Virus record (IMG/VR): IMGVR_UViG_3300025082_002282
Span: 1 to 64,000 of that record
DNA from: a virus
Strand: one strand, 5' to 3'
Length of the DNA: 64,000 bases
The position numbers were made by a program, and so were the translations under genes. Below, piece by piece: positions 1-64,000 of this stretch (position 1 is the first letter of the stretch; every line of letters begins with the position of its first letter). The notes beneath the pieces were generated by a model. The model was not told where the DNA came from and ran no database searches. It was given only the letters and a program-made list of their open reading frames with translations.

Positions 1-387
1 ATGAAACTTATAATGGAAAACTTTAGAAAGTTTATTAATGAAACGGCTGAAATGCCAGCTAAACTATATCATGCAACATATGAACACCTCCTTTCATCAA
101 TTCAGACTGATGGTCTTGGCGGTGATAGAGACATCCAATGGGATGATTCACAACGAGGGGTTGTATATTTGGCTACAGATCCATATGTTGCAGAGTCGTA
201 TGCGGAGACAGCCGAGGCATACGAAGAAAACGAAGATTATGAAATAATTATTTTGGAAATAGATACATCATATTTAGACCAAAGCCTGTTTCAGATAGAT
301 CGCAACGTAATCGGCAATGATGGCGATACCGTGGAATACCACGGCGTTGTACCCCCATCGGCTGTTAAAATTATGGGGTCTTTATAA
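1..387 (+). CDS. Putative packaged ADP-ribosyltransferase-like protein with capsid-targeting N-terminus
   Basis: 128 residues starting at the first base of the window, so its ribosome binding site is not visible. Residues 1-14 (MKLIMENFRKFINE) are the shared tag of this cassette, ending in I-N-E, a T4-type prohead protease site. After the tag comes LYHAT (H24), then SIQTDGL, then GVVYLATDPYVAESYAE (about 53-69), and near the end EYHGVVPPSAVKI. This H...Y...E layout resembles the ADP-ribosyltransferase/KptA/DarT superfamily (possible triad H24, Y56, E112). By analogy with T4 Alt, it could enter the host with the DNA and modify a host target. The tag is seen directly; the fold and triad are inferred from motif spacing only. 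Confidence 0.6.
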   Translation: MKLIMENFRKFINETAEMPAKLYHATYEHLLSSIQTDGLGGDRDIQWDDSQRGVVYLATDPYVAESYAETAEAYEENEDYEIIILEIDTSYLDQSLFQIDRNVIGNDGDTVEYHGVVPPSAVKIMGSL

Positions 388-671
388 TGAAACTGATAAT
401 GGAAAATTGGAGAAGAACCGTTCTAGAGTTTAATACCGAAACGAAATTAGAAGCAGAAAGCGGAAAAGTTGTACTGAAAACACCAGATGGTGAATTTTCG
501 ATGTCGCCAGAGGAGCTTATGAATATGAAGTCACCTGACTGGGATGATAGTGTGATCGAGATCGAGACACCTGATATGGGGGGCCGCTCTGTTGATCTGC
601 CGAAGGAGGTTGTTGCAAAATTCTTAAAAAAGCATGGCCTTGCTGAATTTCATAACTTTAAAACTAATTAA
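387..671 (+). CDS. Small putative internal head protein with capsid-targeting N-terminus
   Basis: 94 residues, starting in a TAATG overlap with the preceding gene, so translation is coupled. It opens with MKLIMENWRRTVLE, the cassette tag, with V-L-E at 12-14 in place of the usual L/I-x-E. The remaining 80 residues are acidic with a short beta-like section (SGKVVLKTPDGEFSM) and a basic C-terminal helix (EVVAKFLKKHGLAEF). I recognise no family. Size and tag fit an internal protein like T4 IPI-IPIII, but no function can be assigned. Confidence 0.6.
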   Translation: MKLIMENWRRTVLEFNTETKLEAESGKVVLKTPDGEFSMSPEELMNMKSPDWDDSVIEIETPDMGGRSVDLPKEVVAKFLKKHGLAEFHNFKTN

Positions 672-696
672 GGTTCGACTCCCGCCCCCACCACCA
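672..696 (+). other. tRNA 3'-end remnant (T-loop to CCA)
   Basis: This 25-nt stretch follows tRNA 3'-end layout exactly: GG, T-loop TTCGACT (674-680), 5-nt T-stem strand CCCGC (681-685), 7-nt acceptor strand CCCCACC (686-692), discriminator A (693) and CCA (694-696). No matching 5' acceptor strand (GGTGGGG) or anticodon arm lies upstream; that space is the C-terminus of the previous gene. It is therefore a fragment, plausibly a recombination scar or att-like remnant. A chance match is possible but unlikely given four consecutive elements in register. Confidence 0.5.
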
Positions 697-726
697 CCTT
701 TTCTCTTTTTGGAGACTATTTAATAT

Positions 727-1356
727 ATGAAACTCATAATGGAAAATTGGAGAAGCTTTTTAACCGAGGGCATCGCAACAGATCCTCGTATCCAAACAGC
801 CATAGATAATCTTTTCGAAATGAGAAAGTTGGGAATCCACCTACAGCAATTCAATGAGGACGTTACAGTAAAATATATTCACCTCGAAGGAAGGGAGCGG
901 GGATTTATATCTCCGGTTGAAGGATATATTAATATTGAAAAAAGAAAATACTATGCTGGACAATGTTTAGACGGCTGGACAGTAGAAAGGGCATTTGTTG
1001 AAAAAGGTTGGGGTCCGCTATTATACGAGATCGCGATTGAATGGGCATCCAGAAACGGCGGAGGATTAACTCCTGACAGGCAGTCAGTTTCCGATGATGC
1101 AAAAAAGGTTTGGTATAAATATGAATCTAGATCGGACATAATAAAAACACAACTTGATGCCCGTAAGGATGACGGATTAAAACAACTGACACCAGATGAT
1201 CCGTCTGACGATTGCAACCAATATATGTCCGTTCAAGATGTATATCCAGATGATTGGACGACTTCTCCATTATCTAAAATGTACAGCAAAAATAATCTAG
1301 AAGTAATAACACATTTGTTAATATCAAAGAAATTAATATTTAATGATAAGAGGTAA
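727..1356 (+). CDS. Putative packaged GNAT-like acetyltransferase with capsid-targeting N-terminus
   Basis: 209 residues; a GGAG ribosome binding site lies about 12 nt upstream of the ATG. It opens with MKLIMENWRSFLTE, the cassette tag with an L-T-E cleavage-like site. Residues 85-135 read VERAFVEKGWGPLLYE followed by an Ala/Trp-rich helix and GGLTPDRQSVSDDAKKVWYKY. This is the pattern of GNAT acetyltransferases: a K-G-x-G-P acetyl-CoA loop, a helix, then a conserved DRxxVSxxAxxVW segment. The C-terminal 70 residues are charged and unassigned. If packaged, it could acetylate a host component immediately after infection. The GNAT assignment rests on motif reading only. Confidence 0.6.
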   Translation: MKLIMENWRSFLTEGIATDPRIQTAIDNLFEMRKLGIHLQQFNEDVTVKYIHLEGRERGFISPVEGYINIEKRKYYAGQCLDGWTVERAFVEKGWGPLLYEIAIEWASRNGGGLTPDRQSVSDDAKKVWYKYESRSDIIKTQLDARKDDGLKQLTPDDPSDDCNQYMSVQDVYPDDWTTSPLSKMYSKNNLEVITHLLISKKLIFNDKR

Positions 1357-1362
1357 TATATT

Positions 1363-2028
1363 ATGAAACTCATAATGGAAAACTGGCGACATCACTTAAA
1401 AGAACAAGGCGATTCTTTTAAATGCCCTCACGGAATGTTCGTTTCTGTAATGCTGCCACCCACTAAGCGTGAAATTGTTATACTGCCAACTAATAACGAA
1501 GGTCCGACTGCTTTTTACAGAAGCACCGGATCCGGAACTGCAGGAAGAAATACAGAAGATATGTGGTTACCTATGGGTGGAGTTGGACAACATAATGGCG
1601 ATCCTTGGATCATAAAACTACCTTCTAGTCACCCACAAGCGAAAGGTTCTAAATTCCCCAAAGAAGAATCAGAGTTTTGGAAAATTGGAAAGGAACTGGC
1701 TCGCTGTTACGAAAGAAACCCGTTCAAGTCCAAGGATTGGACAGGATATCTTACAAAATTTGGACTCCCTTCCTATGAACATGTGGAGGAATACGCAGGT
1801 ATTTTCCGAATTACTTATGGCGCAATGATTGTCAACCACTGGTTGAATAGTAAGGGTGCGCTAAAAACAGATTGGCAGTCTGGAGGGATATACGGGTCTG
1901 TTAACCATCCGGTATCTGGGGTGGAAAAAGGCTCTGGATATACCACTGACCTCGCAGGGTTAACTGTAAGAGATATTCACAGTATGGTATGGAAAAATTC
2001 GCAAGAACAAGGCACACACAACATATGA
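1363..2028 (+). CDS. Putative internal head protein with capsid-targeting N-terminus, unknown function
   Basis: 221 residues, six bases after the previous stop. It opens with MKLIMENWRHHLKE, the cassette tag with L-K-E at 12-14. The rest is rich in Gly, Trp and Pro, with short motifs such as MWLPMGGVGQHNGDPW and a later GGIYGSVNHPVSGVEKGSGYTTD. I recognise no family. Its 3' end overlaps the next start as ATGA (2025-2028). It is likely a globular cargo protein, not a scaffold fragment, because of its size and low coiled-coil content. Function unknown. Confidence 0.6.
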   Translation: MKLIMENWRHHLKEQGDSFKCPHGMFVSVMLPPTKREIVILPTNNEGPTAFYRSTGSGTAGRNTEDMWLPMGGVGQHNGDPWIIKLPSSHPQAKGSKFPKEESEFWKIGKELARCYERNPFKSKDWTGYLTKFGLPSYEHVEEYAGIFRITYGAMIVNHWLNSKGALKTDWQSGGIYGSVNHPVSGVEKGSGYTTDLAGLTVRDIHSMVWKNSQEQGTHNI

Positions 2029-2579
2029 AACTAATAATTGAAAATTGGAGGTCCTTTTTGGAAGAAGCAAGAATCCCCTTGCCAAAACTGACACCACCAG
2101 ACCCTCTCCCCAAACCAATCCCCGGACGTCCAGATATGCCTGGCAGAAAACCGTCACACCAAAGCGACCATCCAGAACAAAGTGGCAAGCCAAAGACAGT
2201 GAAAATAGACGTTGACCCCGAAAACCCAGATATTACAAGGGCACTTGAAATCGCAGATTCTGATTTGCCAGTAAGAAGGTTAAAGGGCGTAGAAGAATTG
2301 CTTGACATATTCAAAGAAGTACCTGAGAATAATCAATTGGCTCTATTTCAAACAGTGGGTTCCGTAATTGAAAAAGTAGAAAGCGACCCCGGAATTATTA
2401 TATCTCCGAGATTACAATCTAAAATAGATGATTTTAAGAGACTGAAAAAAGAAAGAGATGATTTAGAATCTTCTCCAACAGTGGCTCAGTATGCAAATAC
2501 TCTGGACATGACGGAAACAATAGAAAATTTAGAATCAATATTGGAATCAATCTTAGGTGGAAAAGATCTTATAAAATAA
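2025..2579 (+). CDS. Putative internal head protein with capsid-targeting N-terminus and Pro-rich linker
   Basis: 184 residues. I chose the ATG at 2025, which overlaps the preceding stop as ATGA, because it puts the tag MKLIIENWRSFLEE exactly at the N-terminus; a longer in-frame start at 1989 would bury it. After the tag (L-E-E at 12-14) comes a Pro-rich basic linker (about 18-55), then a charged, mostly helical C-terminal half with a coiled-coil-like stretch (SKIDDFKRLKKERDDLE) and LESILESIL near the end. No family recognised. It is the last member of the five-gene cassette. Confidence 0.6.
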   Translation: MKLIIENWRSFLEEARIPLPKLTPPDPLPKPIPGRPDMPGRKPSHQSDHPEQSGKPKTVKIDVDPENPDITRALEIADSDLPVRRLKGVEELLDIFKEVPENNQLALFQTVGSVIEKVESDPGIIISPRLQSKIDDFKRLKKERDDLESSPTVAQYANTLDMTETIENLESILESILGGKDLIK

Positions 2580-2594
2580 ACTACTTATAATTAA

Positions 2595-2608
2595 GAGAGG
2601 GTCCCTCT
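2595..2608 (+). promoter_or_regulatory. Ribosome binding site inside a small hairpin
   Basis: The Shine-Dalgarno for the fibre gene (GAGAGGG, 2595-2601) is part of a perfect inverted repeat: AGAGG (2596-2600), loop GTC, CCTCT (2604-2608), ending directly before the ATG at 2609. Folding would occlude the SD and could lower or time translation. The repeat is seen directly; a regulatory effect is inferred. Confidence 0.35.
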
Positions 2609-4024
2609 ATGTCCAAAAAGAAAGTTCAATTAAGTGATATAAATTGGGGTAATGCACAAACTGGATCTTTAGCCGGTCAAGAAAGTCATTTAGGTCTTAG
2701 CAGAGAAGGGATGATCATATTATCATCTGTGGGCGGATCTAGCATTACTACACCGGCATCCAGCACAGATAATGCAATAGTTAGATTTAGCGGCACTGGT
2801 GGTTCGACTATTCAAGATTCTTCAGCAACGATAAGTGATGCTGGAATACTTTCTGCGTCCGCAATGACAGTAAGTAGTATTACAGTTGGTGCTTTATCTG
2901 GATCTGGTTTGATAAGAGGACACGCCCTTAGCGGTTCAAGTGTAAAGGGGCATCTTGTTTCAGGATCTAGTGCCACGTTTCATGAAGCAATAATAACTAG
3001 ATTAAGCGCAAGTTCTATACACATTGGAACAAATGATGCAGGCGCAGATAGACAAATAACATTTGGAGATACCGGCACCAGCAAAACGGTCATAGGCGTT
3101 GATAACAGCTTAAACGAATTTGTTATTTATCGTAATAAATCGTTAATTCCAAGCTCGCTGCCATCTGCCGGTCCCGACTTCACTATCCAAAGTAGCGAAG
3201 TTAACATAGGTAACGGCAACGCTTTGAGAATCGGTGGTGAAGCTTCAGCAACAGATGGAACAGATAGAATCATCAGTTTCAATCACGCTACCGCACCAAC
3301 TTATATGGGCATAGATGATTCTCAGGATGCTTTTGTAATTTCGATTGGAGGAGCTTTTGCTTCTACAAACGCATTCGAGCTTCACACGTCTGGTGAGATA
3401 CAACTTGGAAAAGGTAAGCTCCAAGTAGATGGCACTGGCGGCGGCTATACCAACGGGACTTATGGTGGGACTAACACACTAGGACTTTTCCATGATGCAA
3501 GTGATGGTAACAACGGCATAATGATAACTAGGGTCGATCACTCAACAAGTGACGGCGATTTGCTGGGAGGCATCGGCTTTGATTCGACGGATTGGAAATC
3601 ACCGAGTAGTATTTTGGAGGCATCAGCATTTATTGCAGCATATGCTGCAGAAGCTCATGGTGCTGAAGACAAGGGCGGTGATTTAGTATTTGGCACTTCG
3701 ATGATTAATGATGACGATGATACTGCTTCTCATGAATGGATGAGAATAACTCACGAAGGAAGGGTTGGAATTGGTGTCTCTGGTTCTTCTGCGGGTACAC
3801 CCGATAATAGGTTACATGTGTCTAGTCCAAATGGAACTGGAAAATCGACTATGAAGCTAGAACAACTAGACCCAGAAGAACCGTTTATTCATTTTTCAGG
3901 CAGTACAGCAAGTGACCAAACAAAGAGTCTTTCGACAGATACGTCCGTTGGAGCGTTGACTGGTCATGTTAGAGTTAGCATTAATGGAACCGATTATTGG
4001 ATTCCTTATTATGCCGCTAATTAA
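2609..4024 (+). CDS. Tail fibre-like / virion appendage protein
   Basis: 471 residues. The sequence is low-complexity Ser/Gly/Thr with fibre-type segments: TPASSTDNAIVRFSGTGG, IQDSSATISDAGILSAS, and repeated LSGSxxxxGHxxSGSS units (about residues 100-125). Later come beta-rich repeats of the form ATDGTDRIISFNHATAPTYMGIDDSQDAFVI, echoing an earlier GADRQITFGDTGTSKTVIGVDNSLNEFVI. The C-terminus (RLHVSSPNG ... VRVSINGTDYWIPYY) is a common phage fibre ending. It lies between the head-cargo cassette and the endolysin, consistent with late expression. The exact attachment point (long fibre, whisker or head fibre) cannot be told. Confidence 0.7.
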   Translation: MSKKKVQLSDINWGNAQTGSLAGQESHLGLSREGMIILSSVGGSSITTPASSTDNAIVRFSGTGGSTIQDSSATISDAGILSASAMTVSSITVGALSGSGLIRGHALSGSSVKGHLVSGSSATFHEAIITRLSASSIHIGTNDAGADRQITFGDTGTSKTVIGVDNSLNEFVIYRNKSLIPSSLPSAGPDFTIQSSEVNIGNGNALRIGGEASATDGTDRIISFNHATAPTYMGIDDSQDAFVISIGGAFASTNAFELHTSGEIQLGKGKLQVDGTGGGYTNGTYGGTNTLGLFHDASDGNNGIMITRVDHSTSDGDLLGGIGFDSTDWKSPSSILEASAFIAAYAAEAHGAEDKGGDLVFGTSMINDDDDTASHEWMRITHEGRVGIGVSGSSAGTPDNRLHVSSPNGTGKSTMKLEQLDPEEPFIHFSGSTASDQTKSLSTDTSVGALTGHVRVSINGTDYWIPYYAAN

Positions 4025-4041
4025 ATTAGGAGAATATAAAA

Positions 4042-4872
4042 ATGAAAGTATGGATTCACGAAAAAGGACACAAAGGGCAGGAAGTTAGAAGAATACAAAA
4101 ATCAATCGGAGGTTTAGTTGTAGACGGCGATTATGGAAAAAAGACAGTACAGGCAGTAAAAGACTATCAGTCTGATAACTCTTTGTCAGTAGATGGCAGA
4201 GTTGGTCCTGAGACTAGAACATCTTTGGGAATAGAAATTTATCCAGGTATTGATGTTAGCCATCACCAAGGTATGATTGATTGGGACACTGTAAAAACAA
4301 CAGGGTTAGCGGATTTCTGTTGGGTAAAAGCGACAGAGGGAAACACTTATCTAGATCCGAAGGCGAAGAGAAACATATCGGAGTGCCGACGAGTGGGTAT
4401 ACCGGTTGGTGCCTATCATTTCGCCCGGCCGGATCTTCATTTGGACCCTTATAAAGAGGTTAAAAATTTTGCCAAACATTGCCCTACAGATGTGGGAGAT
4501 TTAAGACCAGTTTTGGACTTTGAAAGAAACGGAGACCACGATGCCGCGTCTATCCACAATTGGGTAGTTGAGTTTTTAAAAGAAATAGAAAAGGAAACAG
4601 GCATACGTCCAGTGATTTATACTGGAGGGAACATGGTCAAATATGGATTAAATAAGAACACTTCAATTTTAGATACGTATACATTGTGGCACGCTGCTTA
4701 TAGTAGAAAATCTAGAGTAACCGGAATAAAAAAGGATAGATTAGGGTCTTGGAAAGAGTGGAGAGTTTGGCAATGGACAGGGTATGAACAGATTGACGGA
4801 GTATCTGGCGATATTGATAGAAATTGGCTCGTCGGCGGACAATCTGGCTTTGATGAAATTTTAATTAAATAA
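4042..4872 (+). CDS. Endolysin: PG-binding domain plus GH25 muramidase
   Basis: 276 residues, with a GGAG ribosome binding site. Residues 6-63 form a peptidoglycan-binding domain (GQEVRRIQKSIG, VDGDYGKKTVQAVKDYQ, VDGRVGPETRTSL). From about 68 a glycoside hydrolase family 25 lysozyme begins: GIDVSHHQGMIDW (D71), FCWVKATEG (E99), VGAYHFARP, and the catalytic LDFE pair (D159, E161), ending in WQWT and GDIDRNW. It cleaves the MurNAc-GlcNAc bond of host peptidoglycan for lysis. It lacks a signal peptide, so a holin encoded elsewhere would be expected. Size and domain order are normal for a modular endolysin. Confidence 0.9.
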   Translation: MKVWIHEKGHKGQEVRRIQKSIGGLVVDGDYGKKTVQAVKDYQSDNSLSVDGRVGPETRTSLGIEIYPGIDVSHHQGMIDWDTVKTTGLADFCWVKATEGNTYLDPKAKRNISECRRVGIPVGAYHFARPDLHLDPYKEVKNFAKHCPTDVGDLRPVLDFERNGDHDAASIHNWVVEFLKEIEKETGIRPVIYTGGNMVKYGLNKNTSILDTYTLWHAAYSRKSRVTGIKKDRLGSWKEWRVWQWTGYEQIDGVSGDIDRNWLVGGQSGFDEILIK

Positions 4873-4877
4873 AGTTC

Positions 4878-4906
4878 TTGACTTAATTAATTTATGATGG
4901 TATTAT
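4878..4906 (+). promoter_or_regulatory. Consensus sigma70-type promoter
   Basis: TTGACT (4878-4883) and TATTAT (4901-4906) are separated by exactly 17 bases, a near-consensus housekeeping promoter. It sits right after the endolysin stop and 20 bases before the start of a 56-residue gene, in one of the few true intergenic gaps. It would let host RNA polymerase drive the small gene and probably tilS, the tRNA and beyond early in infection. Confidence 0.65.
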
Positions 4907-4925
4907 TACGTTTGAGGTAATAAAA

Positions 4926-5096
4926 ATGTCTAATTACGTAATTACTTTTTATAATAGAGAGAAAAAAGAATGGAGGTCTCAAGACGTTATGAGAATGACT
5001 TTTTCTGAGGCTGTGATGTTTGCAAGCAAGCAAAAAAATAACATGGGATTTGATTGGGAGATTTCTTGTGTGGCGAAAACAAACAAGGATAAATAA
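4926..5096 (+). CDS. Small hypothetical protein (56 aa) behind a strong promoter
   Basis: ATG at 4926 with a GAGG ribosome binding site about 8 bases upstream. The product begins MSNYVITFYNREKKEWRSQD and ends CVAKTNKDK. It is a compact mixed-charge protein with no membrane segment. It is the first gene after the sigma70-like promoter at 4878-4906, so probably an early gene. Tiny early phage proteins often bind host enzymes, but nothing in this sequence identifies a target. Confidence 0.55.
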   Translation: MSNYVITFYNREKKEWRSQDVMRMTFSEAVMFASKQKNNMGFDWEISCVAKTNKDK

Positions 5097-5124
5097 GCTA
5101 ATTTAATGAGCGGAAGTGTTATAA

Positions 5125-5739
5125 ATGATTCGTATTATAGGCAAAATACCTCCAAAAGTGACCGTTGCGTGTTCTGGAGGAGTCGACTCAATGTCGGTAG
5201 TGCGCTTTCTTTTGAATGGGAAAAGAAAGGTGCGGCTTGCTTATTTTAATCACGATACCTCCCACTCAAAAGAATCAGAACACTTTGTTAGAAGCTTTGC
5301 AGCAAAAAATAAACTAATATTAACAGTTGGGAGAGTTAAAGGAATAAAGGAAAGGTCTTCTTCTTTAGAAGAATTCTGGAGAAAAGAAAGATATAATTTT
5401 CTAGACTCATTGAATGAGAGGAATGTTATAACATGCCATCATTTAGATGATGTTGTTGAGACATGGTTGTTTAGTTCTTTTCACGGTAATCCAAAAATGA
5501 TACCATACAAAAGAGGGGACAGGATCTATAGACCATTCCTTATGACTGAAAAGAAGGAAATACTAAATTATGCGGAAAGACAAGATGTTGAGTGGATCGA
5601 AGACCCGTCGAATCGTATGACAAAAAATATAATGAGAAACCACATTAGGCATAATGTCATGCCGGAAGTGTTAAAAGTAAATCCTGGCATAAGAAAGACA
5701 ATTCGTAAAAAATTAATTGAAATTTATAAAGATTATTGA
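5125..5739 (+). CDS. tilS: tRNA(Ile)-lysidine synthase, minimal form
   Basis: 204 residues. The PP-loop ATPase signature SGGVDS is at 17-22, FNHD at 41-44, HHLDD at 105-109, YRPFL and K-E-I at about 135-146, DPSN at 160-163 and RNxIRH at 171-175. These are the TilS family motifs. The enzyme uses ATP and lysine to convert C34 of tRNA-Ile(CAU) to lysidine, changing decoding from AUG to AUA and charging from Met to Ile. The protein is only the catalytic core; bacterial TilS usually has additional C-terminal domains. Its gene ends 16 bases before a tRNA with anticodon CAU, its natural substrate type. Confidence 0.85.
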   Translation: MIRIIGKIPPKVTVACSGGVDSMSVVRFLLNGKRKVRLAYFNHDTSHSKESEHFVRSFAAKNKLILTVGRVKGIKERSSSLEEFWRKERYNFLDSLNERNVITCHHLDDVVETWLFSSFHGNPKMIPYKRGDRIYRPFLMTEKKEILNYAERQDVEWIEDPSNRMTKNIMRNHIRHNVMPEVLKVNPGIRKTIRKKLIEIYKDY

Positions 5740-5755
5740 GTATAATGATAAATAC

Positions 5756-5829
5756 GGGCCTCTAGCTCAATAGGTTAGAGCATCCGGCTCATAACCGGCA
5801 GGTTCTCGGTTCAAGTCCGAGGTGGCCCA
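5756..5829 (+). tRNA. tRNA(CAU), probably tRNA-Ile2 (lysidine-modified)
   Basis: 74 nt: acceptor GGGCCTC, D-stem GCTC/GAGC (5765-5768, 5778-5781), anticodon stem-loop with CTCATAA (5788-5794, anticodon CAT at 5790-5792), T-arm CTCGG-TTCAAGT-CCGAG (5805-5821), acceptor strand GTGGCCC and discriminator A5829; CCA is not encoded. There are a U6-U67 and a 27-43 mismatch. Pairs C4-G69 and C5-G68 are present; these mark tRNA-Ile2 over elongator tRNA-Met for TilS in E. coli. Overall wording also resembles bacterial tRNA-Ile2. With tilS adjacent, Ile2 is favoured over Met. AUA codons are common in this window's genes. Confidence 0.85.
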
Positions 5830-5846
5830 CTAAAATAGGAGAAACG

Positions 5847-6476
5847 ATGAGAAGTTATCAATGGGGTCTAGAAGAAGAAAAGGGAGAAGTCATAAAGAAG
5901 GTTTCTTCGCCGAAGGAAAATAACGACAGCGATGACTTTAATGTTGTCGAATATTCAGGAAATAATATTTTCTTTTATTCTTCTGTCAATCGTCCGAAGA
6001 TATTAAAGTTAAATAAGGCGATAACAAATTTGGGGAATAATTTAGCAACTCGTGCGTTTGTATATCAATCAGAAAAAGCAGATTCTATAAGGCTCCACAT
6101 CAACAGTTATGGTGGTAGTGTTTTTGCTGGATTATCTGCCGTTGATTACATATTGACATCGAAAGTTCCTGTAGAAACGATCATTGAAGGGTGCGCAGCA
6201 AGTGCCGCAACTCTAATAAGTGTCGTAGGCAGTAAAAGATATATGCATCGTAACGCATGTATGCTAGTACATCAGTTGTCCGGACACTTATGGGGCAAGT
6301 TTCAGGATATGCAAGATGACATGCAGAATTCTGAAATGTTAATGAAAAAGATAAAAAATATTTATAGACAATACACTAAGATACCAGAAGAAAAGATGGA
6401 TGAAATTTTAAAACATGATATATGGTGGGATTCAGAACAATGTTTAGAATACGGTCTTATAGACGAGATTATTTAG
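5847..6476 (+). CDS. ClpP-like serine protease (S14)
   Basis: 209 residues, with ribosome binding site AGGAGAAA. After a charged, probably flexible 35-residue N-terminus comes a ClpP fold: LHINSYGGSVFAGLSAVDYI (83-102), the nucleophile motif GCAAS (S119), the histidine in MLVHQLSG (H142), and the third residue in KHDIWWDSEQCLEYGLID (D191). The full S-H-D triad is present. It may be a head maturation protease or a stand-alone ClpP that works with host ATPases, as proposed for cyanophage ClpP genes. The neighbours (tRNA, zinc ribbon) do not decide between these. Length is close to bacterial ClpP. Confidence 0.8.
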   Translation: MRSYQWGLEEEKGEVIKKVSSPKENNDSDDFNVVEYSGNNIFFYSSVNRPKILKLNKAITNLGNNLATRAFVYQSEKADSIRLHINSYGGSVFAGLSAVDYILTSKVPVETIIEGCAASAATLISVVGSKRYMHRNACMLVHQLSGHLWGKFQDMQDDMQNSEMLMKKIKNIYRQYTKIPEEKMDEILKHDIWWDSEQCLEYGLIDEII

Positions 6477-6493
6477 AACGAGGAAAAGCATAA

Positions 6494-6682
6494 ATGCCTA
6501 TTTATAGATATAAGTGTACGAATTGCGAACATGAGTTTGAATCTTTACAGACAATGAAGGAGGAGCCTTTAAGAAAGTGTATTAAGTGTTTACACGACGA
6601 TACTCTGGAGAAATGCATAAGTATTACAAGCTTTCGCTTGTTGGGAAAAGGATGGTTTAAAGATGACTACAATAAAAAATAG
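6494..6682 (+). CDS. FmdB-type zinc-ribbon protein
   Basis: 62 residues, with a GAGGAAAAG ribosome binding site. It starts MPIYRYKCTNCEHEFESLQ and has a second Cys pair KCIKC (about 29-32), giving CxxC...CxxC, the FmdB/CxxC zinc-ribbon family. Small zinc ribbons of this type recur in T4-like marine phages, with unknown role, possibly nucleic-acid or transcription related. A second member lies at 35127. The 3' end overlaps the next gene by 20 bases. Confidence 0.7.
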   Translation: MPIYRYKCTNCEHEFESLQTMKEEPLRKCIKCLHDDTLEKCISITSFRLLGKGWFKDDYNKK

Positions 6683-6974
6683 ATCGATAACTTCTAGCGA
6701 ATCATTAAAATTCTTAAAAGAAAAGCTTAGTGATTTAAAATACCTAGGGGTTAAGTGGGACAATCACAAGAAGACTCCCAGAACGAGGGACACATATCAA
6801 GTAACTATAGACAAAATTTCTGACGCTGCCATCGGGCGTTTAATCGAAAGTGATCATGTAAAAGACGTTTATTATAATCCATCTATGGCACCTCAAGGAT
6901 CGGGATATGGAATAAATCTTAGATATCGCCTGTATGTGTGTTACGAAAAGATTCCAATTAAAGGTATAAAATAA
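6663..6974 (+). CDS. Hypothetical protein (103 aa)
   Basis: ATG at 6663 inside the end of the zinc-ribbon gene, preceded by AAAAGGATGG. The product has a basic helical N-terminal half (SSESLKFLKEKLSDLKYLGVKW, then basic) and a beta-rich C-terminal half (VKDVYYNPS ... YGINLRYRLYVCYEK). No recognised family. The tight overlap suggests co-expression with the zinc ribbon. Confidence 0.55.
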   Translation: MTTIKNRSITSSESLKFLKEKLSDLKYLGVKWDNHKKTPRTRDTYQVTIDKISDAAIGRLIESDHVKDVYYNPSMAPQGSGYGINLRYRLYVCYEKIPIKGIK

Positions 6975-6975
6975 T

Positions 6976-7143
6976 ATGAAAGATAGAAGAAAAAGAATTG
7001 AGTTTCTTAAAATTGAAATAGAGAAATTAGAATTAGAAATTACCAATGCAGAAAGTTTTGGTAAAATGCACTTTGCGTCTAGGTTGCGCCTCATTCAAGA
7101 AAGAAAAAATAACATTTTAAATTCTTGGATTTTAAATTCCTAA
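6976..7143 (+). CDS. Small coiled-coil protein (55 aa)
   Basis: ATG at 6976, directly after the preceding stop. It begins MKDRRKRIEFLKIEIEKLEL and continues as a charged heptad-like helix to RLIQERKNNILNSW. It is almost entirely alpha-helical and coiled-coil-like. Its stop overlaps by four bases the 3' end of the convergent minus-strand protease gene. Function unknown. Confidence 0.5.
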   Translation: MKDRRKRIEFLKIEIEKLELEITNAESFGKMHFASRLRLIQERKNNILNSWILNS

Positions 7144-7937
7144 AGATCCATTTTTAAAAATTTTTTAAATCCTTTATTTATAAAGTCTGCCGTTGCTTTA
7201 TAACTAGAAGATAGTGTAACAATGTTAAACCTTGGATGCGTTGCAAAAAGAATTCCAATCAATCTCATTTGGCTATTAAAAATACCACTTCCGGAGCTGC
7301 CGCCGACAGCTGGTAACGTGACCATTGCATTATCTGATTCTGGTATTGGACCGCTATATCTTCCTTCAAATATGGGCATTGTTGGAGGATGAAAGATACC
7401 GGCCGGTGCCGAAAGGGCGAATACTTTATCTCCAACTTTTGGACCGGTTGTTGCAAGTAAGACACCTTTAGTATACAATCCTTTTGAGAACAGGAGACAC
7501 AGATCTCTTTTATTCCCAACACCGTTAACTGAATATATAACTTTAGCACTTCTTAATTCATTATATATATTCCTAACGTGCATTGAGATTTGGTATTTTT
7601 TAATCTCTGCAGCTGCAGCGGCACTTAAAGAAGATTGGCAAACGTGCCCGGCAGTAAGCAGCAGGGATCCCTTTCTAGCTATCCCTATAGAAACGCCCGA
7701 TCCAGCTGAGACAAAAGAGTCTCCTTTTTTGCATATAGTGTTGGTTTTTTTTCGACATTCTAAAACTTTTAGAGTTTTGTAAATTTTAACAAAAGCTTTT
7801 GTAGGAACAGCGACATGTCCAATTGTCTCTGTTTGAATTGTGGTTTCTTTATCTGTCGCATATCTCTCTATGAGGTCCTGTGATCCCCCACAAGATAAAA
7901 ATAATATGGGGATCAACAACATCAGTCTATTTCGCAT
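7140..7937 (-). CDS. Lipoprotein trypsin-like serine protease
   Basis: 265 residues on the minus strand, start ATG at 7937-7935 with GGAG upstream (7942-7945). A lipoprotein signal is visible: basic start MRNR, hydrophobic core, and FLSC with Cys16 followed by GG, predicting lipidation and probably outer-membrane sorting. The catalytic motifs of the chymotrypsin fold follow: LLTAGHVC (H98), KRDLCLL (D145) and VGGSSGSG (S215). It would sit in the host envelope during infection. Possible roles are superinfection exclusion, receptor processing or envelope weakening; none is shown. It is the only convincing minus-strand gene here, so it is independently expressed. Confidence 0.8.
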   Translation of the reverse strand: MRNRLMLLIPILFLSCGGSQDLIERYATDKETTIQTETIGHVAVPTKAFVKIYKTLKVLECRKKTNTICKKGDSFVSAGSGVSIGIARKGSLLLTAGHVCQSSLSAAAAAEIKKYQISMHVRNIYNELRSAKVIYSVNGVGNKRDLCLLFSKGLYTKGVLLATTGPKVGDKVFALSAPAGIFHPPTMPIFEGRYSGPIPESDNAMVTLPAVGGSSGSGIFNSQMRLIGILFATHPRFNIVTLSSSYKATADFINKGFKKFLKMDL

Positions 7938-7957
7938 ATTGTCTCCTATATATTAAG

Positions 7958-7965
7958 TATAAATA
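7958..7965 (+). promoter_or_regulatory. Possible T4-type late promoter (TATAAATA)
   Basis: Exact TATAAATA in the 64-base divergent gap between the minus-strand protease and the gene at 8002, placed to give a leader of about 30 nt with an AGGA ribosome binding site. This octamer is the T4 late promoter core read by gp55, and a gp55-like gene is at 35678. The sequence is AT-rich, so a chance hit is quite possible; other copies lie inside genes. Confidence 0.35.
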
Positions 7966-8001
7966 AAAGAATATTTTTTTTTAATTAAAAAGGAAAACAC
8001 A

Positions 8002-8232
8002 ATGAAAGAGTACGCTATAGCTGTTATTTTAATGTCATCGCCCCCGGTGGTGAGCAATACGAACGAACAACTCGTCTTAGACGGCAAGAATCAAGAGTCA
8101 GTTGTTTCAAAATATATGAAGCCAATATCTTCGTATCAAAAAATCAACCCAGGAAAAAGAAGTCAAAGTGCCGCGTTTTCTAACTTTACTTACACTACTC
8201 TCCCTACTAGTTGGGTAAAAGTTAAGAGATAG
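8002..8232 (+). CDS. Hypothetical protein (76 aa)
   Basis: ATG at 8002 with AGGAAAACACA upstream. It begins MKEYAIAVILMSSPPVVSNT, a short hydrophobic start that could be a weak signal or nothing, followed by a Ser/Lys-rich polar tail (KINPGKRSQSAAFSN, ending SWVKVKR). No family recognised. It probably shares a transcript with the downstream phoH. Confidence 0.45.
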   Translation: MKEYAIAVILMSSPPVVSNTNEQLVLDGKNQESVVSKYMKPISSYQKINPGKRSQSAAFSNFTYTTLPTSWVKVKR

Positions 8233-8246
8233 CATATTTATTATAG

Positions 8247-9590
8247 GTGGAAGTGAGCAAAGATAAATTGTCAAAAACATACGTCCTCGATACTAATGTA
8301 TACCTAACAGATTCTAAATCTCTAGAATCATTTGGAGAAGATAACATCATTATCCCGCTCAAGGTGCTGGACGAAGTGGATAAGCATAAAAAACGTCAAG
8401 ACCCCGTCGGCGTCCATGCTAGAAATATAATAAGAAAATTAGACAAACTTAGGGAACACGGCAATCTCCACCAGGGTGTAAAAATAGGAGATGGAAAGGG
8501 AATAGTGTTTGCAAAAAGTTATGATCCATTCGCTCTTCCTGATGACCTAGATTTAGAAAATGCAGATAATCAAATAATTGCAACAGCACTTTCGGAAAAA
8601 AACAATAATCCCGACAGAGATATAATTGTAGTTTCCCGCGATATTAATATGAGAGTTAAGTGTGACTCTTTGGGGCTGGAGTGCGAAGATTATAATATAG
8701 AACAGGTAGTGGAGGATATAAGTGGGTTATATACAGGGTTTAAAACGCACCTAGTGGATGACCAAATAATAGACAATGTTTATAATGACAACCCAGTATA
8801 TCTTGACGAAGATGAAATAAAGGTTAACCCTAATCAGTTTGTGATGTTGGTGTCTAGTTCTAACGAGAAAAAAACTGCTCTGGTAAGATTTCTATCTTAT
8901 GAACAGCCACTTAAGAAAGTTAGAACATTTACAAAAGGAAAAGTATGGGGACTTAAGCCCAGAAATAAGGAGCAATCTTTTGCTCTAGATTTATTGATGG
9001 ACCCGCAAGTTCCAGTGGTATCTTTAATAGGCAAAGCGGGGTCAGGCAAAACTTTGTTGGCACTAGCATCTGCTTTGCACCAAACGTTCGGGGAGGTGGC
9101 TAACGACCGCATGTATAATAGAATTGTTGTTACTAAGCCCGTCGAGCCAGTAGGCAAGGATATCGGATTTTTGCCTGGCACAATGGAGGAGAAAATGATG
9201 CCATGGCTGGCTCCAATACAAGATAATTTACAATTTCTTTTCGGAAATGATAAAATGACTCTAGAGATGCACATGGAAGAGGGTCGCATCGAGGTTGAAG
9301 CCATGACTTATATAAGGGGCAGGTCGATTTCAAATGCTTTCATCATAATAGACGAAGCTCAGAATATGAATCGTCATGAAATCAAGACTGTTTTGACAAG
9401 AGTGGGAGAGGGAACAAAAATAATTTTAACAGGAGATATAGAACAGATCGATAATGTCTATATTGACGGAACAAACAATGGACTCTCGTACATCGTGGAA
9501 AAATTTAAAGATCAAGATATTGCTGGACACATAACCCTGTTTAAGGGAGAAAGGTCCAAAGTTGCAACTGTAGCAGCTAAACTATTATAA
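8247..9590 (+). CDS. phoH: PIN-PhoH ATPase (PhoH2 type)
   Basis: 447 residues from GTG 8247; a second GTG at 8253 has better spacing from AGG (8245-8247) and may be the true start. The N-terminal PIN nuclease domain shows YVLDTNVYL (D15) and further acidic residues (ENADNQIIA, IVVSRDINM). The C-terminal PhoH ATPase has Walker A GKAGSGKT (262-269), TKPVEPVGKDIGFLPG, and Walker B IIIDEAQNM (366-374). PIN-PhoH proteins are helicase/RNase-like enzymes acting on RNA. The gene is widespread in T4-like marine phages and is not good evidence of phosphate control by itself. Confidence 0.9.
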   Translation: MEVSKDKLSKTYVLDTNVYLTDSKSLESFGEDNIIIPLKVLDEVDKHKKRQDPVGVHARNIIRKLDKLREHGNLHQGVKIGDGKGIVFAKSYDPFALPDDLDLENADNQIIATALSEKNNNPDRDIIVVSRDINMRVKCDSLGLECEDYNIEQVVEDISGLYTGFKTHLVDDQIIDNVYNDNPVYLDEDEIKVNPNQFVMLVSSSNEKKTALVRFLSYEQPLKKVRTFTKGKVWGLKPRNKEQSFALDLLMDPQVPVVSLIGKAGSGKTLLALASALHQTFGEVANDRMYNRIVVTKPVEPVGKDIGFLPGTMEEKMMPWLAPIQDNLQFLFGNDKMTLEMHMEEGRIEVEAMTYIRGRSISNAFIIIDEAQNMNRHEIKTVLTRVGEGTKIILTGDIEQIDNVYIDGTNNGLSYIVEKFKDQDIAGHITLFKGERSKVATVAAKLL

Positions 9591-9603
9591 CAAAGGAGTT
9601 AAA

Positions 9604-9918
9604 ATGAAAGTTGAGTTTACAGATAACAGTGAGTTAGAAGAAGGTGGAACCATCAAGGAAAATGTAGAACCGACCACCGAAATGAAAAGTTGGATGGTCA
9701 ACTATGTTGGAGAAAAGACCAATCCGGAAGATGATCAAGTAACGGTTGAAATGATCGTAGAAACCATGGCAAAAGAATTTCCAGAATTTCTTATGGCCAT
9801 CGCAGAAGAAAATTGGATAAGAGGATATCATCAGGCACTTGAAGATGTCACGGAAGGAGAGAGATTGCAGAGAGAGTCATCTTTGGTCTCCTCCGACAAA
9901 GAGGAAGAAGTTGATTGA
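9604..9918 (+). CDS. Acidic hypothetical protein (104 aa)
   Basis: ATG at 9604 after AAAGGAGTTAAA, a strong ribosome binding site. It is very acidic, with a central helical section (VEMIVETMAKEFPEFLMAIAEENWIRGYHQALED) and an acidic tail (SSDKEEEVD). The WIRGYHQALEDV motif looks conserved in phage proteins, but I cannot name the family. The end overlaps the next gene. Confidence 0.55.
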   Translation: MKVEFTDNSELEEGGTIKENVEPTTEMKSWMVNYVGEKTNPEDDQVTVEMIVETMAKEFPEFLMAIAEENWIRGYHQALEDVTEGERLQRESSLVSSDKEEEVD

Positions 9919-10612
9919 AAACTACATAAAGGAAACTAATAAAAAATCCAGACAAGCATCGGGAGAAGATCAGTTTGGGTCTATTCAAGTAATAATGAAA
10001 GATCATTTTAGTACAAGAAATATTGATCTAGATGTTGTTCTTGGTGAAGTATCTAGCAAGGTCCCTCCTGCGTATCTGGAGTATATTGATTATATTATGA
10101 TTGGACACTTTGAAGAGTTAACTAAAAAAAGTGTCAATGCGGCTTATATGGACGGAGCGATATATGTCACCAATGAACAAGATGATGAGAGCGACATGAT
10201 AGATGACCTTGTTCATGAAATCGCCCACGCCGCCGAGGAAAACAACTTTATAGAGATATATTCTGATGGTAACTTGGAATCGGAGTTTTTGTCCAAGAGG
10301 GAGAGATTATATCACTTGTTAGAATCGGAAAAGGACTTAGATATAGAATATCAAGATTTTAAAAATCCCGAATATTCTAAAGAATTTGATGAGGTGCTGT
10401 TTTATCAAATTGGATACCCACTTCTAGCCGCGATAAGTGTTAATCTTTTTTATTCTCCATATGCGGCAACTTCCCTGAGAGAATACTTCGCCAGTGGGTT
10501 CGAGACTTTTTACAACAAAAAAGATTTTAATAGATTAGCATCTATTAGTCCGATTTTGTTTGACAAACTAGAAAAATTAAACTATAATAAGGAGAAAGAA
10601 TATGGAATTTAA
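9911..10612 (+). CDS. Putative zinc metallopeptidase (HExxH)
   Basis: I prefer the TTG at 9911, which has GAGG at 9901-9904 and overlaps the previous stop; ATG 9845 or TTG 9839 would give a longer basic N-terminus overlapping the upstream gene by about 75 bases. The motif DLVHEIAHAAEE supplies two zinc-binding His and the catalytic Glu (residues 102-106 from TTG 9911). A later REYFASGFETFY contains Glu residues that could be the third ligand. This suggests a gluzincin-like peptidase. There is no signal peptide, so it is cytoplasmic or virion-borne. The substrate is unknown. Confidence 0.6.
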   Translation: MIENYIKETNKKSRQASGEDQFGSIQVIMKDHFSTRNIDLDVVLGEVSSKVPPAYLEYIDYIMIGHFEELTKKSVNAAYMDGAIYVTNEQDDESDMIDDLVHEIAHAAEENNFIEIYSDGNLESEFLSKRERLYHLLESEKDLDIEYQDFKNPEYSKEFDEVLFYQIGYPLLAAISVNLFYSPYAATSLREYFASGFETFYNKKDFNRLASISPILFDKLEKLNYNKEKEYGI

Positions 10613-10961
10613 GATAATTGAAAATACTTTGAATAGAGTAAAAGTATCGGTTAAAATAATAAAGAGATCGTTAGCTGTAGATCCAAACACACACGTCGAT
10701 ACACAAGACGTTGCAGACTTCCTCAAGAGGGAGGGTGTAGACTTTGCCAATTGCATTGGGGAAACGGTGTTGGATAATTATAGTGACAATCCAAAGTTGG
10801 AAGGTGAGTGGGTTTTCAACAAGAATGTGCAAGTCCCCACTCAAAAGAAAAGGAAGACAAATGTCCCAGTTGCAACAGGCACAACAAAGAGAAGAAGAAA
10901 GCCTAAAACAAAGACCGAACCTCAAAAAAATCAGCTTCTCAGAACTGAAAATATGGAATGA
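10602..10961 (+). CDS. Hypothetical protein with basic tail (119 aa)
   Basis: ATG at 10602 behind AAGGAGAAAGAAT, overlapping the previous gene by 11 bases. The first 75 residues form a small mixed domain (MEFKIIENTLNRVKVSVKII ... DFLKREGVDFANCIGETVLDN ... GEWVFNK). The last 45 are Lys/Arg/Thr-rich and probably disordered (TKRRRKPKTKTEPQKNQ), compatible with nucleic-acid binding. Its 3' 100 bases overlap the start of the nuclease gene in another frame. No family recognised. Confidence 0.55.
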   Translation: MEFKIIENTLNRVKVSVKIIKRSLAVDPNTHVDTQDVADFLKREGVDFANCIGETVLDNYSDNPKLEGEWVFNKNVQVPTQKKRKTNVPVATGTTKRRRKPKTKTEPQKNQLLRTENME

Positions 10962-11685
10962 GTGTCCATTCAAACATAAGTTAATTTATCTAGATGGGAT
11001 AAAGAAGTTTAAGGGCAATGAATACACTGCATTTGGCACCGCCATTCATCACGTTTGCGAATTAAAAGTACAAGATTCCACTATCAACGGTGAAGACTCT
11101 TTTAAGAAAAAATTCGTAGAAGAAATTAAAAATCTAGAATTAGAAGAAATTAATAAAAAATTAGTTGTAGAAATGGTAGAACAAGGAAAGAACTTAGTAA
11201 AATATATTCTTCCCGAGCTAGAGAGAACCTTCGAAAAATACGAAGTGGTCTCGGTGGAGGAGCAAATTTTTGAAGGGATTACCGAGTTTGAAACAGATTT
11301 TAATTTTAAAGGATTCATTGATCTGGTAATTAAGACACCAGACGACAGATATCATGTAATAGATTGGAAAACGTGCTCTTGGGGTTGGGACGCGCAAAGG
11401 AAATCGGAAAAGATGACAGTATATCAATTGAGCTTTTACAAGAATTATTTTTGTAAAAAACACAATATCGATCCGGATAATGTAGATACCTATTTTGCCC
11501 TTTTGAAGAGGACAGCTAAAAAAAACAACGCTGAAATATTCAAGGTCACGAATGGCAAAAAGAGGGTAGCAAACGCCGTAGACTTATTATATCGAGCATT
11601 AACACATATTAATAGTAAAAATTACATTAAAAATAAGCTATCATGTAAAAGATGTGAATTCTATAAATCTTCTCACTGCCCATAA
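10861..11685 (+). CDS. PD-(D/E)XK nuclease, Cas4/RecB-like with Fe-S cysteines
   Basis: 274 residues from ATG 10861, chosen for its AGGAAG ribosome binding site; upstream in-frame starts lack one. RecB-family motifs are clear: FSELKIWNECPFKHKLIY (25-43), GTAIHHVCE (59-67), GFIDLVI (D154), VIDWKT (D168, K170), and YQLSFY (Q189...Y193). Four cysteines (C35, C262, C265, C273) match the 4Fe-4S layout of Cas4/AddB-type nucleases. It is probably a 5'-to-3' or structure-specific exonuclease for recombination or DNA processing. There is no CRISPR locus in the window. It directly precedes the glycan island. Confidence 0.8.
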   Translation: MSQLQQAQQREEESLKQRPNLKKISFSELKIWNECPFKHKLIYLDGIKKFKGNEYTAFGTAIHHVCELKVQDSTINGEDSFKKKFVEEIKNLELEEINKKLVVEMVEQGKNLVKYILPELERTFEKYEVVSVEEQIFEGITEFETDFNFKGFIDLVIKTPDDRYHVIDWKTCSWGWDAQRKSEKMTVYQLSFYKNYFCKKHNIDPDNVDTYFALLKRTAKKNNAEIFKVTNGKKRVANAVDLLYRALTHINSKNYIKNKLSCKRCEFYKSSHCP

Positions 11686-11696
11686 AGGAAACAACT

Positions 11697-12962
11697 ATGA
11701 AAAAAATTAAAGTCTTTATTATTTCAGACAGTCCACTTGCCCCTTCCGGGGTAGCTGGACAAACAAGATATATGATCGAGGGTTTGTTGCAAACTGGTAG
11801 GTTTAAATTTGTTTGTTTCGGCGGTGCAATAAAGCATGCTGATTACAAACCAATTACAACGGAAGAATATGGCGATGACTGGGTGATACACCCTATTGAC
11901 GGATACGGCAATCAAGAGTCAGTTAGAACGCTATTGCAACAAGAAAAGCCAGATATAATGTGGATTATGACGGACCCGCGCTTTTGGCCATGGCTGTGGG
12001 AGATTGAGAACGAAGTAAGATCTGTCGTCCCGCTTGTATATTATCACGTATGGGATAACTTTCCTGCTCCAAAATTTAACAGAGACTTTTACATGTCTAA
12101 TGATTTAATAGCTACGATAAGTAAGCTAACAGACGAGATCGTTGCCGAAGTAGCACCAGAGGTGCAAAGACTTAGGATTCCTCACACAACCAACGTACAT
12201 GTATTCAAGAGATTACCCGATGAAGAAATAAAAGATTTTAGAAGAAAAAACAAATTAGCATATAAGAAAAACGGAGATCCAAAGACACTCTTCTTTTGGA
12301 ACAATAGAAATGCCAGAAGAAAGCAGTCCGGCACTGTTCTTTGGTGGTTCTCTGAATTCCTAGAAAAGGTTGGAAAAGATAATGCCGCTATCATCATGCA
12401 TACAGAACCAAAAGATCCAAATGGTCAAGATTTGGAGGCTATCATTGCGGAGACAAATATGGTTGATGGTCAGGCATTATTATCTGTTAACAAGCTCACC
12501 TTGAGTGATCTTGCAATGCTCTACAACGTTTGTGATTGCACAATTAATATTTCAGATGCTGAAGGCTTTGGGCTGGCAACGCTGGAGTCTTTATCCTGTG
12601 AAACTCCGATAATTGTTAACATGACAGGAGGTCTCCAGGAGCAAGTCACAGACGGTGAAAATTGGTTTGGAATAGGGCTCGAACCAAAATCTAAATCAAT
12701 TATAGGGTCTCAGCAAGTGCCCTATATTTACGAGGATAGAATTTCTAAAGAAGATTTTATAAATGCTTTAGAAAAAATCTACAACATGACAGAGGAAGAC
12801 AGAAGAGCATTGGGCGCAGCTGGCCGTCAACATGTGTTAAATAATTATGGATTTGACAGCTATATTGATACTTGGGACGAAACTTTAACAAGAATCCATG
12901 AAGAGGGCGGCTCGTGGGAAACTAGGAAACATAAAGCTTGGGATATGGTGGAAATAAAATGA
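11697..12962 (+). CDS. Glycosyltransferase, GT-B fold (GT4-like)
   Basis: 421 residues, with an AAAGGAAAC ribosome binding site; first gene of the glycan island. The N-terminus KVFIISDSPLAPSGVAGQTRYMIEGLL is a typical GT-B donor/acceptor loop. The C-terminal half has the nucleotide-sugar motif DAEGFGLATLESLSCETPIIV (about 285-305), the E-x7-E pattern of family 4. The sugar and acceptor cannot be read from sequence. The stop overlaps the next start as ATGA. Confidence 0.8.
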   Translation: MKKIKVFIISDSPLAPSGVAGQTRYMIEGLLQTGRFKFVCFGGAIKHADYKPITTEEYGDDWVIHPIDGYGNQESVRTLLQQEKPDIMWIMTDPRFWPWLWEIENEVRSVVPLVYYHVWDNFPAPKFNRDFYMSNDLIATISKLTDEIVAEVAPEVQRLRIPHTTNVHVFKRLPDEEIKDFRRKNKLAYKKNGDPKTLFFWNNRNARRKQSGTVLWWFSEFLEKVGKDNAAIIMHTEPKDPNGQDLEAIIAETNMVDGQALLSVNKLTLSDLAMLYNVCDCTINISDAEGFGLATLESLSCETPIIVNMTGGLQEQVTDGENWFGIGLEPKSKSIIGSQQVPYIYEDRISKEDFINALEKIYNMTEEDRRALGAAGRQHVLNNYGFDSYIDTWDETLTRIHEEGGSWETRKHKAWDMVEIK

Positions 12963-15055
12963 AGTATAAAGTTATTGTAGAAGGACCGGCACTAACACAA
13001 TCCGGATATGGGGAACATACGAGGTTAGTATTGAGATCATTGCGTGCGAGAGAAGATCTTTTAGATGTCTACCTGTCTCCCTTAAATTGGGGAACCACTT
13101 CGTGGATTCTAGGAAATTCAGAAGAGAGGGAGTGGATGTCCACTTTACAACAAAAGCTGGAAGCCCTTCCAGAAAATGAAAGAAAATTTGATTTTCACAT
13201 AAGGGTTGGGATTCCAAACGAGTTTAATAGACTGGCACCGTATGCTGTTACGGTCACTGCTGGTATCGAAACAACAAAGGTTGCTCCCAAGTGGATTGAA
13301 AAAAGTCATGAAATGGACAGGCTAGTTGTTCCTTCCGAATTTGCTAAGTGGGTTTTTGAAAATACAAAGTACGAAGTCCAAGATGAGAATGGAACAAAGA
13401 CTCTTTTAGGGTGTGGGTCTCCTGTGGATGTTGTGCCTTATCCAGTAGGGAGTCTGGAAAAAGATGAGAATTTTAAGTTAGACCTAGAAACAGACTTTAA
13501 CTATCTTATGGTGGCACAGTGGTCAATTAGGAAAAATCTTGAGAACACTTTAAGATGGTTTATCGAAGAATTCAAGAATGAAGACGTTGGATTGGTTATA
13601 AAAACAAACACTGCTAAGAATAGTTATATGGACAAGTCCTTTACTAAGAAAAAGTTAGAAATGTTTTTGGGCCAAAAGGAATTTCGAGATCGAAAATGCA
13701 GAATATATTTTTTGCACGGAGATATGACCCGCGAAGAACTCAATTCCTTGTACACCCATCCAAAGATCAAGGCAATAATCAGTGCAACTCACGGCGAAGG
13801 TTTTGGGCTACCCTTATTCGAAGCGGCTTGTAACGGACTTCCTGTCCTTGCTACTGGATGGAGCGGTCATTTAGATTTTCTTTATGCTCCTGTAAAAACA
13901 AAGGGGAAGGGCGGCAAGCCGAAGAAAAAAGCCCTTTTCGCGAGAGTTGATTATGTTTTAGCACCTGTGCAAAAAGAAGCCATCTGGAAGGACATACTTC
14001 CCGAAGGATCTATGTGGTCTTACCCCAATAAAGTTGATTTTAAGAAAAAACTCCGAGCACTTCACACCAACAATGGGGTATATGTGTCCTGGGCTAAAAA
14101 ACTTAAAACACATATACTTAAGAATTATTCGGAAGAAGAGGTGCTGAAAAATATGTTGGCGGCTGTAATCCCCCAAACCATATTAAACCCACCAGAATAT
14201 GTTTATGTTAGTGACGCCTTCGCAGGACAATATCAAGGCGGTGCTGAAATGAGCTTGCAAACCATAATTGAGAATTCTCCATCTAAGCAGATCGGAGCGA
14301 TAAACTCTAATCTCTTGAATGAGAAGCTCATTTCAGATAATAAAAAAGCAAAATGGATTTTTGGTAATATCGCGAATATGTCTCCTGAAATTTTTGAGTT
14401 GATTCAAAAACATGAGATTGAATATTCATTTATTGAATTTGATTATAAATTTTGCAAACATCGCAATCCTCTTTTATACGAGATGGTTGAAGGCGAAAAG
14501 TGCGACTATGGTGAAACGGAACAGGGTGGAAGGATAAAAAGATTTGTTGAAAATGCTAAATCTATATTTTTCATGTCAGAAAAACAGAAACAAATTTATC
14601 TTGAATCGATAAACATTGCCGATTCCGGAAAGGTGCATGTTTTGTCCTCGTTGTTTGGAAAAGAGTTCTTCGAGGTTGTGGAATCTTTCAGAGAACAAGC
14701 AAAGGGAAGAAAGAAGGGCAATTGGGTGGTTTTGGGATCCGATAGTTGGGTCAAGGGTGCTCAAGAGTCTGAAGAGTGGTGTAAGAAAAACAATCTAGAA
14801 TACGAAGTATTGTGGGGATTAAAACCGATACAATTTCTAGAAAAGTTGGCTCTATCTAAGGGCGTGTGTTTCAAGCCAGGAGGATTAGACACGTGTCCTA
14901 GATTTATAATTGAGGCAAAGTTGCTAGGGTGTGAACTGGAATTAAATGAGAACGTTCAACACCGCGAAGAAGAATGGTTTAACAAAGATCATGAGGAAAT
15001 CGTAGAATATCTCAAATCTAGACCGTCTTATTTTTGGGAGAACGCATTTTGTTAA
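12959..15055 (+). CDS. Two-domain glycosyltransferase (GT4-like plus second GT-B-like half)
   Basis: 698 residues from ATG 12959 in an ATGA overlap. The first 400 residues form a GT-B enzyme (KVIVEGPALTQSGYGEHTR at the start; ATHGEGFGLPLFEAACNGLPVL at about 278-298). The second part from about 413 (YVYVSDAFAGQYQGGAEMS) is a separate GT-like module with SIFFMSEKQKQIYL, WVVLGSDSWVKGAQES and CFKPGGLDTCPRFIIEAKLLG. Such tandem proteins may add two sugars or bind two substrates. The second half lacks a clear E-x7-E motif, so it may be a weaker or structural domain. Confidence 0.75.
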   Translation: MKYKVIVEGPALTQSGYGEHTRLVLRSLRAREDLLDVYLSPLNWGTTSWILGNSEEREWMSTLQQKLEALPENERKFDFHIRVGIPNEFNRLAPYAVTVTAGIETTKVAPKWIEKSHEMDRLVVPSEFAKWVFENTKYEVQDENGTKTLLGCGSPVDVVPYPVGSLEKDENFKLDLETDFNYLMVAQWSIRKNLENTLRWFIEEFKNEDVGLVIKTNTAKNSYMDKSFTKKKLEMFLGQKEFRDRKCRIYFLHGDMTREELNSLYTHPKIKAIISATHGEGFGLPLFEAACNGLPVLATGWSGHLDFLYAPVKTKGKGGKPKKKALFARVDYVLAPVQKEAIWKDILPEGSMWSYPNKVDFKKKLRALHTNNGVYVSWAKKLKTHILKNYSEEEVLKNMLAAVIPQTILNPPEYVYVSDAFAGQYQGGAEMSLQTIIENSPSKQIGAINSNLLNEKLISDNKKAKWIFGNIANMSPEIFELIQKHEIEYSFIEFDYKFCKHRNPLLYEMVEGEKCDYGETEQGGRIKRFVENAKSIFFMSEKQKQIYLESINIADSGKVHVLSSLFGKEFFEVVESFREQAKGRKKGNWVVLGSDSWVKGAQESEEWCKKNNLEYEVLWGLKPIQFLEKLALSKGVCFKPGGLDTCPRFIIEAKLLGCELELNENVQHREEEWFNKDHEEIVEYLKSRPSYFWENAFC

Positions 15056-15846
15056 ACGAAGAAGAATGTTTGATAGAAAATCACTTCACCATAGTAATAC
15101 TTTCCTATAACAATGAGAAGTGGATTGAAAAAAATGTAAATTCTGCTATTAAGCAAGAATATGATAAATTTGATATTCGGTTTATAAATGATGCGTCAAT
15201 TGATAAAACGGGCAAATTAGCAGAGAAGTTATTTAAAGAGTGGAGAGCAGGACCAAATGAAGATAGAAAGTTGTCCGTTGTGCATAACACTGATAATACT
15301 CGTGCCCTCCCTAATCTTGTCTCTGCAGTCAATTGCGCCCGTCCAGACTCCATTATAGTGGCTCTGGATGGTGATGATTGGTTGGCAAATAGATATGTGT
15401 TACAACATCTCAATGAGGTGTATCAAGATCCAAATGCTTGGATTACTGCTGGCTCTTACATCGAAAGCGTCGGCGGGACGGTGGTTAGACCACGAGTGAC
15501 AGATGATTATTGGACGGGGAATATACGCCACAAGGAGTGGACCTTTTCTCACTTGAGAACATTTAGAAAAGAGCTTTTTATGAGCATCAAAGAGGAAGAC
15601 ATGAAAGATACCGATGGCAATTTTTATAAGTTCACTTGGGATAGAGTTATAATGTACCCAATGATTGAGATGGCCGGACCCAAACATTTTAAACCGGTAG
15701 ACAAAATAACATATGTTTATAATCGAGATAATCCATTAGCTGTTGATAAGGTCCATCGAACCGATCAGCTTCGAATTGAAGCAGAACTAAAAGCAAAACA
15801 ACCTTATGATAGATTAGAGGAACTTCCAATAAGTGACTACCTCTAA
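15049..15846 (+). CDS. Glycosyltransferase family 2
   Basis: I favour TTG 15049, eight bases after GGGAG and overlapping the previous stop; TTG 15034 is an in-frame alternative. The GT-A fold begins FTIVILSYNNEKWIEKNVNSA, followed by INDASIDKTG and the metal-binding segment IVALDGDDWL (about 101-110). It resembles O-antigen/capsule transferases that use UDP- or CDP-sugars. There is no membrane anchor, so it acts in the cytoplasm. Its substrate is unknown. Confidence 0.75.
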   Translation: MLNEEECLIENHFTIVILSYNNEKWIEKNVNSAIKQEYDKFDIRFINDASIDKTGKLAEKLFKEWRAGPNEDRKLSVVHNTDNTRALPNLVSAVNCARPDSIIVALDGDDWLANRYVLQHLNEVYQDPNAWITAGSYIESVGGTVVRPRVTDDYWTGNIRHKEWTFSHLRTFRKELFMSIKEEDMKDTDGNFYKFTWDRVIMYPMIEMAGPKHFKPVDKITYVYNRDNPLAVDKVHRTDQLRIEAELKAKQPYDRLEELPISDYL

Positions 15847-16804
15847 AAAATTCAATATTTTAATGTGCTCCCGCCCTGGAGGAGATCGCGGACCTGGTCT
15901 CACTTTTAGTCATCATGTCGATGCCCTAAATCAAGACAAATTAGAAAGATTTAATGTGGAAGAGATCTGGAATCTTAAGCAGGGTGACGATATTAGCCAG
16001 TTCGATGTATTCTGGTTTTATGCTAAAGGATTCAATCCAACTTTATATTTTAATTTAAAACAAAACTTCCCTAATAAGAAGTTTGTTTTTGGACCAAATG
16101 TTCTCTTAGATTACCCAGACATAGGCGCAGCAGATGAGTGGGATCAGTGGTTTGTGAGAGAGGTCGCGTTTGACTTGTATATCGATCAAGTTGAGTTTTA
16201 CAACAATCATGTTAAGAAGTTTTTGAGAAAAGATTTGGTTCATAAAGCTGATTATCTAGATAAGTGTGTAACCTTTGATATAGACCCAGAGATTATAAAC
16301 AACAAGAACATAGAATATGATTGTCTTGTTTACTCCAAAAGAAGAAGGTACGATGACAACTATTTCGATTTTCACGAAGGCATAATAGATCTTCTAGAAG
16401 AAAACGATTTATCTTATATTGAATTAACTTATGGCAGCTATAAGCGAGAAGAGTATTTTGATGCGCTCTTGAAGTCCAAGTGTTGCATTAACTTAAGTCT
16501 AGACGAGTGCCCAGGCATCGCAACATATGAGGCGATGTTTTTAGATGTTCCAGTAATTGGTTCTCCGCATAATACTCCGAGTATATTTGACCAAAACTTT
16601 TGGGTACACGATACAGATAGAATGACAGAAAAGTATCTTAAGAGAAAAGACGGATCTGCTATCCCTTATATTGAGAAAGTAAAAGAATTCTTGAATGGTG
16701 ACCTTAAGCCGTCAATCTCTCCGAGAAAATATATTCTCAAGCATGCTGGTTATGAGCGATATGCAAATGACGCTTATGATTTAATGATTAAATATTGTGG
16801 GTGA
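15833..16804 (+). CDS. Glycosyltransferase, GT-B-like
   Basis: 323 residues from GTG 15833, overlapping the previous gene by 14 bases. It starts FNILMCSRPGGDRGPGLTFSHHVDAL and has a late NLSLDECPGIATYEAMFLDVPVIGSP (about 219-244), the position of the nucleotide-sugar site in GT-B enzymes. The usual EGFG is replaced by ECPG. Likely a transferase of the same pathway; donor unknown. Confidence 0.6.
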   Translation: MTTSKKFNILMCSRPGGDRGPGLTFSHHVDALNQDKLERFNVEEIWNLKQGDDISQFDVFWFYAKGFNPTLYFNLKQNFPNKKFVFGPNVLLDYPDIGAADEWDQWFVREVAFDLYIDQVEFYNNHVKKFLRKDLVHKADYLDKCVTFDIDPEIINNKNIEYDCLVYSKRRRYDDNYFDFHEGIIDLLEENDLSYIELTYGSYKREEYFDALLKSKCCINLSLDECPGIATYEAMFLDVPVIGSPHNTPSIFDQNFWVHDTDRMTEKYLKRKDGSAIPYIEKVKEFLNGDLKPSISPRKYILKHAGYERYANDAYDLMIKYCG

Positions 16805-16810
16805 AATGAA

Positions 16811-17644
16811 GTGGGTTTAGGTGGGTATCTAGCATGGACAGCAGTCGCCAGAGAGGTGGCAAACAAGCTCTCTGAGGGACTTAAAGTGTTACCCTGTGAG
16901 GGTGATGGCAAAAACGTTAATAAACTGGTTAGAAGTCCAGTATTCGAGAATAACCCCTATATTTACAAAAATGGAGACGGTGACGAGGCATTTCCTCTGT
17001 TTTTAAACAATCCTCAAGCAAATTATTGCAAGAATGACACACCAATTAAGGCTTATCATAGGGGCGACAAACACATAATAGAACAGATGTGTGAATTTTA
17101 TGGCATTGAAAACCCCGAACTTAGGTGTGAATTATACTTTACAAACGCTGAAAAAGAAAGAGTGAACAAGCTTTTAGAGGGATTGGAGTCGAAATTCATT
17201 ACTATAGAACCGTATTCAAAGATGAACTACACCAAAAACAGGTCCTACCCACTGGAAAACTGGCAAAACATAGTAGAAGCCTTAAAGGATAAGGTTCAAA
17301 TAGTCCAACTAGGGACACACGCCGGACCTTTGTTGAAAAACGTTGTAGATTATAGAGGATTGACATCGTTTAGAGAGGCAACGATATTAATTGGCCATTC
17401 CGAGTTGTTCTTGAGTACAGAGGGAGGGCTAGTACATGCTGCAACCGCCGTAGACACACCTTCCGTGGTAATAATAACTGGATACCAGGACGAAAGAATG
17501 GTAGCATATCCCCAAAACATTAATATCAATATTGCAAATCACGGACCTTGTGGGCTTAAGGTAGAATGCCCTGAGTGTGTAGAAGACGCATCTAATCATG
17601 ATGAAAAAGAAATTATTGACAAAGTACTAGAGTTTCTGCTATAA
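16811..17644 (+). CDS. Heptosyltransferase-like glycosyltransferase (GT9)
   Basis: 277 residues from GTG 16811, six bases after the previous stop. The start GLGGYLAWTAVAREV matches the Gly-rich acceptor loop of family 9; later come IEPYSKMNYTKNRSYPLENWQNIVEAL and LFLSTEGGLVHAATAVDTPSVVI (about 196-219), the ADP-heptose site region. The two genes that follow make the last steps to ADP-heptose, which supports a heptose donor. Family 9 normally builds LPS inner core. It is shorter than E. coli WaaC/WaaF (about 320-350). Confidence 0.75.
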   Translation: MGLGGYLAWTAVAREVANKLSEGLKVLPCEGDGKNVNKLVRSPVFENNPYIYKNGDGDEAFPLFLNNPQANYCKNDTPIKAYHRGDKHIIEQMCEFYGIENPELRCELYFTNAEKERVNKLLEGLESKFITIEPYSKMNYTKNRSYPLENWQNIVEALKDKVQIVQLGTHAGPLLKNVVDYRGLTSFREATILIGHSELFLSTEGGLVHAATAVDTPSVVIITGYQDERMVAYPQNININIANHGPCGLKVECPECVEDASNHDEKEIIDKVLEFLL

Positions 17645-17651
17645 TTCGCTT

Positions 17652-18050
17652 ATGGCTAAAAAAACAATATTTACCAATGGGTGTTTTGATATACTTCACC
17701 GTGGCCACATCGAGCTTCTAAAGTTTTGCAAATCGTATGGTCGTGTTATCGTGGGTCTTAATAGTGACAAAAGTGTGCGAAAATTAAAGGGACCTTCCCG
17801 TCCTGTCTTCTCGGAAAACGATAGAAAATTTATGTTGGAGTCCTGCAAATACGTGGACAAGGTGCACGTCTTTGAAGAAGACACTCCCATTAACTTGATT
17901 AGTAAGCTAAAGCCGGATATAATTGTGAAAGGTGGAGATTATGAAGAAGAGGATGTCGTCGGAAAAGACGTATGTGAATCTGTTATAATCTTTAATTATT
18001 TAGATGGATATTCAACAACTGAAATCATTCAAGATATTAGTGATAGGTGA
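17652..18050 (+). CDS. hldC: D-beta-D-heptose 1-phosphate adenylyltransferase (HldE C-terminal domain-like)
   Basis: 132 residues. The nucleotidyltransferase signature NGCFDILHRGH is at 9-19, followed by GLNSDKSVRKLKG, the SRPV motif, KPDIIVKGGDYEEEDVVGKD and the C-terminal GYSTTEII. This is the cytidylyltransferase-like fold of the RfaE/HldE C-terminal domain, joining ATP and heptose 1-phosphate to ADP-heptose. The protein is a stand-alone version of a domain that is fused C-terminally in E. coli. It overlaps the kinase gene downstream by 47 bases. Confidence 0.85.
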   Translation: MAKKTIFTNGCFDILHRGHIELLKFCKSYGRVIVGLNSDKSVRKLKGPSRPVFSENDRKFMLESCKYVDKVHVFEEDTPINLISKLKPDIIVKGGDYEEEDVVGKDVCESVIIFNYLDGYSTTEIIQDISDR

Positions 18051-18789
18051 TTCCTGTACGGATGTATATAACTACGGTACGTGCAATAGGATAAGTCCAG
18101 AAGCACCCGTCCCGATATTAAAGACAACCTATGTAGAAGAAAAGCCTGGGATGGCTTTGAATGTTCAGAAGAATTTAGAAGCTTTTGGGCATGAATCTAT
18201 GATATTAACAAATTCCGAAGTTATAAGAAAAGAAAGGTATGTAGATCAGAAGACGATGCAACACCTCTTAAGAGTCGACATCGGAGAAGAATCACCTCTC
18301 CAACCAATGGACAAAAGACTTATTAGAACAATCAAAGATTCCGGGTTTAAATATGATTGTGTTGTAGTCTCGGATTATGATAAGGGATTTATATGCAGTG
18401 ATAATTGCGAAGACATAATAAGTGCCTTGAGAGATGAAGATACTGTTGTTTTTGTTGACTCGAAGAAACAGGACCTGTCTTGTTATCAAGAGTGCATAAT
18501 AAAGCTGAATGAATTTGAATATGCAAATATTGAAAAGGAACCATTCAACTCAGAAGTAATAGTGACTTTAGGGTCTCAGGGTGCCAGATGGAGAGATCAG
18601 GATTTCCCAACAGAACCGGTTAATGTATTCGATGTTTGTGGAGCGGGAGACACGTTTATGGCAGCGTTTGTCACTGCTTACATGTCTACTTTTTCTTTTC
18701 CAGAATCTATCAAATTTGCGAATAAGTGTGCAAGACTATCAGTTAAAAAGTTTGGTAATTATGTGGTATCATTAGAGGACTTGAGATGA
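18004..18789 (+). CDS. hldA: Heptose 7-phosphate kinase-like (HldE N-terminal domain, PfkB family)
   Basis: 261 residues from ATG 18004, inside the end of hldC. ILVIGDSCTDVYNYGTCNRISPEAPVPI at the N-terminus is diagnostic for the HldE kinase domain; KPGMALNVQKNLEAFG follows and the catalytic DVCGAGDTF is at 210-218 (D216). It phosphorylates D,D-heptose 7-phosphate at C1. It is about 60 residues shorter than the E. coli kinase domain. Gene order is adenylyltransferase then kinase, the reverse of the domain order in HldE. Confidence 0.85.
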   Translation: MDIQQLKSFKILVIGDSCTDVYNYGTCNRISPEAPVPILKTTYVEEKPGMALNVQKNLEAFGHESMILTNSEVIRKERYVDQKTMQHLLRVDIGEESPLQPMDKRLIRTIKDSGFKYDCVVVSDYDKGFICSDNCEDIISALRDEDTVVFVDSKKQDLSCYQECIIKLNEFEYANIEKEPFNSEVIVTLGSQGARWRDQDFPTEPVNVFDVCGAGDTFMAAFVTAYMSTFSFPESIKFANKCARLSVKKFGNYVVSLEDLR

Positions 18790-19106
18790 TTTATGTTTTT
18801 GATATCGATAATACAATTTGCGAGACTGTAAACAGCGATTATAAAAACAGTATACCTATAAAAGAAAGAATTGATTCAATAAATGAGTTATACGAAAATG
18901 GTCATACAATAATATTTAATACGGCTAGAGGAATGGGAAGAACTAGAGATAATATTTTACTTGTTTACGAGATGTTTTTCGAGATGACAAAAAACCAGCT
19001 GGATAGTTGGGGAGTTAAATATGATAAGTTATTTATGGGTAAGCCATCGGGCGATATTTATGTTGATGACAAGGGCATAAAAGATGACAGATTCTTCAAA
19101 ATATAA
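18786..19106 (+). CDS. HAD-family phosphatase-like protein
   Basis: 106 residues, ATGA overlap with hldA. HAD motif I is DIDNT (6-10), a motif-II-like FNTARG is near 48, and the Lys plus acidic motif is GKPSGDIYVDDKG (85-97). The family occurs in surface-sugar clusters. Its position after the kinase makes it a candidate for the heptose bisphosphate phosphatase step (GmhB role), but it could be a general sugar phosphatase. No large cap domain is present. Confidence 0.65.
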   Translation: MIYVFDIDNTICETVNSDYKNSIPIKERIDSINELYENGHTIIFNTARGMGRTRDNILLVYEMFFEMTKNQLDSWGVKYDKLFMGKPSGDIYVDDKGIKDDRFFKI

Positions 19107-19449
19107 ACCAAAATATGTCCCAAAAGGATGGGGGCACGAGCTTTGGATAGTAAATAAAGAAGAATATTGTGGGAAACTGTTGTTTATAAAGAAAGACAAG
19201 AAATGTTCGTGGCACTTTCACAGGTTGAAGGACGAAGTGTTTTATTTGCAATCTGGAAAGTTGTTGGTAAGATATTCAGACAAGGGAGATATTAACGAGT
19301 GTAAAACGTTGATTATGAATCCGGGAGACTCTTTTCATGTTTACAGGCTTCTGAAACATCAAATGGAGGCTCTGGAGGACTCGGAGTTGTTTGAGTTCTC
19401 TACACAACATTTTGATAGCGATTCACATAGGATTATAAAAGGTGATTAA
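19084..19449 (+). CDS. Cupin (sugar-phosphate isomerase-like)
   Basis: 121 residues, ATG 19084 overlapping the HAD gene. It is a single cupin barrel: PKGWGHELWIVNKEEYCGKLLFI, CSWHFHRLKDEVFYLQSGKL (the HxH...E metal site), and MNPGDSFHVYRLLKHQMEAL. It resembles the C-terminal cupin of type II mannose-6-phosphate isomerases and sugar-modifying cupins. Likely an isomerase/epimerase or a sugar-binding accessory. The exact reaction is unknown. Confidence 0.7.
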   Translation: MTDSSKYKPKYVPKGWGHELWIVNKEEYCGKLLFIKKDKKCSWHFHRLKDEVFYLQSGKLLVRYSDKGDINECKTLIMNPGDSFHVYRLLKHQMEALEDSELFEFSTQHFDSDSHRIIKGD

Positions 19450-21078
19450 ATGAAAGTAGCGAGTGCTTGGTCGGGACACGACTGTTCGTTTTGCATATTG
19501 GACAATGGCCATCCAGTTGTCCATGCAGAATATGAAAGATATATAAGAGAAAAGGAGCCAGCCGGTGATGGAGTTCAATTTATGTTCGATGAATACAAAG
19601 CTCATCGAGATATTAAATATTTTGCGACCAATTATTCTTTTTCTAAGTTAGAGAATCATCCAGAGTCTCTTAGCAAACTTAAAGGAATATTAAAGCAAAA
19701 TGGAGGAGAGATATATGTCGTAGGGCACCACCAAGCTCATGCAGCAAACGCATTCTTTTCTAGCAACCATGATAAAGCCTTGATTTTTACAATGGATGGT
19801 GGCGGCTTTGAAACAGAAGACGGATTTATCACGGCTTTTACAGTCTGGGAAGGAAAAGATAACAAGATAAAGCCTGTGCATGTTTTCCCAATCCGAGATG
19901 TTAACATCGGTGGTGTTTGGACCCGCGTGACACGTTATGTCTTCGGACTGCAGTCGGGTTGGCCAACCGGGCATCAAGCCGGAACGGTGATGGCGATGGC
20001 TTGCATGGGAGATAGTAAAAAATATTTTAAAGACTTTGACAAGATGTTGAGATCAGACTCAGCCGCCGCCTGCTTTAAACCCCACACCCAACCAAGAGGT
20101 GCCAATGTTGGAACGGACCCCAAGCACCCATATCTTTGGAAGTGGACCGAAATAGCACAAAGAGGCGAGCAAGAACAATTTGACCTAGCTGCAGGTCTTC
20201 AATCGGCTACAGAGGTGTACATGAGGGAAATAATAAAGATGTTTGTCGATAATCATCCGAATATTGAAAATCTGTGCTTTGCAGGCGGTGTTTCGTTAAA
20301 CTCGGTAGTAATGGGCAAAATGTTAGACTGGTTTCCAGGCAAGAACATATATGTAACACCAACCCCTCATGATGGCGGTTTAACTCTGGGGGCAGCACAG
20401 CTTGTGTGGCACCACACTCTTGAGAACCCAAGAATCTTATGGAAGGATAACTTCACACCTTATTTGGGATGCGACCATTCAGATCTTGTTGAGAAGACTA
20501 TCAACAACAGAAAAGAGGAAATAGAGTCTGTAAAAGTAACAGACGAAGAGGTCATAAGCCTTTTGGATCAGCAAAAGATTGTTGCCGTCTTTGGCGGCGG
20601 TTCGGAATCAGGACGCCGCGCTTTGGGGAATCGTAGTATTCTGGCGGATCCTAGAAGCAAGGATATGAAAGAGATTATTAATGAAAAGGTGAAGCATCGT
20701 CAATGGTTCCGACCATTTGCGCCCTCCATCTTGAGGGAAGAGGTTAGCAATTGGTTCGAAAAAGACAAGGACAGTCCATATATGAGCTTTGTGCTTCAGT
20801 TTAAAGAAGAAAAGCAAAAAGAGGTTCCAGCAGTTGTTCATTTTAATGGATCTGCGAGACTTCAGACTGTCACTGAGAACGATAACGAGTGGTATTATAA
20901 CTTTATAAAAAAATGGCACGCTAAGAGCGGTGTCCCAATTCTACTTAATACGAGTTTTAACGATAGAGAACCGATCTGTGAAACCCCGGAACATGCAATA
21001 AACTGCTTTCTAGGGACAGAGATAGATTATCTCTATTTTTATGAGCAAGGTCTCTTGGTTAAAAGGAGAAATAAATGA
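19450..21078 (+). CDS. Carbamoyltransferase (NodU/CmcH family)
   Basis: 542 residues starting directly after the cupin stop. The N-terminal Kae1-like half has VGHHQAHAANAFF (about 91-103), FTMDGGGFETEDG and AGGVSLNSVVMGKML (about 278-292). The C-terminal YrdC-like half has GRRALGNRSILADPRS, RPFAPSIL and LLNTSFN. The length is that of a complete enzyme. It transfers a carbamoyl group from carbamoyl phosphate via carbamoyl-AMP to a hydroxyl, here presumably of a sugar. Such enzymes also occur in other phage glycan clusters. Confidence 0.85.
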   Translation: MKVASAWSGHDCSFCILDNGHPVVHAEYERYIREKEPAGDGVQFMFDEYKAHRDIKYFATNYSFSKLENHPESLSKLKGILKQNGGEIYVVGHHQAHAANAFFSSNHDKALIFTMDGGGFETEDGFITAFTVWEGKDNKIKPVHVFPIRDVNIGGVWTRVTRYVFGLQSGWPTGHQAGTVMAMACMGDSKKYFKDFDKMLRSDSAAACFKPHTQPRGANVGTDPKHPYLWKWTEIAQRGEQEQFDLAAGLQSATEVYMREIIKMFVDNHPNIENLCFAGGVSLNSVVMGKMLDWFPGKNIYVTPTPHDGGLTLGAAQLVWHHTLENPRILWKDNFTPYLGCDHSDLVEKTINNRKEEIESVKVTDEEVISLLDQQKIVAVFGGGSESGRRALGNRSILADPRSKDMKEIINEKVKHRQWFRPFAPSILREEVSNWFEKDKDSPYMSFVLQFKEEKQKEVPAVVHFNGSARLQTVTENDNEWYYNFIKKWHAKSGVPILLNTSFNDREPICETPEHAINCFLGTEIDYLYFYEQGLLVKRRNK

Positions 21079-22022
21079 AAATTCTAGTAACTGGTGTCCT
21101 TGGCGTGATAGGGAGCAAGTTAGAAGAAATCTTGAAGATAAGGGGTCATCAAGTATTCGGTGTTGACCTTTATCACACAGATCGAACTTATGGTCACGGA
21201 ATGGGCAAAGTAAAAGATGACGATTATTTCCGCTGTGACATCGGAGAATTCCGACAGATAGAGCAAGTAATCGAATATGTAAAACCAGATCTGGTGTATA
21301 ACTGCGCGGCAGAGTTTGGACGATGGAATGGCGAAAACTTTTATGAAAAGGTTTGGAAGTCCAATGTTATCGGAATGAAGCACATTGTTAGACTCCAAGA
21401 AAAGCACGGGTTTAAACTGGTTCATTGTTCTTCTTCAGAGGTCTACGGTGATTACGAAGGCATCATGTACGAAGACGTTCTAAATCAAACTCCAATTATT
21501 CAAATGAATGATTATGCGATGAGTAAAAGAGTGAACGAGATGCAGGTTCACAACTCTCGTTCCCAATTCGGCACAGAAACAGTGTTGGTAAGGTTCTTCA
21601 ACACTTATGGTCCCGGGGAATGGTATCATCCATTCAGAAGTGTTAACTGTCTTTTTACATATAATCTTTTGCATGGAAAGCCGATTACCGTGTTTAAGGG
21701 TCACTCTAGAACCAGCACCTACATATATGATAGTGTTCGGACCTTAGCGAATATTGCTGATAATTTTATAGATGGCCAAACTTATAATATTGCTTCAGAT
21801 CAGGAGCACACCATTGAGTTGTTGGCACAGACTTTGGTGAAGTACACAAAAGCAGACCCTTCTTTGGTTGATTATCGAGAACATAATGAAATTTTGACAA
21901 CAAAGCACAAGCACGTTGACGCATCAAAGTCTGTCAGAGACCTGGACCACAAAAACACTGTCACTCTTGAAGAGGGGGTGTGGGAGACGGTTCAATGGAT
22001 GAAAGAGCATTATAGATTATGA
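21075..22022 (+). CDS. NAD-dependent sugar epimerase/dehydratase (extended SDR)
   Basis: 315 residues, ATGA overlap. Rossmann start KILVTGVLGVIGSKLEEIL (TGxxGxxG), VYNCAAEFG, HCSSSEVYG, catalytic YAMSK (about 147-151) and RFFNTYGPG. This is the extended SDR family of UDP- or ADP-sugar epimerases and dehydratases. It could supply a nucleotide sugar for this island; the motifs do not distinguish GalE, HldD or dehydratase activity. Confidence 0.75.
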   Translation: MKILVTGVLGVIGSKLEEILKIRGHQVFGVDLYHTDRTYGHGMGKVKDDDYFRCDIGEFRQIEQVIEYVKPDLVYNCAAEFGRWNGENFYEKVWKSNVIGMKHIVRLQEKHGFKLVHCSSSEVYGDYEGIMYEDVLNQTPIIQMNDYAMSKRVNEMQVHNSRSQFGTETVLVRFFNTYGPGEWYHPFRSVNCLFTYNLLHGKPITVFKGHSRTSTYIYDSVRTLANIADNFIDGQTYNIASDQEHTIELLAQTLVKYTKADPSLVDYREHNEILTTKHKHVDASKSVRDLDHKNTVTLEEGVWETVQWMKEHYRL

Positions 22023-22576
22023 TCTGGAATGAGATTGTTTGCTTAGGCGATTCGATAACTTACGGAGCCAGAGATGAATATGCTCGTTCTCCAACTATTG
22101 AACTGTCGAAAATAATGAAAGAGAAGACGGGAGAGGTTTACATTTGCCACAATTATGGAATAAGTGGAGAGACAAGCGTTGATTTACTCAAGAGGACCTG
22201 GAGAGCCTGCTCTTCACACAAGGTTGCAAATATTGCATTTATTATGATCGGCACGAATGACACTCAGAAGGCAATACCTCCGGAAATTTATGAAGACAAC
22301 TTGCGTCAAATAATTGACATATGTAAAATACACGGCATGCATATTATAATATCAACTCTCCCAAGACTTGGGATGACTCCGCTCTATTATAAAAATTCTT
22401 ACTTGACTAAATCATACAATGATGTTATAATGAGCCTATCTACTGAACTTAATCTCGACGTTTGTGACATGTCCGGCATTGAGGAGCATTATGTAGACGG
22501 CGTCCACTTCACAAATGCTGGGCACAAGGAAATAGCAAATAGATGGGCAAACAAAATCCTGACATCTCAAACCTAA
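22019..22576 (+). CDS. SGNH/GDSL hydrolase
   Basis: 185 residues, ATGA overlap. All four SGNH blocks are present: GDSIT (S12), a Gly in HNYGISGET, GTND (N80), and DGVHF (D160, H163). These enzymes hydrolyse or transfer acyl esters, often O-acetyl groups on polysaccharides. There is no signal peptide, so it would act on a cytoplasmic glycan precursor. It overlaps the downstream formyltransferase by 34 bases. Confidence 0.8.
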   Translation: MIWNEIVCLGDSITYGARDEYARSPTIELSKIMKEKTGEVYICHNYGISGETSVDLLKRTWRACSSHKVANIAFIMIGTNDTQKAIPPEIYEDNLRQIIDICKIHGMHIIISTLPRLGMTPLYYKNSYLTKSYNDVIMSLSTELNLDVCDMSGIEEHYVDGVHFTNAGHKEIANRWANKILTSQT

Positions 22577-23499
22577 AGACGCTCGTAATAGGGTGCACTC
22601 CTCTAGCAAGAAAAGTTATTAATTGTTTAAAAGAAATTTCTGACATAGTTGGGATAATTGGATTAAATGATACCGAGGGTCGCAAGAAATCAAATTATGA
22701 TAGTTTGGGAGACTTCGAAAACACTTTTGATATGCTTTGGACTGGGGATATAAACGCAACAGGAGACTGGATAAAAGAAAGAAACCCAGATGTGGTGATT
22801 CAATGCGGATGGTCACAAATATTCAAACCTCATATATTAAAAATCCCAAAAAAATATTGTTTAGGAATCCATCCGTCTCCACTACCAGAAGGCAGAGGTG
22901 CTGCAGTCATTAACTGGAAAATAATTGAAAGTGATGGAAAGCCGGTTGAGTGGGGGAATAGTCTTTTTGTGATGGAGCCCAAAACGGATACCGGAGCCGT
23001 GCTGGACTTCGAACCATTTACGATAGAGGTGCGAGATGATGTTAGAACAGCATATCAAAAAGTTGATCTGACAGCTTTAAAAATGATTCGTAGAACAATA
23101 CCTATGATTGCGGCAGGCGAAGAAGAATTAAAACACCAAGATGATTCTAGAGTTACAAGATACTATAAAAGAACGCCAAAAGATGGTAAGATAAGTTTAT
23201 CTTGGTCTGCTATAAAAATTAGAGATTATGTGAGAGCATTGGCTTCTCCATATCCTGGTGCATATATTGAAACAAGGTGGGGAAAAATAATTTTATGGAA
23301 TGTTTCTATAGATTCTTGCAAAATTCACGGACCTCCTGGTTTGATATATCGGGTAGTAAAAGGAAGGGGACTCCTGGTCAAGGTTGCTGGATTTTTATGT
23401 GTATGGATGGAACGAATAACAGTAAACGGTGCCGAACGCTGGGCTGACGAATGGGCTATAGAGTCAGGCATAAAAGAAGGAGAAGCCTTAATTGATTAA
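22543..23499 (+). CDS. Formyltransferase-like enzyme (sugar N-formyltransferase candidate)
   Basis: 318 residues. It has the formyltransferase core LGIHPSPLPEGRGAAVINW (107-125, H110) and DTGAVLD (D149), followed by a C-terminal FMT-like domain (WSAIKIRDYVRALASPYPGAYI). The Asn normally two residues before the His is Gly108, a variant seen in GIHP-type members. It would use N10-formyl-THF to formylate an amino sugar. A methionyl-tRNA formyltransferase role is less likely given the sugar context. Confidence 0.7.
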   Translation: MGKQNPDISNLKTLVIGCTPLARKVINCLKEISDIVGIIGLNDTEGRKKSNYDSLGDFENTFDMLWTGDINATGDWIKERNPDVVIQCGWSQIFKPHILKIPKKYCLGIHPSPLPEGRGAAVINWKIIESDGKPVEWGNSLFVMEPKTDTGAVLDFEPFTIEVRDDVRTAYQKVDLTALKMIRRTIPMIAAGEEELKHQDDSRVTRYYKRTPKDGKISLSWSAIKIRDYVRALASPYPGAYIETRWGKIILWNVSIDSCKIHGPPGLIYRVVKGRGLLVKVAGFLCVWMERITVNGAERWADEWAIESGIKEGEALID

Positions 23500-24580
23500 A
23501 AATATTGTACATGTTGTGGGTGCAAGACCAAATTTTATTAAAGCCGCACCAGTAATTCATAATATAAAGGAAAAGGTGCCAGAGGTTAGACAAATCCTTA
23601 TTCACACTGGTCAGCATTATGACAAAAATTTATCAGATGTGTTTTTTAGCGCATTGCGGATGCCAAAGCCGGACATCAATCTTAAGGTCGGTTCTTCAAA
23701 AATGCACGGGAAACAAGTCGCGGATGTAATAGTTGGCATTGAAAAGTATTTGGTGAATAAAAAAGTAGACCTTTTAGTGGTGTACGGCGATGTCAATTCG
23801 ACTCTCGGAGCAACTTTGGCAGCGGTGAAAATGGGTATTAAAGTCGCACATGTTGAATCTGGCTTGCGCAGCCGCGACAGATCAATGCCGGAAGAAATAA
23901 ATAGAATGATCGTGGACAGAATATCAGATTATCACTTTGTTACGGAAAGGGACGCAGTTCACAACCTTCTCAGCGAAGGTATAAATCGTCATTCAATATT
24001 CTTTGTAGGAAACACTATGATTGATTCTTTATACGGTGTTCTTGGTAAACTACCGGAATCTTCTGAAAAGGAAGATTATATCCTAGCAACACTTCACAGA
24101 CCATCAAATGTTGATAATGAACCCGGACTTCGAAAAATATTAGATATATGTAAATCAGTTGGCAAGAAGGTGATATTTCCGATGCATCCGCGAACGAAGA
24201 ACAATTTTGGAAAATTTGGATTGTTGGAAGAGGCACTAAAGGTTCCAAATCTTGAAATCATAGACCCTGTTGGGTATTTCGAATTTGTGTCTTTGATGAA
24301 AAACAGTTTTGCAGTATTGACAGATTCCGGCGGCGTACAAGAAGAGACAACTGCGTTGTCTGTCCCGTGCCTAACTTTAAGAAATAATACCGAGAGACCT
24401 TCAACAATTGAGGAAGGAACAAACCAATTGGTAGACTCTGTAGAAGAAGTCACTTCAGCGGTTTTAGGTATCGAAAAGGAAGAGAATAAGGAACGTTCCA
24501 AGCCAGAGAAGTGGGACGGCCAATCAGGAAAGAGAATATCTCAAGTTATAAAACAAATATTTGAAAGAAAGGAGAATTAG
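23492..24580 (+). CDS. wecB: UDP-N-acetylglucosamine 2-epimerase (WecB type)
   Basis: 362 residues from TTG 23492, overlapping the previous gene by 8 bases. Family motifs: VGARPNFIKAAPVI (9-22), TGQHYD, VYGDVNSTLG, HVESGLRSRDRSMPEEINR (about 119-137), HPRTKNN and TDSGGVQEE (about 277-285). It interconverts UDP-GlcNAc and UDP-ManNAc; a hydrolysing NeuC variant is possible. It could feed both NeuB-type acid synthesis and the dehydrogenase at 34023. Confidence 0.85.
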   Translation: MIKNIVHVVGARPNFIKAAPVIHNIKEKVPEVRQILIHTGQHYDKNLSDVFFSALRMPKPDINLKVGSSKMHGKQVADVIVGIEKYLVNKKVDLLVVYGDVNSTLGATLAAVKMGIKVAHVESGLRSRDRSMPEEINRMIVDRISDYHFVTERDAVHNLLSEGINRHSIFFVGNTMIDSLYGVLGKLPESSEKEDYILATLHRPSNVDNEPGLRKILDICKSVGKKVIFPMHPRTKNNFGKFGLLEEALKVPNLEIIDPVGYFEFVSLMKNSFAVLTDSGGVQEETTALSVPCLTLRNNTERPSTIEEGTNQLVDSVEEVTSAVLGIEKEENKERSKPEKWDGQSGKRISQVIKQIFERKEN

Positions 24581-24582
24581 TT

Positions 24583-25302
24583 ATGGCTTATTGGGGGTAC
24601 TACGATTTTATAGTAGACTATATCAAAGGCAAAGAGGAATCATCAGTGATAGAAATTGGGGTGGACAAGGGTCAAACTTTCATTCCTCTTCTTAGTTTTA
24701 TGAGCAAACATTGCGAGAAATTTGAATTAATAGGAGTAGACGTTTTACGTCGTGATGAACTTGCTGTCCAATGTGAGCAAATGGCGAAAGACCTTACAGA
24801 GGCTCAGAATGTAGTCTTTTACGAGGAATCTAGTTTGGTTGTCCTACCAAAATTTATCGAACATTTGAAAGAAAATGCACCGGAACAACAAGGGTTGTTT
24901 GACATAATGTTGATAGATGGTGATCATAACTACTATACAGTAAAAAAGGAGATGGAATGCGTTCCAGATCTTCTCAAACCTGGCGGGTTTGTCGTTTTTG
25001 ATGATTACTCAAATAAGTGGGGAACTGAGGACGAGTACTTCGCAGATTTTAAAGAATATGAAAACAATGAATTTGTTACCCAAAGAGAAGGAACTGAACA
25101 CTCAGATAAAAAAGGCACCAAACCTGCCATTGACGAATTTTTAGAGAATAACCCGGAATGGGTATCGACCGACGCTGTTTGTCCTGGCAGAGAGCCAATT
25201 CTCATATATAGATCCGGCGAATTAAACTTTTATAACCCGACCACTGGCGAAGCCATCGACATAAACGAAATAGAAGCTGAGAATCCCGAGGAGGAAGGCT
25301 GA
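24583..25302 (+). CDS. Class I SAM-dependent methyltransferase
   Basis: 239 residues, ribosome binding site AAAGGAG. Rossmann motif I is VIEIGVDKGQT (22-32), the acidic loop LIGVD follows, and MLIDGDHNYYTVKKEME (about 109-125) plus GGFVVFDDY match the methyltransferase_24/CmcI-like family. The C-terminus is acidic. Likely O-methylation of a sugar. No DNA-methyltransferase motif is present. Confidence 0.75.
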   Translation: MAYWGYYDFIVDYIKGKEESSVIEIGVDKGQTFIPLLSFMSKHCEKFELIGVDVLRRDELAVQCEQMAKDLTEAQNVVFYEESSLVVLPKFIEHLKENAPEQQGLFDIMLIDGDHNYYTVKKEMECVPDLLKPGGFVVFDDYSNKWGTEDEYFADFKEYENNEFVTQREGTEHSDKKGTKPAIDEFLENNPEWVSTDAVCPGREPILIYRSGELNFYNPTTGEAIDINEIEAENPEEEG

Positions 25303-25303
25303 T

Positions 25304-26245
25304 ATGTCGGAAACAATGCCAAAAGTAACCTTTGCATTTATTAATTGTAATAGGTTACATTATTTGAGGAGTTGCTTGGAATCGTTCTTGCAGTGCACCG
25401 AAGATTACACAAATAAGGAAATTATAGTTGTTGACAATGCATCTACAGAAGACGGCACAGATGAATATTTAGAAGACTTGAGGGAGAGGGGGTTTCGAGT
25501 TTTTAGACAGAAGCAAAGAGACCCATCAAACGAGTATGCAAAGGCACTAAATATTGTATCTGAAAATGCAACTGGCAAATATATTGCCCCTATTCCGGCA
25601 GATTTTCAATTTATCATCAAGGGTGGTTGGTTAAAAGAATATGTTGATTTTTTTGAAAACTACGAAGACACTACTGGGTGTATCTCTTTCGACGCTCAGA
25701 GAAGGGTTAGGAACGCGTCAGGTACATACTCAAATGCCCTGGGTAGTAGTGATTTTAAATTCCTGTATCACTATAATCGAAATCCCGTAATGGGCGCAAT
25801 GAATTGTATGGTCACAAAGAAGTTGTTAGATTTGATTTATCCTTGGGATGTAGACAATTTGTCTCACGAGGGTGGTGAAGATTCCGAGACAAAGATGTTG
25901 AAAAAAGCAGAAAGATTATTGAGAGAAAATTCAATGACTGTCTTTTATAGTGCCCCGATAATCCCTGTTTCGGTTGGCATCTTCAACGAAAAGGGAGAGA
26001 ACGCAAGAATCAGAGGAATGACTAGATACGGTGATTATTGGGCCCCACCCGGTGATGATGAGAAAATAAAGTATTATAAGATCCATGAATATCAAGAATT
26101 GTTGGAAAAACACAAGAATAACGAAATTCCAGTGTCCATAGAGGATGTTTCCGAGGCCCTGGGTTGGAATTTGCCAATAGACTCTCAAGGCAATTGGATA
26201 AAACCAGAAAATCCACAAAACGTTAATGGTGTTCCAGTTTGTTGA
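25304..26245 (+). CDS. Glycosyltransferase family 2
   Basis: 313 residues. Start VTFAFINCNRLHYLRSCLESFL and IIVVDNASTEDGTDEYL are typical GT-A nucleotide-binding segments. The usual DxD is replaced by PADFQF (about 98-103), so metal binding may differ. GGEDSETKML near 190 is the acceptor-side acidic motif. The GAGGAAGG of the preceding gene's end serves as ribosome binding site. Confidence 0.75.
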   Translation: MSETMPKVTFAFINCNRLHYLRSCLESFLQCTEDYTNKEIIVVDNASTEDGTDEYLEDLRERGFRVFRQKQRDPSNEYAKALNIVSENATGKYIAPIPADFQFIIKGGWLKEYVDFFENYEDTTGCISFDAQRRVRNASGTYSNALGSSDFKFLYHYNRNPVMGAMNCMVTKKLLDLIYPWDVDNLSHEGGEDSETKMLKKAERLLRENSMTVFYSAPIIPVSVGIFNEKGENARIRGMTRYGDYWAPPGDDEKIKYYKIHEYQELLEKHKNNEIPVSIEDVSEALGWNLPIDSQGNWIKPENPQNVNGVPVC

Positions 26246-26256
26246 TATCCACGCCT

Positions 26257-27162
26257 ATGAAGATTCTGATTAATAGACAAGTAGTGAATGGCCCATGGGG
26301 AGGGGGGAATAAATTTGTTAAAGCTTTTTATGAAATCGGTACAAGCCGGGGTCACAAGATAACGAATACTTTTGAGGATAATATAGATTTAATATTCTTA
26401 CAAGACCCTCGGCCAAGCGCAAAAGTTGGAATAGGGATCAATGAAGCGATTCATTATCGTAAATTTTGCAAAAATACAAAACTAGTACAAAGAATTAATG
26501 AATGCGATGCTAGAAAGAATACTGACTTTATGGATGCTCTTTTATTATCTTGTAGTGAGTGGCTAGACTATACTGTGTTCGTGTCCAATTGGATGCAAAA
26601 CTATCATTTAACAAAAGGGTGGAAATGCAAAAATTACTCAGCCATTTACAACGGTGTAGATCTGGACATATTTCAAAAACGAGAAAAAATTAATAATGGC
26701 AAAATTAACATCGTAACTCATCATTGGTCGGATAATTTTATGAAAGGTTTCGATTTTTACAATGAGATAGACAAGTTTGTAGGTGAAAATGAAAACTTTA
26801 CTTTCACCTATATTGGTAGAGAGATAGGGACCTTTAAGAACACCAAGGTTGTGCCGCCAATTTTCGGAGAAGAGCTAGGAAAAGAACTTGGAAAATATGA
26901 TTTATATATTAGTGCATCTCGATTCGACCCTGGACCGAACCATATACTAGAAAGCTTAGCTTGTAAAATACCAACTTATGTGCACGCCGAAGGCGGCGGC
27001 TGTATTGAATTTGCAGGAGAGGACATGGTCTTTAAAGATATAGAAGAGTTGTTGTCGATAATTACTTCGAAAAAATATAAACAAAATAAGATGCAACCAA
27101 CAGATTGGGAGTCTTGTCTGAACCAATACTTTGATTTATTTGAAAAGGATTTAACTAAATGA
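26257..27162 (+). CDS. Glycosyltransferase, GT-B-like
   Basis: Start at ATG 26257; a TTG at 26239 would add six residues within the previous gene. N-terminus KILINRQVVNGPWGGGNKFVKAFYE is the Gly-rich acceptor loop, IYNGVDLDIFQKR the linker, and YISASRFDPGPNHILESLACKIPTYV the donor-site region with an E before SLAC. Family 4-like. The stop overlaps a vestigial ORF. Confidence 0.7.
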   Translation: MKILINRQVVNGPWGGGNKFVKAFYEIGTSRGHKITNTFEDNIDLIFLQDPRPSAKVGIGINEAIHYRKFCKNTKLVQRINECDARKNTDFMDALLLSCSEWLDYTVFVSNWMQNYHLTKGWKCKNYSAIYNGVDLDIFQKREKINNGKINIVTHHWSDNFMKGFDFYNEIDKFVGENENFTFTYIGREIGTFKNTKVVPPIFGEELGKELGKYDLYISASRFDPGPNHILESLACKIPTYVHAEGGGCIEFAGEDMVFKDIEELLSIITSKKYKQNKMQPTDWESCLNQYFDLFEKDLTK

Positions 27163-27239
27163 ACAAATTTAAGTTTTCTGCACTAATAACAGCCAGTGGC
27201 GGTATCGGATCACGCCTCATTTTACACAAAATACATTAA
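27159..27239 (+). pseudogene. Truncated N-terminal copy of the adjacent sulfotransferase
   Basis: This 26-codon ORF begins in an ATGA overlap and reads MNKFKFSALITASGGIGSRL and then ILHKIH before a stop. The functional gene at 27261 starts MKPKIAALITASGGIGSHLV, LHKL. From the Ala-Leu-Ile onward 15 of 18 residues match, with codon differences. It looks like a decayed partial duplication of the sulfotransferase 5' end, or a short leader ORF. The duplication is seen directly; the cause is inferred. Confidence 0.55.
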
Positions 27240-27260
27240 GATTATAGAGGGGACTATAGG

Positions 27261-28178
27261 GTGAAACCAAAGATAGCAGCATTAATAACGGCATCCGGCG
27301 GCATAGGGTCTCATCTTGTTTTGCACAAATTGCAAGGGCACAAGAATTTAGTTACTCTTACTGAGGGTGCCTTCCGCAGCCAGGGCGGATCAACTAAGGG
27401 TGATTTAAAGAGATATTTGTCTCAAGGTGAGATGCCTTCATTCCGAGACGAACAATTGTTTCCTATAAAGAAAATCAATTCTCAAGAAAGTAAGTGGATT
27501 ATCCTCAACAAGCCACCACTCAAAATGATAAATTACCATAGAACTTTTCATCCGGATATTCCCATATTGTACATTTTCAGAAATCCTGTTTCTTTTTACT
27601 ATACTTGGATAAAGAAATGGAAAGAATATGGAGAAAGAAGATATGGTAAGACAGTTTCGGATGACAGGGTGTTTGAGTGGTTTAAGAATACATTCATGTC
27701 TTCGCTATTTGAATTGGCTCAAACGTTTAGATCGGGAACAGATCATATAATAAGTTTTGAACATTTTTTCAACGATATTGATTTCGAACTAGAAAGAATC
27801 TTTAAATGTTTGGATGTCCCTGTTGTAAAAAATGAGGATTTGAAAGTTCTAGATAAATGCAATGTTTGTGGGACTGAAAAAGTAATAAGAAAAGAAGTAC
27901 ACGTCCGCGGCGAAAGATTCGAAGAGGTCTTATGTTGCCATCGACATGGCCCGTGTTTGGGCCCAGGAGAATACAATTATATTAGGAAAGAAGACTCTTC
28001 CTTTTTGAACAAGTGGAAAGTAAAACCTGATCAGGCTGAAGTGTGCAAGAAATTTTCCTCACTGTTTGGCGATGGTTTGATAAAATACTATTTGGAAGAG
28101 GGTTATTTGGAAGACAAAGACCGAAAGATCTTCGATAAGTTAATCCAAGAGTTCCTAGAAGGGTTGAGACGTGAGTGA
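27261..28178 (+). CDS. Sulfotransferase-like protein with Cys-rich insert
   Basis: 305 residues from GTG 27261, preceded by AGGGGACTATAGG. ALITASGGIGSHLVLHKL (7-24) sits where sulfotransferases bind the PAPS 5'-phosphosulfate, and ILYIFRNPVSFYYTWIKKW (about 100-118) matches the 3'-phosphate site. Between about 200 and 240 are CNVCG and CCHRHGPC, a zinc-ribbon-like insertion unusual for the family. It would sulfate a sugar of the island's glycan using PAPS. The 5' site is divergent, so the call is moderate. Confidence 0.6.
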   Translation: MKPKIAALITASGGIGSHLVLHKLQGHKNLVTLTEGAFRSQGGSTKGDLKRYLSQGEMPSFRDEQLFPIKKINSQESKWIILNKPPLKMINYHRTFHPDIPILYIFRNPVSFYYTWIKKWKEYGERRYGKTVSDDRVFEWFKNTFMSSLFELAQTFRSGTDHIISFEHFFNDIDFELERIFKCLDVPVVKNEDLKVLDKCNVCGTEKVIRKEVHVRGERFEEVLCCHRHGPCLGPGEYNYIRKEDSSFLNKWKVKPDQAEVCKKFSSLFGDGLIKYYLEEGYLEDKDRKIFDKLIQEFLEGLRRE

Positions 28179-29193
28179 GATTGGATTCATTCTCAGGGAG
28201 ATGACCCATCTTAGGTATTGGATGCCTCTCGTGCTGGAAGGCAACAACAGGGGGTTGAAATCTGTCTTTTATATTGCATCTTCACAGAAATATAATTGTC
28301 CACTTCTCTATATGGATAAAATAAAAGATTTGGCCAAAAAGCACAACATTGAAATCAGACCATTCGGAGAGGCTAAGAAATGTACAGGAGTTTTATTTTC
28401 CAGCGAAAACAGATGGGGGATCGAAATTCTAAAAAAAACTCCTAGTACAAAAAAAGTTGTATGCACTTATCAGACAGATTTTGTAGAAAGTTATAACAAC
28501 TTTTATAAAGAAGTGGCAGACTATATTCTTATGCCTAGCGAGTTTTGTGCAAAATATTATAGATGTACTGAAGGGAATAACCTTTATCTCGGTATTCCGA
28601 AATATGATGCTTCTTTCACCGAAGAAGAGGCACTTAAAAACAACAAACTACAAGATACAAACAATGTTCTTTTGGTCTGGCCAAAAAATAGAGATTTGGG
28701 CAGAATCAACATGGAGAAACTCTTGAAATTCTTGCTGAAATCAGGATTCAGAGTTTTGGCTAAAACCAGAGGCAAAGACCCTATTCCAAGAAAACACAAA
28801 GAGATGCTAAAGAAAAATGGTGGTCGCCACCTAGAAGATCGATCATGGTTTCCTCACACTACACAAGAACTTTTAGAAACCTCTAAGCTTGTCATTAATT
28901 TTGGATCAACCACTATAGAAGAATGTGTGATGCACAATGTTCCGCTTATAAACTTTGATATTAAGCCGAGCGTGAGAAACGGAAACAAAAAGAAGTTTAG
29001 GGTGACGCATGATTACTTGTACAATTATAATTATTGCATTCAGTTGAAAACTGATTTTACCGAAGGACAACTCCAAGCGGCCATTAAATATTTAACATCT
29101 GCAGACCTTAAGGAAGAATTCAGGAAGGCGAGACAGAATCACCTTTTTGATCATAAAGATTCTTGCAAAAGAATACTTGATGTGTTATTATAA
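28171..29193 (+). CDS. GT-B transferase, CDP-glycerol glycerophosphotransferase-like
   Basis: 340 residues from GTG 28171, overlapping by 8 bases. The C-terminal half has NVLLVWPKNRD, HTTQELLETSKLVINFGSTTIEECVMHNVPLINFD (about 227-265), the pattern of the Glyphos_transf/GT-B superfamily where ST-x-ExxxxxxP binds the donor. It may transfer a glycerol- or sugar-phosphate unit or simply a sugar. No membrane anchor is present. Confidence 0.6.
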   Translation: MSEIGFILREMTHLRYWMPLVLEGNNRGLKSVFYIASSQKYNCPLLYMDKIKDLAKKHNIEIRPFGEAKKCTGVLFSSENRWGIEILKKTPSTKKVVCTYQTDFVESYNNFYKEVADYILMPSEFCAKYYRCTEGNNLYLGIPKYDASFTEEEALKNNKLQDTNNVLLVWPKNRDLGRINMEKLLKFLLKSGFRVLAKTRGKDPIPRKHKEMLKKNGGRHLEDRSWFPHTTQELLETSKLVINFGSTTIEECVMHNVPLINFDIKPSVRNGNKKKFRVTHDYLYNYNYCIQLKTDFTEGQLQAAIKYLTSADLKEEFRKARQNHLFDHKDSCKRILDVLL

Positions 29194-29199
29194 AACGTT

Positions 29200-29826
29200 A
29201 TGATAGAAGGACTCATGATAGGACTGGCAGATATGGTCGAAGCCAAAAAACCCAAAGTTGTTGCAATAATCCCCGCTCGCGGCGGTTCGAAAAGACTAGA
29301 GCGTAAAAACATATATCCTATTTGGGGCAAGCCAATGTTATATTGGGCAATCAAGGCAGCAAAGGAAAGTGAACATATTACTGATGTGTGGGTCACCACT
29401 GAAGACGAAGAGATAAAAAATATCGCACTAGAGTGTGGTGCCAAGGTTCATGATAGGGATCCGAGGCATGCACAAGATCACGTATACAAGATGGAAGCCA
29501 TCAGAGATGCAGCTAGCTTTATAGAGAGAAGGCACTTCAAACCAGAGATTGTTGTGTCCCTTCAGGCAAACTCCCCAGAAATTACAGGAGAAACGCTAGA
29601 TAACGCCATTGAGGCATTCATTATTAACGATAGAAATGAGTTGATGAGTGTTGATGGCGAGTTGATGATGAACGCGGCATTTAGAATAATGAAGAATTGG
29701 TATGTTTATCAGAGGGACTTGAGTACGAAAACTGGAGCATTTATTTGTGATGTTCACGATGTTCATACAATTGAAGATGTTAAATTTATAGAGAAGAGGG
29801 GTAATAAAAATGATAAAAACACCTAA
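29200..29826 (+). CDS. neuA: CMP-nonulosonate (sialic acid) synthetase-like
   Basis: 208 residues from ATG 29200; ATG 29215 or 29233 are possible starts. The signature IIPARGGSKRLERKNIYPIWGKPML is at 23-47, followed by WVTTEDEEIKNIA and LQANSPE. This is the acylneuraminate cytidylyltransferase family, making CMP-activated nonulosonic acid from CTP. It is slightly short (usual 220-230). With NeuB at 31187 it supplies the activated acid. KdsB is less likely because of the GGSKRLERKN motif. Confidence 0.8.
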   Translation: MIEGLMIGLADMVEAKKPKVVAIIPARGGSKRLERKNIYPIWGKPMLYWAIKAAKESEHITDVWVTTEDEEIKNIALECGAKVHDRDPRHAQDHVYKMEAIRDAASFIERRHFKPEIVVSLQANSPEITGETLDNAIEAFIINDRNELMSVDGELMMNAAFRIMKNWYVYQRDLSTKTGAFICDVHDVHTIEDVKFIEKRGNKNDKNT

Positions 29827-30493
29827 AAGAGTATTGATATTCGCGGCCCACCATGACGATGAAACAATCGGATGTGGAGGCACCATTAGAAAATGGGCGG
29901 ACAAAGGTTGTCAGATTCATGTATGCTTTATGACAAACGGGGATACGGGAGTTGAACAGAGCACCGATGGTGAAAACATCGTAAAGACAAGAATGGAAGA
30001 ATCCGAAAAGGCAGCAAAGATACTAGGAGTATATCGTCTCCACAACTTAAGTATACCATGTCAAAAAGTGGTTAATCGCCAATCTACTTTTCACAAAGTC
30101 ATACAGAAAATAAGAGAAATAAAACCTGAGTTAGTTGTAACGCACAATAGTGTGTGTAAGCATCGCGACCATAAGAGGACTTCTGCAATAGTTGAGGAAG
30201 CATGCTGGAAGGCTTCGGAGAACATTCTAGAAGAATTAGGAGAAGTCCACACGATAAAGGACTTGTGGTCTTTTGAAATTACGGACCCACATTCAAATCC
30301 GGATATTGTTGTTGATATTACGGACACTTATGAATGGAAATGGTTGGCAATGGAAGAATATCTTTCTCAGTCTGGCATATTGCCGGGAATAATGGAGTAC
30401 ATCGAGGGCTTGTCAAAGGTCCGTGGATATTCAATAGGCGCAAGAAGAGGTGAGGCTTTTACTAGAATTGGAAAGGCACCGATAAAGATATGA
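29810..30493 (+). CDS. PIG-L/LmbE family N-deacetylase
   Basis: 227 residues, ribosome binding site GAGGGG. Zinc motif AAHHDDETIGCGG (12-24; AHxDDE with His in place of Pro) and the second site THNSVCKHRDHKRTS (about 104-118, HxDH). These enzymes remove N-acetyl from GlcNAc-type sugars. Beside two formyltransferases, it suggests a deacetylate-then-formylate route on an amino sugar. It ends in an ATGA overlap. Confidence 0.8.
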   Translation: MIKTPKRVLIFAAHHDDETIGCGGTIRKWADKGCQIHVCFMTNGDTGVEQSTDGENIVKTRMEESEKAAKILGVYRLHNLSIPCQKVVNRQSTFHKVIQKIREIKPELVVTHNSVCKHRDHKRTSAIVEEACWKASENILEELGEVHTIKDLWSFEITDPHSNPDIVVDITDTYEWKWLAMEEYLSQSGILPGIMEYIEGLSKVRGYSIGARRGEAFTRIGKAPIKI

Positions 30494-31203
30494 GCTATAT
30501 CGCGATAACATCTAATCAACCCAGGCATAGGGAGTTTATAAACAGGCTTCAGAAAAAAGTAAACTTGTCCCTTGTTATTGTCGTGGAAAAGAAAAAGGGA
30601 AACTCTCAGTTTTATTGTTCAGAGCAATTAGCATTTGGGGGGAAAAAGGATCCCATTAGGGTGAACATCGTGGAATGCACGCCTGTGCAATTAAACTCTA
30701 AAAGAATGGCAGAATTGATTACGGATGTCCGCCCGGAAGTTTGTTTTGTTTTTGGGGCACCTCTCTTAAAAGAAAACATATTTAGAATACCAAGAAGAGG
30801 ATGTATAAACATACATACGGGATTAGTGCAACATCATCGTGGCGTCGACAGTCCTTATTGGGCTCTGTATGAGCGTAGACCTGAATTACTTGGCGCGACT
30901 TTGCATTATATAGATTCTTCGATAGACGGAGGGGATATTATATCACAAGCAATAACAAAAGATCTGAAAGTAACAGACTCTCCGGATGATATATTTATGA
31001 AAACTTGTGCTACTGGATTTGACATTTTAGAAGAAAGTGTGTATAATATATTAGATGACTCTGTTGAGGCACACCCTCTTAGCCAATATGGTAACCGAGG
31101 CAAACTTTATCAAAATAAAGATATGGATTATGGTATAATGCTAGAGATAAGATATAAAACACCACACGTGCTAAAGGAATATTTAAATGGAAATAATAGT
31201 TGA
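30490..31203 (+). CDS. Formyltransferase-like enzyme, second copy
   Basis: 237 residues, ATGA overlap with the deacetylase. Core NIHTGLVQHHRGVDSPYWALY retains the Asn-x-His pair, and DSSIDGGDII has the catalytic Asp. Short form without a C-terminal domain. Immediate coupling to the PIG-L deacetylase suggests it formylates the amine freed by that enzyme. Sugar identity unknown. Confidence 0.7.
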   Translation: MSYIAITSNQPRHREFINRLQKKVNLSLVIVVEKKKGNSQFYCSEQLAFGGKKDPIRVNIVECTPVQLNSKRMAELITDVRPEVCFVFGAPLLKENIFRIPRRGCINIHTGLVQHHRGVDSPYWALYERRPELLGATLHYIDSSIDGGDIISQAITKDLKVTDSPDDIFMKTCATGFDILEESVYNILDDSVEAHPLSQYGNRGKLYQNKDMDYGIMLEIRYKTPHVLKEYLNGNNS

Positions 31204-31894
31204 TCTTTGTAACCAACACCACGGATCTTTAAGCGAATTAAAAAGGATGAGCTTGAATGCTTGGACTGCTGGCGCAGACGTGGTTAAAGTTCAATTGATG
31301 GACTCTGAAAAGTTCTTTGGAAGCACAGAGAAGAAGTATAGAGATATTGATTTTGAAACTTTTGCAAGTCTTAATGATTTTTGTGTGAATCTGGGGATTC
31401 CTTTAATGGCAACTCCCTTCGACATGGAGAGGTTCGACTGGATAAAATCGTTAGGCATTAAGAGATACAAGATATCATCAAGAACAGCGAAGCAGGACCC
31501 TGAATTGTGTAAGGCAATATTGAGAGAGAACAAGCCCACAATTATATCGACTGGTCATTGCGCTAAGGGAGAATGGCCATATGGACTAGGAGAAAAAATA
31601 AGCTATCTATTTTGTGTGTCTAAGTATCCGACATTCTTACACGACCCAGCATTAAAGGCAATGCCGGAAGAATTTACAAGATATTCTTATCACGGATATA
31701 GTGACCACGCAATCGGATCAGCAGCCGCCCTACAGGCTTACTTTAGGGGCGCAAAAATTCTAGAAAAGCACTACAGTGAAGATCCTCTGGCACAATCAAA
31801 ATTTGAAGGTGGTCATTTAGGATCCTTTGACCAAAAATCTCTTAAGCAATTCAAGGATCTAATTAAAGAACTAGAGATATTAAGGAGCAAATGA
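31187..31894 (+). CDS. neuB: Nonulosonate synthase-like (NeuB), short form
   Basis: 235 residues, ATG 31187 overlapping by 17 bases. TIM-barrel motifs: VDLCNQHHGSLSELKRM (5-21), AWTAGADVVKVQLMDSEKFF, PLMATPFDMERFDWI, STGHCAKGEWPYG, SKYPTFLHDP, YSYHGYSDHAIGSAAALQAYFRGAKILEKHYS. These match NeuB/PseI/LegI, which join PEP to an N-acetyl hexosamine. The usual C-terminal antifreeze-like (SAF) domain is missing; family members are usually about 340 residues. Activity without SAF is uncertain. Confidence 0.75.
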   Translation: MEIIVDLCNQHHGSLSELKRMSLNAWTAGADVVKVQLMDSEKFFGSTEKKYRDIDFETFASLNDFCVNLGIPLMATPFDMERFDWIKSLGIKRYKISSRTAKQDPELCKAILRENKPTIISTGHCAKGEWPYGLGEKISYLFCVSKYPTFLHDPALKAMPEEFTRYSYHGYSDHAIGSAAALQAYFRGAKILEKHYSEDPLAQSKFEGGHLGSFDQKSLKQFKDLIKELEILRSK

Positions 31895-32511
31895 TGGTAC
31901 CAGATATATCGATAATTATAACAAACTATAACTATGGAAAATTTATTTCGCGATGCTTGAGGAGTTGCCTGAAACAAGAAAGGGCAATATATGAAGTTAT
32001 TGTAGTCGATGATTGCAGTACCGACAATTCCTTCGATATGATAAGACCTTTCGCAGAGCACGTAAGGCTGTTCAAGACACCAAAGAATTCAGGCGTCGCA
32101 GCTGCAGCAAATTTGGGAATTGAGAATGCTAGGGGTCAATTCTTTTTTCGTGTTGATGCTGACGACTACATAAACAAAGATATGTCCTATATTATGAAAA
32201 AGTATTTAGAGTCCAATCATGACGCATTTTGTGTTTCTTCTGATTATTTGATGGTTGACGAATACGAAAATACCATTGAAAGAAAATATGCTGAAAATGA
32301 AAACATATCTTGTGGTATAATGTATCGTAGAGATCTGTTTTTATCTCTTGGAGGATACAATCCCAAAATGAGACATCGAGAAGAAGAAGAGTTAAAGAAG
32401 AGGCTAGGTGACGACTACAAGATTCATCATCTAAAGATTCCGTTCTATAGATATAGAATGCATAACACCAACAAAACAAAACAACCGGAATATAAGACCT
32501 GGGAAGTATAA
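31891..32511 (+). CDS. Glycosyltransferase family 2, short
   Basis: 206 residues, ATGA overlap. ISIIITNYNYGKFISRCLRSCL, VIVVDDCSTDNSFDM and FFRVDADDYINKDM (DADD metal site, about 88-92) give a clear GT-A core. It has LSLGGYNPKMRHREEEEL as acceptor region. Compact version without extra domains. Donor unknown. Confidence 0.8.
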   Translation: MMVPDISIIITNYNYGKFISRCLRSCLKQERAIYEVIVVDDCSTDNSFDMIRPFAEHVRLFKTPKNSGVAAAANLGIENARGQFFFRVDADDYINKDMSYIMKKYLESNHDAFCVSSDYLMVDEYENTIERKYAENENISCGIMYRRDLFLSLGGYNPKMRHREEEELKKRLGDDYKIHHLKIPFYRYRMHNTNKTKQPEYKTWEV

Positions 32512-33188
32512 TGGCAAAGAGAATATTCATAACCGGATGTGCAAAGTCTGGCACTACTCTCTTGTTGAGAATGTGTTTTGCATTTAAAAATGCCGAGATT
32601 TTGTACAGGACGGGGTTTAACGGTCACGAGTTGACACTAAACGAGTTTCTGAACACGGAGACAGATAAAAAATTCTTGATAGGAAAGAGACTACCACCGT
32701 TTATCCTGAGCAACGTTCCCGCTCCAGAATTTGAGGACCAGCTTAGGTGGGTAAGACAGAACGATATAGGGATTATAAACGTAGTCCGAGATGGAAGAGA
32801 TGTTGTTTTATCGGATGGCGAGTATGTCAAACCAGAAAGATGGATATCATCGATGATACAGAGAGAGCAATATTCTGACATCATAGACATGGAGATTAAG
32901 TACGAAGACATAATAAGGTTTCCAAACAATATTCAGGAAAATATGATGAATGTTTTCGGACTAGAACGAAGTGCTCATTTTTCAGACTATCCTGACTTCG
33001 TCAAAGATTGGATATATGATTGGAATGTTTCCGTCACCGGCCGCGCCGGGAAGCAAGAAAGTGATTATGGAAAAAGAAAGCTTTCGGAAGTTTCAATAGG
33101 AAAGAATCTAGAAGCATATAAGGATCTTTGCACTGATGACCAATTAAATATCTTTAATGAGGAACTAAAAAAGGCGGGGTACATTTAG
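32511..33188 (+). CDS. Sulfotransferase
   Basis: 225 residues, start overlapping the previous stop by one base. The PAPS 5'-phosphosulfate loop GCAKSGTTLLL is at 9-19 and the 3'-phosphate motif INVVRDGRDVVLSD at about 90-103. These are textbook Sulfotransfer family motifs. The acceptor is probably a sugar. This second sulfotransferase is not closely similar to the one at 27261 and has the canonical loop. Confidence 0.8.
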   Translation: MAKRIFITGCAKSGTTLLLRMCFAFKNAEILYRTGFNGHELTLNEFLNTETDKKFLIGKRLPPFILSNVPAPEFEDQLRWVRQNDIGIINVVRDGRDVVLSDGEYVKPERWISSMIQREQYSDIIDMEIKYEDIIRFPNNIQENMMNVFGLERSAHFSDYPDFVKDWIYDWNVSVTGRAGKQESDYGKRKLSEVSIGKNLEAYKDLCTDDQLNIFNEELKKAGYI

Positions 33189-34036
33189 TGAACCTATTAG
33201 TGACCGGACATAAAGGATATATCGGCAATCATTTATTTTGGAAGCTAAACTCTCTAGGACACAGCGTCATGGGAATAGATTTGAAAATTGGTGAAGATAT
33301 ATTGGACGGTTTTCAGGAAAAACATTTTAGATTTAATCCGGATGTAATTTTTCATTTAGCTGCCATACCAAGAGTTGTATACAGCATTGAAAACCCTGTA
33401 GAGGTTATGCACAACAACGTTCACTCCACTTCTTTGGTTCTGGAATTTGCCAAGAAAGTAGGGGCAAAAGTTGTGTATTCCAGCTCTTCTTCTGTGGTGG
33501 GCAATGGTGAAGGTCCCGAGAGTCCTTATGCGTTGTCGAAGTATGTGGGAGAGTTAGAAACATTGCTATACAGCAAGCTCTATGGGGTCGACACAGTCGC
33601 TCTTAGATATTTCAATGTTTACTCTGTGGACCAAATCGCGGACGGACCGTATGCCACGTGCGTTGCAAACTGGAGAAGATATATCAAAGAGGGGACAACG
33701 CCTTATATAACCGGCGACGGAAATCAGCGTAGAGACATGGCGCATGTTTCCGATGTTGTTTCTGCTAATATATTTTGCATGGAGAACATAAAAAAAGTCA
33801 GTGGGAATGTTTATGATGTTGGCACTGGTAATAATATTTCGCTAAACGAGATGAAAGAACTGGTACTGAAGTCTTTACCGGACTTAAAATTTGATTACAT
33901 AGAAGATCGTCCTGGTGATGTGAGGCTAACTAAGGCGAATGTGCGACCACTTATGGATCTAGGATGGGCACCAGAAGTAGACATAACAAGAGGAATAGCA
34001 GAGTGTTTTACGGGGATTTTAAATGAGCAAGATTAA
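33188..34036 (+). CDS. NAD-dependent UDP-sugar epimerase (GalE/WbpP-like SDR)
   Basis: 282 residues from GTG 33188, overlapping the sulfotransferase stop. LLVTGHKGYIGNHLF (3-17), FHLAAIPRVVYSIENP, VYSSSSSVVG, catalytic SPYALSK (Y114, K118) and LRYFNVYSVDQ identify an extended SDR epimerase. RRDMAHVSDVV near 180 is the usual UDP-sugar epimerase substrate motif. It may interconvert Glc/Gal or GlcNAc/GalNAc forms. Confidence 0.8.
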   Translation: MNLLVTGHKGYIGNHLFWKLNSLGHSVMGIDLKIGEDILDGFQEKHFRFNPDVIFHLAAIPRVVYSIENPVEVMHNNVHSTSLVLEFAKKVGAKVVYSSSSSVVGNGEGPESPYALSKYVGELETLLYSKLYGVDTVALRYFNVYSVDQIADGPYATCVANWRRYIKEGTTPYITGDGNQRRDMAHVSDVVSANIFCMENIKKVSGNVYDVGTGNNISLNEMKELVLKSLPDLKFDYIEDRPGDVRLTKANVRPLMDLGWAPEVDITRGIAECFTGILNEQD

Positions 34037-34886
34037 AGCAGTGGGCGTCATCGGCAACGGGTTCGTCGGGCAAGCAATAGGGTTTGGGTTTGTCCCGGTT
34101 CTACCTGTGCACATATACGATATCGATCCTTTACGTAGCATGAATACTCTTGAAGAGACTGTCAACGGATCAGATGTGGTTTTTGTATCCGTGCCCACAC
34201 CGATGAATAAGGACGGATCAATAAGTTTGAGTATTGTTCGGTCTGTTTTGAACAATATATCTCGCGTCAGCACACGCAACGACAATGTTGTCGTCATTAA
34301 ATCGACTGTTATACCTGGGACTACAGAGGCATTCTCCGAAGAGTTTAAAAATCTAAATTTAGTTTTTAATCCCGAATTTTTGACAGAGAGGCATGCCAAA
34401 TATGATTTCTTAAATCAAGCAAGAATTGTTCTCGGAGGTCTTCCAGAAAATACTGAAAAAGTAGCAAAATTGTACAGATTAAGATTTAAGCATTGCAACA
34501 TTATGGAGATGGATTACAACACAGCAGAGTTTGTAAAATATTTTAATAACGTATTCTTCTCCGTGAAGGTTGCATTCGCAAACGAAATGAAATTAATATG
34601 CCAAAAAGCCAGAGTTAATTGGAACGATGCTTTGGCTGGCTTCGCTGCTGACGGCCGGGTCGGCGACTCACACTTGAACGTGCCCGGACCTGATGGTAGA
34701 CTGGGATTCGGTGGGAGTTGTTTTCCAAAAGACATAAATGCGTTTATTTCTTTTGCAGACGATTGCGGAGTTAACGCTAATGTGGTTAAGGCTGCATGGC
34801 AAACAAATCTAGAGGTACGACCGGAAAGGGATTGGGAAAATCTCATTGGTCGTGCAGTAGTAAAAGAAATTGACAAGGAGGAATAA
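34023..34886 (+). CDS. UDP-sugar 6-dehydrogenase-like, short form
   Basis: 287 residues, overlapping by 14 bases. VGVIGNGFVGQAIGFG (7-22) is the NAD loop, VSVPTP follows, KSTVIPGTTE and FNPEFLTE are conserved, and GFGGSCFPKD carries the catalytic Cys233. Full UGD/WecC enzymes have about 390-450 residues; the C-terminal UDP-binding domain is mostly absent. With WecB upstream it could make a UDP-uronate such as UDP-ManNAcA. Last gene of the island. Confidence 0.8.
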   Translation: MSKIKAVGVIGNGFVGQAIGFGFVPVLPVHIYDIDPLRSMNTLEETVNGSDVVFVSVPTPMNKDGSISLSIVRSVLNNISRVSTRNDNVVVIKSTVIPGTTEAFSEEFKNLNLVFNPEFLTERHAKYDFLNQARIVLGGLPENTEKVAKLYRLRFKHCNIMEMDYNTAEFVKYFNNVFFSVKVAFANEMKLICQKARVNWNDALAGFAADGRVGDSHLNVPGPDGRLGFGGSCFPKDINAFISFADDCGVNANVVKAAWQTNLEVRPERDWENLIGRAVVKEIDKEE

Positions 34887-34887
34887 A

Positions 34888-35127
34888 ATGAAAATTTCTG
34901 ATCAAGCATTGGGTGCTGTAATGATGGCCCTACAAAAATCTCTTATGGAGCAGGTGGATATTGTTCCCATCCTAAGAGAATTCGATTTTCAAATAAATCA
35001 AAACGAGGAATTAGTGGTGACGAACCCACCAGCGGTCCACTTTGAATCTGAGACTTTGTTCGACGAGACAGAGGAAGAGTTAGAAATATTTGACAACGAA
35101 ACAACAAGTACGGTTGGAAGCGATTAG
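34888..35127 (+). CDS. Small acidic conserved-looking protein (79 aa)
   Basis: ATG 34888 chosen because AAGGAGG ends 8 bases upstream; an upstream TTG at 34870 would place the SD inside the gene. Starts MKISDQALGAVMMALQKSLM and has DIVPILREFDFQ; the C-terminal third is acidic and probably disordered. No function known. It marks the return from the glycan island to phage core genes and overlaps the next gene by one base. Confidence 0.6.
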   Translation: MKISDQALGAVMMALQKSLMEQVDIVPILREFDFQINQNEELVVTNPPAVHFESETLFDETEEELEIFDNETTSTVGSD

Positions 35128-35375
35128 TGCCCAGGTACGTCTATAGGTGTGAAGAATGCGAAGAAATTTTTGAAGTGGCACACTCTATGAGCCACATTCA
35201 AGAAGAGTGTTTATTGTGCAATTCTGAGAAAGAGGTAACTAGAATACCGGCACCTATTGGGGACAAGGTGGTAGAGAAGGCGGCGAAGACTGGAGATATC
35301 GTGAAGCAATATATTAAAGATGCGTCTTTAGATTTGCGTAATGATAAAAAATCTTCAAAGGTGGAATATAAATAA
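35127..35375 (+). CDS. FmdB-type zinc-ribbon protein, second copy
   Basis: 82 residues from GTG 35127 (overlapping TAGTG). MPRYVYRCEECEEIFEVAHSMS and ECLLC give CxxC...CxxC as in FmdB proteins; the C-terminal 40 residues are basic and helical. It is similar in plan to the protein at 6494 but longer. Its place just before the late sigma gene is compatible with a transcription-linked role, unproven. Confidence 0.7.
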   Translation: MPRYVYRCEECEEIFEVAHSMSHIQEECLLCNSEKEVTRIPAPIGDKVVEKAAKTGDIVKQYIKDASLDLRNDKKSSKVEYK

Positions 35376-35376
35376 G

Positions 35377-35721
35377 ATGGAATTATTAAATATTATATTG
35401 ATCCTTTCTCTTGTGGTGAACATCATTATAGTGCCTTATGCTATTCGGTGTGCCAGAAGATTGTTGGTGGTGGCAAGCAACATGAATTCTTTACAAGAAG
35501 GGTTTACCGTATTCCAGGCTCATGTTGAGACTCTACATGAGTCTGAAATGTTTTATGGAGACACTTCCTTGCGATCTTTGATGGATCACACAAAAGTCAT
35601 TCTAGAAGAACTAGACAAACATGAGGATATTTACGCTCTTGTTGTAGACGATACAGAATTAGAAGAGGATATAGGTTTTGGAGACTACGAAGAGAAAGCA
35701 GAAACGCCGCGCACGAACTAA
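35377..35721 (+). CDS. Small membrane-anchored protein (114 aa)
   Basis: ATG 35377, 1 base after the previous stop; a start at 35341 would add 12 residues inside that gene. MELLNIILILSLVVNIIIVP and the next few residues form one transmembrane helix, followed by a basic RCARRLL stop-transfer and a soluble acidic helical tail (about 35-114). Predicted topology is N-out/C-in. No family recognised. It overlaps the sigma factor gene by 44 bases. Confidence 0.55.
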   Translation: MELLNIILILSLVVNIIIVPYAIRCARRLLVVASNMNSLQEGFTVFQAHVETLHESEMFYGDTSLRSLMDHTKVILEELDKHEDIYALVVDDTELEEDIGFGDYEEKAETPRTN

Positions 35722-36397
35722 AAATTATTATTTTACCAAAGTTCATGAAAATGCCATTGTAGAATATGCAAAAACTAATGATAACAAAATTAGAACACGT
35801 TTGTATATCGACTATATACAACCTGCATTTCATGAAATGGTCGAGAAAATAACTTATACTTATAAGTTTACTACGTTACCAAATATAGATCCTCTCAAGG
35901 AAGAGTGTAAAATTTGGCTTACCACAATATTGGATAAATACGATCCGACAAAGGGGTCTAAAGCGTTCTCCTATTTTAGTGTTGTTACAAAGCACTGGTT
36001 TATCCATAAGCTAAAAAAGAATTCAGCTAAAAACAAAAAAGAAGTTAGCTATGAAGATCTAGTAAAAGAGTCGATTCACGAAGATCTTATAACTAATGAA
36101 GAAGTATATATCAACACAAGAGAACAAGCCGAATTCTGGCAATCTTTGTTGTTTGAGGTCGACCGATGGCACAGAGTAGATCTTAAGGAAAACGAAAGGA
36201 AGGTCGTGGAAGCAGTAAAGGTGCTGCTAACAAGTGCCGACCAAATAGAGATCTTCAATAAAAAAGCAATATATCTATACCTCAGAGAAATAACCGGTCT
36301 CAACACAAAGCAAATTGTCAATAATTTAAATAAACTTCGTTTAAAATATAGAATCTTTAAGCTCAAGTGGGACCGGGGAGAATATGAAAAGAAATAA
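35678..36397 (+). CDS. gp55: T4 gp55-like late transcription sigma factor
   Basis: 239 residues from TTG 35678 (start uncertain; basic N-terminus TKRKQKRRARTKN). The central part, YDPTKGSKAFSYFSVVTKHWFIHKLKK (about 87-113), follows the sigma region 2 layout of T4 gp55, which recognises the TATAAATA late promoter with the sliding clamp. The C-terminal part (LYLREITGLNTKQIVNNLNKLRLKYRIFK) looks like a helix-turn-helix, longer than in T4 gp55 (185 residues). It would switch on the structural genes downstream. Confidence 0.7.
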   Translation: METTKRKQKRRARTKNYYFTKVHENAIVEYAKTNDNKIRTRLYIDYIQPAFHEMVEKITYTYKFTTLPNIDPLKEECKIWLTTILDKYDPTKGSKAFSYFSVVTKHWFIHKLKKNSAKNKKEVSYEDLVKESIHEDLITNEEVYINTREQAEFWQSLLFEVDRWHRVDLKENERKVVEAVKVLLTSADQIEIFNKKAIYLYLREITGLNTKQIVNNLNKLRLKYRIFKLKWDRGEYEKK

Positions 36398-36426
36398 TTT
36401 GTCTTTAATATCTACTTATTAGTACT

Positions 36427-36744
36427 ATGAGCGAACTTAAATTACAAGAATTTATTGAAAAATCTCTTGGCAACATAAAAGAAGACAGAGCGGTAACAAA
36501 GACTCTTCTGACCCACTTGATGAAATACATGATGGTGTCAGAAGATCGACACAAAGAAGCGGGGATCATCGCGGCTAAATATGTGGAGACACTACAAAGA
36601 TCAAATGAGCAGTTGGTTAAGTTGGCAGCACTAATGCACAGAAGAACAGCAGCTGATGAAAAAATATCTGAAGAAGAAAAAGATAATTTATTTGACCTAA
36701 TCCAAGAACAAGAAAAAGTTTCCGGGAAAAAAGAAGATGGCTGA
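36427..36744 (+). CDS. Hypothetical helical protein (105 aa)
   Basis: ATG 36427 after a 29-base gap without a clear ribosome binding site. Almost all helical: LQEFIEKSLGNIKEDRAVTKTLLTHLMKYM, then ETLQRSNEQLVKLAALMHR and an acidic C-terminus. It could be a small chaperone or baseplate assembly factor given its position before the baseplate genes. It overlaps the next gene by 8 bases. Confidence 0.55.
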   Translation: MSELKLQEFIEKSLGNIKEDRAVTKTLLTHLMKYMMVSEDRHKEAGIIAAKYVETLQRSNEQLVKLAALMHRRTAADEKISEEEKDNLFDLIQEQEKVSGKKEDG

Positions 36745-38176
36745 GTCCGACGAAAATTTTCTCAACCCAGATTACGGAGTTCACGGTGCGCACAAGAATC
36801 CGAAACAGAAGACCATTTCTGGTCCAGATCACGCCGGCCTAGCAAATGATTTAGATGTGATAAAAATGGCAGTCGAAGGATCTTTAGATTATTTAACCCC
36901 GAAAAGACTAGATGACGGCATCACAGGTCGTCGCTCGGCAATAGTTCTAAAAGTTGTAGAAGTTGCACTTGAGGACGTAAGAGACCCGATTATTCAAGCA
37001 GCACAGAGTGCTTCTGGATTAACGCCTTCCGAGTTGGGAAAAAAGAAAAATATTCTATTAGTTTATGCTGCTCCAACGGGAGGAAGAGCTTCTTCTTTAA
37101 TGTTGCCGAAAGACGATAATGATGAAGATAGGCTGCGAGATTTTCCGAGATTTTATACCTTTGGCGAAAGTAAAGATGCCGCAACTTGGCAGGGCCAACC
37201 ATGCATGGTCGAAATAACAGACAAAGAGTTATCAATGTTCGGAATATTTTATAAAACAAACAATCCCACGCCACATTCTCAGGCTCCGACAACGGGCGTT
37301 CATGATAATAGTGGAGGTGCTTCCGGAGCAGCTGCAGCATATAACTCACCGGATGGGCGTGCGACGGTGCCATCAGATTTAAAATTTGATGACACAGGGG
37401 AACGAAGTAAATGGGAAAAACCTCCAGCTGATAAATTTTATCCAAGGGGGAACAAGAAAAGGGCGAAAGTCGGAAAAGATTATACCTCGTTGAGAACAGA
37501 TGTGTCAAAACATTATGAAGCTCTCTATAAAGAAGTTCATGCCATGGGAGGTATTATAACTAGTGCAGGGGGCAAGCGACATTTGGCAGATCCGGCGAAG
37601 AACAGAAATGCTGCTCTCTTTTCTCATCATAAGTTAGGGAGAGCATTTGACATGTCACCTTACAGTTGTTTTCAAACCAGTAACGACCCGTATTTTGCAC
37701 AAAGTGCTTGGGGCAATAATGATAAAATTCGAGTAAGGCGACAAGCTTGGAATATTTGGTGTGTTGCGGATGAAACAAGCCCCGATGCAACTATGAGTGT
37801 GCCAGAAGTTGAAATAATAGCGTGGTTTTGCAAAAAACTTGGCGGAGGCAAAACCACAATGCACTCCAAGAAGATTAAAAAGAGAATGTTTAATTTTACA
37901 GAATTAGCTGCAAAACACGGGTTTACTGGAATTTATTCTAGGCAGCATACAATGAAGGGCGCAGAATTCGGAGGCATGGAGTGGTGGCACTTTCAATCCA
38001 ACGTTGGGTTAGTGGAAATGAAAACAACGTTTTTAGAAGATGCGTTGAAACTATACTCCAATAAACAGATCTTAAACGAAAAATGGGGTGCCGGTGCCAA
38101 GAATCACGAAATCTTCTCTAGAACGTATTACAAGGGCAGTTCCTGGAAGACTTTAAGCAAGAAGATAGTATCATAA
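36737..38176 (+). CDS. Baseplate protein with C-terminal M15 peptidase domain
   Basis: 479 residues. About 60-175 is a beta-rich domain (GRRSAIVLKVVEVALED, ILLVYAAPTGGRASSLMLP, CMVEITDKELSMFGIFY) like baseplate hub OB modules. After a Gly/Ala linker, about 245-425 form a D-alanyl-D-alanine carboxypeptidase/L-Ala-D-Glu peptidase-like domain: SHHKLGRAFD (H298, D305; the SxHxxGxAxD motif) and GGMEWWHF (E415, H418). It may replace the lysozyme of T4 gp5 as the wall-cutting part of the tail tip. Peptidase motif is seen; its virion location is inferred from neighbours. Confidence 0.75.
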   Translation: MAESDENFLNPDYGVHGAHKNPKQKTISGPDHAGLANDLDVIKMAVEGSLDYLTPKRLDDGITGRRSAIVLKVVEVALEDVRDPIIQAAQSASGLTPSELGKKKNILLVYAAPTGGRASSLMLPKDDNDEDRLRDFPRFYTFGESKDAATWQGQPCMVEITDKELSMFGIFYKTNNPTPHSQAPTTGVHDNSGGASGAAAAYNSPDGRATVPSDLKFDDTGERSKWEKPPADKFYPRGNKKRAKVGKDYTSLRTDVSKHYEALYKEVHAMGGIITSAGGKRHLADPAKNRNAALFSHHKLGRAFDMSPYSCFQTSNDPYFAQSAWGNNDKIRVRRQAWNIWCVADETSPDATMSVPEVEIIAWFCKKLGGGKTTMHSKKIKKRMFNFTELAAKHGFTGIYSRQHTMKGAEFGGMEWWHFQSNVGLVEMKTTFLEDALKLYSNKQILNEKWGAGAKNHEIFSRTYYKGSSWKTLSKKIVS

Positions 38177-38192
38177 AGACGAGATTATAAAC

Positions 38193-40154
38193 ATGGTAGC
38201 AATTGTAAAAGCCCATATAAAAAATGAGAAAAATGCAAATATCAAAGTTGTGGTATTTGATAGTGTAAACGGTGCTATTTTAAGACAAAAGGTTATCGAA
38301 CACGCTCCGAATAGTAAAGGGGTTGATGTCGCAAAGGACTGGTTAACGAAGGAATACAGAGACTTTGAATTTACAACAGAGGGAATTTCCGGCACGGACG
38401 AAAGACCGCCACCTCCACCAACTAATGAAGAGCCACCACCTTCCTTAGAGGACGGGAAAACTCTTGATGAAATATTGCAACAAAGGGGAGACTTAACAAA
38501 ACCGAAGCCGGTAACAAAGAAGGACGGCACAATTGTTCTAGAAGGTCATACAGTTGTAGATCGCGATATAAATCCAGACAAAATTGGTACTCCACCAACG
38601 AGTACGGAAGGCGAGATGGAGATAACACTTGCGGAGATGGATCTTGCTCTCGCCGATGCAGAATCTCTCGCAAAGGCAAAGGCATCAAAAGAGGTGGAAG
38701 TGGAGAGCCTTCCGCAGGTTCGGTTGGAACTCCCGGAATTTAGGATTTCTCCGGATGCCACCACTGAGCAAAAGGCATCTCAACTGCGATTATATGGCGA
38801 CCGTCTTGCTAGGGATTTTCTTGTAGTTGGCAGCGACTTTTCTGCTCCTCCTGCGGGGCAAGCGAATGTTCCCAACGCCCAAGAAGAGGCCAAGCGTGCC
38901 AAGTGCAAAGAAGATAAGGAAAAAGCATTAAAAGAAAACATAGAAGAAAGAATGGTGAACGTCCGAGGGAATACCTATCATCTCGGGGACAAACCTCTTC
39001 CTGCTGACGGCGATAAATGTGATCCGGTTCAGGCAAAGGTGGATGCAAATGAGCCTGTCAGGGCAGATAAAGGCACCGACGTTTCAGAAACGGTGGCAGA
39101 GGAGACACCCCACGATGAGGGAATAGAACTAAAGCCGGTTGTTCCAAAAGTAAAAAGAGCAGTACAGAGGTCTGGATTAACAAAAAAAGAAAAAGAAAAT
39201 TATGATAAACTACCAAAATCACTAAAGGCATCAAATCAGGGGGCTTATGGTGACCACTTGTTGGACCCTGTCCCGACATACCGGAAAGCCCCGGTGGATG
39301 TCGTGCTTAAAAACAGGTATAATTCTTGGATTGTTCTAGGAAGAGATAGGACAGATAGTTTGAAAAGCGGATTTGGAGGGAAAGGAAACACTCAGTGCGC
39401 AGCAATAGACATTGTTGCGGGTCGCATGAGTCCGACCCCAAAGACGGTGGATAAAAAAGGAAATTTGGTCTATGTGGATCCAATTTTCAATGTTGCCTAT
39501 AACCCCCATGATGAAAGTGGGAATAGGATCCCGTCGATGGACGCGGCTAGAATATATCTTAGTCAGAAAACTCTTGTTGACCAAAACTTTAAATTAAATC
39601 GCGGGTCAATTGGGAACAATGAAGAGAAACCAAATAGGAAGGACACTAATCCAAGATCTGCCATTGCCCTTAAGGCAGACGGGATAAGAGTGATAGCAAG
39701 AGAGGGCATTAAATTGGTTACGGGAGTTGACGGATATAATTCTCAAGGTGGTCAGATGACCATTCGTCGCGGAGTAGATATAATAGCAGGAAACGGTAAA
39801 TGGCCAGGCTCAGGGCTGCAGCCAATGGTTCTGGGAGATAATATGGCTGATTGTCTTTTTGACTTGGGAGTGATAGTCAGTGAGACGGTGGGGGCGGTTC
39901 AGTCTATTATCGAAAATTTAGCCATGACGAACCTATTGTTGAGTTCCCACGTTCATCTCTCTCCATTTTTTGGTTTACCCACAACGTTTGCACCCATCCC
40001 AGCTTCCGTCATGCCAGCGACGATAACTAAATTGGCAAGTGTTGACACATTTTCATCCTGCGCAGGCAAGTGGGATATTGCAGGATGGCATCAAAATTAT
40101 TTACGTCCCAATGGAGCAAAGCGCATAAAGAGTAAGTGGAATAATGTTAATTAA
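38193..40154 (+). CDS. Virion structural / baseplate protein (653 aa)
   Basis: The N-terminal 60 residues are a small domain, then a Pro-rich linker (RPPPPPTNEEPPPS) and a charged helical middle. The C-terminal half is beta-rich: NRYNSWIVLGRDRTDSLKSG, AIDIVAGRMSP, SAIALKADGIRVIAREGIKLVTGVDG, MTIRRGVDIIAGNG. Repeating short beta elements like these occur in tail spike and hub proteins. There are four Cys near 245-280 region and one near 402. It sits between the M15 protein and the giant gene, so baseplate is likely. No precise T4 counterpart. Confidence 0.6.
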   Translation: MVAIVKAHIKNEKNANIKVVVFDSVNGAILRQKVIEHAPNSKGVDVAKDWLTKEYRDFEFTTEGISGTDERPPPPPTNEEPPPSLEDGKTLDEILQQRGDLTKPKPVTKKDGTIVLEGHTVVDRDINPDKIGTPPTSTEGEMEITLAEMDLALADAESLAKAKASKEVEVESLPQVRLELPEFRISPDATTEQKASQLRLYGDRLARDFLVVGSDFSAPPAGQANVPNAQEEAKRAKCKEDKEKALKENIEERMVNVRGNTYHLGDKPLPADGDKCDPVQAKVDANEPVRADKGTDVSETVAEETPHDEGIELKPVVPKVKRAVQRSGLTKKEKENYDKLPKSLKASNQGAYGDHLLDPVPTYRKAPVDVVLKNRYNSWIVLGRDRTDSLKSGFGGKGNTQCAAIDIVAGRMSPTPKTVDKKGNLVYVDPIFNVAYNPHDESGNRIPSMDAARIYLSQKTLVDQNFKLNRGSIGNNEEKPNRKDTNPRSAIALKADGIRVIAREGIKLVTGVDGYNSQGGQMTIRRGVDIIAGNGKWPGSGLQPMVLGDNMADCLFDLGVIVSETVGAVQSIIENLAMTNLLLSSHVHLSPFFGLPTTFAPIPASVMPATITKLASVDTFSSCAGKWDIAGWHQNYLRPNGAKRIKSKWNNVN

Positions 40155-40172
40155 TTTTTGGAAGATAAAAAT

Positions 40173-43100
40173 ATGAGTTATACAAGACAAGAGCAAGAAG
40201 CAAATTTTGTAAGACAATTTAGCTTATTGGGAAGAGAAGGGTTTATGTTGGAAGACGGTATTCCGTCCGAAGAGCAAAGACTTACCCACTTTTCCCATCA
40301 GCAATTTGATGACGACCGGAATTATCCTTTACAGAGACACGATTATGTTGACATCTTGCCAGAAAACCCAGCATTTCCAGGCGCAGATGGTCTTCGCTTA
40401 GTGTTGGAAACGGAATTTGTGTATTCTCCCGACCCTATTATCAATCAGGTGACCGGTCAAGTGCGTCGTCAACCCCCGATTGTTGTTAAAAGTTATTCCA
40501 CTAGTAACGTTTATGGTGGAGTTAATTCTTCGGTTACTGAACTTCGTGCATTCCACGATTCTCTTAACACAGTGGAAAGAGAGATTCACTCTGACCCTCC
40601 AACGGAACATATTGAAGCTGCAGTTGCAGAAAGAGAAGAAGAACAGAGACCTGCGACTCCGGATCTTGAAACCGACTTAGGGTCTGAAATACGACAACGC
40701 CTAGGAGAAGCAGATGTTCTTCTGGTTGATTTGACCTCATTAAGGGAAAATATAATAAGGACCACCCCGGGCGTAGACGCCCGTCGAGATAGAGAAGCCG
40801 ATGCGATTAGAAATAGATATGGTGTAGAGATTTTAAGCGTTACCCTGGGGAACCCCCAAAGACCAGAGACAATAATACAATATAGTTTCCAAGACGCTCG
40901 GGCTCTTGCCCCCGCCCGTGCTGCCATCACCGGATTAATATCGGAGGAAATAACGGATAGGTGGGCGAACATCACCGAGATATTTAATTCTGGAGAAGGC
41001 ATCCCGGAAGCAAACTACGTAGAAGAATACGATGAGGTAGATTACAGGGCACCAGAAGGCAGCACAGGTGGCACACAACCAGGCGAATTGGTGAGGTGGC
41101 CACAAGAAGCAGAAATTGAAAGGTTGATTCACTATTATAACGAGTCACAGGCTGATTTAGACGGAGGACAAACAGCTCGTCAAATTAGTCCCGAGTATGC
41201 TGCTTACGGAATATCCATGATAACCATTAGGCGATCTCCGATAAGTGAGGCGTGGGATCATGTTGAATCAATTAATGTCGTATATGAAGAACCGAATCGA
41301 TATACCGGCTCTCAGCAAACATCCAAAACCTTCATTCCGGAAAATAGAATCCGTGTTCCTTCGCTAGCTACGAGTCAGGCTCATAGAAACGATGTAGTGA
41401 TGGCCAGACTGGAAGAGGAATTAATAGATATTGATGTATTGATTATTGAACTCGACGAGTTATCTATGGCAGATGACCCTCTTGAAGCCGGAATATTGAA
41501 GAAGGTTCGTGAGATCATTGGAAAACTGGATAACATTGCATCCCGGGCGAATAGAGAACCCGACGGTGAGGCTCGCGGAAGCATACTTTCCAAAGTGGAA
41601 GAACAGCGTGAACTAGTCGAACCACATAAAATTTTAGGAGAGCAACTACAAGCTCAACTTCAAGAACTTTATGACGAATCAGACAAAGAGATACAAGAAA
41701 TATTAGGCAAGAAGCAGTCGATATTGGCAACAAAAAGATTCATCATTGTTGATTCTAAACAGAGAAGTCTAGAATTTAAACTGCCGATTAAAAAGAACGA
41801 TAAAAGTATTCAAGTTTTAGTTATCAAAAAATTCTTGGGATTACCGTTTTCATCTGGCGACATCTTCGATGAGGAAACAAAGAAGAGATTACAGAAGTGG
41901 CAACAGGACAACAGCAAGGATATTCTGGGACTAGAACAAGACGAGGGTGAATATACTACGGATTTTCATGACCCGCACTTTGTTGAGTCACCGTTGTGGA
42001 TCACTCAACGCGGGAGAGTGGACACCTTATCTTACATTATTATGAAGAGGCAGGGTCTAACATCTGCGGTTACAGAGGTTTTAGATGAACTAGGAGACAT
42101 TCAAGGGTCGATTAGGGGAACAGCCGCTGACCCTCTAGCAATATTGGGAGAGCGAGAGCCCGGAGACGTTAAGTCTGATCCGTGGGAGGATCCTGATTAC
42201 TATTACTGTACATGGTTCTCTAACGCAACCAGAAGAGATATCAATTCCGCTCGTGAAGGATCTTACGAGAACTTCTTAAGAAAGCAGTCCGAAATTGCTT
42301 TGCGAGAAGGGACAGAGAAAATCTTTGACCATTATGGGAAATACACTTCTTGGGTAGTGAAGGGGAGCAAGTCGTCTCACAATGTTTATGCGCCTGTGTT
42401 ATATTACCAGAATAGAATAGAAACAACGGCTATTCCGAAAGACAAAGAATATACGTTAACGATAAAGCAACTGCCGTTGGCTGCAAACGTGGCTTTGGCG
42501 GGTCAAGACACACCTGTAGACGTTTTATTTGGTCAGGATTTGAAAGAAGGCGCATGGACTATATTTGCCTCTATCCACAAAATTCATAGCCCAACTAGGA
42601 GACCAAATTCAAAATTTAAGTTTACAATAAGAGTCAACAAGAAGATGCTAGACCAAGTTACTTATCCTCCTGGGCCAACTCAAGCTATGACTCTTGGGGC
42701 ACTAATTGGGGAAATAAGAGAAACTGGTAAGCGGATTATTGAAGCGGTTTCTGCAGCTGATGAAATGGCTGAAGAGCTAGCTTCGGCCGCCCACGATAGA
42801 GCAAACGACGCCATCGATGCAGTTAATAACGCAGGAAAGGCAGTAACAGAGGGCATTGATTGGGTGTCAGAAAACAAAACCGAAGCAGTAAAGAAGGGCG
42901 TCGGAGCAGCTTTCGGGATGGCAAAAAAGTACGCTCGCGACGCAGAGGCGGAAGCTCTCAAGCAATTGAGTGGATTCGGAGACAGAGTCAGTAGGAAGCA
43001 GGAAAGAGCATTTCAGGCAGCATTGGCATCGATGGATATAAGAAGGGAAAGCCTTCCATCGACGGTCACATATGAACCAAGGTATATGGAAGACAAAATT

Positions 43101-46100
43101 GAGAAAATAAGAGATCTGTTTTTGAAATATAGCGCGGACCTTTGGACGTGGAGGATTAAAGGCGGCCGCATGCGCCCTCAAATTGATTTTAAGAAGGAAG
43201 CCGATAATCTTAAGGAGGCTTTCACTGCCCTTAAAACAATCCTAAGAGCTAACGGATACTCCAACCCAAAGATGGGTGACGAAATAGAGATTACTTTTGA
43301 AGAAGTGTTGATGGAAAGAAAGGTCTCTAAAAAACCGCTTAAGACGGTCGAGGATCGTGCCGGTGTAGTTCCTGTCATGATCACATATAAGAAGCCTGGA
43401 GAATTTGAAGTGCAAAAGATTCTTCAGCGAGCCACAAAAAATATGCACAAGAAACATCCGTGGAATAATCCACGAACAATGAATTATTTGATGAATTTGG
43501 ACGATTTATATAAGGCGGCAATTGAGGACGCAAGAATATGCCTAGAGGACTTTGAAGAGCTTCTGGGAGCACCGAGAGAGAATATGTTTGAGGTTATCCA
43601 ACAATTCACAACTCCGTATGTAATAATACTGAAGGCTAATGCAAAATCGCAAATTAATTTACCATCGGAGGCAAAATTTTTTGGACCCATAAAGAGATGG
43701 CAAGACAAGGCAAACGAAGACTGGAATTTAGACGGCAAGAATCCAAAATCAACACTATTCAGGGACGGGATGATAAGGTTCGAAAAGGGAAAGACATATA
43801 GTATTATTGATCCGATCCCGAAAGAAGACCTTTGTACCTTAGAAGAGCTTTATCAGGAGTTTCTAGATAAGTTTGATTTCGCGGCATTATTTTGTAGTTA
43901 TGCGTCTTGTATACCAGCAATCCCGTGGCCGATAAAGTTTGACTGGGATTTTGATTGGAAAATGCCACCAATGCCGAAAATGCCCCGTTGGGATCCGTTA
44001 AGGATACTCATTCCAATGATTGAAGCAGCATTATTAGAAATGTTAATCGCATTTTTGTGCGGCTTGGTAAGAGGAATATTGGACCTTATTAAATTCCCCA
44101 GTTGTTCAGACTTGTTGGACTACGGTGCCTCTTTGTGGGACGATGCATGGGGGAAGAAAGAAGGCACAGATAAGAAATTGCTAGTGATGAAGGACGCCGC
44201 CAACGCACTGGATGAAATGGACCTTCCAGTCGAATCTTATTCGGACCTTGCGGATTTATTTGATACTCTCGCAAAGGCTCTTACGCCACCGGAAATGTGC
44301 TCTTTGTTGGAAGGAGAGGCAGATATAGAGACATTAATAATAGTAAAAGAATTGATGGAAAAGCATTATTCAGGACTAAGTGAGCACCTAAAGAATGAAT
44401 CTTTAATTGCAGAGTTTTTTGGATTGTTGGGTCGGTTTATAGATCCGGAATTATGCGCAAAGCTTTCAAACTCTGCTAACGTTGTCGTCGGTGATCTTTG
44501 TCCTGACATCGAATCCCCTACGTTGAGGGACCAATTGTTATCTCAAAACGCCACTCCGGAAGAAGTTTCTCGTGCCATTGTCGATTCGGAGAAGCGTCGC
44601 GCCGCCTTAAAGGAATTGATGGAGAATAATCCTTTGGACTCTCTTCTCGAAAAAATGAACCTTCCAGGACCATATGATACGGATAGCTCAAATAAGATGG
44701 CAAGTTTAGCAATAGAGTCTGTTGTACGCAATATAGCGATTGTTTTTAAAAATGATTTATCATTTTTTGTTCCTTCTTTGTTTGAAATGGATACGTCCCA
44801 GAAGGTTCCCGGCGACCCTGGATATAATCCTGTCGAGGGCGGACGGTACCAGTTTGTAGCAAACCACATTAAGTCGACACTTCCTAGAGTCCAGAGTGTA
44901 ACAAAAATCAGAGAAGCTGTCGCGGCTTTGTCGACGGCAGGCGCATCCGGAGTCAGGAACCTTAGTACCCTTGTCAATTCTCTGAGTGATTACAACGACA
45001 CTGTTGGTTTAGACCTCGTGAACCCGGACACTGGAGCCCGAGAAAACCTATATCATTATGAATGGGAAACCTATGAGTCCATCGGCACCACCCAGCGCAT
45101 CGGCCGATTCAAAACAGCAGAGGGCGAAGCGGCTGACATAAACGACGCTAATCAACTAGGGTTTACGATTGGCAGAAAAGGCAACGGCTTTGCAATATAT
45201 TGGAAAGGTGCGAACATCTTGAAAACAGGCAGCGGGGCTTGGGCTAATGATAACGCCGGTCGCACCGCCGCCATCGCAAAGATGGAGGAGGTAATCACAC
45301 AAGAGACTGCCGATGTGCAGCGTATCCCCAAGCCAGGGCGAATGGATGTTGATCGCGTCGCAGGACATAAAGTAGTGACGTTTGAGCAGCTTCAAACGGG
45401 GGCCGGTGAGGATAAAGAGCCAGCTTTCTTCGATTTGTCCGACCCTTCTGACAGTGCTCTTATGCAAGATATTTTAACTTTTCCCATGAGGAATCTCAAA
45501 GATGAGGTAAAGCCGTCTCCTGTGTTGAGGAGCATACTAGAACAAGAGCAATTACAAGAAATACAAGAGAGATTCGTCAAGTTTGAGCTTCCATCTGAAA
45601 AAGATATGATTTATCAAGAAAATTACTTTGAAGGTGAAGACATAAGAGATTGCTTTAGCTTGGAAAGACCAAGTAGACTATTTTTTAACTTGGGAGAACC
45701 GGAGATGCTTTGGGAGAATAAAACCTACAACGGATACCTGTCAGAAGAGACTATTAATACAAGATTGCTAGCAAGAGACATCTCCAGGCAAGAGGGCCCA
45801 AAACACTTACGTTCTGGTGCTTTTTCAGAAATGTTTTTAAGTTCTTGGTCAAATACTCTTCAAAGAGTTTATCCGAATATGGGACAAGGCGGCCGCCTCG
45901 ACCTTGCAAGAAGGGTAAACGGACACGGAAATAGTTTGTGGAATAAACTAAATGGTGGTCTTGGAAAATCGGTCACCCATCCGCAAGACTCTTACAGGGT
46001 GACTGCGAATATGCTACTAGACAAGGTGGGAGAAGGTATTCGAAATTCCAGATATTTTGATGTAGAGCAAATAAAAGATTTGGCAGACAGAATCTCTGCA

Positions 46101-48860
46101 GAATTTATACCTGTTTCTGAAGATGAACAAGTTGTTTGTTATGCAAGGAATAGAAATGTAATCAGTTTTAAGAAAATGAGACAAGAAATCATGGACAAGT
46201 ATAAGGAGATGCTGGATCTCCCAGAGAATGATCCAATAAAAAGAGACTTTTCTTCTTCCGGTCCTCTCGAAAACAGCATGACTTCTCAATTAACATATGT
46301 TTATGTTAAGACTTATATTATAGAATTTATGTTGAAGGGTCTTTACGTTTTTTCTAGATTTGGGGCAGGCATGCTAAGTGGAGAACCCATCGTTAATGAT
46401 TATCTTAAGAGCTACCTCATATCTTCTTTAAAGGCGGATCTGACTCTTGACGAGCTTAGTAAGGAAGTTTTCGAATCAGAAATTTTAAAATTGGCAAACC
46501 GCACTGACCTCGACCGAGCAGTTTCTGTGCTTATCGATAGTGTTCTCGACGAAGAAGAGATCATAGAAGCAGCAAACAAAATCTTCAAGCCAAGATGCAA
46601 TTCTTTTAAAGAAGACTTTTTTAATGAGTTGACTTCAAATATTCGTGCCGTTCAATCATTAGAACACATAACACCGAGTAGATATGAGAACAGGGGATAT
46701 CGCAGAGGAATGGTTCCACTACATTCTAGTTTTGGAGGCGTCTACGAAGACCCTGAAGATTTAAGTCAACCAACTTTCTTTCTAGAAAAGTATTTCAGAT
46801 TTTCAGAAAATGTTATCAACACGCACATCTCTCCTCGACTCCCATCCTTCGGCATCCCCGGCGATGCGCCACCACGAAGTGTTGTTCAAAAGATGATTGA
46901 CGCTGACCCTGATTTTGAGATAAGCATAGAAGCATATAAGGGAGTATTTAATCAATACGAATTGAATGAGTTATTAAAACTTTTCTCGGACCACATAGAC
47001 CGATCAATGAACCTAGAAGGTCCAGCACTTGAAGCCTGGCGCACGACATATCCGGATGAGATTGAATTTGTGGATAGCATGTACACTCTCGGAAATTTAA
47101 AGGTCGGATTAAGATTGGTGTTTGTCCCCAGTACTGAAGAATATTCTCAAAGAGCCATGGAGCGGATAGACCCAGACCCTTCTTTAAAACCGATAAACGA
47201 AACAGACATTTTTGGCAATGGCGGCATTGACTCCGAGGAATTCTGGGCACCGGACATGATAGAGCAATTCCAGATCGACCCAGAGCTTATTCCGGGGTCA
47301 GAGTTATCCCCGGCTGAGATTCAGGCACTCTTCCTGCAAGGTCGCGTTCTGGAAGCACAGGCTGCTATCAACGCTGTGGCAGAGGGCGCACGCCAATGGG
47401 GATTGATAAACAATCTAAAAACTTTAAATATGAGTCTTCATGGATTGACAACAAAAACTAGATCGTATATAGCGGATACAAATCCTAGATTTGGGTATAT
47501 TCGAGGTCCTAGAATTATAGAGGAAGATCTTTATATTGTTGAGCGCGACGAATCAGGCGAGGATGTCATCAGTGAGATGAACCGCCAAACTCAAGACCCA
47601 ATCAGGTGGAAAACGGACCCCGCATATGCGATGGGAACGTCTCATCTTGTAAAGATGGAAGAGACTGCAACTTATTCTGCTAATGACGAGGGTGTAGTAA
47701 CAAGAGAGGTGACAGACTCAGAACAAGTGGGTATTATGACTGCTGGTAAACCACAAAACATTATGTTTCCAACTCCATTAGTGGAAGTAGAACTGGATTA
47801 TTGCCCAAAAGAACTTGCACAGATGCTTCTCACTATCGATAATCCAAGGCAGATGAGACCAGAGTATCACCGCACCGACGATGTCCTGGCGGCAGCAATG
47901 TTCGGGTTGGGTCGCAAACAAGAGATAACTGTTGGAGATGACCGACAACACATTAGAAGAATAGAGGCATCACCCGACTCAAAGATTGAATATTTGTTTG
48001 ATTTTATATTTCCGCTTGACAGGTACCAGGCTTTATTCATGATATACAATCAAGTAATATTGGACCCTGATCAAGAATTATCAACGATGATGGACCCAAC
48101 ACGGGGAGCGGTAAGAAGATTGGTTTTGGGACTGAAAAACCCAGCAGGATCGACCGACCTTTCGGCAGCACCACCCGGAGATCTTTTCAATATATTAAAT
48201 TCAGATCAAACTTCGTTTGGATTTGGAAATATCGCCGATAAGATAATGGCTGATTTCGCCAAAATAGCTTGGAAAATGGTGAAAAATACAATTCCATCGC
48301 TAGTCAGGGGCGGCGCAGCGGCATTGGACCCTGCTTACAAGGACATGAAGAAGGTTTGGGATGCCGACCCTGCGAAGGTGAGGAGTGGGTTGAATATGTC
48401 GTCGTTATCTCACGATCTGTTGTTTTCACCAACTGGTGATAGCGTTCCATTAGTAAATGGTTTCGCTGCCGACAAGGACTATATGCCGTTTAACTTTCAG
48501 GGCCCAATCGATATCGGGCTTGCTATGGGTATGTTAGCCGCATCTGTATCTTCTGCGAACGTCGTTGGTGCCGCTATAGCTACTGACCAATTAGCAACAA
48601 TTTATGAACATCTTGAAAACGCCGTAACCGGTAGAGGTGAGAACCGATACGGAAAGTTCATGACCCCGGTGGGTCTTCTTGGGCTGTCAATGCCTGAGTT
48701 GTCTGGTGAAAGAGATCGGACGAGAAAGAGGCGGGGCACTAAGGAATTTAAGATATGTGAAGAAGATCATGAAGACATACTTACTAGTGAAGAGGAAAAT
48801 GAATCAGCAGCTGCTGCAGCATATGCAGCCAAGGTTGAGGGTCTCACAGGAGGAGATTAA
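40173..48860 (+). CDS. Giant virion structural protein (2,895 aa)
   Basis: ATG 40173 chosen for GGAAG eight bases upstream; a TTG at 40158 is in frame. About residue 545-590 resembles a peptidoglycan-binding repeat (VLVIKKFLGLPFSSGDIFDE, then TKKRLQKWQ). About 825-960 is an Ala-rich amphipathic helix region (AAHDRANDAIDAVNNAGKAV). About 1255-1315 starts with Trp/Pro-rich IPWPIKFDWDFDWKMPPMPK followed by a strongly hydrophobic LRILIPMIEAALLEMLIAF and LCGLVRGILDLI. The rest is mixed. Position before gp25 argues for baseplate/tail. Tape-measure or membrane-penetrating roles are possible for the hydrophobic part; neither is proven. Confidence 0.7.
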   Translation: MSYTRQEQEANFVRQFSLLGREGFMLEDGIPSEEQRLTHFSHQQFDDDRNYPLQRHDYVDILPENPAFPGADGLRLVLETEFVYSPDPIINQVTGQVRRQPPIVVKSYSTSNVYGGVNSSVTELRAFHDSLNTVEREIHSDPPTEHIEAAVAEREEEQRPATPDLETDLGSEIRQRLGEADVLLVDLTSLRENIIRTTPGVDARRDREADAIRNRYGVEILSVTLGNPQRPETIIQYSFQDARALAPARAAITGLISEEITDRWANITEIFNSGEGIPEANYVEEYDEVDYRAPEGSTGGTQPGELVRWPQEAEIERLIHYYNESQADLDGGQTARQISPEYAAYGISMITIRRSPISEAWDHVESINVVYEEPNRYTGSQQTSKTFIPENRIRVPSLATSQAHRNDVVMARLEEELIDIDVLIIELDELSMADDPLEAGILKKVREIIGKLDNIASRANREPDGEARGSILSKVEEQRELVEPHKILGEQLQAQLQELYDESDKEIQEILGKKQSILATKRFIIVDSKQRSLEFKLPIKKNDKSIQVLVIKKFLGLPFSSGDIFDEETKKRLQKWQQDNSKDILGLEQDEGEYTTDFHDPHFVESPLWITQRGRVDTLSYIIMKRQGLTSAVTEVLDELGDIQGSIRGTAADPLAILGEREPGDVKSDPWEDPDYYYCTWFSNATRRDINSAREGSYENFLRKQSEIALREGTEKIFDHYGKYTSWVVKGSKSSHNVYAPVLYYQNRIETTAIPKDKEYTLTIKQLPLAANVALAGQDTPVDVLFGQDLKEGAWTIFASIHKIHSPTRRPNSKFKFTIRVNKKMLDQVTYPPGPTQAMTLGALIGEIRETGKRIIEAVSAADEMAEELASAAHDRANDAIDAVNNAGKAVTEGIDWVSENKTEAVKKGVGAAFGMAKKYARDAEAEALKQLSGFGDRVSRKQERAFQAALASMDIRRESLPSTVTYEPRYMEDKIEKIRDLFLKYSADLWTWRIKGGRMRPQIDFKKEADNLKEAFTALKTILRANGYSNPKMGDEIEITFEEVLMERKVSKKPLKTVEDRAGVVPVMITYKKPGEFEVQKILQRATKNMHKKHPWNNPRTMNYLMNLDDLYKAAIEDARICLEDFEELLGAPRENMFEVIQQFTTPYVIILKANAKSQINLPSEAKFFGPIKRWQDKANEDWNLDGKNPKSTLFRDGMIRFEKGKTYSIIDPIPKEDLCTLEELYQEFLDKFDFAALFCSYASCIPAIPWPIKFDWDFDWKMPPMPKMPRWDPLRILIPMIEAALLEMLIAFLCGLVRGILDLIKFPSCSDLLDYGASLWDDAWGKKEGTDKKLLVMKDAANALDEMDLPVESYSDLADLFDTLAKALTPPEMCSLLEGEADIETLIIVKELMEKHYSGLSEHLKNESLIAEFFGLLGRFIDPELCAKLSNSANVVVGDLCPDIESPTLRDQLLSQNATPEEVSRAIVDSEKRRAALKELMENNPLDSLLEKMNLPGPYDTDSSNKMASLAIESVVRNIAIVFKNDLSFFVPSLFEMDTSQKVPGDPGYNPVEGGRYQFVANHIKSTLPRVQSVTKIREAVAALSTAGASGVRNLSTLVNSLSDYNDTVGLDLVNPDTGARENLYHYEWETYESIGTTQRIGRFKTAEGEAADINDANQLGFTIGRKGNGFAIYWKGANILKTGSGAWANDNAGRTAAIAKMEEVITQETADVQRIPKPGRMDVDRVAGHKVVTFEQLQTGAGEDKEPAFFDLSDPSDSALMQDILTFPMRNLKDEVKPSPVLRSILEQEQLQEIQERFVKFELPSEKDMIYQENYFEGEDIRDCFSLERPSRLFFNLGEPEMLWENKTYNGYLSEETINTRLLARDISRQEGPKHLRSGAFSEMFLSSWSNTLQRVYPNMGQGGRLDLARRVNGHGNSLWNKLNGGLGKSVTHPQDSYRVTANMLLDKVGEGIRNSRYFDVEQIKDLADRISAEFIPVSEDEQVVCYARNRNVISFKKMRQEIMDKYKEMLDLPENDPIKRDFSSSGPLENSMTSQLTYVYVKTYIIEFMLKGLYVFSRFGAGMLSGEPIVNDYLKSYLISSLKADLTLDELSKEVFESEILKLANRTDLDRAVSVLIDSVLDEEEIIEAANKIFKPRCNSFKEDFFNELTSNIRAVQSLEHITPSRYENRGYRRGMVPLHSSFGGVYEDPEDLSQPTFFLEKYFRFSENVINTHISPRLPSFGIPGDAPPRSVVQKMIDADPDFEISIEAYKGVFNQYELNELLKLFSDHIDRSMNLEGPALEAWRTTYPDEIEFVDSMYTLGNLKVGLRLVFVPSTEEYSQRAMERIDPDPSLKPINETDIFGNGGIDSEEFWAPDMIEQFQIDPELIPGSELSPAEIQALFLQGRVLEAQAAINAVAEGARQWGLINNLKTLNMSLHGLTTKTRSYIADTNPRFGYIRGPRIIEEDLYIVERDESGEDVISEMNRQTQDPIRWKTDPAYAMGTSHLVKMEETATYSANDEGVVTREVTDSEQVGIMTAGKPQNIMFPTPLVEVELDYCPKELAQMLLTIDNPRQMRPEYHRTDDVLAAAMFGLGRKQEITVGDDRQHIRRIEASPDSKIEYLFDFIFPLDRYQALFMIYNQVILDPDQELSTMMDPTRGAVRRLVLGLKNPAGSTDLSAAPPGDLFNILNSDQTSFGFGNIADKIMADFAKIAWKMVKNTIPSLVRGGAAALDPAYKDMKKVWDADPAKVRSGLNMSSLSHDLLFSPTGDSVPLVNGFAADKDYMPFNFQGPIDIGLAMGMLAASVSSANVVGAAIATDQLATIYEHLENAVTGRGENRYGKFMTPVGLLGLSMPELSGERDRTRKRRGTKEFKICEEDHEDILTSEEENESAAAAAYAAKVEGLTGGD

Positions 48861-48862
48861 TT

Positions 48863-49258
48863 ATGGCTGGTATATCAGTAAAATTGCCATTAGAGCGCGA
48901 CGCTCAAGATGGATATGCCCTAAACAAGACAACTCTAGAAGCAGTAAAACAGAATCTTAAAATGGTCGTTTTGACATCACCCGGAGAGAGAGTTATGGAA
49001 CCGACCTTCGGTGTTGGTCTAAAGAGGTTTTTATTTGAATTAGCCAACGAACATACTTACGACAATATCAGAACAACGATCACATCGCAGGTGGGGAAGT
49101 GGTTACCATTTATAAAGATTTTGGGGATAGCGATTAGAGGACCGGATGACAACACTTTTATATCAAGTGGCGTACCATTGTCTATACAAATACAATATAC
49201 GGTACCGGGATTGAATACTGCGGATATTCTTGAAATAAGTATGCCCGAAACTACTTAA
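48863..49258 (+). CDS. gp25: Baseplate wedge protein gp25-like
   Basis: 131 residues, AGGAGATTAATT ribosome binding site. The core is typical of the GPW/gp25 family: NLKMVVLTSPGERVMEPTFGVGLKRFLFELAN (about 32-63), then IRTTITSQVGKWLPFIKI. In T4, gp25 links the wedge to the sheath start and is shared with type VI secretion (TssE). The fit of length and motif makes this a firm call. Confidence 0.9.
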   Translation: MAGISVKLPLERDAQDGYALNKTTLEAVKQNLKMVVLTSPGERVMEPTFGVGLKRFLFELANEHTYDNIRTTITSQVGKWLPFIKILGIAIRGPDDNTFISSGVPLSIQIQYTVPGLNTADILEISMPETT

Positions 49259-49276
49259 TAGAGGGGAAAACATAAA

Positions 49277-51070
49277 ATGCCAAAAAAAATAATTCCTATA
49301 AAATATACCAATAGAGACTTTTCTTCGATAAGAGAATCATTGTTGGAACATGCAAAAAGGTATTATCCAAATACGTATAGGGATTTTAACGAAGCTGGTT
49401 TTGGCTCCTTAATGATCGATACGGTGTCTTACGTCGGCGATGTTTTATCATTTTATTTAGACTACCAGGCAAATGAGTCATTTTTGGAAACAGCAGCAGA
49501 GTATGAGAATGTTCTCAAGTTGTCAAAATTTTTAGGATTTAGTTTTAACAAGGCACCCTCTTCCTACGGAACGTGTCAGTTTTATGCTTTGGTACCTGTA
49601 TCAGTAGCCACTGGCGGCCCGGATACTAGATATTCACCAACTTTGAAGGCGGGATCTACGGTAGCTACTGCTGGAGGTGTGTCCTTCACACTACTTGATG
49701 ATGTGTCTTTTGCAGACTCGGTTAACGAAGTTATTGTAGCAAAAGTGAACGATGACACCGGGGCACCTACATATTTTGCTGTTAAAGCGGAAGGTAGAAT
49801 CGTATCTGGGGAATTATTGGAACACGTGGAAACGGTTGACGCATTCGAAAGATTTCTTAAGGTGGTCATCCCGGGAGATAATGTTTCTGCGATTGTTCAA
49901 GTAACGGACTCCGAGGGTCACGAATATTTTGAGGTTGAGCATTTATCGCAAAATTCTATTTATAAGCCTGTGACAAACAAGAACGCAAAAAACGATTCGG
50001 TTCCAAACATCCTGAAGAAGATAGCAGTCCCTAGAAGATTTGCAGTGGAACACCTCGACGACACAACCACTATTCAATTCGGATATGGATCTGAGAACGA
50101 ACTGGTGAGTGGCTCAATCGCAGACCCCGCAAACGTTGCCCTCAAGAGACACGCAAGAGAATATATATCAGATACAAGTATCGACCCTACAAAACTTACT
50201 TCTACTGATAAGTTTGGCGTAGCACCTGCGAACACTATGCTATCAGTCGTATACCGATCTAATACTTCTGAGAATGTTAACGCGGGTTCTGGCCAAGTAA
50301 ATCGAGTCGTTGATGCTGTAGTGGACTTTGACAATGTTGCTTCCTTGAATGAGGATATAAGGCGATATGTTGTAAATTCAATAGAGGTTTCGAATGAGGA
50401 TCCAATAGTCGGAGATATAAGCATTCCCGGCGTCGAGGAACTGAAAATCCGGGCACTGGGGAACTTCTCTGCCCAGAATAGAGCTGTTACAAGACAAGAT
50501 TATATAAGTATGGCGTATGCAATGCCAGGGCACTTCGGCGCAATAAAGCGATGCACCATTTTCAGAGATAACGACTCTTTTAAGAGAAATCTAAATATGT
50601 ATGTTATTTCTGAGAACGCCGAGGGACACTTGGTGAGAGCAAACAATACTATAAAACAAAACCTAAAAACATGGCTGAATGGTGTTAGAATGATTAATGA
50701 TACTATTGATATATTAGACGCTTTTATTATAAATGTTGGCGTAGAGTTTGATATAGTAATAGAAGAAAACGCTAATAAGTATGAAGTATTGAGAATGGCA
50801 CAGTTGGCGATAGAAGAGCAGTTTCTCTTGCAAAGAGAAATGGGAGAGCCAATAGTGGTTTCCGACTTTTTTAAAGCACTAAAAGATGTAGAGGAAATAG
50901 TGGATGTTGTTAGTGTTAGGGTGGTTAATAAATCCGGATCACCGTATTCATCACTTGATTATGATATTAAAGGAAATTCGTCAAAAGATGGGAGAGTAAT
51001 ATACGCTCCTCGTACTGCGGTCTTTGAATTAAAATATCCGGAAGTTGATATAAAAGGTAAAATTGTTTAA
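49277..51070 (+). CDS. gp6: Baseplate wedge protein gp6-like
   Basis: 597 residues. Starts IIPIKYTNRDFSSIRESLLEHAKRYYPNTYRDFNEAGFGSLMIDTVSYVGDVLSFYLDYQANESFL, the hallmark N-terminus of T4-like gp6/J-type wedge proteins; I cite only the reading here, key residues being RDF, GS, DTVSYVGD and YQANE. EELKIRALGNFSAQNRAVTR (about 388-407) and YISMAYAMPGHFGAIKR follow, also conserved. It follows gp25 as in T4. The 3' end overlaps the next ATG by one base. Confidence 0.9.
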   Translation: MPKKIIPIKYTNRDFSSIRESLLEHAKRYYPNTYRDFNEAGFGSLMIDTVSYVGDVLSFYLDYQANESFLETAAEYENVLKLSKFLGFSFNKAPSSYGTCQFYALVPVSVATGGPDTRYSPTLKAGSTVATAGGVSFTLLDDVSFADSVNEVIVAKVNDDTGAPTYFAVKAEGRIVSGELLEHVETVDAFERFLKVVIPGDNVSAIVQVTDSEGHEYFEVEHLSQNSIYKPVTNKNAKNDSVPNILKKIAVPRRFAVEHLDDTTTIQFGYGSENELVSGSIADPANVALKRHAREYISDTSIDPTKLTSTDKFGVAPANTMLSVVYRSNTSENVNAGSGQVNRVVDAVVDFDNVASLNEDIRRYVVNSIEVSNEDPIVGDISIPGVEELKIRALGNFSAQNRAVTRQDYISMAYAMPGHFGAIKRCTIFRDNDSFKRNLNMYVISENAEGHLVRANNTIKQNLKTWLNGVRMINDTIDILDAFIINVGVEFDIVIEENANKYEVLRMAQLAIEEQFLLQREMGEPIVVSDFFKALKDVEEIVDVVSVRVVNKSGSPYSSLDYDIKGNSSKDGRVIYAPRTAVFELKYPEVDIKGKIV

Positions 51071-53007
51071 TGGCTATTAAGAGATATCTTGCTAATGCAG
51101 ACACTACAATAACTAATGCCTATAAGATGAACTTGTCAACTCGTGGCACCGGATCTAACATGGGTGAGTCTGATGTGCTGGAGGTATTCTCCATTCTTGG
51201 TCAGGCTTCAACTAGTTCTGTGGAGAAAACAAGAGCACTACTTAAATTTCCCGTAGGCACAATCAACACAGACAGGAGTAATGGAAATATCCCAGAATCT
51301 GGAAGTGTTAAATTTTATTTACGAGTTTTTAATTGTCCTCACGGTCAGACACTTCCGAAACAATATGATATGCAAATTTTGCCCCTTTCCAGGTCTTGGT
51401 CCGAAGGACAGGGTCTTGATATGGAAGAATACACGGATGAAGACGAAGCTAATTGGGTAATGGCTTCTGCGACCAAAAGACCACAAATAACAGATGTCAA
51501 ATTTTTGACGACTAATGAACAACTCTTAAAACAAGAATATTTTACCTTATATAATTCGTCAAATACAAGATACAATTTTGTTTTTACAACACAAGTGGGA
51601 GAGACATTCTCGGGATCACTGCCGGGAATTGAAATAGTTGTGCCATTGACGGGGAACATGTCCGCCGTCAAAGATATAGCTAGCGTTTTTAGTGCTTCTA
51701 TAAACGTATATGAAACAGGTCTTTCTGCTTCAATTTCTGCAGAGGACACATCTGATACATCGGGAGCGACAATTAGAGTAACCACGACCGGCTCGTCCGG
51801 TCAATCTGGATCATATCAGGGCACCGTATCCACAGATCATTTATCTTTAACGACTGTGCAAGAGGGTGGCAAAACGAAATGGACGACAGCGGGTGGTGAC
51901 TATCATGAAGTGGGGTACACAGCAGGAAGAAACCTTCCTCACTATGTTAAGAACTTTCAAAACGGAACAGAGAATCTAGAAGTTAATATAACAGCACTAG
52001 TAGAAGAATGGATTGCAGCTGAGTCAGCAGACGATCCGGATAGAGAAAATTATGGCGTTATGCTAAAAATGTCTGGATCTTATGAAGATGGCACTAGAAA
52101 CCGTTCTTATTATACAAAGAAGTTTTTTGCGAGAGGGTCCGAGTTCTTTTACAAGCGACCGATAATTGAGGCCAGATGGGATGATTCGAAAAGAGATGAC
52201 AGATCAAATTTTTATTTGAGTAGTTCTTTATTACTGGGCGAAGACAACTTGAATACCTTGTATCTTTATAATATAGTGAACGGAAAGTTAAAGAATATTC
52301 CTGTCTTGGGCGGCGCATCCGGGAGTAATAACGCTTATACACAAATAAATGTACAAGTGTTTCCGTCTGGGAATGTGAAAAATCAAGTTATAAAGCCAAA
52401 AACACTTCCAATCGGTGGCGGTGTGACTGTAAATGCGGCGACTGTTATAACTGGCGGTTGGGTGAGCACCGGCATATATTCCGCATCCTTTGCTTTTACG
52501 GGATCAGAAAGTGAAATATTCGATGTCTGGAGTAAGCCAACGAAGGTGGTACAGGGAATACAATTAGTTACGGGGTCGACGTTTAAAGTGAATAAGCACA
52601 AGACCTATGATTATAATCCAAGTACCACATATATCACAACTTTAAAGAATCTCAAATCATCTTACTCGCAGAGTGACAAGGTGCGAATAAGATTGTTTGT
52701 TCGCCCAAAGGACTGGCAACCAAACATATATACTGTGGCGTCGAAGAAAGCGGAACCATCGATAATTAAAGACGCATATTACAGAGTATTCAGATTGATA
52801 GATCAGTTTGATGTAATTCCTTTTGGTACCGGAAGCGGAGCCCAATCGAAATACACTAGAATGTCGTATGATAAGAATGGTAATTATTTTGATTTAGAAA
52901 TGTCCCTTTTTGAGTCGGACTACGCTTACGGTATTCAGCTGGCTTATGATACGGACGGCAAACACACAGTACAGGATAAGATTTTTAAATTTAGAGTTGA
53001 GAAGTAA
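51070..53007 (+). CDS. Virion structural protein with DNRLRE-like domain
   Basis: 645 residues. The N-terminus (YLANADTTITNAYKMNLSTR, MGESDVLEVFSI, KTRALLKFPVG) resembles the DNRLRE/CBM96 beta-sandwich. A middle part is Ser/Thr/Gly-rich, with TTGSSGQSGSYQGT near 240. The C-terminal third (DKVRIRLFVRPKDWQPNIYTV ... RVFRLIDQFDVIPFGTGS) is beta-rich and may bind the baseplate. It lies between gp6-like and the giant LamG protein, where T4 has gp7. Confidence 0.65.
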   Translation: MAIKRYLANADTTITNAYKMNLSTRGTGSNMGESDVLEVFSILGQASTSSVEKTRALLKFPVGTINTDRSNGNIPESGSVKFYLRVFNCPHGQTLPKQYDMQILPLSRSWSEGQGLDMEEYTDEDEANWVMASATKRPQITDVKFLTTNEQLLKQEYFTLYNSSNTRYNFVFTTQVGETFSGSLPGIEIVVPLTGNMSAVKDIASVFSASINVYETGLSASISAEDTSDTSGATIRVTTTGSSGQSGSYQGTVSTDHLSLTTVQEGGKTKWTTAGGDYHEVGYTAGRNLPHYVKNFQNGTENLEVNITALVEEWIAAESADDPDRENYGVMLKMSGSYEDGTRNRSYYTKKFFARGSEFFYKRPIIEARWDDSKRDDRSNFYLSSSLLLGEDNLNTLYLYNIVNGKLKNIPVLGGASGSNNAYTQINVQVFPSGNVKNQVIKPKTLPIGGGVTVNAATVITGGWVSTGIYSASFAFTGSESEIFDVWSKPTKVVQGIQLVTGSTFKVNKHKTYDYNPSTTYITTLKNLKSSYSQSDKVRIRLFVRPKDWQPNIYTVASKKAEPSIIKDAYYRVFRLIDQFDVIPFGTGSGAQSKYTRMSYDKNGNYFDLEMSLFESDYAYGIQLAYDTDGKHTVQDKIFKFRVEK

Positions 53008-56000
53008 ATGAGTTTAAAGAACCTTTTTAGCAAAATTAGCTCAAAACATATTTTGCCAGAGTCAAGTGTCAATGATCTTCTGGAGGACATCGAGTCTGGC
53101 CGGTACATTGATGAATACATAAAGAGAAAGGCTAGATTCTTACCTCACATTGATTACGCCACCGCTTCGAACTTTGCTCGATTTGGATTAGCCGAGGAAT
53201 ATTATGATTCTGCGGCAAGAAGAATCTATCAGACTTATCCTTACGACGGATCCTCATATGAAAAGATTAAATGGATCAACAATTCAAACGGTTTAGATCT
53301 TTACGTATTTGATAACGAATATCCCAGAACACACGGACATGCTAGATTTTCACCCACAGGTTGGGGGTCTAGAACATCATTGTCGGGGAACTATGGTAAT
53401 CCAGCAACAAAAGAATACATCTACATTAAAGGTGGACCCAACGTTGACAACATTTGGCATACGGCAAGCAACAGAACATCCAACCTTGAAATAGATGGCA
53501 ACAAGGGCAACACAGTAGAATTTTGGCTTAAAAAATCTGCTTTCCAAACATTGACAAAGAGAGAAGTTGTCTTCGACGCTTGGACAACAGGCTCTGTTCC
53601 TTCGGGACACCAATACGGTCGCCTAACTATAGAGCTGGACAGGACGAGACCACAAGAAGACTCTCCTTGGGTAGTTACTTATCAATCTGCTTCAAGCGGC
53701 GTTAAGAACCTTTATGTTTCCGGCACGGCAGGCTTGTATGCAAGCGCATCAGACGGCGAGTGGCATCACTATGCATTCAGTTTTCAGAATACTGGTAGCC
53801 AAGTTAACTTTAGGCTACATGTCGACGGCGATTTAAATCATTCTGTATTGACTGGTTCTTCGATAGGAAATTTGAATACTGCGATAGTTGCAAACATCGG
53901 CGCATTGGTCGCAGCAAAGGATTCAGATCCACAACCACGTCTGGGTCCATCGACTACGACCAATCCTGGTCTTGGTTTTGGTAAGCTTTCCGGCTCTATA
54001 GACGAATTCAGATTTTGGAAAGCAAAAAGATCCTCTAAAGATATAGGAAGGTATTGGTTTACTCAAGTACATGGAGGGACCAACACAGATGACCCGAACA
54101 CAGATCTAGGGGTGTATTACAAGTTTAACGAAGGCATAACCTTAACAAGCAGCATAGACCAAATTGCTTTAGATTATTCTGGTAGAATTTCTAATGGTAG
54201 TTGGACAGGATATAGTTCTGATAGCAGGAGCACTAAATCTGCGATGATTCAATCGTCGGCTTCTTTAACGGAATTTGCAGAACCGATAATCCACACAGAA
54301 AATCCCAAAGTTAATGAATATCTGGACGATATCTTGGAGAAGGGAAGAAATTATGACATCAACAACAACTCTTCCATATACAAGTCTGTGCCAGGATGGA
54401 TATTAGAAGAGGATGACGAGGGGGAGTTAAAACAATTAACTCAAATAATGGGAGCTTATTTTGATGAATTGTTTATGCAAATACAGTCTTTATCTAAACT
54501 CAAGCACGTAAAGAGTGAGAACTATAGCAAGAAGCCCTTGCCGTTTATGGATAAGGTTCTTAGGTCTATGGGGTTTGAAACACCGGAAATATTTATTGAT
54601 GCCGATGTCCTGGCGAGTTTGGCGTCTCGTGACGAAGAAAAAGAGTTTGAACAAAGACTTGAAGATGTTAAGAATGTTATATATCAAAATATATACAATA
54701 ACTTAATCCACATATACAAATCCAAAGGAACAGAAAAAGCTTTCCGCAATTTGCTTCGCTGTTATGGGATTGATGAAGAGGTAATTAAGATAAATGTTTA
54801 TGCTGACGGTGTGGATTATCCAGTTGAGCAAAACTATCGTGTTGGCAGTTTTAAGACAAGGTGCATTAATTTCAATAGACCAGCTAATTTTTCATCGACG
54901 ATTTATCAATATAGTTCGAGTCTTCATCATTCGGGTAAATCATCAGAGTTTCCTGTTTCCGGATACATAACGGGTGCCCACGCAAACGATTCCGCTGTTG
55001 GACTCTCTTTCACAACAGAGGCAGAAGTGGTGTTCCCGATCCGCCACCGCGCCGGTACCGTCCTTCATTTTGACACGCCTATTTCTAGTTCTCTTTTCGG
55101 CGCACATACAGTCTTGGATAGTCACGGCGACACGCATGATTTAACGTGGAAGGCAGCAGCAAAAGATTTTGCCAACTTTGAAGTATACGCAGTTAAAGAC
55201 AGAGAAGATTCTAGGCATGCTAAATTCGTTGTTAAATCAACTTCTGGCATTGTAGCACCAGTAGAAACTGGCATATATTATGATGTTTACGATGGAAACA
55301 AGTGGAATTTTGCAGTGAGGGTCGCCCCAAAGGGAACCTTCGGAAATACAATTTCTGGTTCAACGAACTCTTATAATTTAGAACTCTTTGGAGTGAAGAC
55401 GGATGCTGGGGAGGTAAAGGAGGAGTTTCTCTTAACTTCTTCTCTAACCAATGCTCAAGGACAGAGGTTCCATCAGTATTCTAAGAGATTATATGCCGGT
55501 GCACATAGACGCAACTTCACAGGATCTACGATTGATTTATCTGATGTCCAGCTATCTTCCTTGAGACATTGGATGTCTTACTTGGATAATGAAACAATCA
55601 GGTCACACGCTCTGGATCCTAAGTCATACGGTGTTCCACACCCAATGAGGAATGCTTATACTTTTATGCCAGGTCTGGATAATCCGGTACCGACAATAGA
55701 GACACTAGCGTTAGACTGGGGTTTCAACACAGTAACTGGGTCTACAAAGGGCGGCCAACTTATTATACGAGATTTTTCTTCTGGGTCTCTTAAGAACAAG
55801 AGAGATTACGGATGGATAGGTGACGTTATCTCTTCTAATCATCCTGGTCGCGGCAACTTCTTTCCTTCTGAGACAACTGCAAGCGTGTCTGTTGCCTACT
55901 TGCAAACTGCTAGACAACAGATTCTCGAAAACGTTCACAGCTCTGACATGATTAGGGTATTAACAAGGGATGACACAACATATACAAGAGAGTCTCGACC

Positions 56001-59000
56001 GGTCAATCACTTCTTTTCAATAGAGAAGAGCATGTATCAGGCGATTTCAGAAGAAATGCTGGATATGTTCGCAACAATTAAAGATTTTAGCAATCTTATT
56101 GGAGACCCTGTAAATCGTTATCGCCCGAATTATAAGGCGATGGAAAAACTTCGAAGCTTATTTTTCGAGAGGGTTGAGAATACTCCAAGCATAGAAAAGT
56201 ATATTGAATTTTATAAGTGGATAGATGCTTCTATCTCGCAAGTATTGGACCAACTAAAACCAGCAAGTGCTAACTTCTCAGAAGATGTTCGAACGATGAT
56301 AGAGAGTCACGTACTTGAAAGGAACAAATATTGGACAAAATTTCCAACACTTGAAGGGAAGCAAGCGGAACCAGAGCCAGGACAAATAAAGTCAGTTAAT
56401 GAGATGTTGTATAATTGGCGATACGGTCACGCGCCATTGCCGTCAGCCACCGGCCCGGTTGCAGCCACCGCAACAATAACCATCACGGCGTACACCGAAC
56501 TCAACGCCGGGGACAAGGTAAACTTGGTTGCTGCTGATGGCACTAGTTATGATTTTGAACAAGGCGACCAAAGTTCTGTCAACGGCACATTTGAAGCTAC
56601 TACATCAAACGAGCAAACAGCAACTAACCTGATGAATGTTATTAACACTTCATCGGGACCAGCAGGGGCAAGGTTTACTGCCACCGTTGATGGAGCAGTT
56701 GTAACTGTAACCCAGGCAACACCAGGCTCCGCGGGCAACACGAGCGTTACTTTGACAGATAGTGGTACTGCTGGCATGACTAAAGCAAATTTTACTGGCG
56801 GCACAGATAATAATAGGTCTGAAACCGAAAACTGCCTTTGGTGGAGTGAGCGCGCAAGCAGGAAGGACGCACCTCTTACTACCGGTATCGCTGCAACCGA
56901 TGCAGAAAGAGAAACGCTTAGAAGGGTCGCGATTGCAGACGTTTCAGGGTCGACATATGCTTTAAGAAGATTGACAAAGCCATATAGATTTAAATTAGAG
57001 TTGCAGCCGGTGCTTCATGGCGGTGATAATTTTCACCTAAATAAGAAAAAGGATCTTTATCTTGGAACCTCGAATCCTGGTGCGTTGGATTTCATCCGTA
57101 TCAGTGGTTCCGATGTGACCTTCGCCGGGGGAGAGTGTACTGACGTTTATAATCCAAGAATAAATCTTGGAGCACCATATTCAACTACAACTACAGGCGA
57201 AGCAGGCGGTGGCACTGTCATCGAAAAGAAGAAGGCATTTGCAAAAGCAGACATTAGTAACACAAATTCTGACCACGATCTTAGTACAATAGCACCGTTT
57301 AGTCTCTATAGCAGTTCTATAGACGATCCTAAAGATTACAAGGCAGAGATTTATGATAATTTCAAGAAGGGTGTGGATATAACGAATCTTCATTCGGATG
57401 CTTATGGGGATGATAGGGAGATCCCAATTCAGTCTCCTTTCACGGAACATTGGGTAGGGGGTCACTCCCATAGGCATCAACATTTAAATATGATGCGTCC
57501 GAAGATACCGCAAGCAGACCCAGGATTGCAAAACATCACAATGAGTCTAGACCACGCTGGACGCAGGTTCGAGGGATTTAATCTTACAATGTCTCAGGGA
57601 CAACTATATGTTACCTCTCCAAACTTGTATGCCTTGAATCATGAGCCACCAGGAACATTTAATGTCTCTCTTACATCTAGTACACATAACAGGTCGAGAA
57701 TACTAAGAGAGCCTCTAGCAAAGAGACCGGTCAATATAAGAAATATAAAGACAACAGCTAGTGAATACGCGAAAGATACGGTTTTAAATATTGGTAACTA
57801 CAAGCATCCATACGAGATTGTTCAGGGAACATCTGTGGAGATGAGTCCCGCATTTTTAATAGATAACCACAACACTCTTTTTGGAGCTAGGACAGAGTAC
57901 TCAAGTAGTTTTGACACCGCCCCATACTCCAACCCGCCCAGCGGGTGGTTAACGAGCGGAACCCCAGGAATAAAACAGCATGCTGATGATGCTTCATTGA
58001 AAATTTTGGCGTTTACTGGCTCGGGCACGGCGTATTCATCGATAACAGATCCTCCGGTTGATAGCGGATATTATAGATGGGCACAATTGGATAAAAGATT
58101 CAATGGACAACTTACAATTAACTATAAATTTATAATGGCTTCTTCTACAACTTCGCACTTGGGATATAAATACGGACTGACTAATGCACCAGAAGCTGGA
58201 GATAGTAATCCTGAATCCCTATATCTTCAATATCAGTTAGGTCATACGGGTTCTTGGGTTACTTTACAACAACTATATGTAAAGAGCGAGTACGGAACCG
58301 GATTCACGCCTGCAACCGCCTCTACAATAAGCGGAGACAACATTGCTCTTCGCTGGATCACGAGGATGTTGTCAAATGGAGATTATGATCATTGGGGCGT
58401 TGATGAGGTTAAGATTACGTCCAAGGGCACAATTGAGCAAAAGTTTCCATCACAATATTTTGTTGAAATTGATGATCGTGTCAGACCTCATCGCGCTGCC
58501 AGAAAGAACGTTTTCGTAAATAGATTTTCAGCACCAGGCGGACCAGAGACCGCTGGAGACGCCCACGGTGGACCAGGTCTTGATATAGCGACAAATCAAT
58601 ATTCTGTTTATAATTCACTAAACTATAGAAACATGATGCCGAGAATGGCACTGGACGAGTGGTCAATGGACAGGGCAGGCAAGTTTGGACATGTTAGTAA
58701 CAGTTCAATAACCGCCTCTAGTCCGACCGCATCGTATCACAAGGTTTATCACAACCCTCGATACGTCGCTACTGCAAGTTGGGAATCCGGAGTGGAATGC
58801 AGAATAAAACACGACAACCAGTTTGTGCAACATCAGATACCTCAGAGTGATCTAGGGTATGCTTGGATAAAGAATTCTACAACAGAGACTACCTGCAGTT
58901 ATGCAAGACTAGAATCTAAGTTTACATACCCAAAAGCACAATCGGATCAGACGGTTTACGAAACCAATGAAGCAAACGCCGTCGATTTTGACTCTCCAGG

Positions 59001-62000
59001 GTTTGTTTCTGCAAGTGACATGGGCTTTGGTCATTATGGTGCTAACGGCAGGGTCCTCACTACTCGACCTGATGTCCTTGGTGGAGGCTCATCGCTGGTG
59101 GGATTCGAGCCAGTAGATTTTGCTGGATTAAATTTTATAGTTGTCGAGCCGATATCTTCAAGCTATAATCTGCTTGGATATGATGATGTGAGTGTTAAAT
59201 CTGTTGGCGGTGTTTATTCGAGAGTAAATTATTTAGCAGCCCGAGATGACGGCGCACGTTTTCGCTCTAATGTAGCGCACGGCACGCTGTCGCCAGATGT
59301 GTTTAAGTGGGACGCACATCTCTTAAATGCGATCTTGTCAAACAGAAACGGTCCATACGGTTATCCTTCTTGGAAGCAACTGAGAGCAGGGCAGCATCCA
59401 GTTGCTAGAAAGCTTCGAAGGGACAACATAATGGCACCTATTGTGGAAAGGGATAACGCACTAGTAAACTCATTCTCGCCTGCTTATTTTACTAGAGGTG
59501 ATTATTCTTGGCCAGATAATATAGACCACCAGAGAGCAAGAACAAGCAGGACAATTAGTGCTCAAAGATATCGCTTTACAGAATCTGCAGTAACATCAAA
59601 ATTCGGACCCCTCAAAACAACAATGATAGGCAAGTCTGTAGCTGGACTAGCCAATTCGTATGGGTCCTGGAGGGACGCTCATTCTGCTGGTGGTACCCAA
59701 ATTTCTGTAGGGGGAAAGGTTACGCACGGAAACGATTTAGTCACTTTTTCAAACCCGGAACTGGTAAACTTTTTACAAATAGACGAAAAAGCATCAGCCA
59801 CTCCGTTGAGAGATAAAATTGGAGCGGACATTATTCAGTCGCTATATTCTGAAACAATATATCCGAGAGATTCCAATTCTTATTCAAACAGAGTTAGAGG
59901 AAGAGAAAATTTTATCATCGACTGGTGGAAGCCAAAGAGAGCGGACAGGCGAACTATAGATAAGCACAACTCTCAGGGATTACACATTGGATTAACTAGC
60001 AGCATGTGGCCACTCGATGCACAAACAAATTTTGGAACATCTAACGAAATAGCTCTGGGCACAGACATCCCGGGAGCCTTCGGAGAAGGTGAATTAATGT
60101 CTTCTTATTGTTTGTTTCGTTCAGGTGGAGTTGGCTTGGGCGCATATCCAACCGCTTCAGCCATGTATGCTAGAAAGTTTCCAGAAGAAAATTATATATT
60201 TAATTTAACATTTAATACGACAGTTACAGAAAAATACTGGGGCGGCGCAAGCGACGGCGATCATACATCATATTACATACAGTTTTATCCTCCTGAAGCC
60301 TCTGCCGTGGTGCATTATATATATTTTTGTAGGACTGCCGAGACTGCAAGCGTAAACAATGCGGCTGACATCGCCGTCGGAGCTAACAAAATATGGATCC
60401 CCCTTTCGGAAAGTAGCTATACAACAACTACACTCGCATCAGCTGTCAAAGATGGGCTTAATAGTAATTCTATATTTAAAAAAGTTGCAAAAGCAGAATC
60501 AAGCACCAATAAACTTAGTCTACATTTTAAGGGCACTTGGGACAATTCTTATGTCGGCGGTGATTATTTGGCGGATGAATATTCTGACTTCACCATCGAT
60601 GGTCAAATCATGATCGGCTACCTCGACACGAGCCCCGTTTTTCTATCGGCGTCCTCCAATACTAGCACTTATTTGGCTGGTGCAGCAAAGTGGGAAGCTG
60701 GTGAGATGGCAGGACGCGATCCTTTTAATTATAAGGATTATGATGATTACGCGATGCAGATGAGATTAATTGGAAAAGATTATTCTATAGTTCCTGAATA
60801 TAGAATTAGTGAGGAAATGCCAAACTATATTGGTAGAGCCGCAGCGGATCCCTATTTTTCATGCCCACAGGCAGATTTTTTGCAGATGACCGGAGCACTG
60901 GATGATTTTGCTGATAGTAGTAAATCAGATTTTTTCAAAGTCTACGGACATAGTGACTTTATAAAATACTTTGACATTGTGAAGGAAGGGCATAAAGAAC
61001 TGGCAATGTCAGAGAACAGTCTAACTCTCAGGTGTAAAGCGATGAAAAAGTTTCTTCCATATGAAGGAATATATCCAGCACAGAGAACTTTGCAGTTAGC
61101 AACTATGTTTAGTGAATCATACGGTCCACAAACTAATGTTGCGGTTGAAAAATTCGGGCAGACGAAGGGAGGATACGAGCCTTATGGAAGTTGGAGAACA
61201 GCTTTACAACCTTTTTACGCTCCAGGAATCGCCTACAATTCTATAAAATCTGGCATTGCTGTTGATTATCCTGTCTTTACTCCCAACAGAGATAGAAAGT
61301 TTAATTTGTTTTGTACGACATTCGACAAACAAGACAACAATCATATTAATATAGGACAAGCCAGCGAATGGGCGCAGCTTATATCTGGAAGTCATGGTAA
61401 AAATTCATCCGCTGCCAATTCCGGATTAAGTATATCGATGTGGGTTTATTTTGATGAAGATCCTGATGCAGACGGCAACACTGATACTTCCGGAAGCTTG
61501 TTGGTATTCAAGGATGATGATAATGCTACAGAGGGTATTCATTTTACAAAACATGGCGGCCGCCTGATGCTATCGATGTACACCGATGCATCAAATTATA
61601 AAAAGTGGTGGACAAAGCCATATAAGTCCTTAACAACTGCAGATAAATGGTACCATGTCGCCGTCGCAAAGAAATTTGATACATCTACACCAGATTTTTA
61701 TATCGACGGCGTACAAATCGAAACTCAAGGGGCTGCTACCGCTGCGGGAATAACTGGCACCGCCGGGAGTTTAACGGAAACGTCCGTTAACATGGACGGT
61801 CATAGCACAACAGCAACCGGAAATTGTACCATAGGAAATCACAGATATGGGCACACCAACACTAATCATGCTCTCAACGCAATGGAAGTTGCTATTTCTG
61901 AAGTCAGTATTTTCAATACAAAGTTGACGGACGAGTCTGTTAGAGGACTCTTCGGCGGCGGCGTCAGGCAGCGTGGACCCTGGCGACCAGATTTGTGTGT

Positions 62001-64000
62001 GGAACAGCCTCATGTGGATAACTTAATAGGGTGGTTCCGAATGGGAAACGACACTGGTTATGTCATGGCTGGAACTTCTGGTTCTATAACAATGACAAAC
62101 AATCTTGGATTAAATAATCATGCTATGCCTCTGTACAGGAAGACTCTTGTCGGCGGCGGCAAAGGTTCTTTGGCTGGAGTCGAGACCACGACTAAGGGCA
62201 AATTTGTAGGATTTACAGATGCTTGGTCAGCTGGTGCCCAAACTGGATATGGAATTACATTGTTGGGAGAAAACGGCGTAGACACAAACATGGAACTAAC
62301 AGGGGCTTTTCAATATCCTTCCTACATCACTGGTTCCGCGTTTAACGAAACATCTGATTTCGGCATACCACGCATCGGTTCTGCCAGCTGGGGGGAACAT
62401 CAGGCGAAAGGAGCAGACCCAGAGTTGGCGGAAGCAACGTCTTATTGGACTCAGGGAGATTATGGAAGAAATTTTGGTACATGGGGCGTCCAACGTGTTG
62501 AAAGACTTCCGTTTGAGGTAATTATTGATCCAACCCGCTTGGTCACAAATACAGTTAAAAATATTGGCACAGCCAGAAATGTTGCAAGATTAGACGAGAG
62601 GTTCACCTTTTACGAAATGGAGCCACACCCAAGTGCCAGTTTACAGCCATGCTCATTCTTGAGAAGTAGGTCATCTGGATCGGCAGATACTGGTGCTCGA
62701 CACCTACCCCATCTTTCAACTGTGGTTCCGGAAACATACTGGGGGGCGACACACCAAACACCGATAACCTCTTCTATGTTGACCGCTAGTTTTAGTTTGT
62801 CGAGAATGCGGGTCTTGAGTGACACGACATACTCGAAGGCAGCTAACAATTTTTTTGCTGAAAGTTCAAGATTCTTTTTGGAGGGGGGACATACTACAAC
62901 TATCGCATCCGAAGATACGTTACAGACTGCTGTAGATCCGAGTAAAACATACAAGTTCCGATTGAGGTTAAATCGTCCCAATACGCAGGACTTTCCGATG
63001 TATAATCGTGCGGCTGCATTTGGACCACCAATCAACGCAGGACCTGGTGATCATGGATTGAATCGGTCACAGAACTACGTAGGTCATGGATTCGCCCCGT
63101 ATACTCCACCTCATTATGACAATTATGCAGAGGTTGAATATATATTCAATCCGTCCGTTGGCGTCTCATATGAGACCATAGAAGATGTTCTTAACAGGAT
63201 AACCGAACAAAATAGTTTGGGCACCGCAACCATTAACTATAATAGGTATATTCAGGGTACTGGTTCAAAAAACAATTTTGGAATTTCAGGAATTACAAAT
63301 AGTGATTATGTGTCGGGTCCAGGCATCAGTACTGATTTTCAAAGTATCAATGCCGCGACTGCATCTTTAAATAAAACACATGCGATGCAATTGTCTGCTA
63401 GTTTTTATGGTATGGATTTGGCACAAGGAAGCCTGGTTCCAATATTTGAGGGAACAGAAAGAGATAGGGACATTCTTCGAAAATCGTGGGTTATACAGAG
63501 TAAGTGGGAAACCCCAAATATGGATTTTCGTAAGACCACCCCTGCAAAAGCAAAGCCTCATTATATAACCACTGCGAAAGGGATGTGGCACCAAACAGGA
63601 GCGTATGATGATCCCAGTTCGTTTATAGAAATTATGCCACCAATTGATGGGTCTGAAGATTTGTCAAGTTTATTAGGTGTTCATTTTAGAAAAGGTGAGC
63701 GAAAAATAAAGGAGCAAAGAGCCCTTTCTATCGGACAATTGCCAGAAGAGCGTAAAGTATCGGAAGCGGTTGTTGCGATTCCGTTTGTGGAAGATGAGAG
63801 TGGCAACAGAAAGTTCTTTAACATTCCAAAGAACGAGGTATATAAGGCTGTCCAGAACGAGGGGTATCCAAATTACAAGAAAGCGTATATTGATACTGTT
63901 GAGGGACGAAGACTTAGACACGGTCGCGGTCGTAACAAGGGGACAACCACAGAAGTCGTGGCAAACCCCATATCATCCCGGACAAGTATTCAAACAATGG
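53008..64000 (+). CDS. Giant baseplate/adhesin-type structural protein, open at right edge (at least 3,664 codons)
   Basis: ATG 53008 lies directly after the previous stop. I read every codon to 64000 and found no stop. The N-terminal region includes a LamG-like domain (about nt 53400-54050; GEWHHYAFSF, SGSIDEFRFWKAKR). IYKSKGTEKAFRNLLRCYG (nt 54709-54765) resembles phage tail protein I/gp7-type cores. An Ig-like insert lies near nt 56460-56815, a lectin-like beta domain near 57840-58430, an insert near 60180-60660, and a second LamG-like domain near 61390-62060. Core segments in between look conserved in marine T4-like phages (KAMKKFLPYEGIYPAQRT). Position suggests the gp7/gp8 place of the wedge. 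The C-terminus is outside the window. Confidence 0.85.
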   Translation, partial: MSLKNLFSKISSKHILPESSVNDLLEDIESGRYIDEYIKRKARFLPHIDYATASNFARFGLAEEYYDSAARRIYQTYPYDGSSYEKIKWINNSNGLDLYVFDNEYPRTHGHARFSPTGWGSRTSLSGNYGNPATKEYIYIKGGPNVDNIWHTASNRTSNLEIDGNKGNTVEFWLKKSAFQTLTKREVVFDAWTTGSVPSGHQYGRLTIELDRTRPQEDSPWVVTYQSASSGVKNLYVSGTAGLYASASDGEWHHYAFSFQNTGSQVNFRLHVDGDLNHSVLTGSSIGNLNTAIVANIGALVAAKDSDPQPRLGPSTTTNPGLGFGKLSGSIDEFRFWKAKRSSKDIGRYWFTQVHGGTNTDDPNTDLGVYYKFNEGITLTSSIDQIALDYSGRISNGSWTGYSSDSRSTKSAMIQSSASLTEFAEPIIHTENPKVNEYLDDILEKGRNYDINNNSSIYKSVPGWILEEDDEGELKQLTQIMGAYFDELFMQIQSLSKLKHVKSENYSKKPLPFMDKVLRSMGFETPEIFIDADVLASLASRDEEKEFEQRLEDVKNVIYQNIYNNLIHIYKSKGTEKAFRNLLRCYGIDEEVIKINVYADGVDYPVEQNYRVGSFKTRCINFNRPANFSSTIYQYSSSLHHSGKSSEFPVSGYITGAHANDSAVGLSFTTEAEVVFPIRHRAGTVLHFDTPISSSLFGAHTVLDSHGDTHDLTWKAAAKDFANFEVYAVKDREDSRHAKFVVKSTSGIVAPVETGIYYDVYDGNKWNFAVRVAPKGTFGNTISGSTNSYNLELFGVKTDAGEVKEEFLLTSSLTNAQGQRFHQYSKRLYAGAHRRNFTGSTIDLSDVQLSSLRHWMSYLDNETIRSHALDPKSYGVPHPMRNAYTFMPGLDNPVPTIETLALDWGFNTVTGSTKGGQLIIRDFSSGSLKNKRDYGWIGDVISSNHPGRGNFFPSETTASVSVAYLQTARQQILENVHSSDMIRVLTRDDTTYTRESRPVNHFFSIEKSMYQAISEEMLDMFATIKDFSNLIGDPVNRYRPNYKAMEKLRSLFFERVENTPSIEKYIEFYKWIDASISQVLDQLKPASANFSEDVRTMIESHVLERNKYWTKFPTLEGKQAEPEPGQIKSVNEMLYNWRYGHAPLPSATGPVAATATITITAYTELNAGDKVNLVAADGTSYDFEQGDQSSVNGTFEATTSNEQTATNLMNVINTSSGPAGARFTATVDGAVVTVTQATPGSAGNTSVTLTDSGTAGMTKANFTGGTDNNRSETENCLWWSERASRKDAPLTTGIAATDAERETLRRVAIADVSGSTYALRRLTKPYRFKLELQPVLHGGDNFHLNKKKDLYLGTSNPGALDFIRISGSDVTFAGGECTDVYNPRINLGAPYSTTTTGEAGGGTVIEKKKAFAKADISNTNSDHDLSTIAPFSLYSSSIDDPKDYKAEIYDNFKKGVDITNLHSDAYGDDREIPIQSPFTEHWVGGHSHRHQHLNMMRPKIPQADPGLQNITMSLDHAGRRFEGFNLTMSQGQLYVTSPNLYALNHEPPGTFNVSLTSSTHNRSRILREPLAKRPVNIRNIKTTASEYAKDTVLNIGNYKHPYEIVQGTSVEMSPAFLIDNHNTLFGARTEYSSSFDTAPYSNPPSGWLTSGTPGIKQHADDASLKILAFTGSGTAYSSITDPPVDSGYYRWAQLDKRFNGQLTINYKFIMASSTTSHLGYKYGLTNAPEAGDSNPESLYLQYQLGHTGSWVTLQQLYVKSEYGTGFTPATASTISGDNIALRWITRMLSNGDYDHWGVDEVKITSKGTIEQKFPSQYFVEIDDRVRPHRAARKNVFVNRFSAPGGPETAGDAHGGPGLDIATNQYSVYNSLNYRNMMPRMALDEWSMDRAGKFGHVSNSSITASSPTASYHKVYHNPRYVATASWESGVECRIKHDNQFVQHQIPQSDLGYAWIKNSTTETTCSYARLESKFTYPKAQSDQTVYETNEANAVDFDSPGFVSASDMGFGHYGANGRVLTTRPDVLGGGSSLVGFEPVDFAGLNFIVVEPISSSYNLLGYDDVSVKSVGGVYSRVNYLAARDDGARFRSNVAHGTLSPDVFKWDAHLLNAILSNRNGPYGYPSWKQLRAGQHPVARKLRRDNIMAPIVERDNALVNSFSPAYFTRGDYSWPDNIDHQRARTSRTISAQRYRFTESAVTSKFGPLKTTMIGKSVAGLANSYGSWRDAHSAGGTQISVGGKVTHGNDLVTFSNPELVNFLQIDEKASATPLRDKIGADIIQSLYSETIYPRDSNSYSNRVRGRENFIIDWWKPKRADRRTIDKHNSQGLHIGLTSSMWPLDAQTNFGTSNEIALGTDIPGAFGEGELMSSYCLFRSGGVGLGAYPTASAMYARKFPEENYIFNLTFNTTVTEKYWGGASDGDHTSYYIQFYPPEASAVVHYIYFCRTAETASVNNAADIAVGANKIWIPLSESSYTTTTLASAVKDGLNSNSIFKKVAKAESSTNKLSLHFKGTWDNSYVGGDYLADEYSDFTIDGQIMIGYLDTSPVFLSASSNTSTYLAGAAKWEAGEMAGRDPFNYKDYDDYAMQMRLIGKDYSIVPEYRISEEMPNYIGRAAADPYFSCPQADFLQMTGALDDFADSSKSDFFKVYGHSDFIKYFDIVKEGHKELAMSENSLTLRCKAMKKFLPYEGIYPAQRTLQLATMFSESYGPQTNVAVEKFGQTKGGYEPYGSWRTALQPFYAPGIAYNSIKSGIAVDYPVFTPNRDRKFNLFCTTFDKQDNNHINIGQASEWAQLISGSHGKNSSAANSGLSISMWVYFDEDPDADGNTDTSGSLLVFKDDDNATEGIHFTKHGGRLMLSMYTDASNYKKWWTKPYKSLTTADKWYHVAVAKKFDTSTPDFYIDGVQIETQGAATAAGITGTAGSLTETSVNMDGHSTTATGNCTIGNHRYGHTNTNHALNAMEVAISEVSIFNTKLTDESVRGLFGGGVRQRGPWRPDLCVEQPHVDNLIGWFRMGNDTGYVMAGTSGSITMTNNLGLNNHAMPLYRKTLVGGGKGSLAGVETTTKGKFVGFTDAWSAGAQTGYGITLLGENGVDTNMELTGAFQYPSYITGSAFNETSDFGIPRIGSASWGEHQAKGADPELAEATSYWTQGDYGRNFGTWGVQRVERLPFEVIIDPTRLVTNTVKNIGTARNVARLDERFTFYEMEPHPSASLQPCSFLRSRSSGSADTGARHLPHLSTVVPETYWGATHQTPITSSMLTASFSLSRMRVLSDTTYSKAANNFFAESSRFFLEGGHTTTIASEDTLQTAVDPSKTYKFRLRLNRPNTQDFPMYNRAAAFGPPINAGPGDHGLNRSQNYVGHGFAPYTPPHYDNYAEVEYIFNPSVGVSYETIEDVLNRITEQNSLGTATINYNRYIQGTGSKNNFGISGITNSDYVSGPGISTDFQSINAATASLNKTHAMQLSASFYGMDLAQGSLVPIFEGTERDRDILRKSWVIQSKWETPNMDFRKTTPAKAKPHYITTAKGMWHQTGAYDDPSSFIEIMPPIDGSEDLSSLLGVHFRKGERKIKEQRALSIGQLPEERKVSEAVVAIPFVEDESGNRKFFNIPKNEVYKAVQNEGYPNYKKAYIDTVEGRRLRHGRGRNKGTTTEVVANPISSRTSIQTM

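Follow-up and report, generated by a model that had tools for sequence, protein, structure and literature searches.

A giant, probably gp7-type baseplate wedge protein with exchangeable, putatively adhesive modules in an uncultured marine T4-type myovirus

In a contractile tail, it is through the baseplate wedge proteins that contact with the host leads to contraction of the sheath. A single open reading frame of 3,871 codons in the virus record IMGVR_UViG_3300025082_002282 probably encodes a gp7-type protein of this class, belonging to an uncultured marine T4-type myovirus and possessing built-in adhesion modules that can be exchanged. This reading draws on gene order, on homologues of the protein's core in Microcystis phage Mel-JY01 and Flavobacterium phage vB_FspM_immuto, on a motif match to cyanophage gp7, on the gp23 capsid gene of related contigs, on LamG domains, and on the comparison of modules among relatives. 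Throughout, the window covers bases 1 to 64,000 of a record 66,991 bases long; the giant frame was read on in the full record. The features of the giant and of the genes preceding it are collected in Table 1.

Table 1. Features of the putative baseplate operon and of the giant protein; residue numbers refer to the giant.
Feature	Position	Strand	Residues or length	Basis or distribution
gp25-like baseplate wedge gene	48863..49258	+	131 aa	phrog_261 E 2e-19, phrog_43 E 8e-11
gp6/J-like baseplate wedge gene	49277..51070	+	597 aa	phrog_10646 E 6e-16, phrog_219 E 9e-16
Protein between gp6 and giant, function not assigned	51070..53007	+	645 aa (480-773 aa in relatives)	
Giant protein, probable wedge protein	53008..64000, on to record 64623	+	3,871 aa	open frame
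LamG-1 (ConA-like)	53395..54237	+	about 130-410	Pfam Laminin_G_3; kept in 53/53 relatives
Putative gp7-type helical core, first half	54280..54807	+	425-600	AF2 model, profile match to cyanophage gp7
Lectin-like beta sandwich inside core	54820..56022	+	605-1005	Foldseek; family-wide, absent from immuto
Putative gp7-type helical core, second half, KPASANFSE motif	56035..56451	+	1010-1148	AF2 model; immuto and Mel-JY01 matches
119-aa cassette (ATATITI...KANFTGG)	56464..56802	+	about 1153-1265	at other sites in relatives
Module B1	56821..57867	+	1272-1620	in 48/53 relatives
177-aa module	57877..58407	+	1624-1800	weak Reelin-subrepeat-like match; absent from near-identical L004
Module B2	58450..60207	+	1815-2400	in 53/53 relatives
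Conserved module C1	60595..61332	+	2530-2775	comparison of relatives
LamG-2 and following 216 aa	61345..62697	+	2780-3015 (LamG-2)	one small clade
Conserved C-terminal module C2	62815..64000, ends record 64620	+	3270-3871	no solved structure alike

A single reading frame and its relatives

The giant frame begins with an ATG at 53008 and, as an earlier note on this DNA had described, continues without an in-frame stop to 64000 and off the end of the window. Extended in the record, the frame occupies 53008-64623 on the plus strand, its stop codon (64621-64623) ending 623 bases past the window. The predicted chain has a pI of 5.9 and a computed mass of 429.8 kDa, in agreement with the earlier estimate of more than 400 kDa. 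Over the same stretch the other five frames contain 150-342 stops, and the chance probability of an open frame this long is ~4e-102 at the local base composition. No in-frame Shine-Dalgarno-ATG combination or internal start site was found inside the chain, and two more ORFs lie 3' of it, one of 319 aa that starts at the giant's stop codon and a second that runs off the record.

Searches of IMG/VR with the first 734 residues recovered 21 loci, while a single C-terminal query, consisting of the last 537 residues, recovered 215 matching stretches, indicating that the family is large. Contigs L003 and L005 carry the identical 3,871-aa chain, copies on other contigs are identical or 98% identical, and contig L004 encodes a chain of 3,688 aa that lacks a single module. 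Relatives complete at both ends include 66 single ORFs (53 non-redundant) of 2,634-3,962 aa, with a median of 3,190. Comparison of the giant with two relatives, L006 and L029, gave pN values of 0.24-0.27 against a pS of ~0.82, and the chain is under purifying selection along its whole length, in every segment.

These observations bear directly on the possibility that the frame is an artefact of assembly or annotation, created from fused genes or a chimeric contig, which the earlier note had named as a potential refutation. Sequence errors may occur in contigs of this kind, as seen in one fragmented relative (L082:1020-11221) where the giant gene is broken into six ORFs, perhaps by sequencing errors or decay. 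Nevertheless, the occurrence of the same chain on several contigs, the 53 complete single-chain relatives, and purifying selection on each segment leave an artefact with next to no probability, and it is taken as refuted.

A T4-type gp23 capsid gene was present in 10 of the 10 large contigs of relatives tested (155-205 kb), which argues that the relatives of the giant are T4-type myoviruses of roughly 190 kb. With the exception of distant core homologues, the family is missing from 50,697 phage records. Outside LamG the giant was unmatched by PHROGs and Pfam, and 60 core members compared with the same collections gave scattered weak matches only.

Gene neighbourhood and the gp7-type core

The giant stands last in the gene order gp25, gp6, 645-aa gene, giant, and this arrangement is repeated, as gp25-gp6-X-core homologue, in the two phages that encode the closest cultured relatives of the gp6/J-like protein, namely Mel-JY01 (32% identity over 99%) and immuto, where the counterpart is annotated 'baseplate wedge protein' (31% identity). 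In both phages, one or two genes separate gp6 from the core homologue within the same operon. The homologues themselves are far shorter than the giant. Mel-JY01 WWT39511.1 (1,336 aa) and an ORF of the uncultured phage LR756508 (1,400 aa) comprise module A, the core, with a portion of its lectin-like domain, and share the giant's gene neighbourhood, but are without modules B and C and amount to about a third of its length. Similarly, immuto gp109 (1,265 aa) contains both helical core halves and follows the 'baseplate wedge protein' in the same operon, but has neither the lectin-like domain inside the core nor modules B and C. The two core halves match the immuto family in order, with E values of 6e-16 for the first and 1.8e-7 for the second. 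No virion data on the homologue were found in papers about Flavobacterium phages of the Baltic or about large aquatic phages.

An AlphaFold (AF2) model of residues 420-1150, made with 60 relatives, predicts helices, a beta sandwich, and helices again (pTM 0.69). Within the first helical half, at about residues 567-591, lies the motif IYKSKGTEKAFRNLLRCYGI; the giant core thereby displays the gp7-type pattern FY.SKGT..SF, whose counterparts are FYSSKGTSRSFQFVIRTLFG in cyanophage gp7, FYSTKGIEASYKFLFKVL in T4 gp7, and HKGTIGAIRRVVEPLGY in P2 gpI. Aligned with a cyanophage gp7 profile, the core gave a match with a probability of 73.7%, an E value of 2.9e-5 and a score of 40.5, spanning only about 34 columns. 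None of 150 column shuffles reached this score (the best was 23.4), and unrelated slices scored at most 19, the single high-scoring 'decoy' slice being one that contains the motif itself. Cyanophage gp7 and T4 gp7 match one another at the same motif with an E value of 2e-8, and PHROG side matches join the two as well.

The relationship to better known proteins is less direct. Genes of the gp7/gpI family are expected immediately behind gp25 (W) and gp6 (J); here the operon and the order agree, but the 645-aa gene intervenes between gp6 and the giant, a point against the assignment. T4 gp7 (1,032 aa) and P2 gpI (176 aa; Tail_P2_I, PF09684) share with the giant a short KGT-type motif and a place after gp6/J, but no significant profile match: in hhalign comparisons with the giant core the motif is visible at E values of 0.01-0.1 and probabilities of <5%. 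Direct membership in the T4/P2 (Tail_P2_I) family is therefore not claimed. The giant has no match among the wedge families of Pfam or PHROG, gp7 was not among the 50 best Foldseek matches of the core model, which were to lectin-type and other unrelated folds only, and profile searches of the core and the C-terminus against the PDB returned nothing meaningful. Thus, of the earlier proposal that core segments resemble T4-like wedge proteins, a wedge-like core with a gp7-type motif and gene order stands, whereas similarity across the T4 protein does not. By its motif and its place in the operon, the core is putatively gp7-type.

A different explanation is that the giant is a separate tail-fibre or adhesin protein encoded beside the baseplate genes, in which the similarity to the KGT motif is coincidental. 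LamG and lectin-like domains are characteristic of adhesins, and long stretches of the giant have no known relative, both of which would suit such a protein. Coincidence is difficult to reconcile with the shuffles and decoys that fall short of the motif score, or with a place after gp25-gp6 that is kept in the Microcystis and Flavobacterium phages and in cyanophage gp7; furthermore, PF09684, run against genomes G000-G008, turned up no other gpI candidate. A stand-alone adhesin is accordingly considered unlikely, and a gp7-type wedge protein remains the preferred reading.

Other genes in the window also merit description. A second giant ORF, listed with a TTG start and 2,900 aa long, lies just upstream of gp25 at 40158-48860; neither PHROG nor Pfam gave it a noteworthy match. 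The ORFs at this position in relatives measure about 1,600-2,100 aa or more, and L019 has two pieces there. The regions 10744-24577 and 33188-34036 encode glycosyltransferases, a Nol-like carbamoyltransferase, nucleotide-sugar epimerases and a formyltransferase-like gene, a cluster that probably functions in glycan or nucleotide-sugar modification, and a PhoH gene is also found in the earlier part of the window.

Giant gp7 proteins of cyanophages

The earlier note regarded a chain of this size as huge for a baseplate, a view that the databases contradict. Prochlorococcus phage P-HM2 possesses a gp7 gene of 13,365 bases encoding 4,454 aa, situated between gp6 and gp8 and after gp25-gp6, and the counterpart in Synechococcus phage ACG-2014f, likewise between gp6 and gp8, has 4,225 aa. 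Wedge proteins above 400 kDa are thus already on record, and PHROGs includes a wedge family of 4,179 positions; the cyanophage giant gp7 is probably phrog_2885. Cyanophage gp7 genes of 13.4 kb (L158:4319-17683) and 12.7 kb (L159:4920-17597) have the KGT motif in common with T4 gp7. No paper discussing a wedge protein of more than 400 kDa was found. In one study, gp7 is said to be missing in pelagi- and cyanomyophages and seemingly replaced by VrlC (PMC7029224). That description is at odds with the 4,454-aa gp7 of the P-HM2 record, and the motif links these giants to gp7.

The cyanophage proteins resemble the giant in belonging to T4-type phage, in following gp25-gp6 in the operon, in exceeding 3,800 aa, and in possessing the motifs P.[WF]I and FY.SKGT..SF in the same order. 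They differ in that no similarity is detectable outside the motif region, that the motif is found at about residue 215 as compared to about residue 570 in the giant, and that gp8 is directly next and no extra gene separates gp6 from gp7.

Lectin-type domains and the modular chain

Two LamG-like modules and a lectin-like module had been proposed from the sequence. Laminin_G_3 matches the giant in two stretches with 50.3 bits, against a curated Pfam cut-off of 27.6, and LamG-2 taken alone scores 49.3 bits (E 8e-13); in relative L008, LamG-1 lies at 157-345. The predicted sandwich inside the core is most similar in Foldseek to pentraxin (E 1.1e-5), followed by legume lectins and LamG, and has a ConA-like fold with pLDDT values mostly of 70-94. 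Because the core halves are separated by 417 positions in the giant as compared to 78 in immuto, the sandwich is either an insertion relative to immuto or has been lost in immuto.

None of the 53 relatives lacks the N-terminus, LamG-1, either core half, the core lectin, B2, C1 or C2. The presence of LamG-1 and the core lectin in every one of them indicates that these are old parts and not recent insertions. Other segments are more restricted. For residues 1150-1268 and 1624-1800, closely matching sequence in the equivalent position is limited to copies of this phage itself, to which L004 is added for residues 1150-1268; this is the outcome of a strict comparison, preferred to a per-segment count of 7 for residues 1155-1265 that gapped alignments inflate. 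LamG-2 and the next 216 residues are confined to one well supported clade. The gene in L004, a 190-kb contig, shows no mismatch over its initial 2,700 bases, residues 1624-1800 are missing, and mismatches pile up only near the missing module (24 and 44 per 300 bases), a pattern such as might be left by recombination exchanging the 177-aa module. To judge from these comparisons, modules are gained, lost and exchanged in-frame, and in this way the chain grows and changes. The earlier suggestion of a wedge protein enlarged by inserted adhesion domains is therefore partly sustained, in that inserted modules are found relative to other phages, but it does not extend to the family-wide LamG-1 and core lectin.

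For the C part, the AF2 model (pTM 0.73) has no match in the PDB, and in BFVD matches uncharacterised viral proteins only, one of them labelled uncultured marine virus. Modules B and C have no match in Mel-JY01, immuto, or the T4 neighbours gp8 to gp12, and a DNA-level search of phage records with B2 and its surroundings found none. One T4 match, between residues 2197-2619 and a homing endonuclease (E 0.003-0.01), was taken as chance.

A cassette with many insertion sites

An Ig-like module had also been proposed for the chain, but no Pfam Ig model matches, and the stretch concerned is most likely the 119-aa cassette that follows the core. Pfam gives only weak, unrelated matches to the cassette, the best PDB match has an E value of 0.38, and there is no PHROG. 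In IMG/VR the cassette occurs at 76 loci (three of which are the phage's own copies), most at 66-90% identity; it was not found in cultured phages, nor in 84,980 prokaryote genomes by a scan that detects close relatives only.

Fifteen of the 78 cassette-bearing ORFs belong to the giant family, and within that family the cassette occupies different places: near residue 211 in L278 (within LamG-1), 640 in L281, 717 in L269, 925 in L290 (within the core lectin), about 1495-1560 in L283 and L297, and residue 1150 in L307, the same place as in the giant. The cassette is found, too, inside relatives of the 645-aa neighbour, among them L271. Among the giant-family copies, identity is 76-87% inside the cassette as compared to 23-44% in the flanks, and at both edges DNA identity drops from 0.6-0.97 to background. 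For 7 of the 8 chains examined an empty site can be recognized, with no more than 25 aa between the flanks in most of the 70-93 loci compared, or 48-93 cassette-free loci per chain; the counts include redundant loci, and the sites represent about six separate positions. The L282 cassette replaces about 355 residues instead of forming a clean insertion. Across 49 cassette copies, neither target-site duplications (flank repeats of 4.18 versus 4.17 when shuffled) nor terminal inverted repeats (3.80 versus 4.09) were evident.

Domain shuffling is known in phage tail proteins, including Ig-like ones (Smug et al. 2023, PMC10684548), and the cassette is similar to such domains in being common, at high identity, to otherwise unrelated virion proteins. 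It differs in having no recognised fold and in occupying several sites within one protein family, and several clean insertion sites within one family seem unusual. A speculative proposal, to which a rather low probability is attached, sees the cassette as a mobile module at the protein level in uncultured marine phages, a self-contained domain carried in-frame into the surface loops of baseplate and tail proteins through a mechanism that is dedicated to this or at least unusually frequent; the giant would then be a docking frame for interchangeable adhesion parts. With several precise sites available, a domain-insertion mechanism in virion proteins becomes directly testable.

Split genes

In some relatives the chain is encoded by two or three genes. 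Five of them (L038, L041, L042, L045 and L087) have a two-gene chain that is divided near residue 2,000-2,100 or a little further on, in several cases within the B2-matching region near residue 2000-2100, and three others (L061, L083 and L014) have a boundary after module A. Both boundaries are present in L070, which has a LamG-like ORF (L070:3708-5180) between A and B; this ORF occupies the place of the giant's cassette. Most junctions consist of overlapping or adjacent stop and start codons accompanied by a ribosome site (AGGAG, GAGG), so the splits look like genes and not like frameshifts. On the core tree each kind of split needs two changes, the starred branches forcing two for B/C and one for A/B, and L087 sits among single-chain relatives; depending on where the tree is rooted, the changes may represent fusion or fission.

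The natural splits imply that each of the modules A, B and C can be produced as a polypeptide of its own, and separate A, B and C genes fit a wedge built of several parts. They also raise the question of whether the giant is a polyprotein-like precursor, translated as one chain from which a protease releases a gp7-like wedge protein (A) together with one or two proteins of the wedge periphery (B, C), a form of processing that the earlier note had anticipated. Separate genes with proper junctions, and two kinds of split, neither of which the tree explains by a single change, are consistent with a precursor. It is nonetheless judged quite improbable, given that the single chain is kept in 53 non-redundant complete relatives, that no cleavage motif was noticed (the search was not systematic), and that the 4,454-aa gp7 of cyanophages is likewise annotated as one chain.

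A scaffold that may also adhere

For a gp7-type wedge protein that stays intact, the following arrangement can be proposed, in which the position in the baseplate, the copy number and the absence of proteolytic processing are presumed. The two helical stretches of the core (about residues 425-600 and 1010-1148) would form part of the gp6-gp7 wedge bundle, in which a gp7-type protein associates with two gp6 copies, and would join gp6 in each wedge. The core lectin, LamG-1 and LamG-2 would project outward to the host surface where, as lectin-type domains, they presumably bind and hold cell-surface glycans, and the chain would thus be scaffold and adhesion device in one. Modules B and C would extend the wedge periphery and replace other proteins located there, probably doing work that T4 splits among several wedge genes, and exchange of modules would adapt adhesion.

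The size of the giant has precedent, but no description appears to exist of the family itself, its lectin-interrupted core, the module swap or the cassette with its many sites. If the proposed role is correct, host recognition in common ocean phages would be written into the scaffold of the baseplate, and not only into separate fibres.
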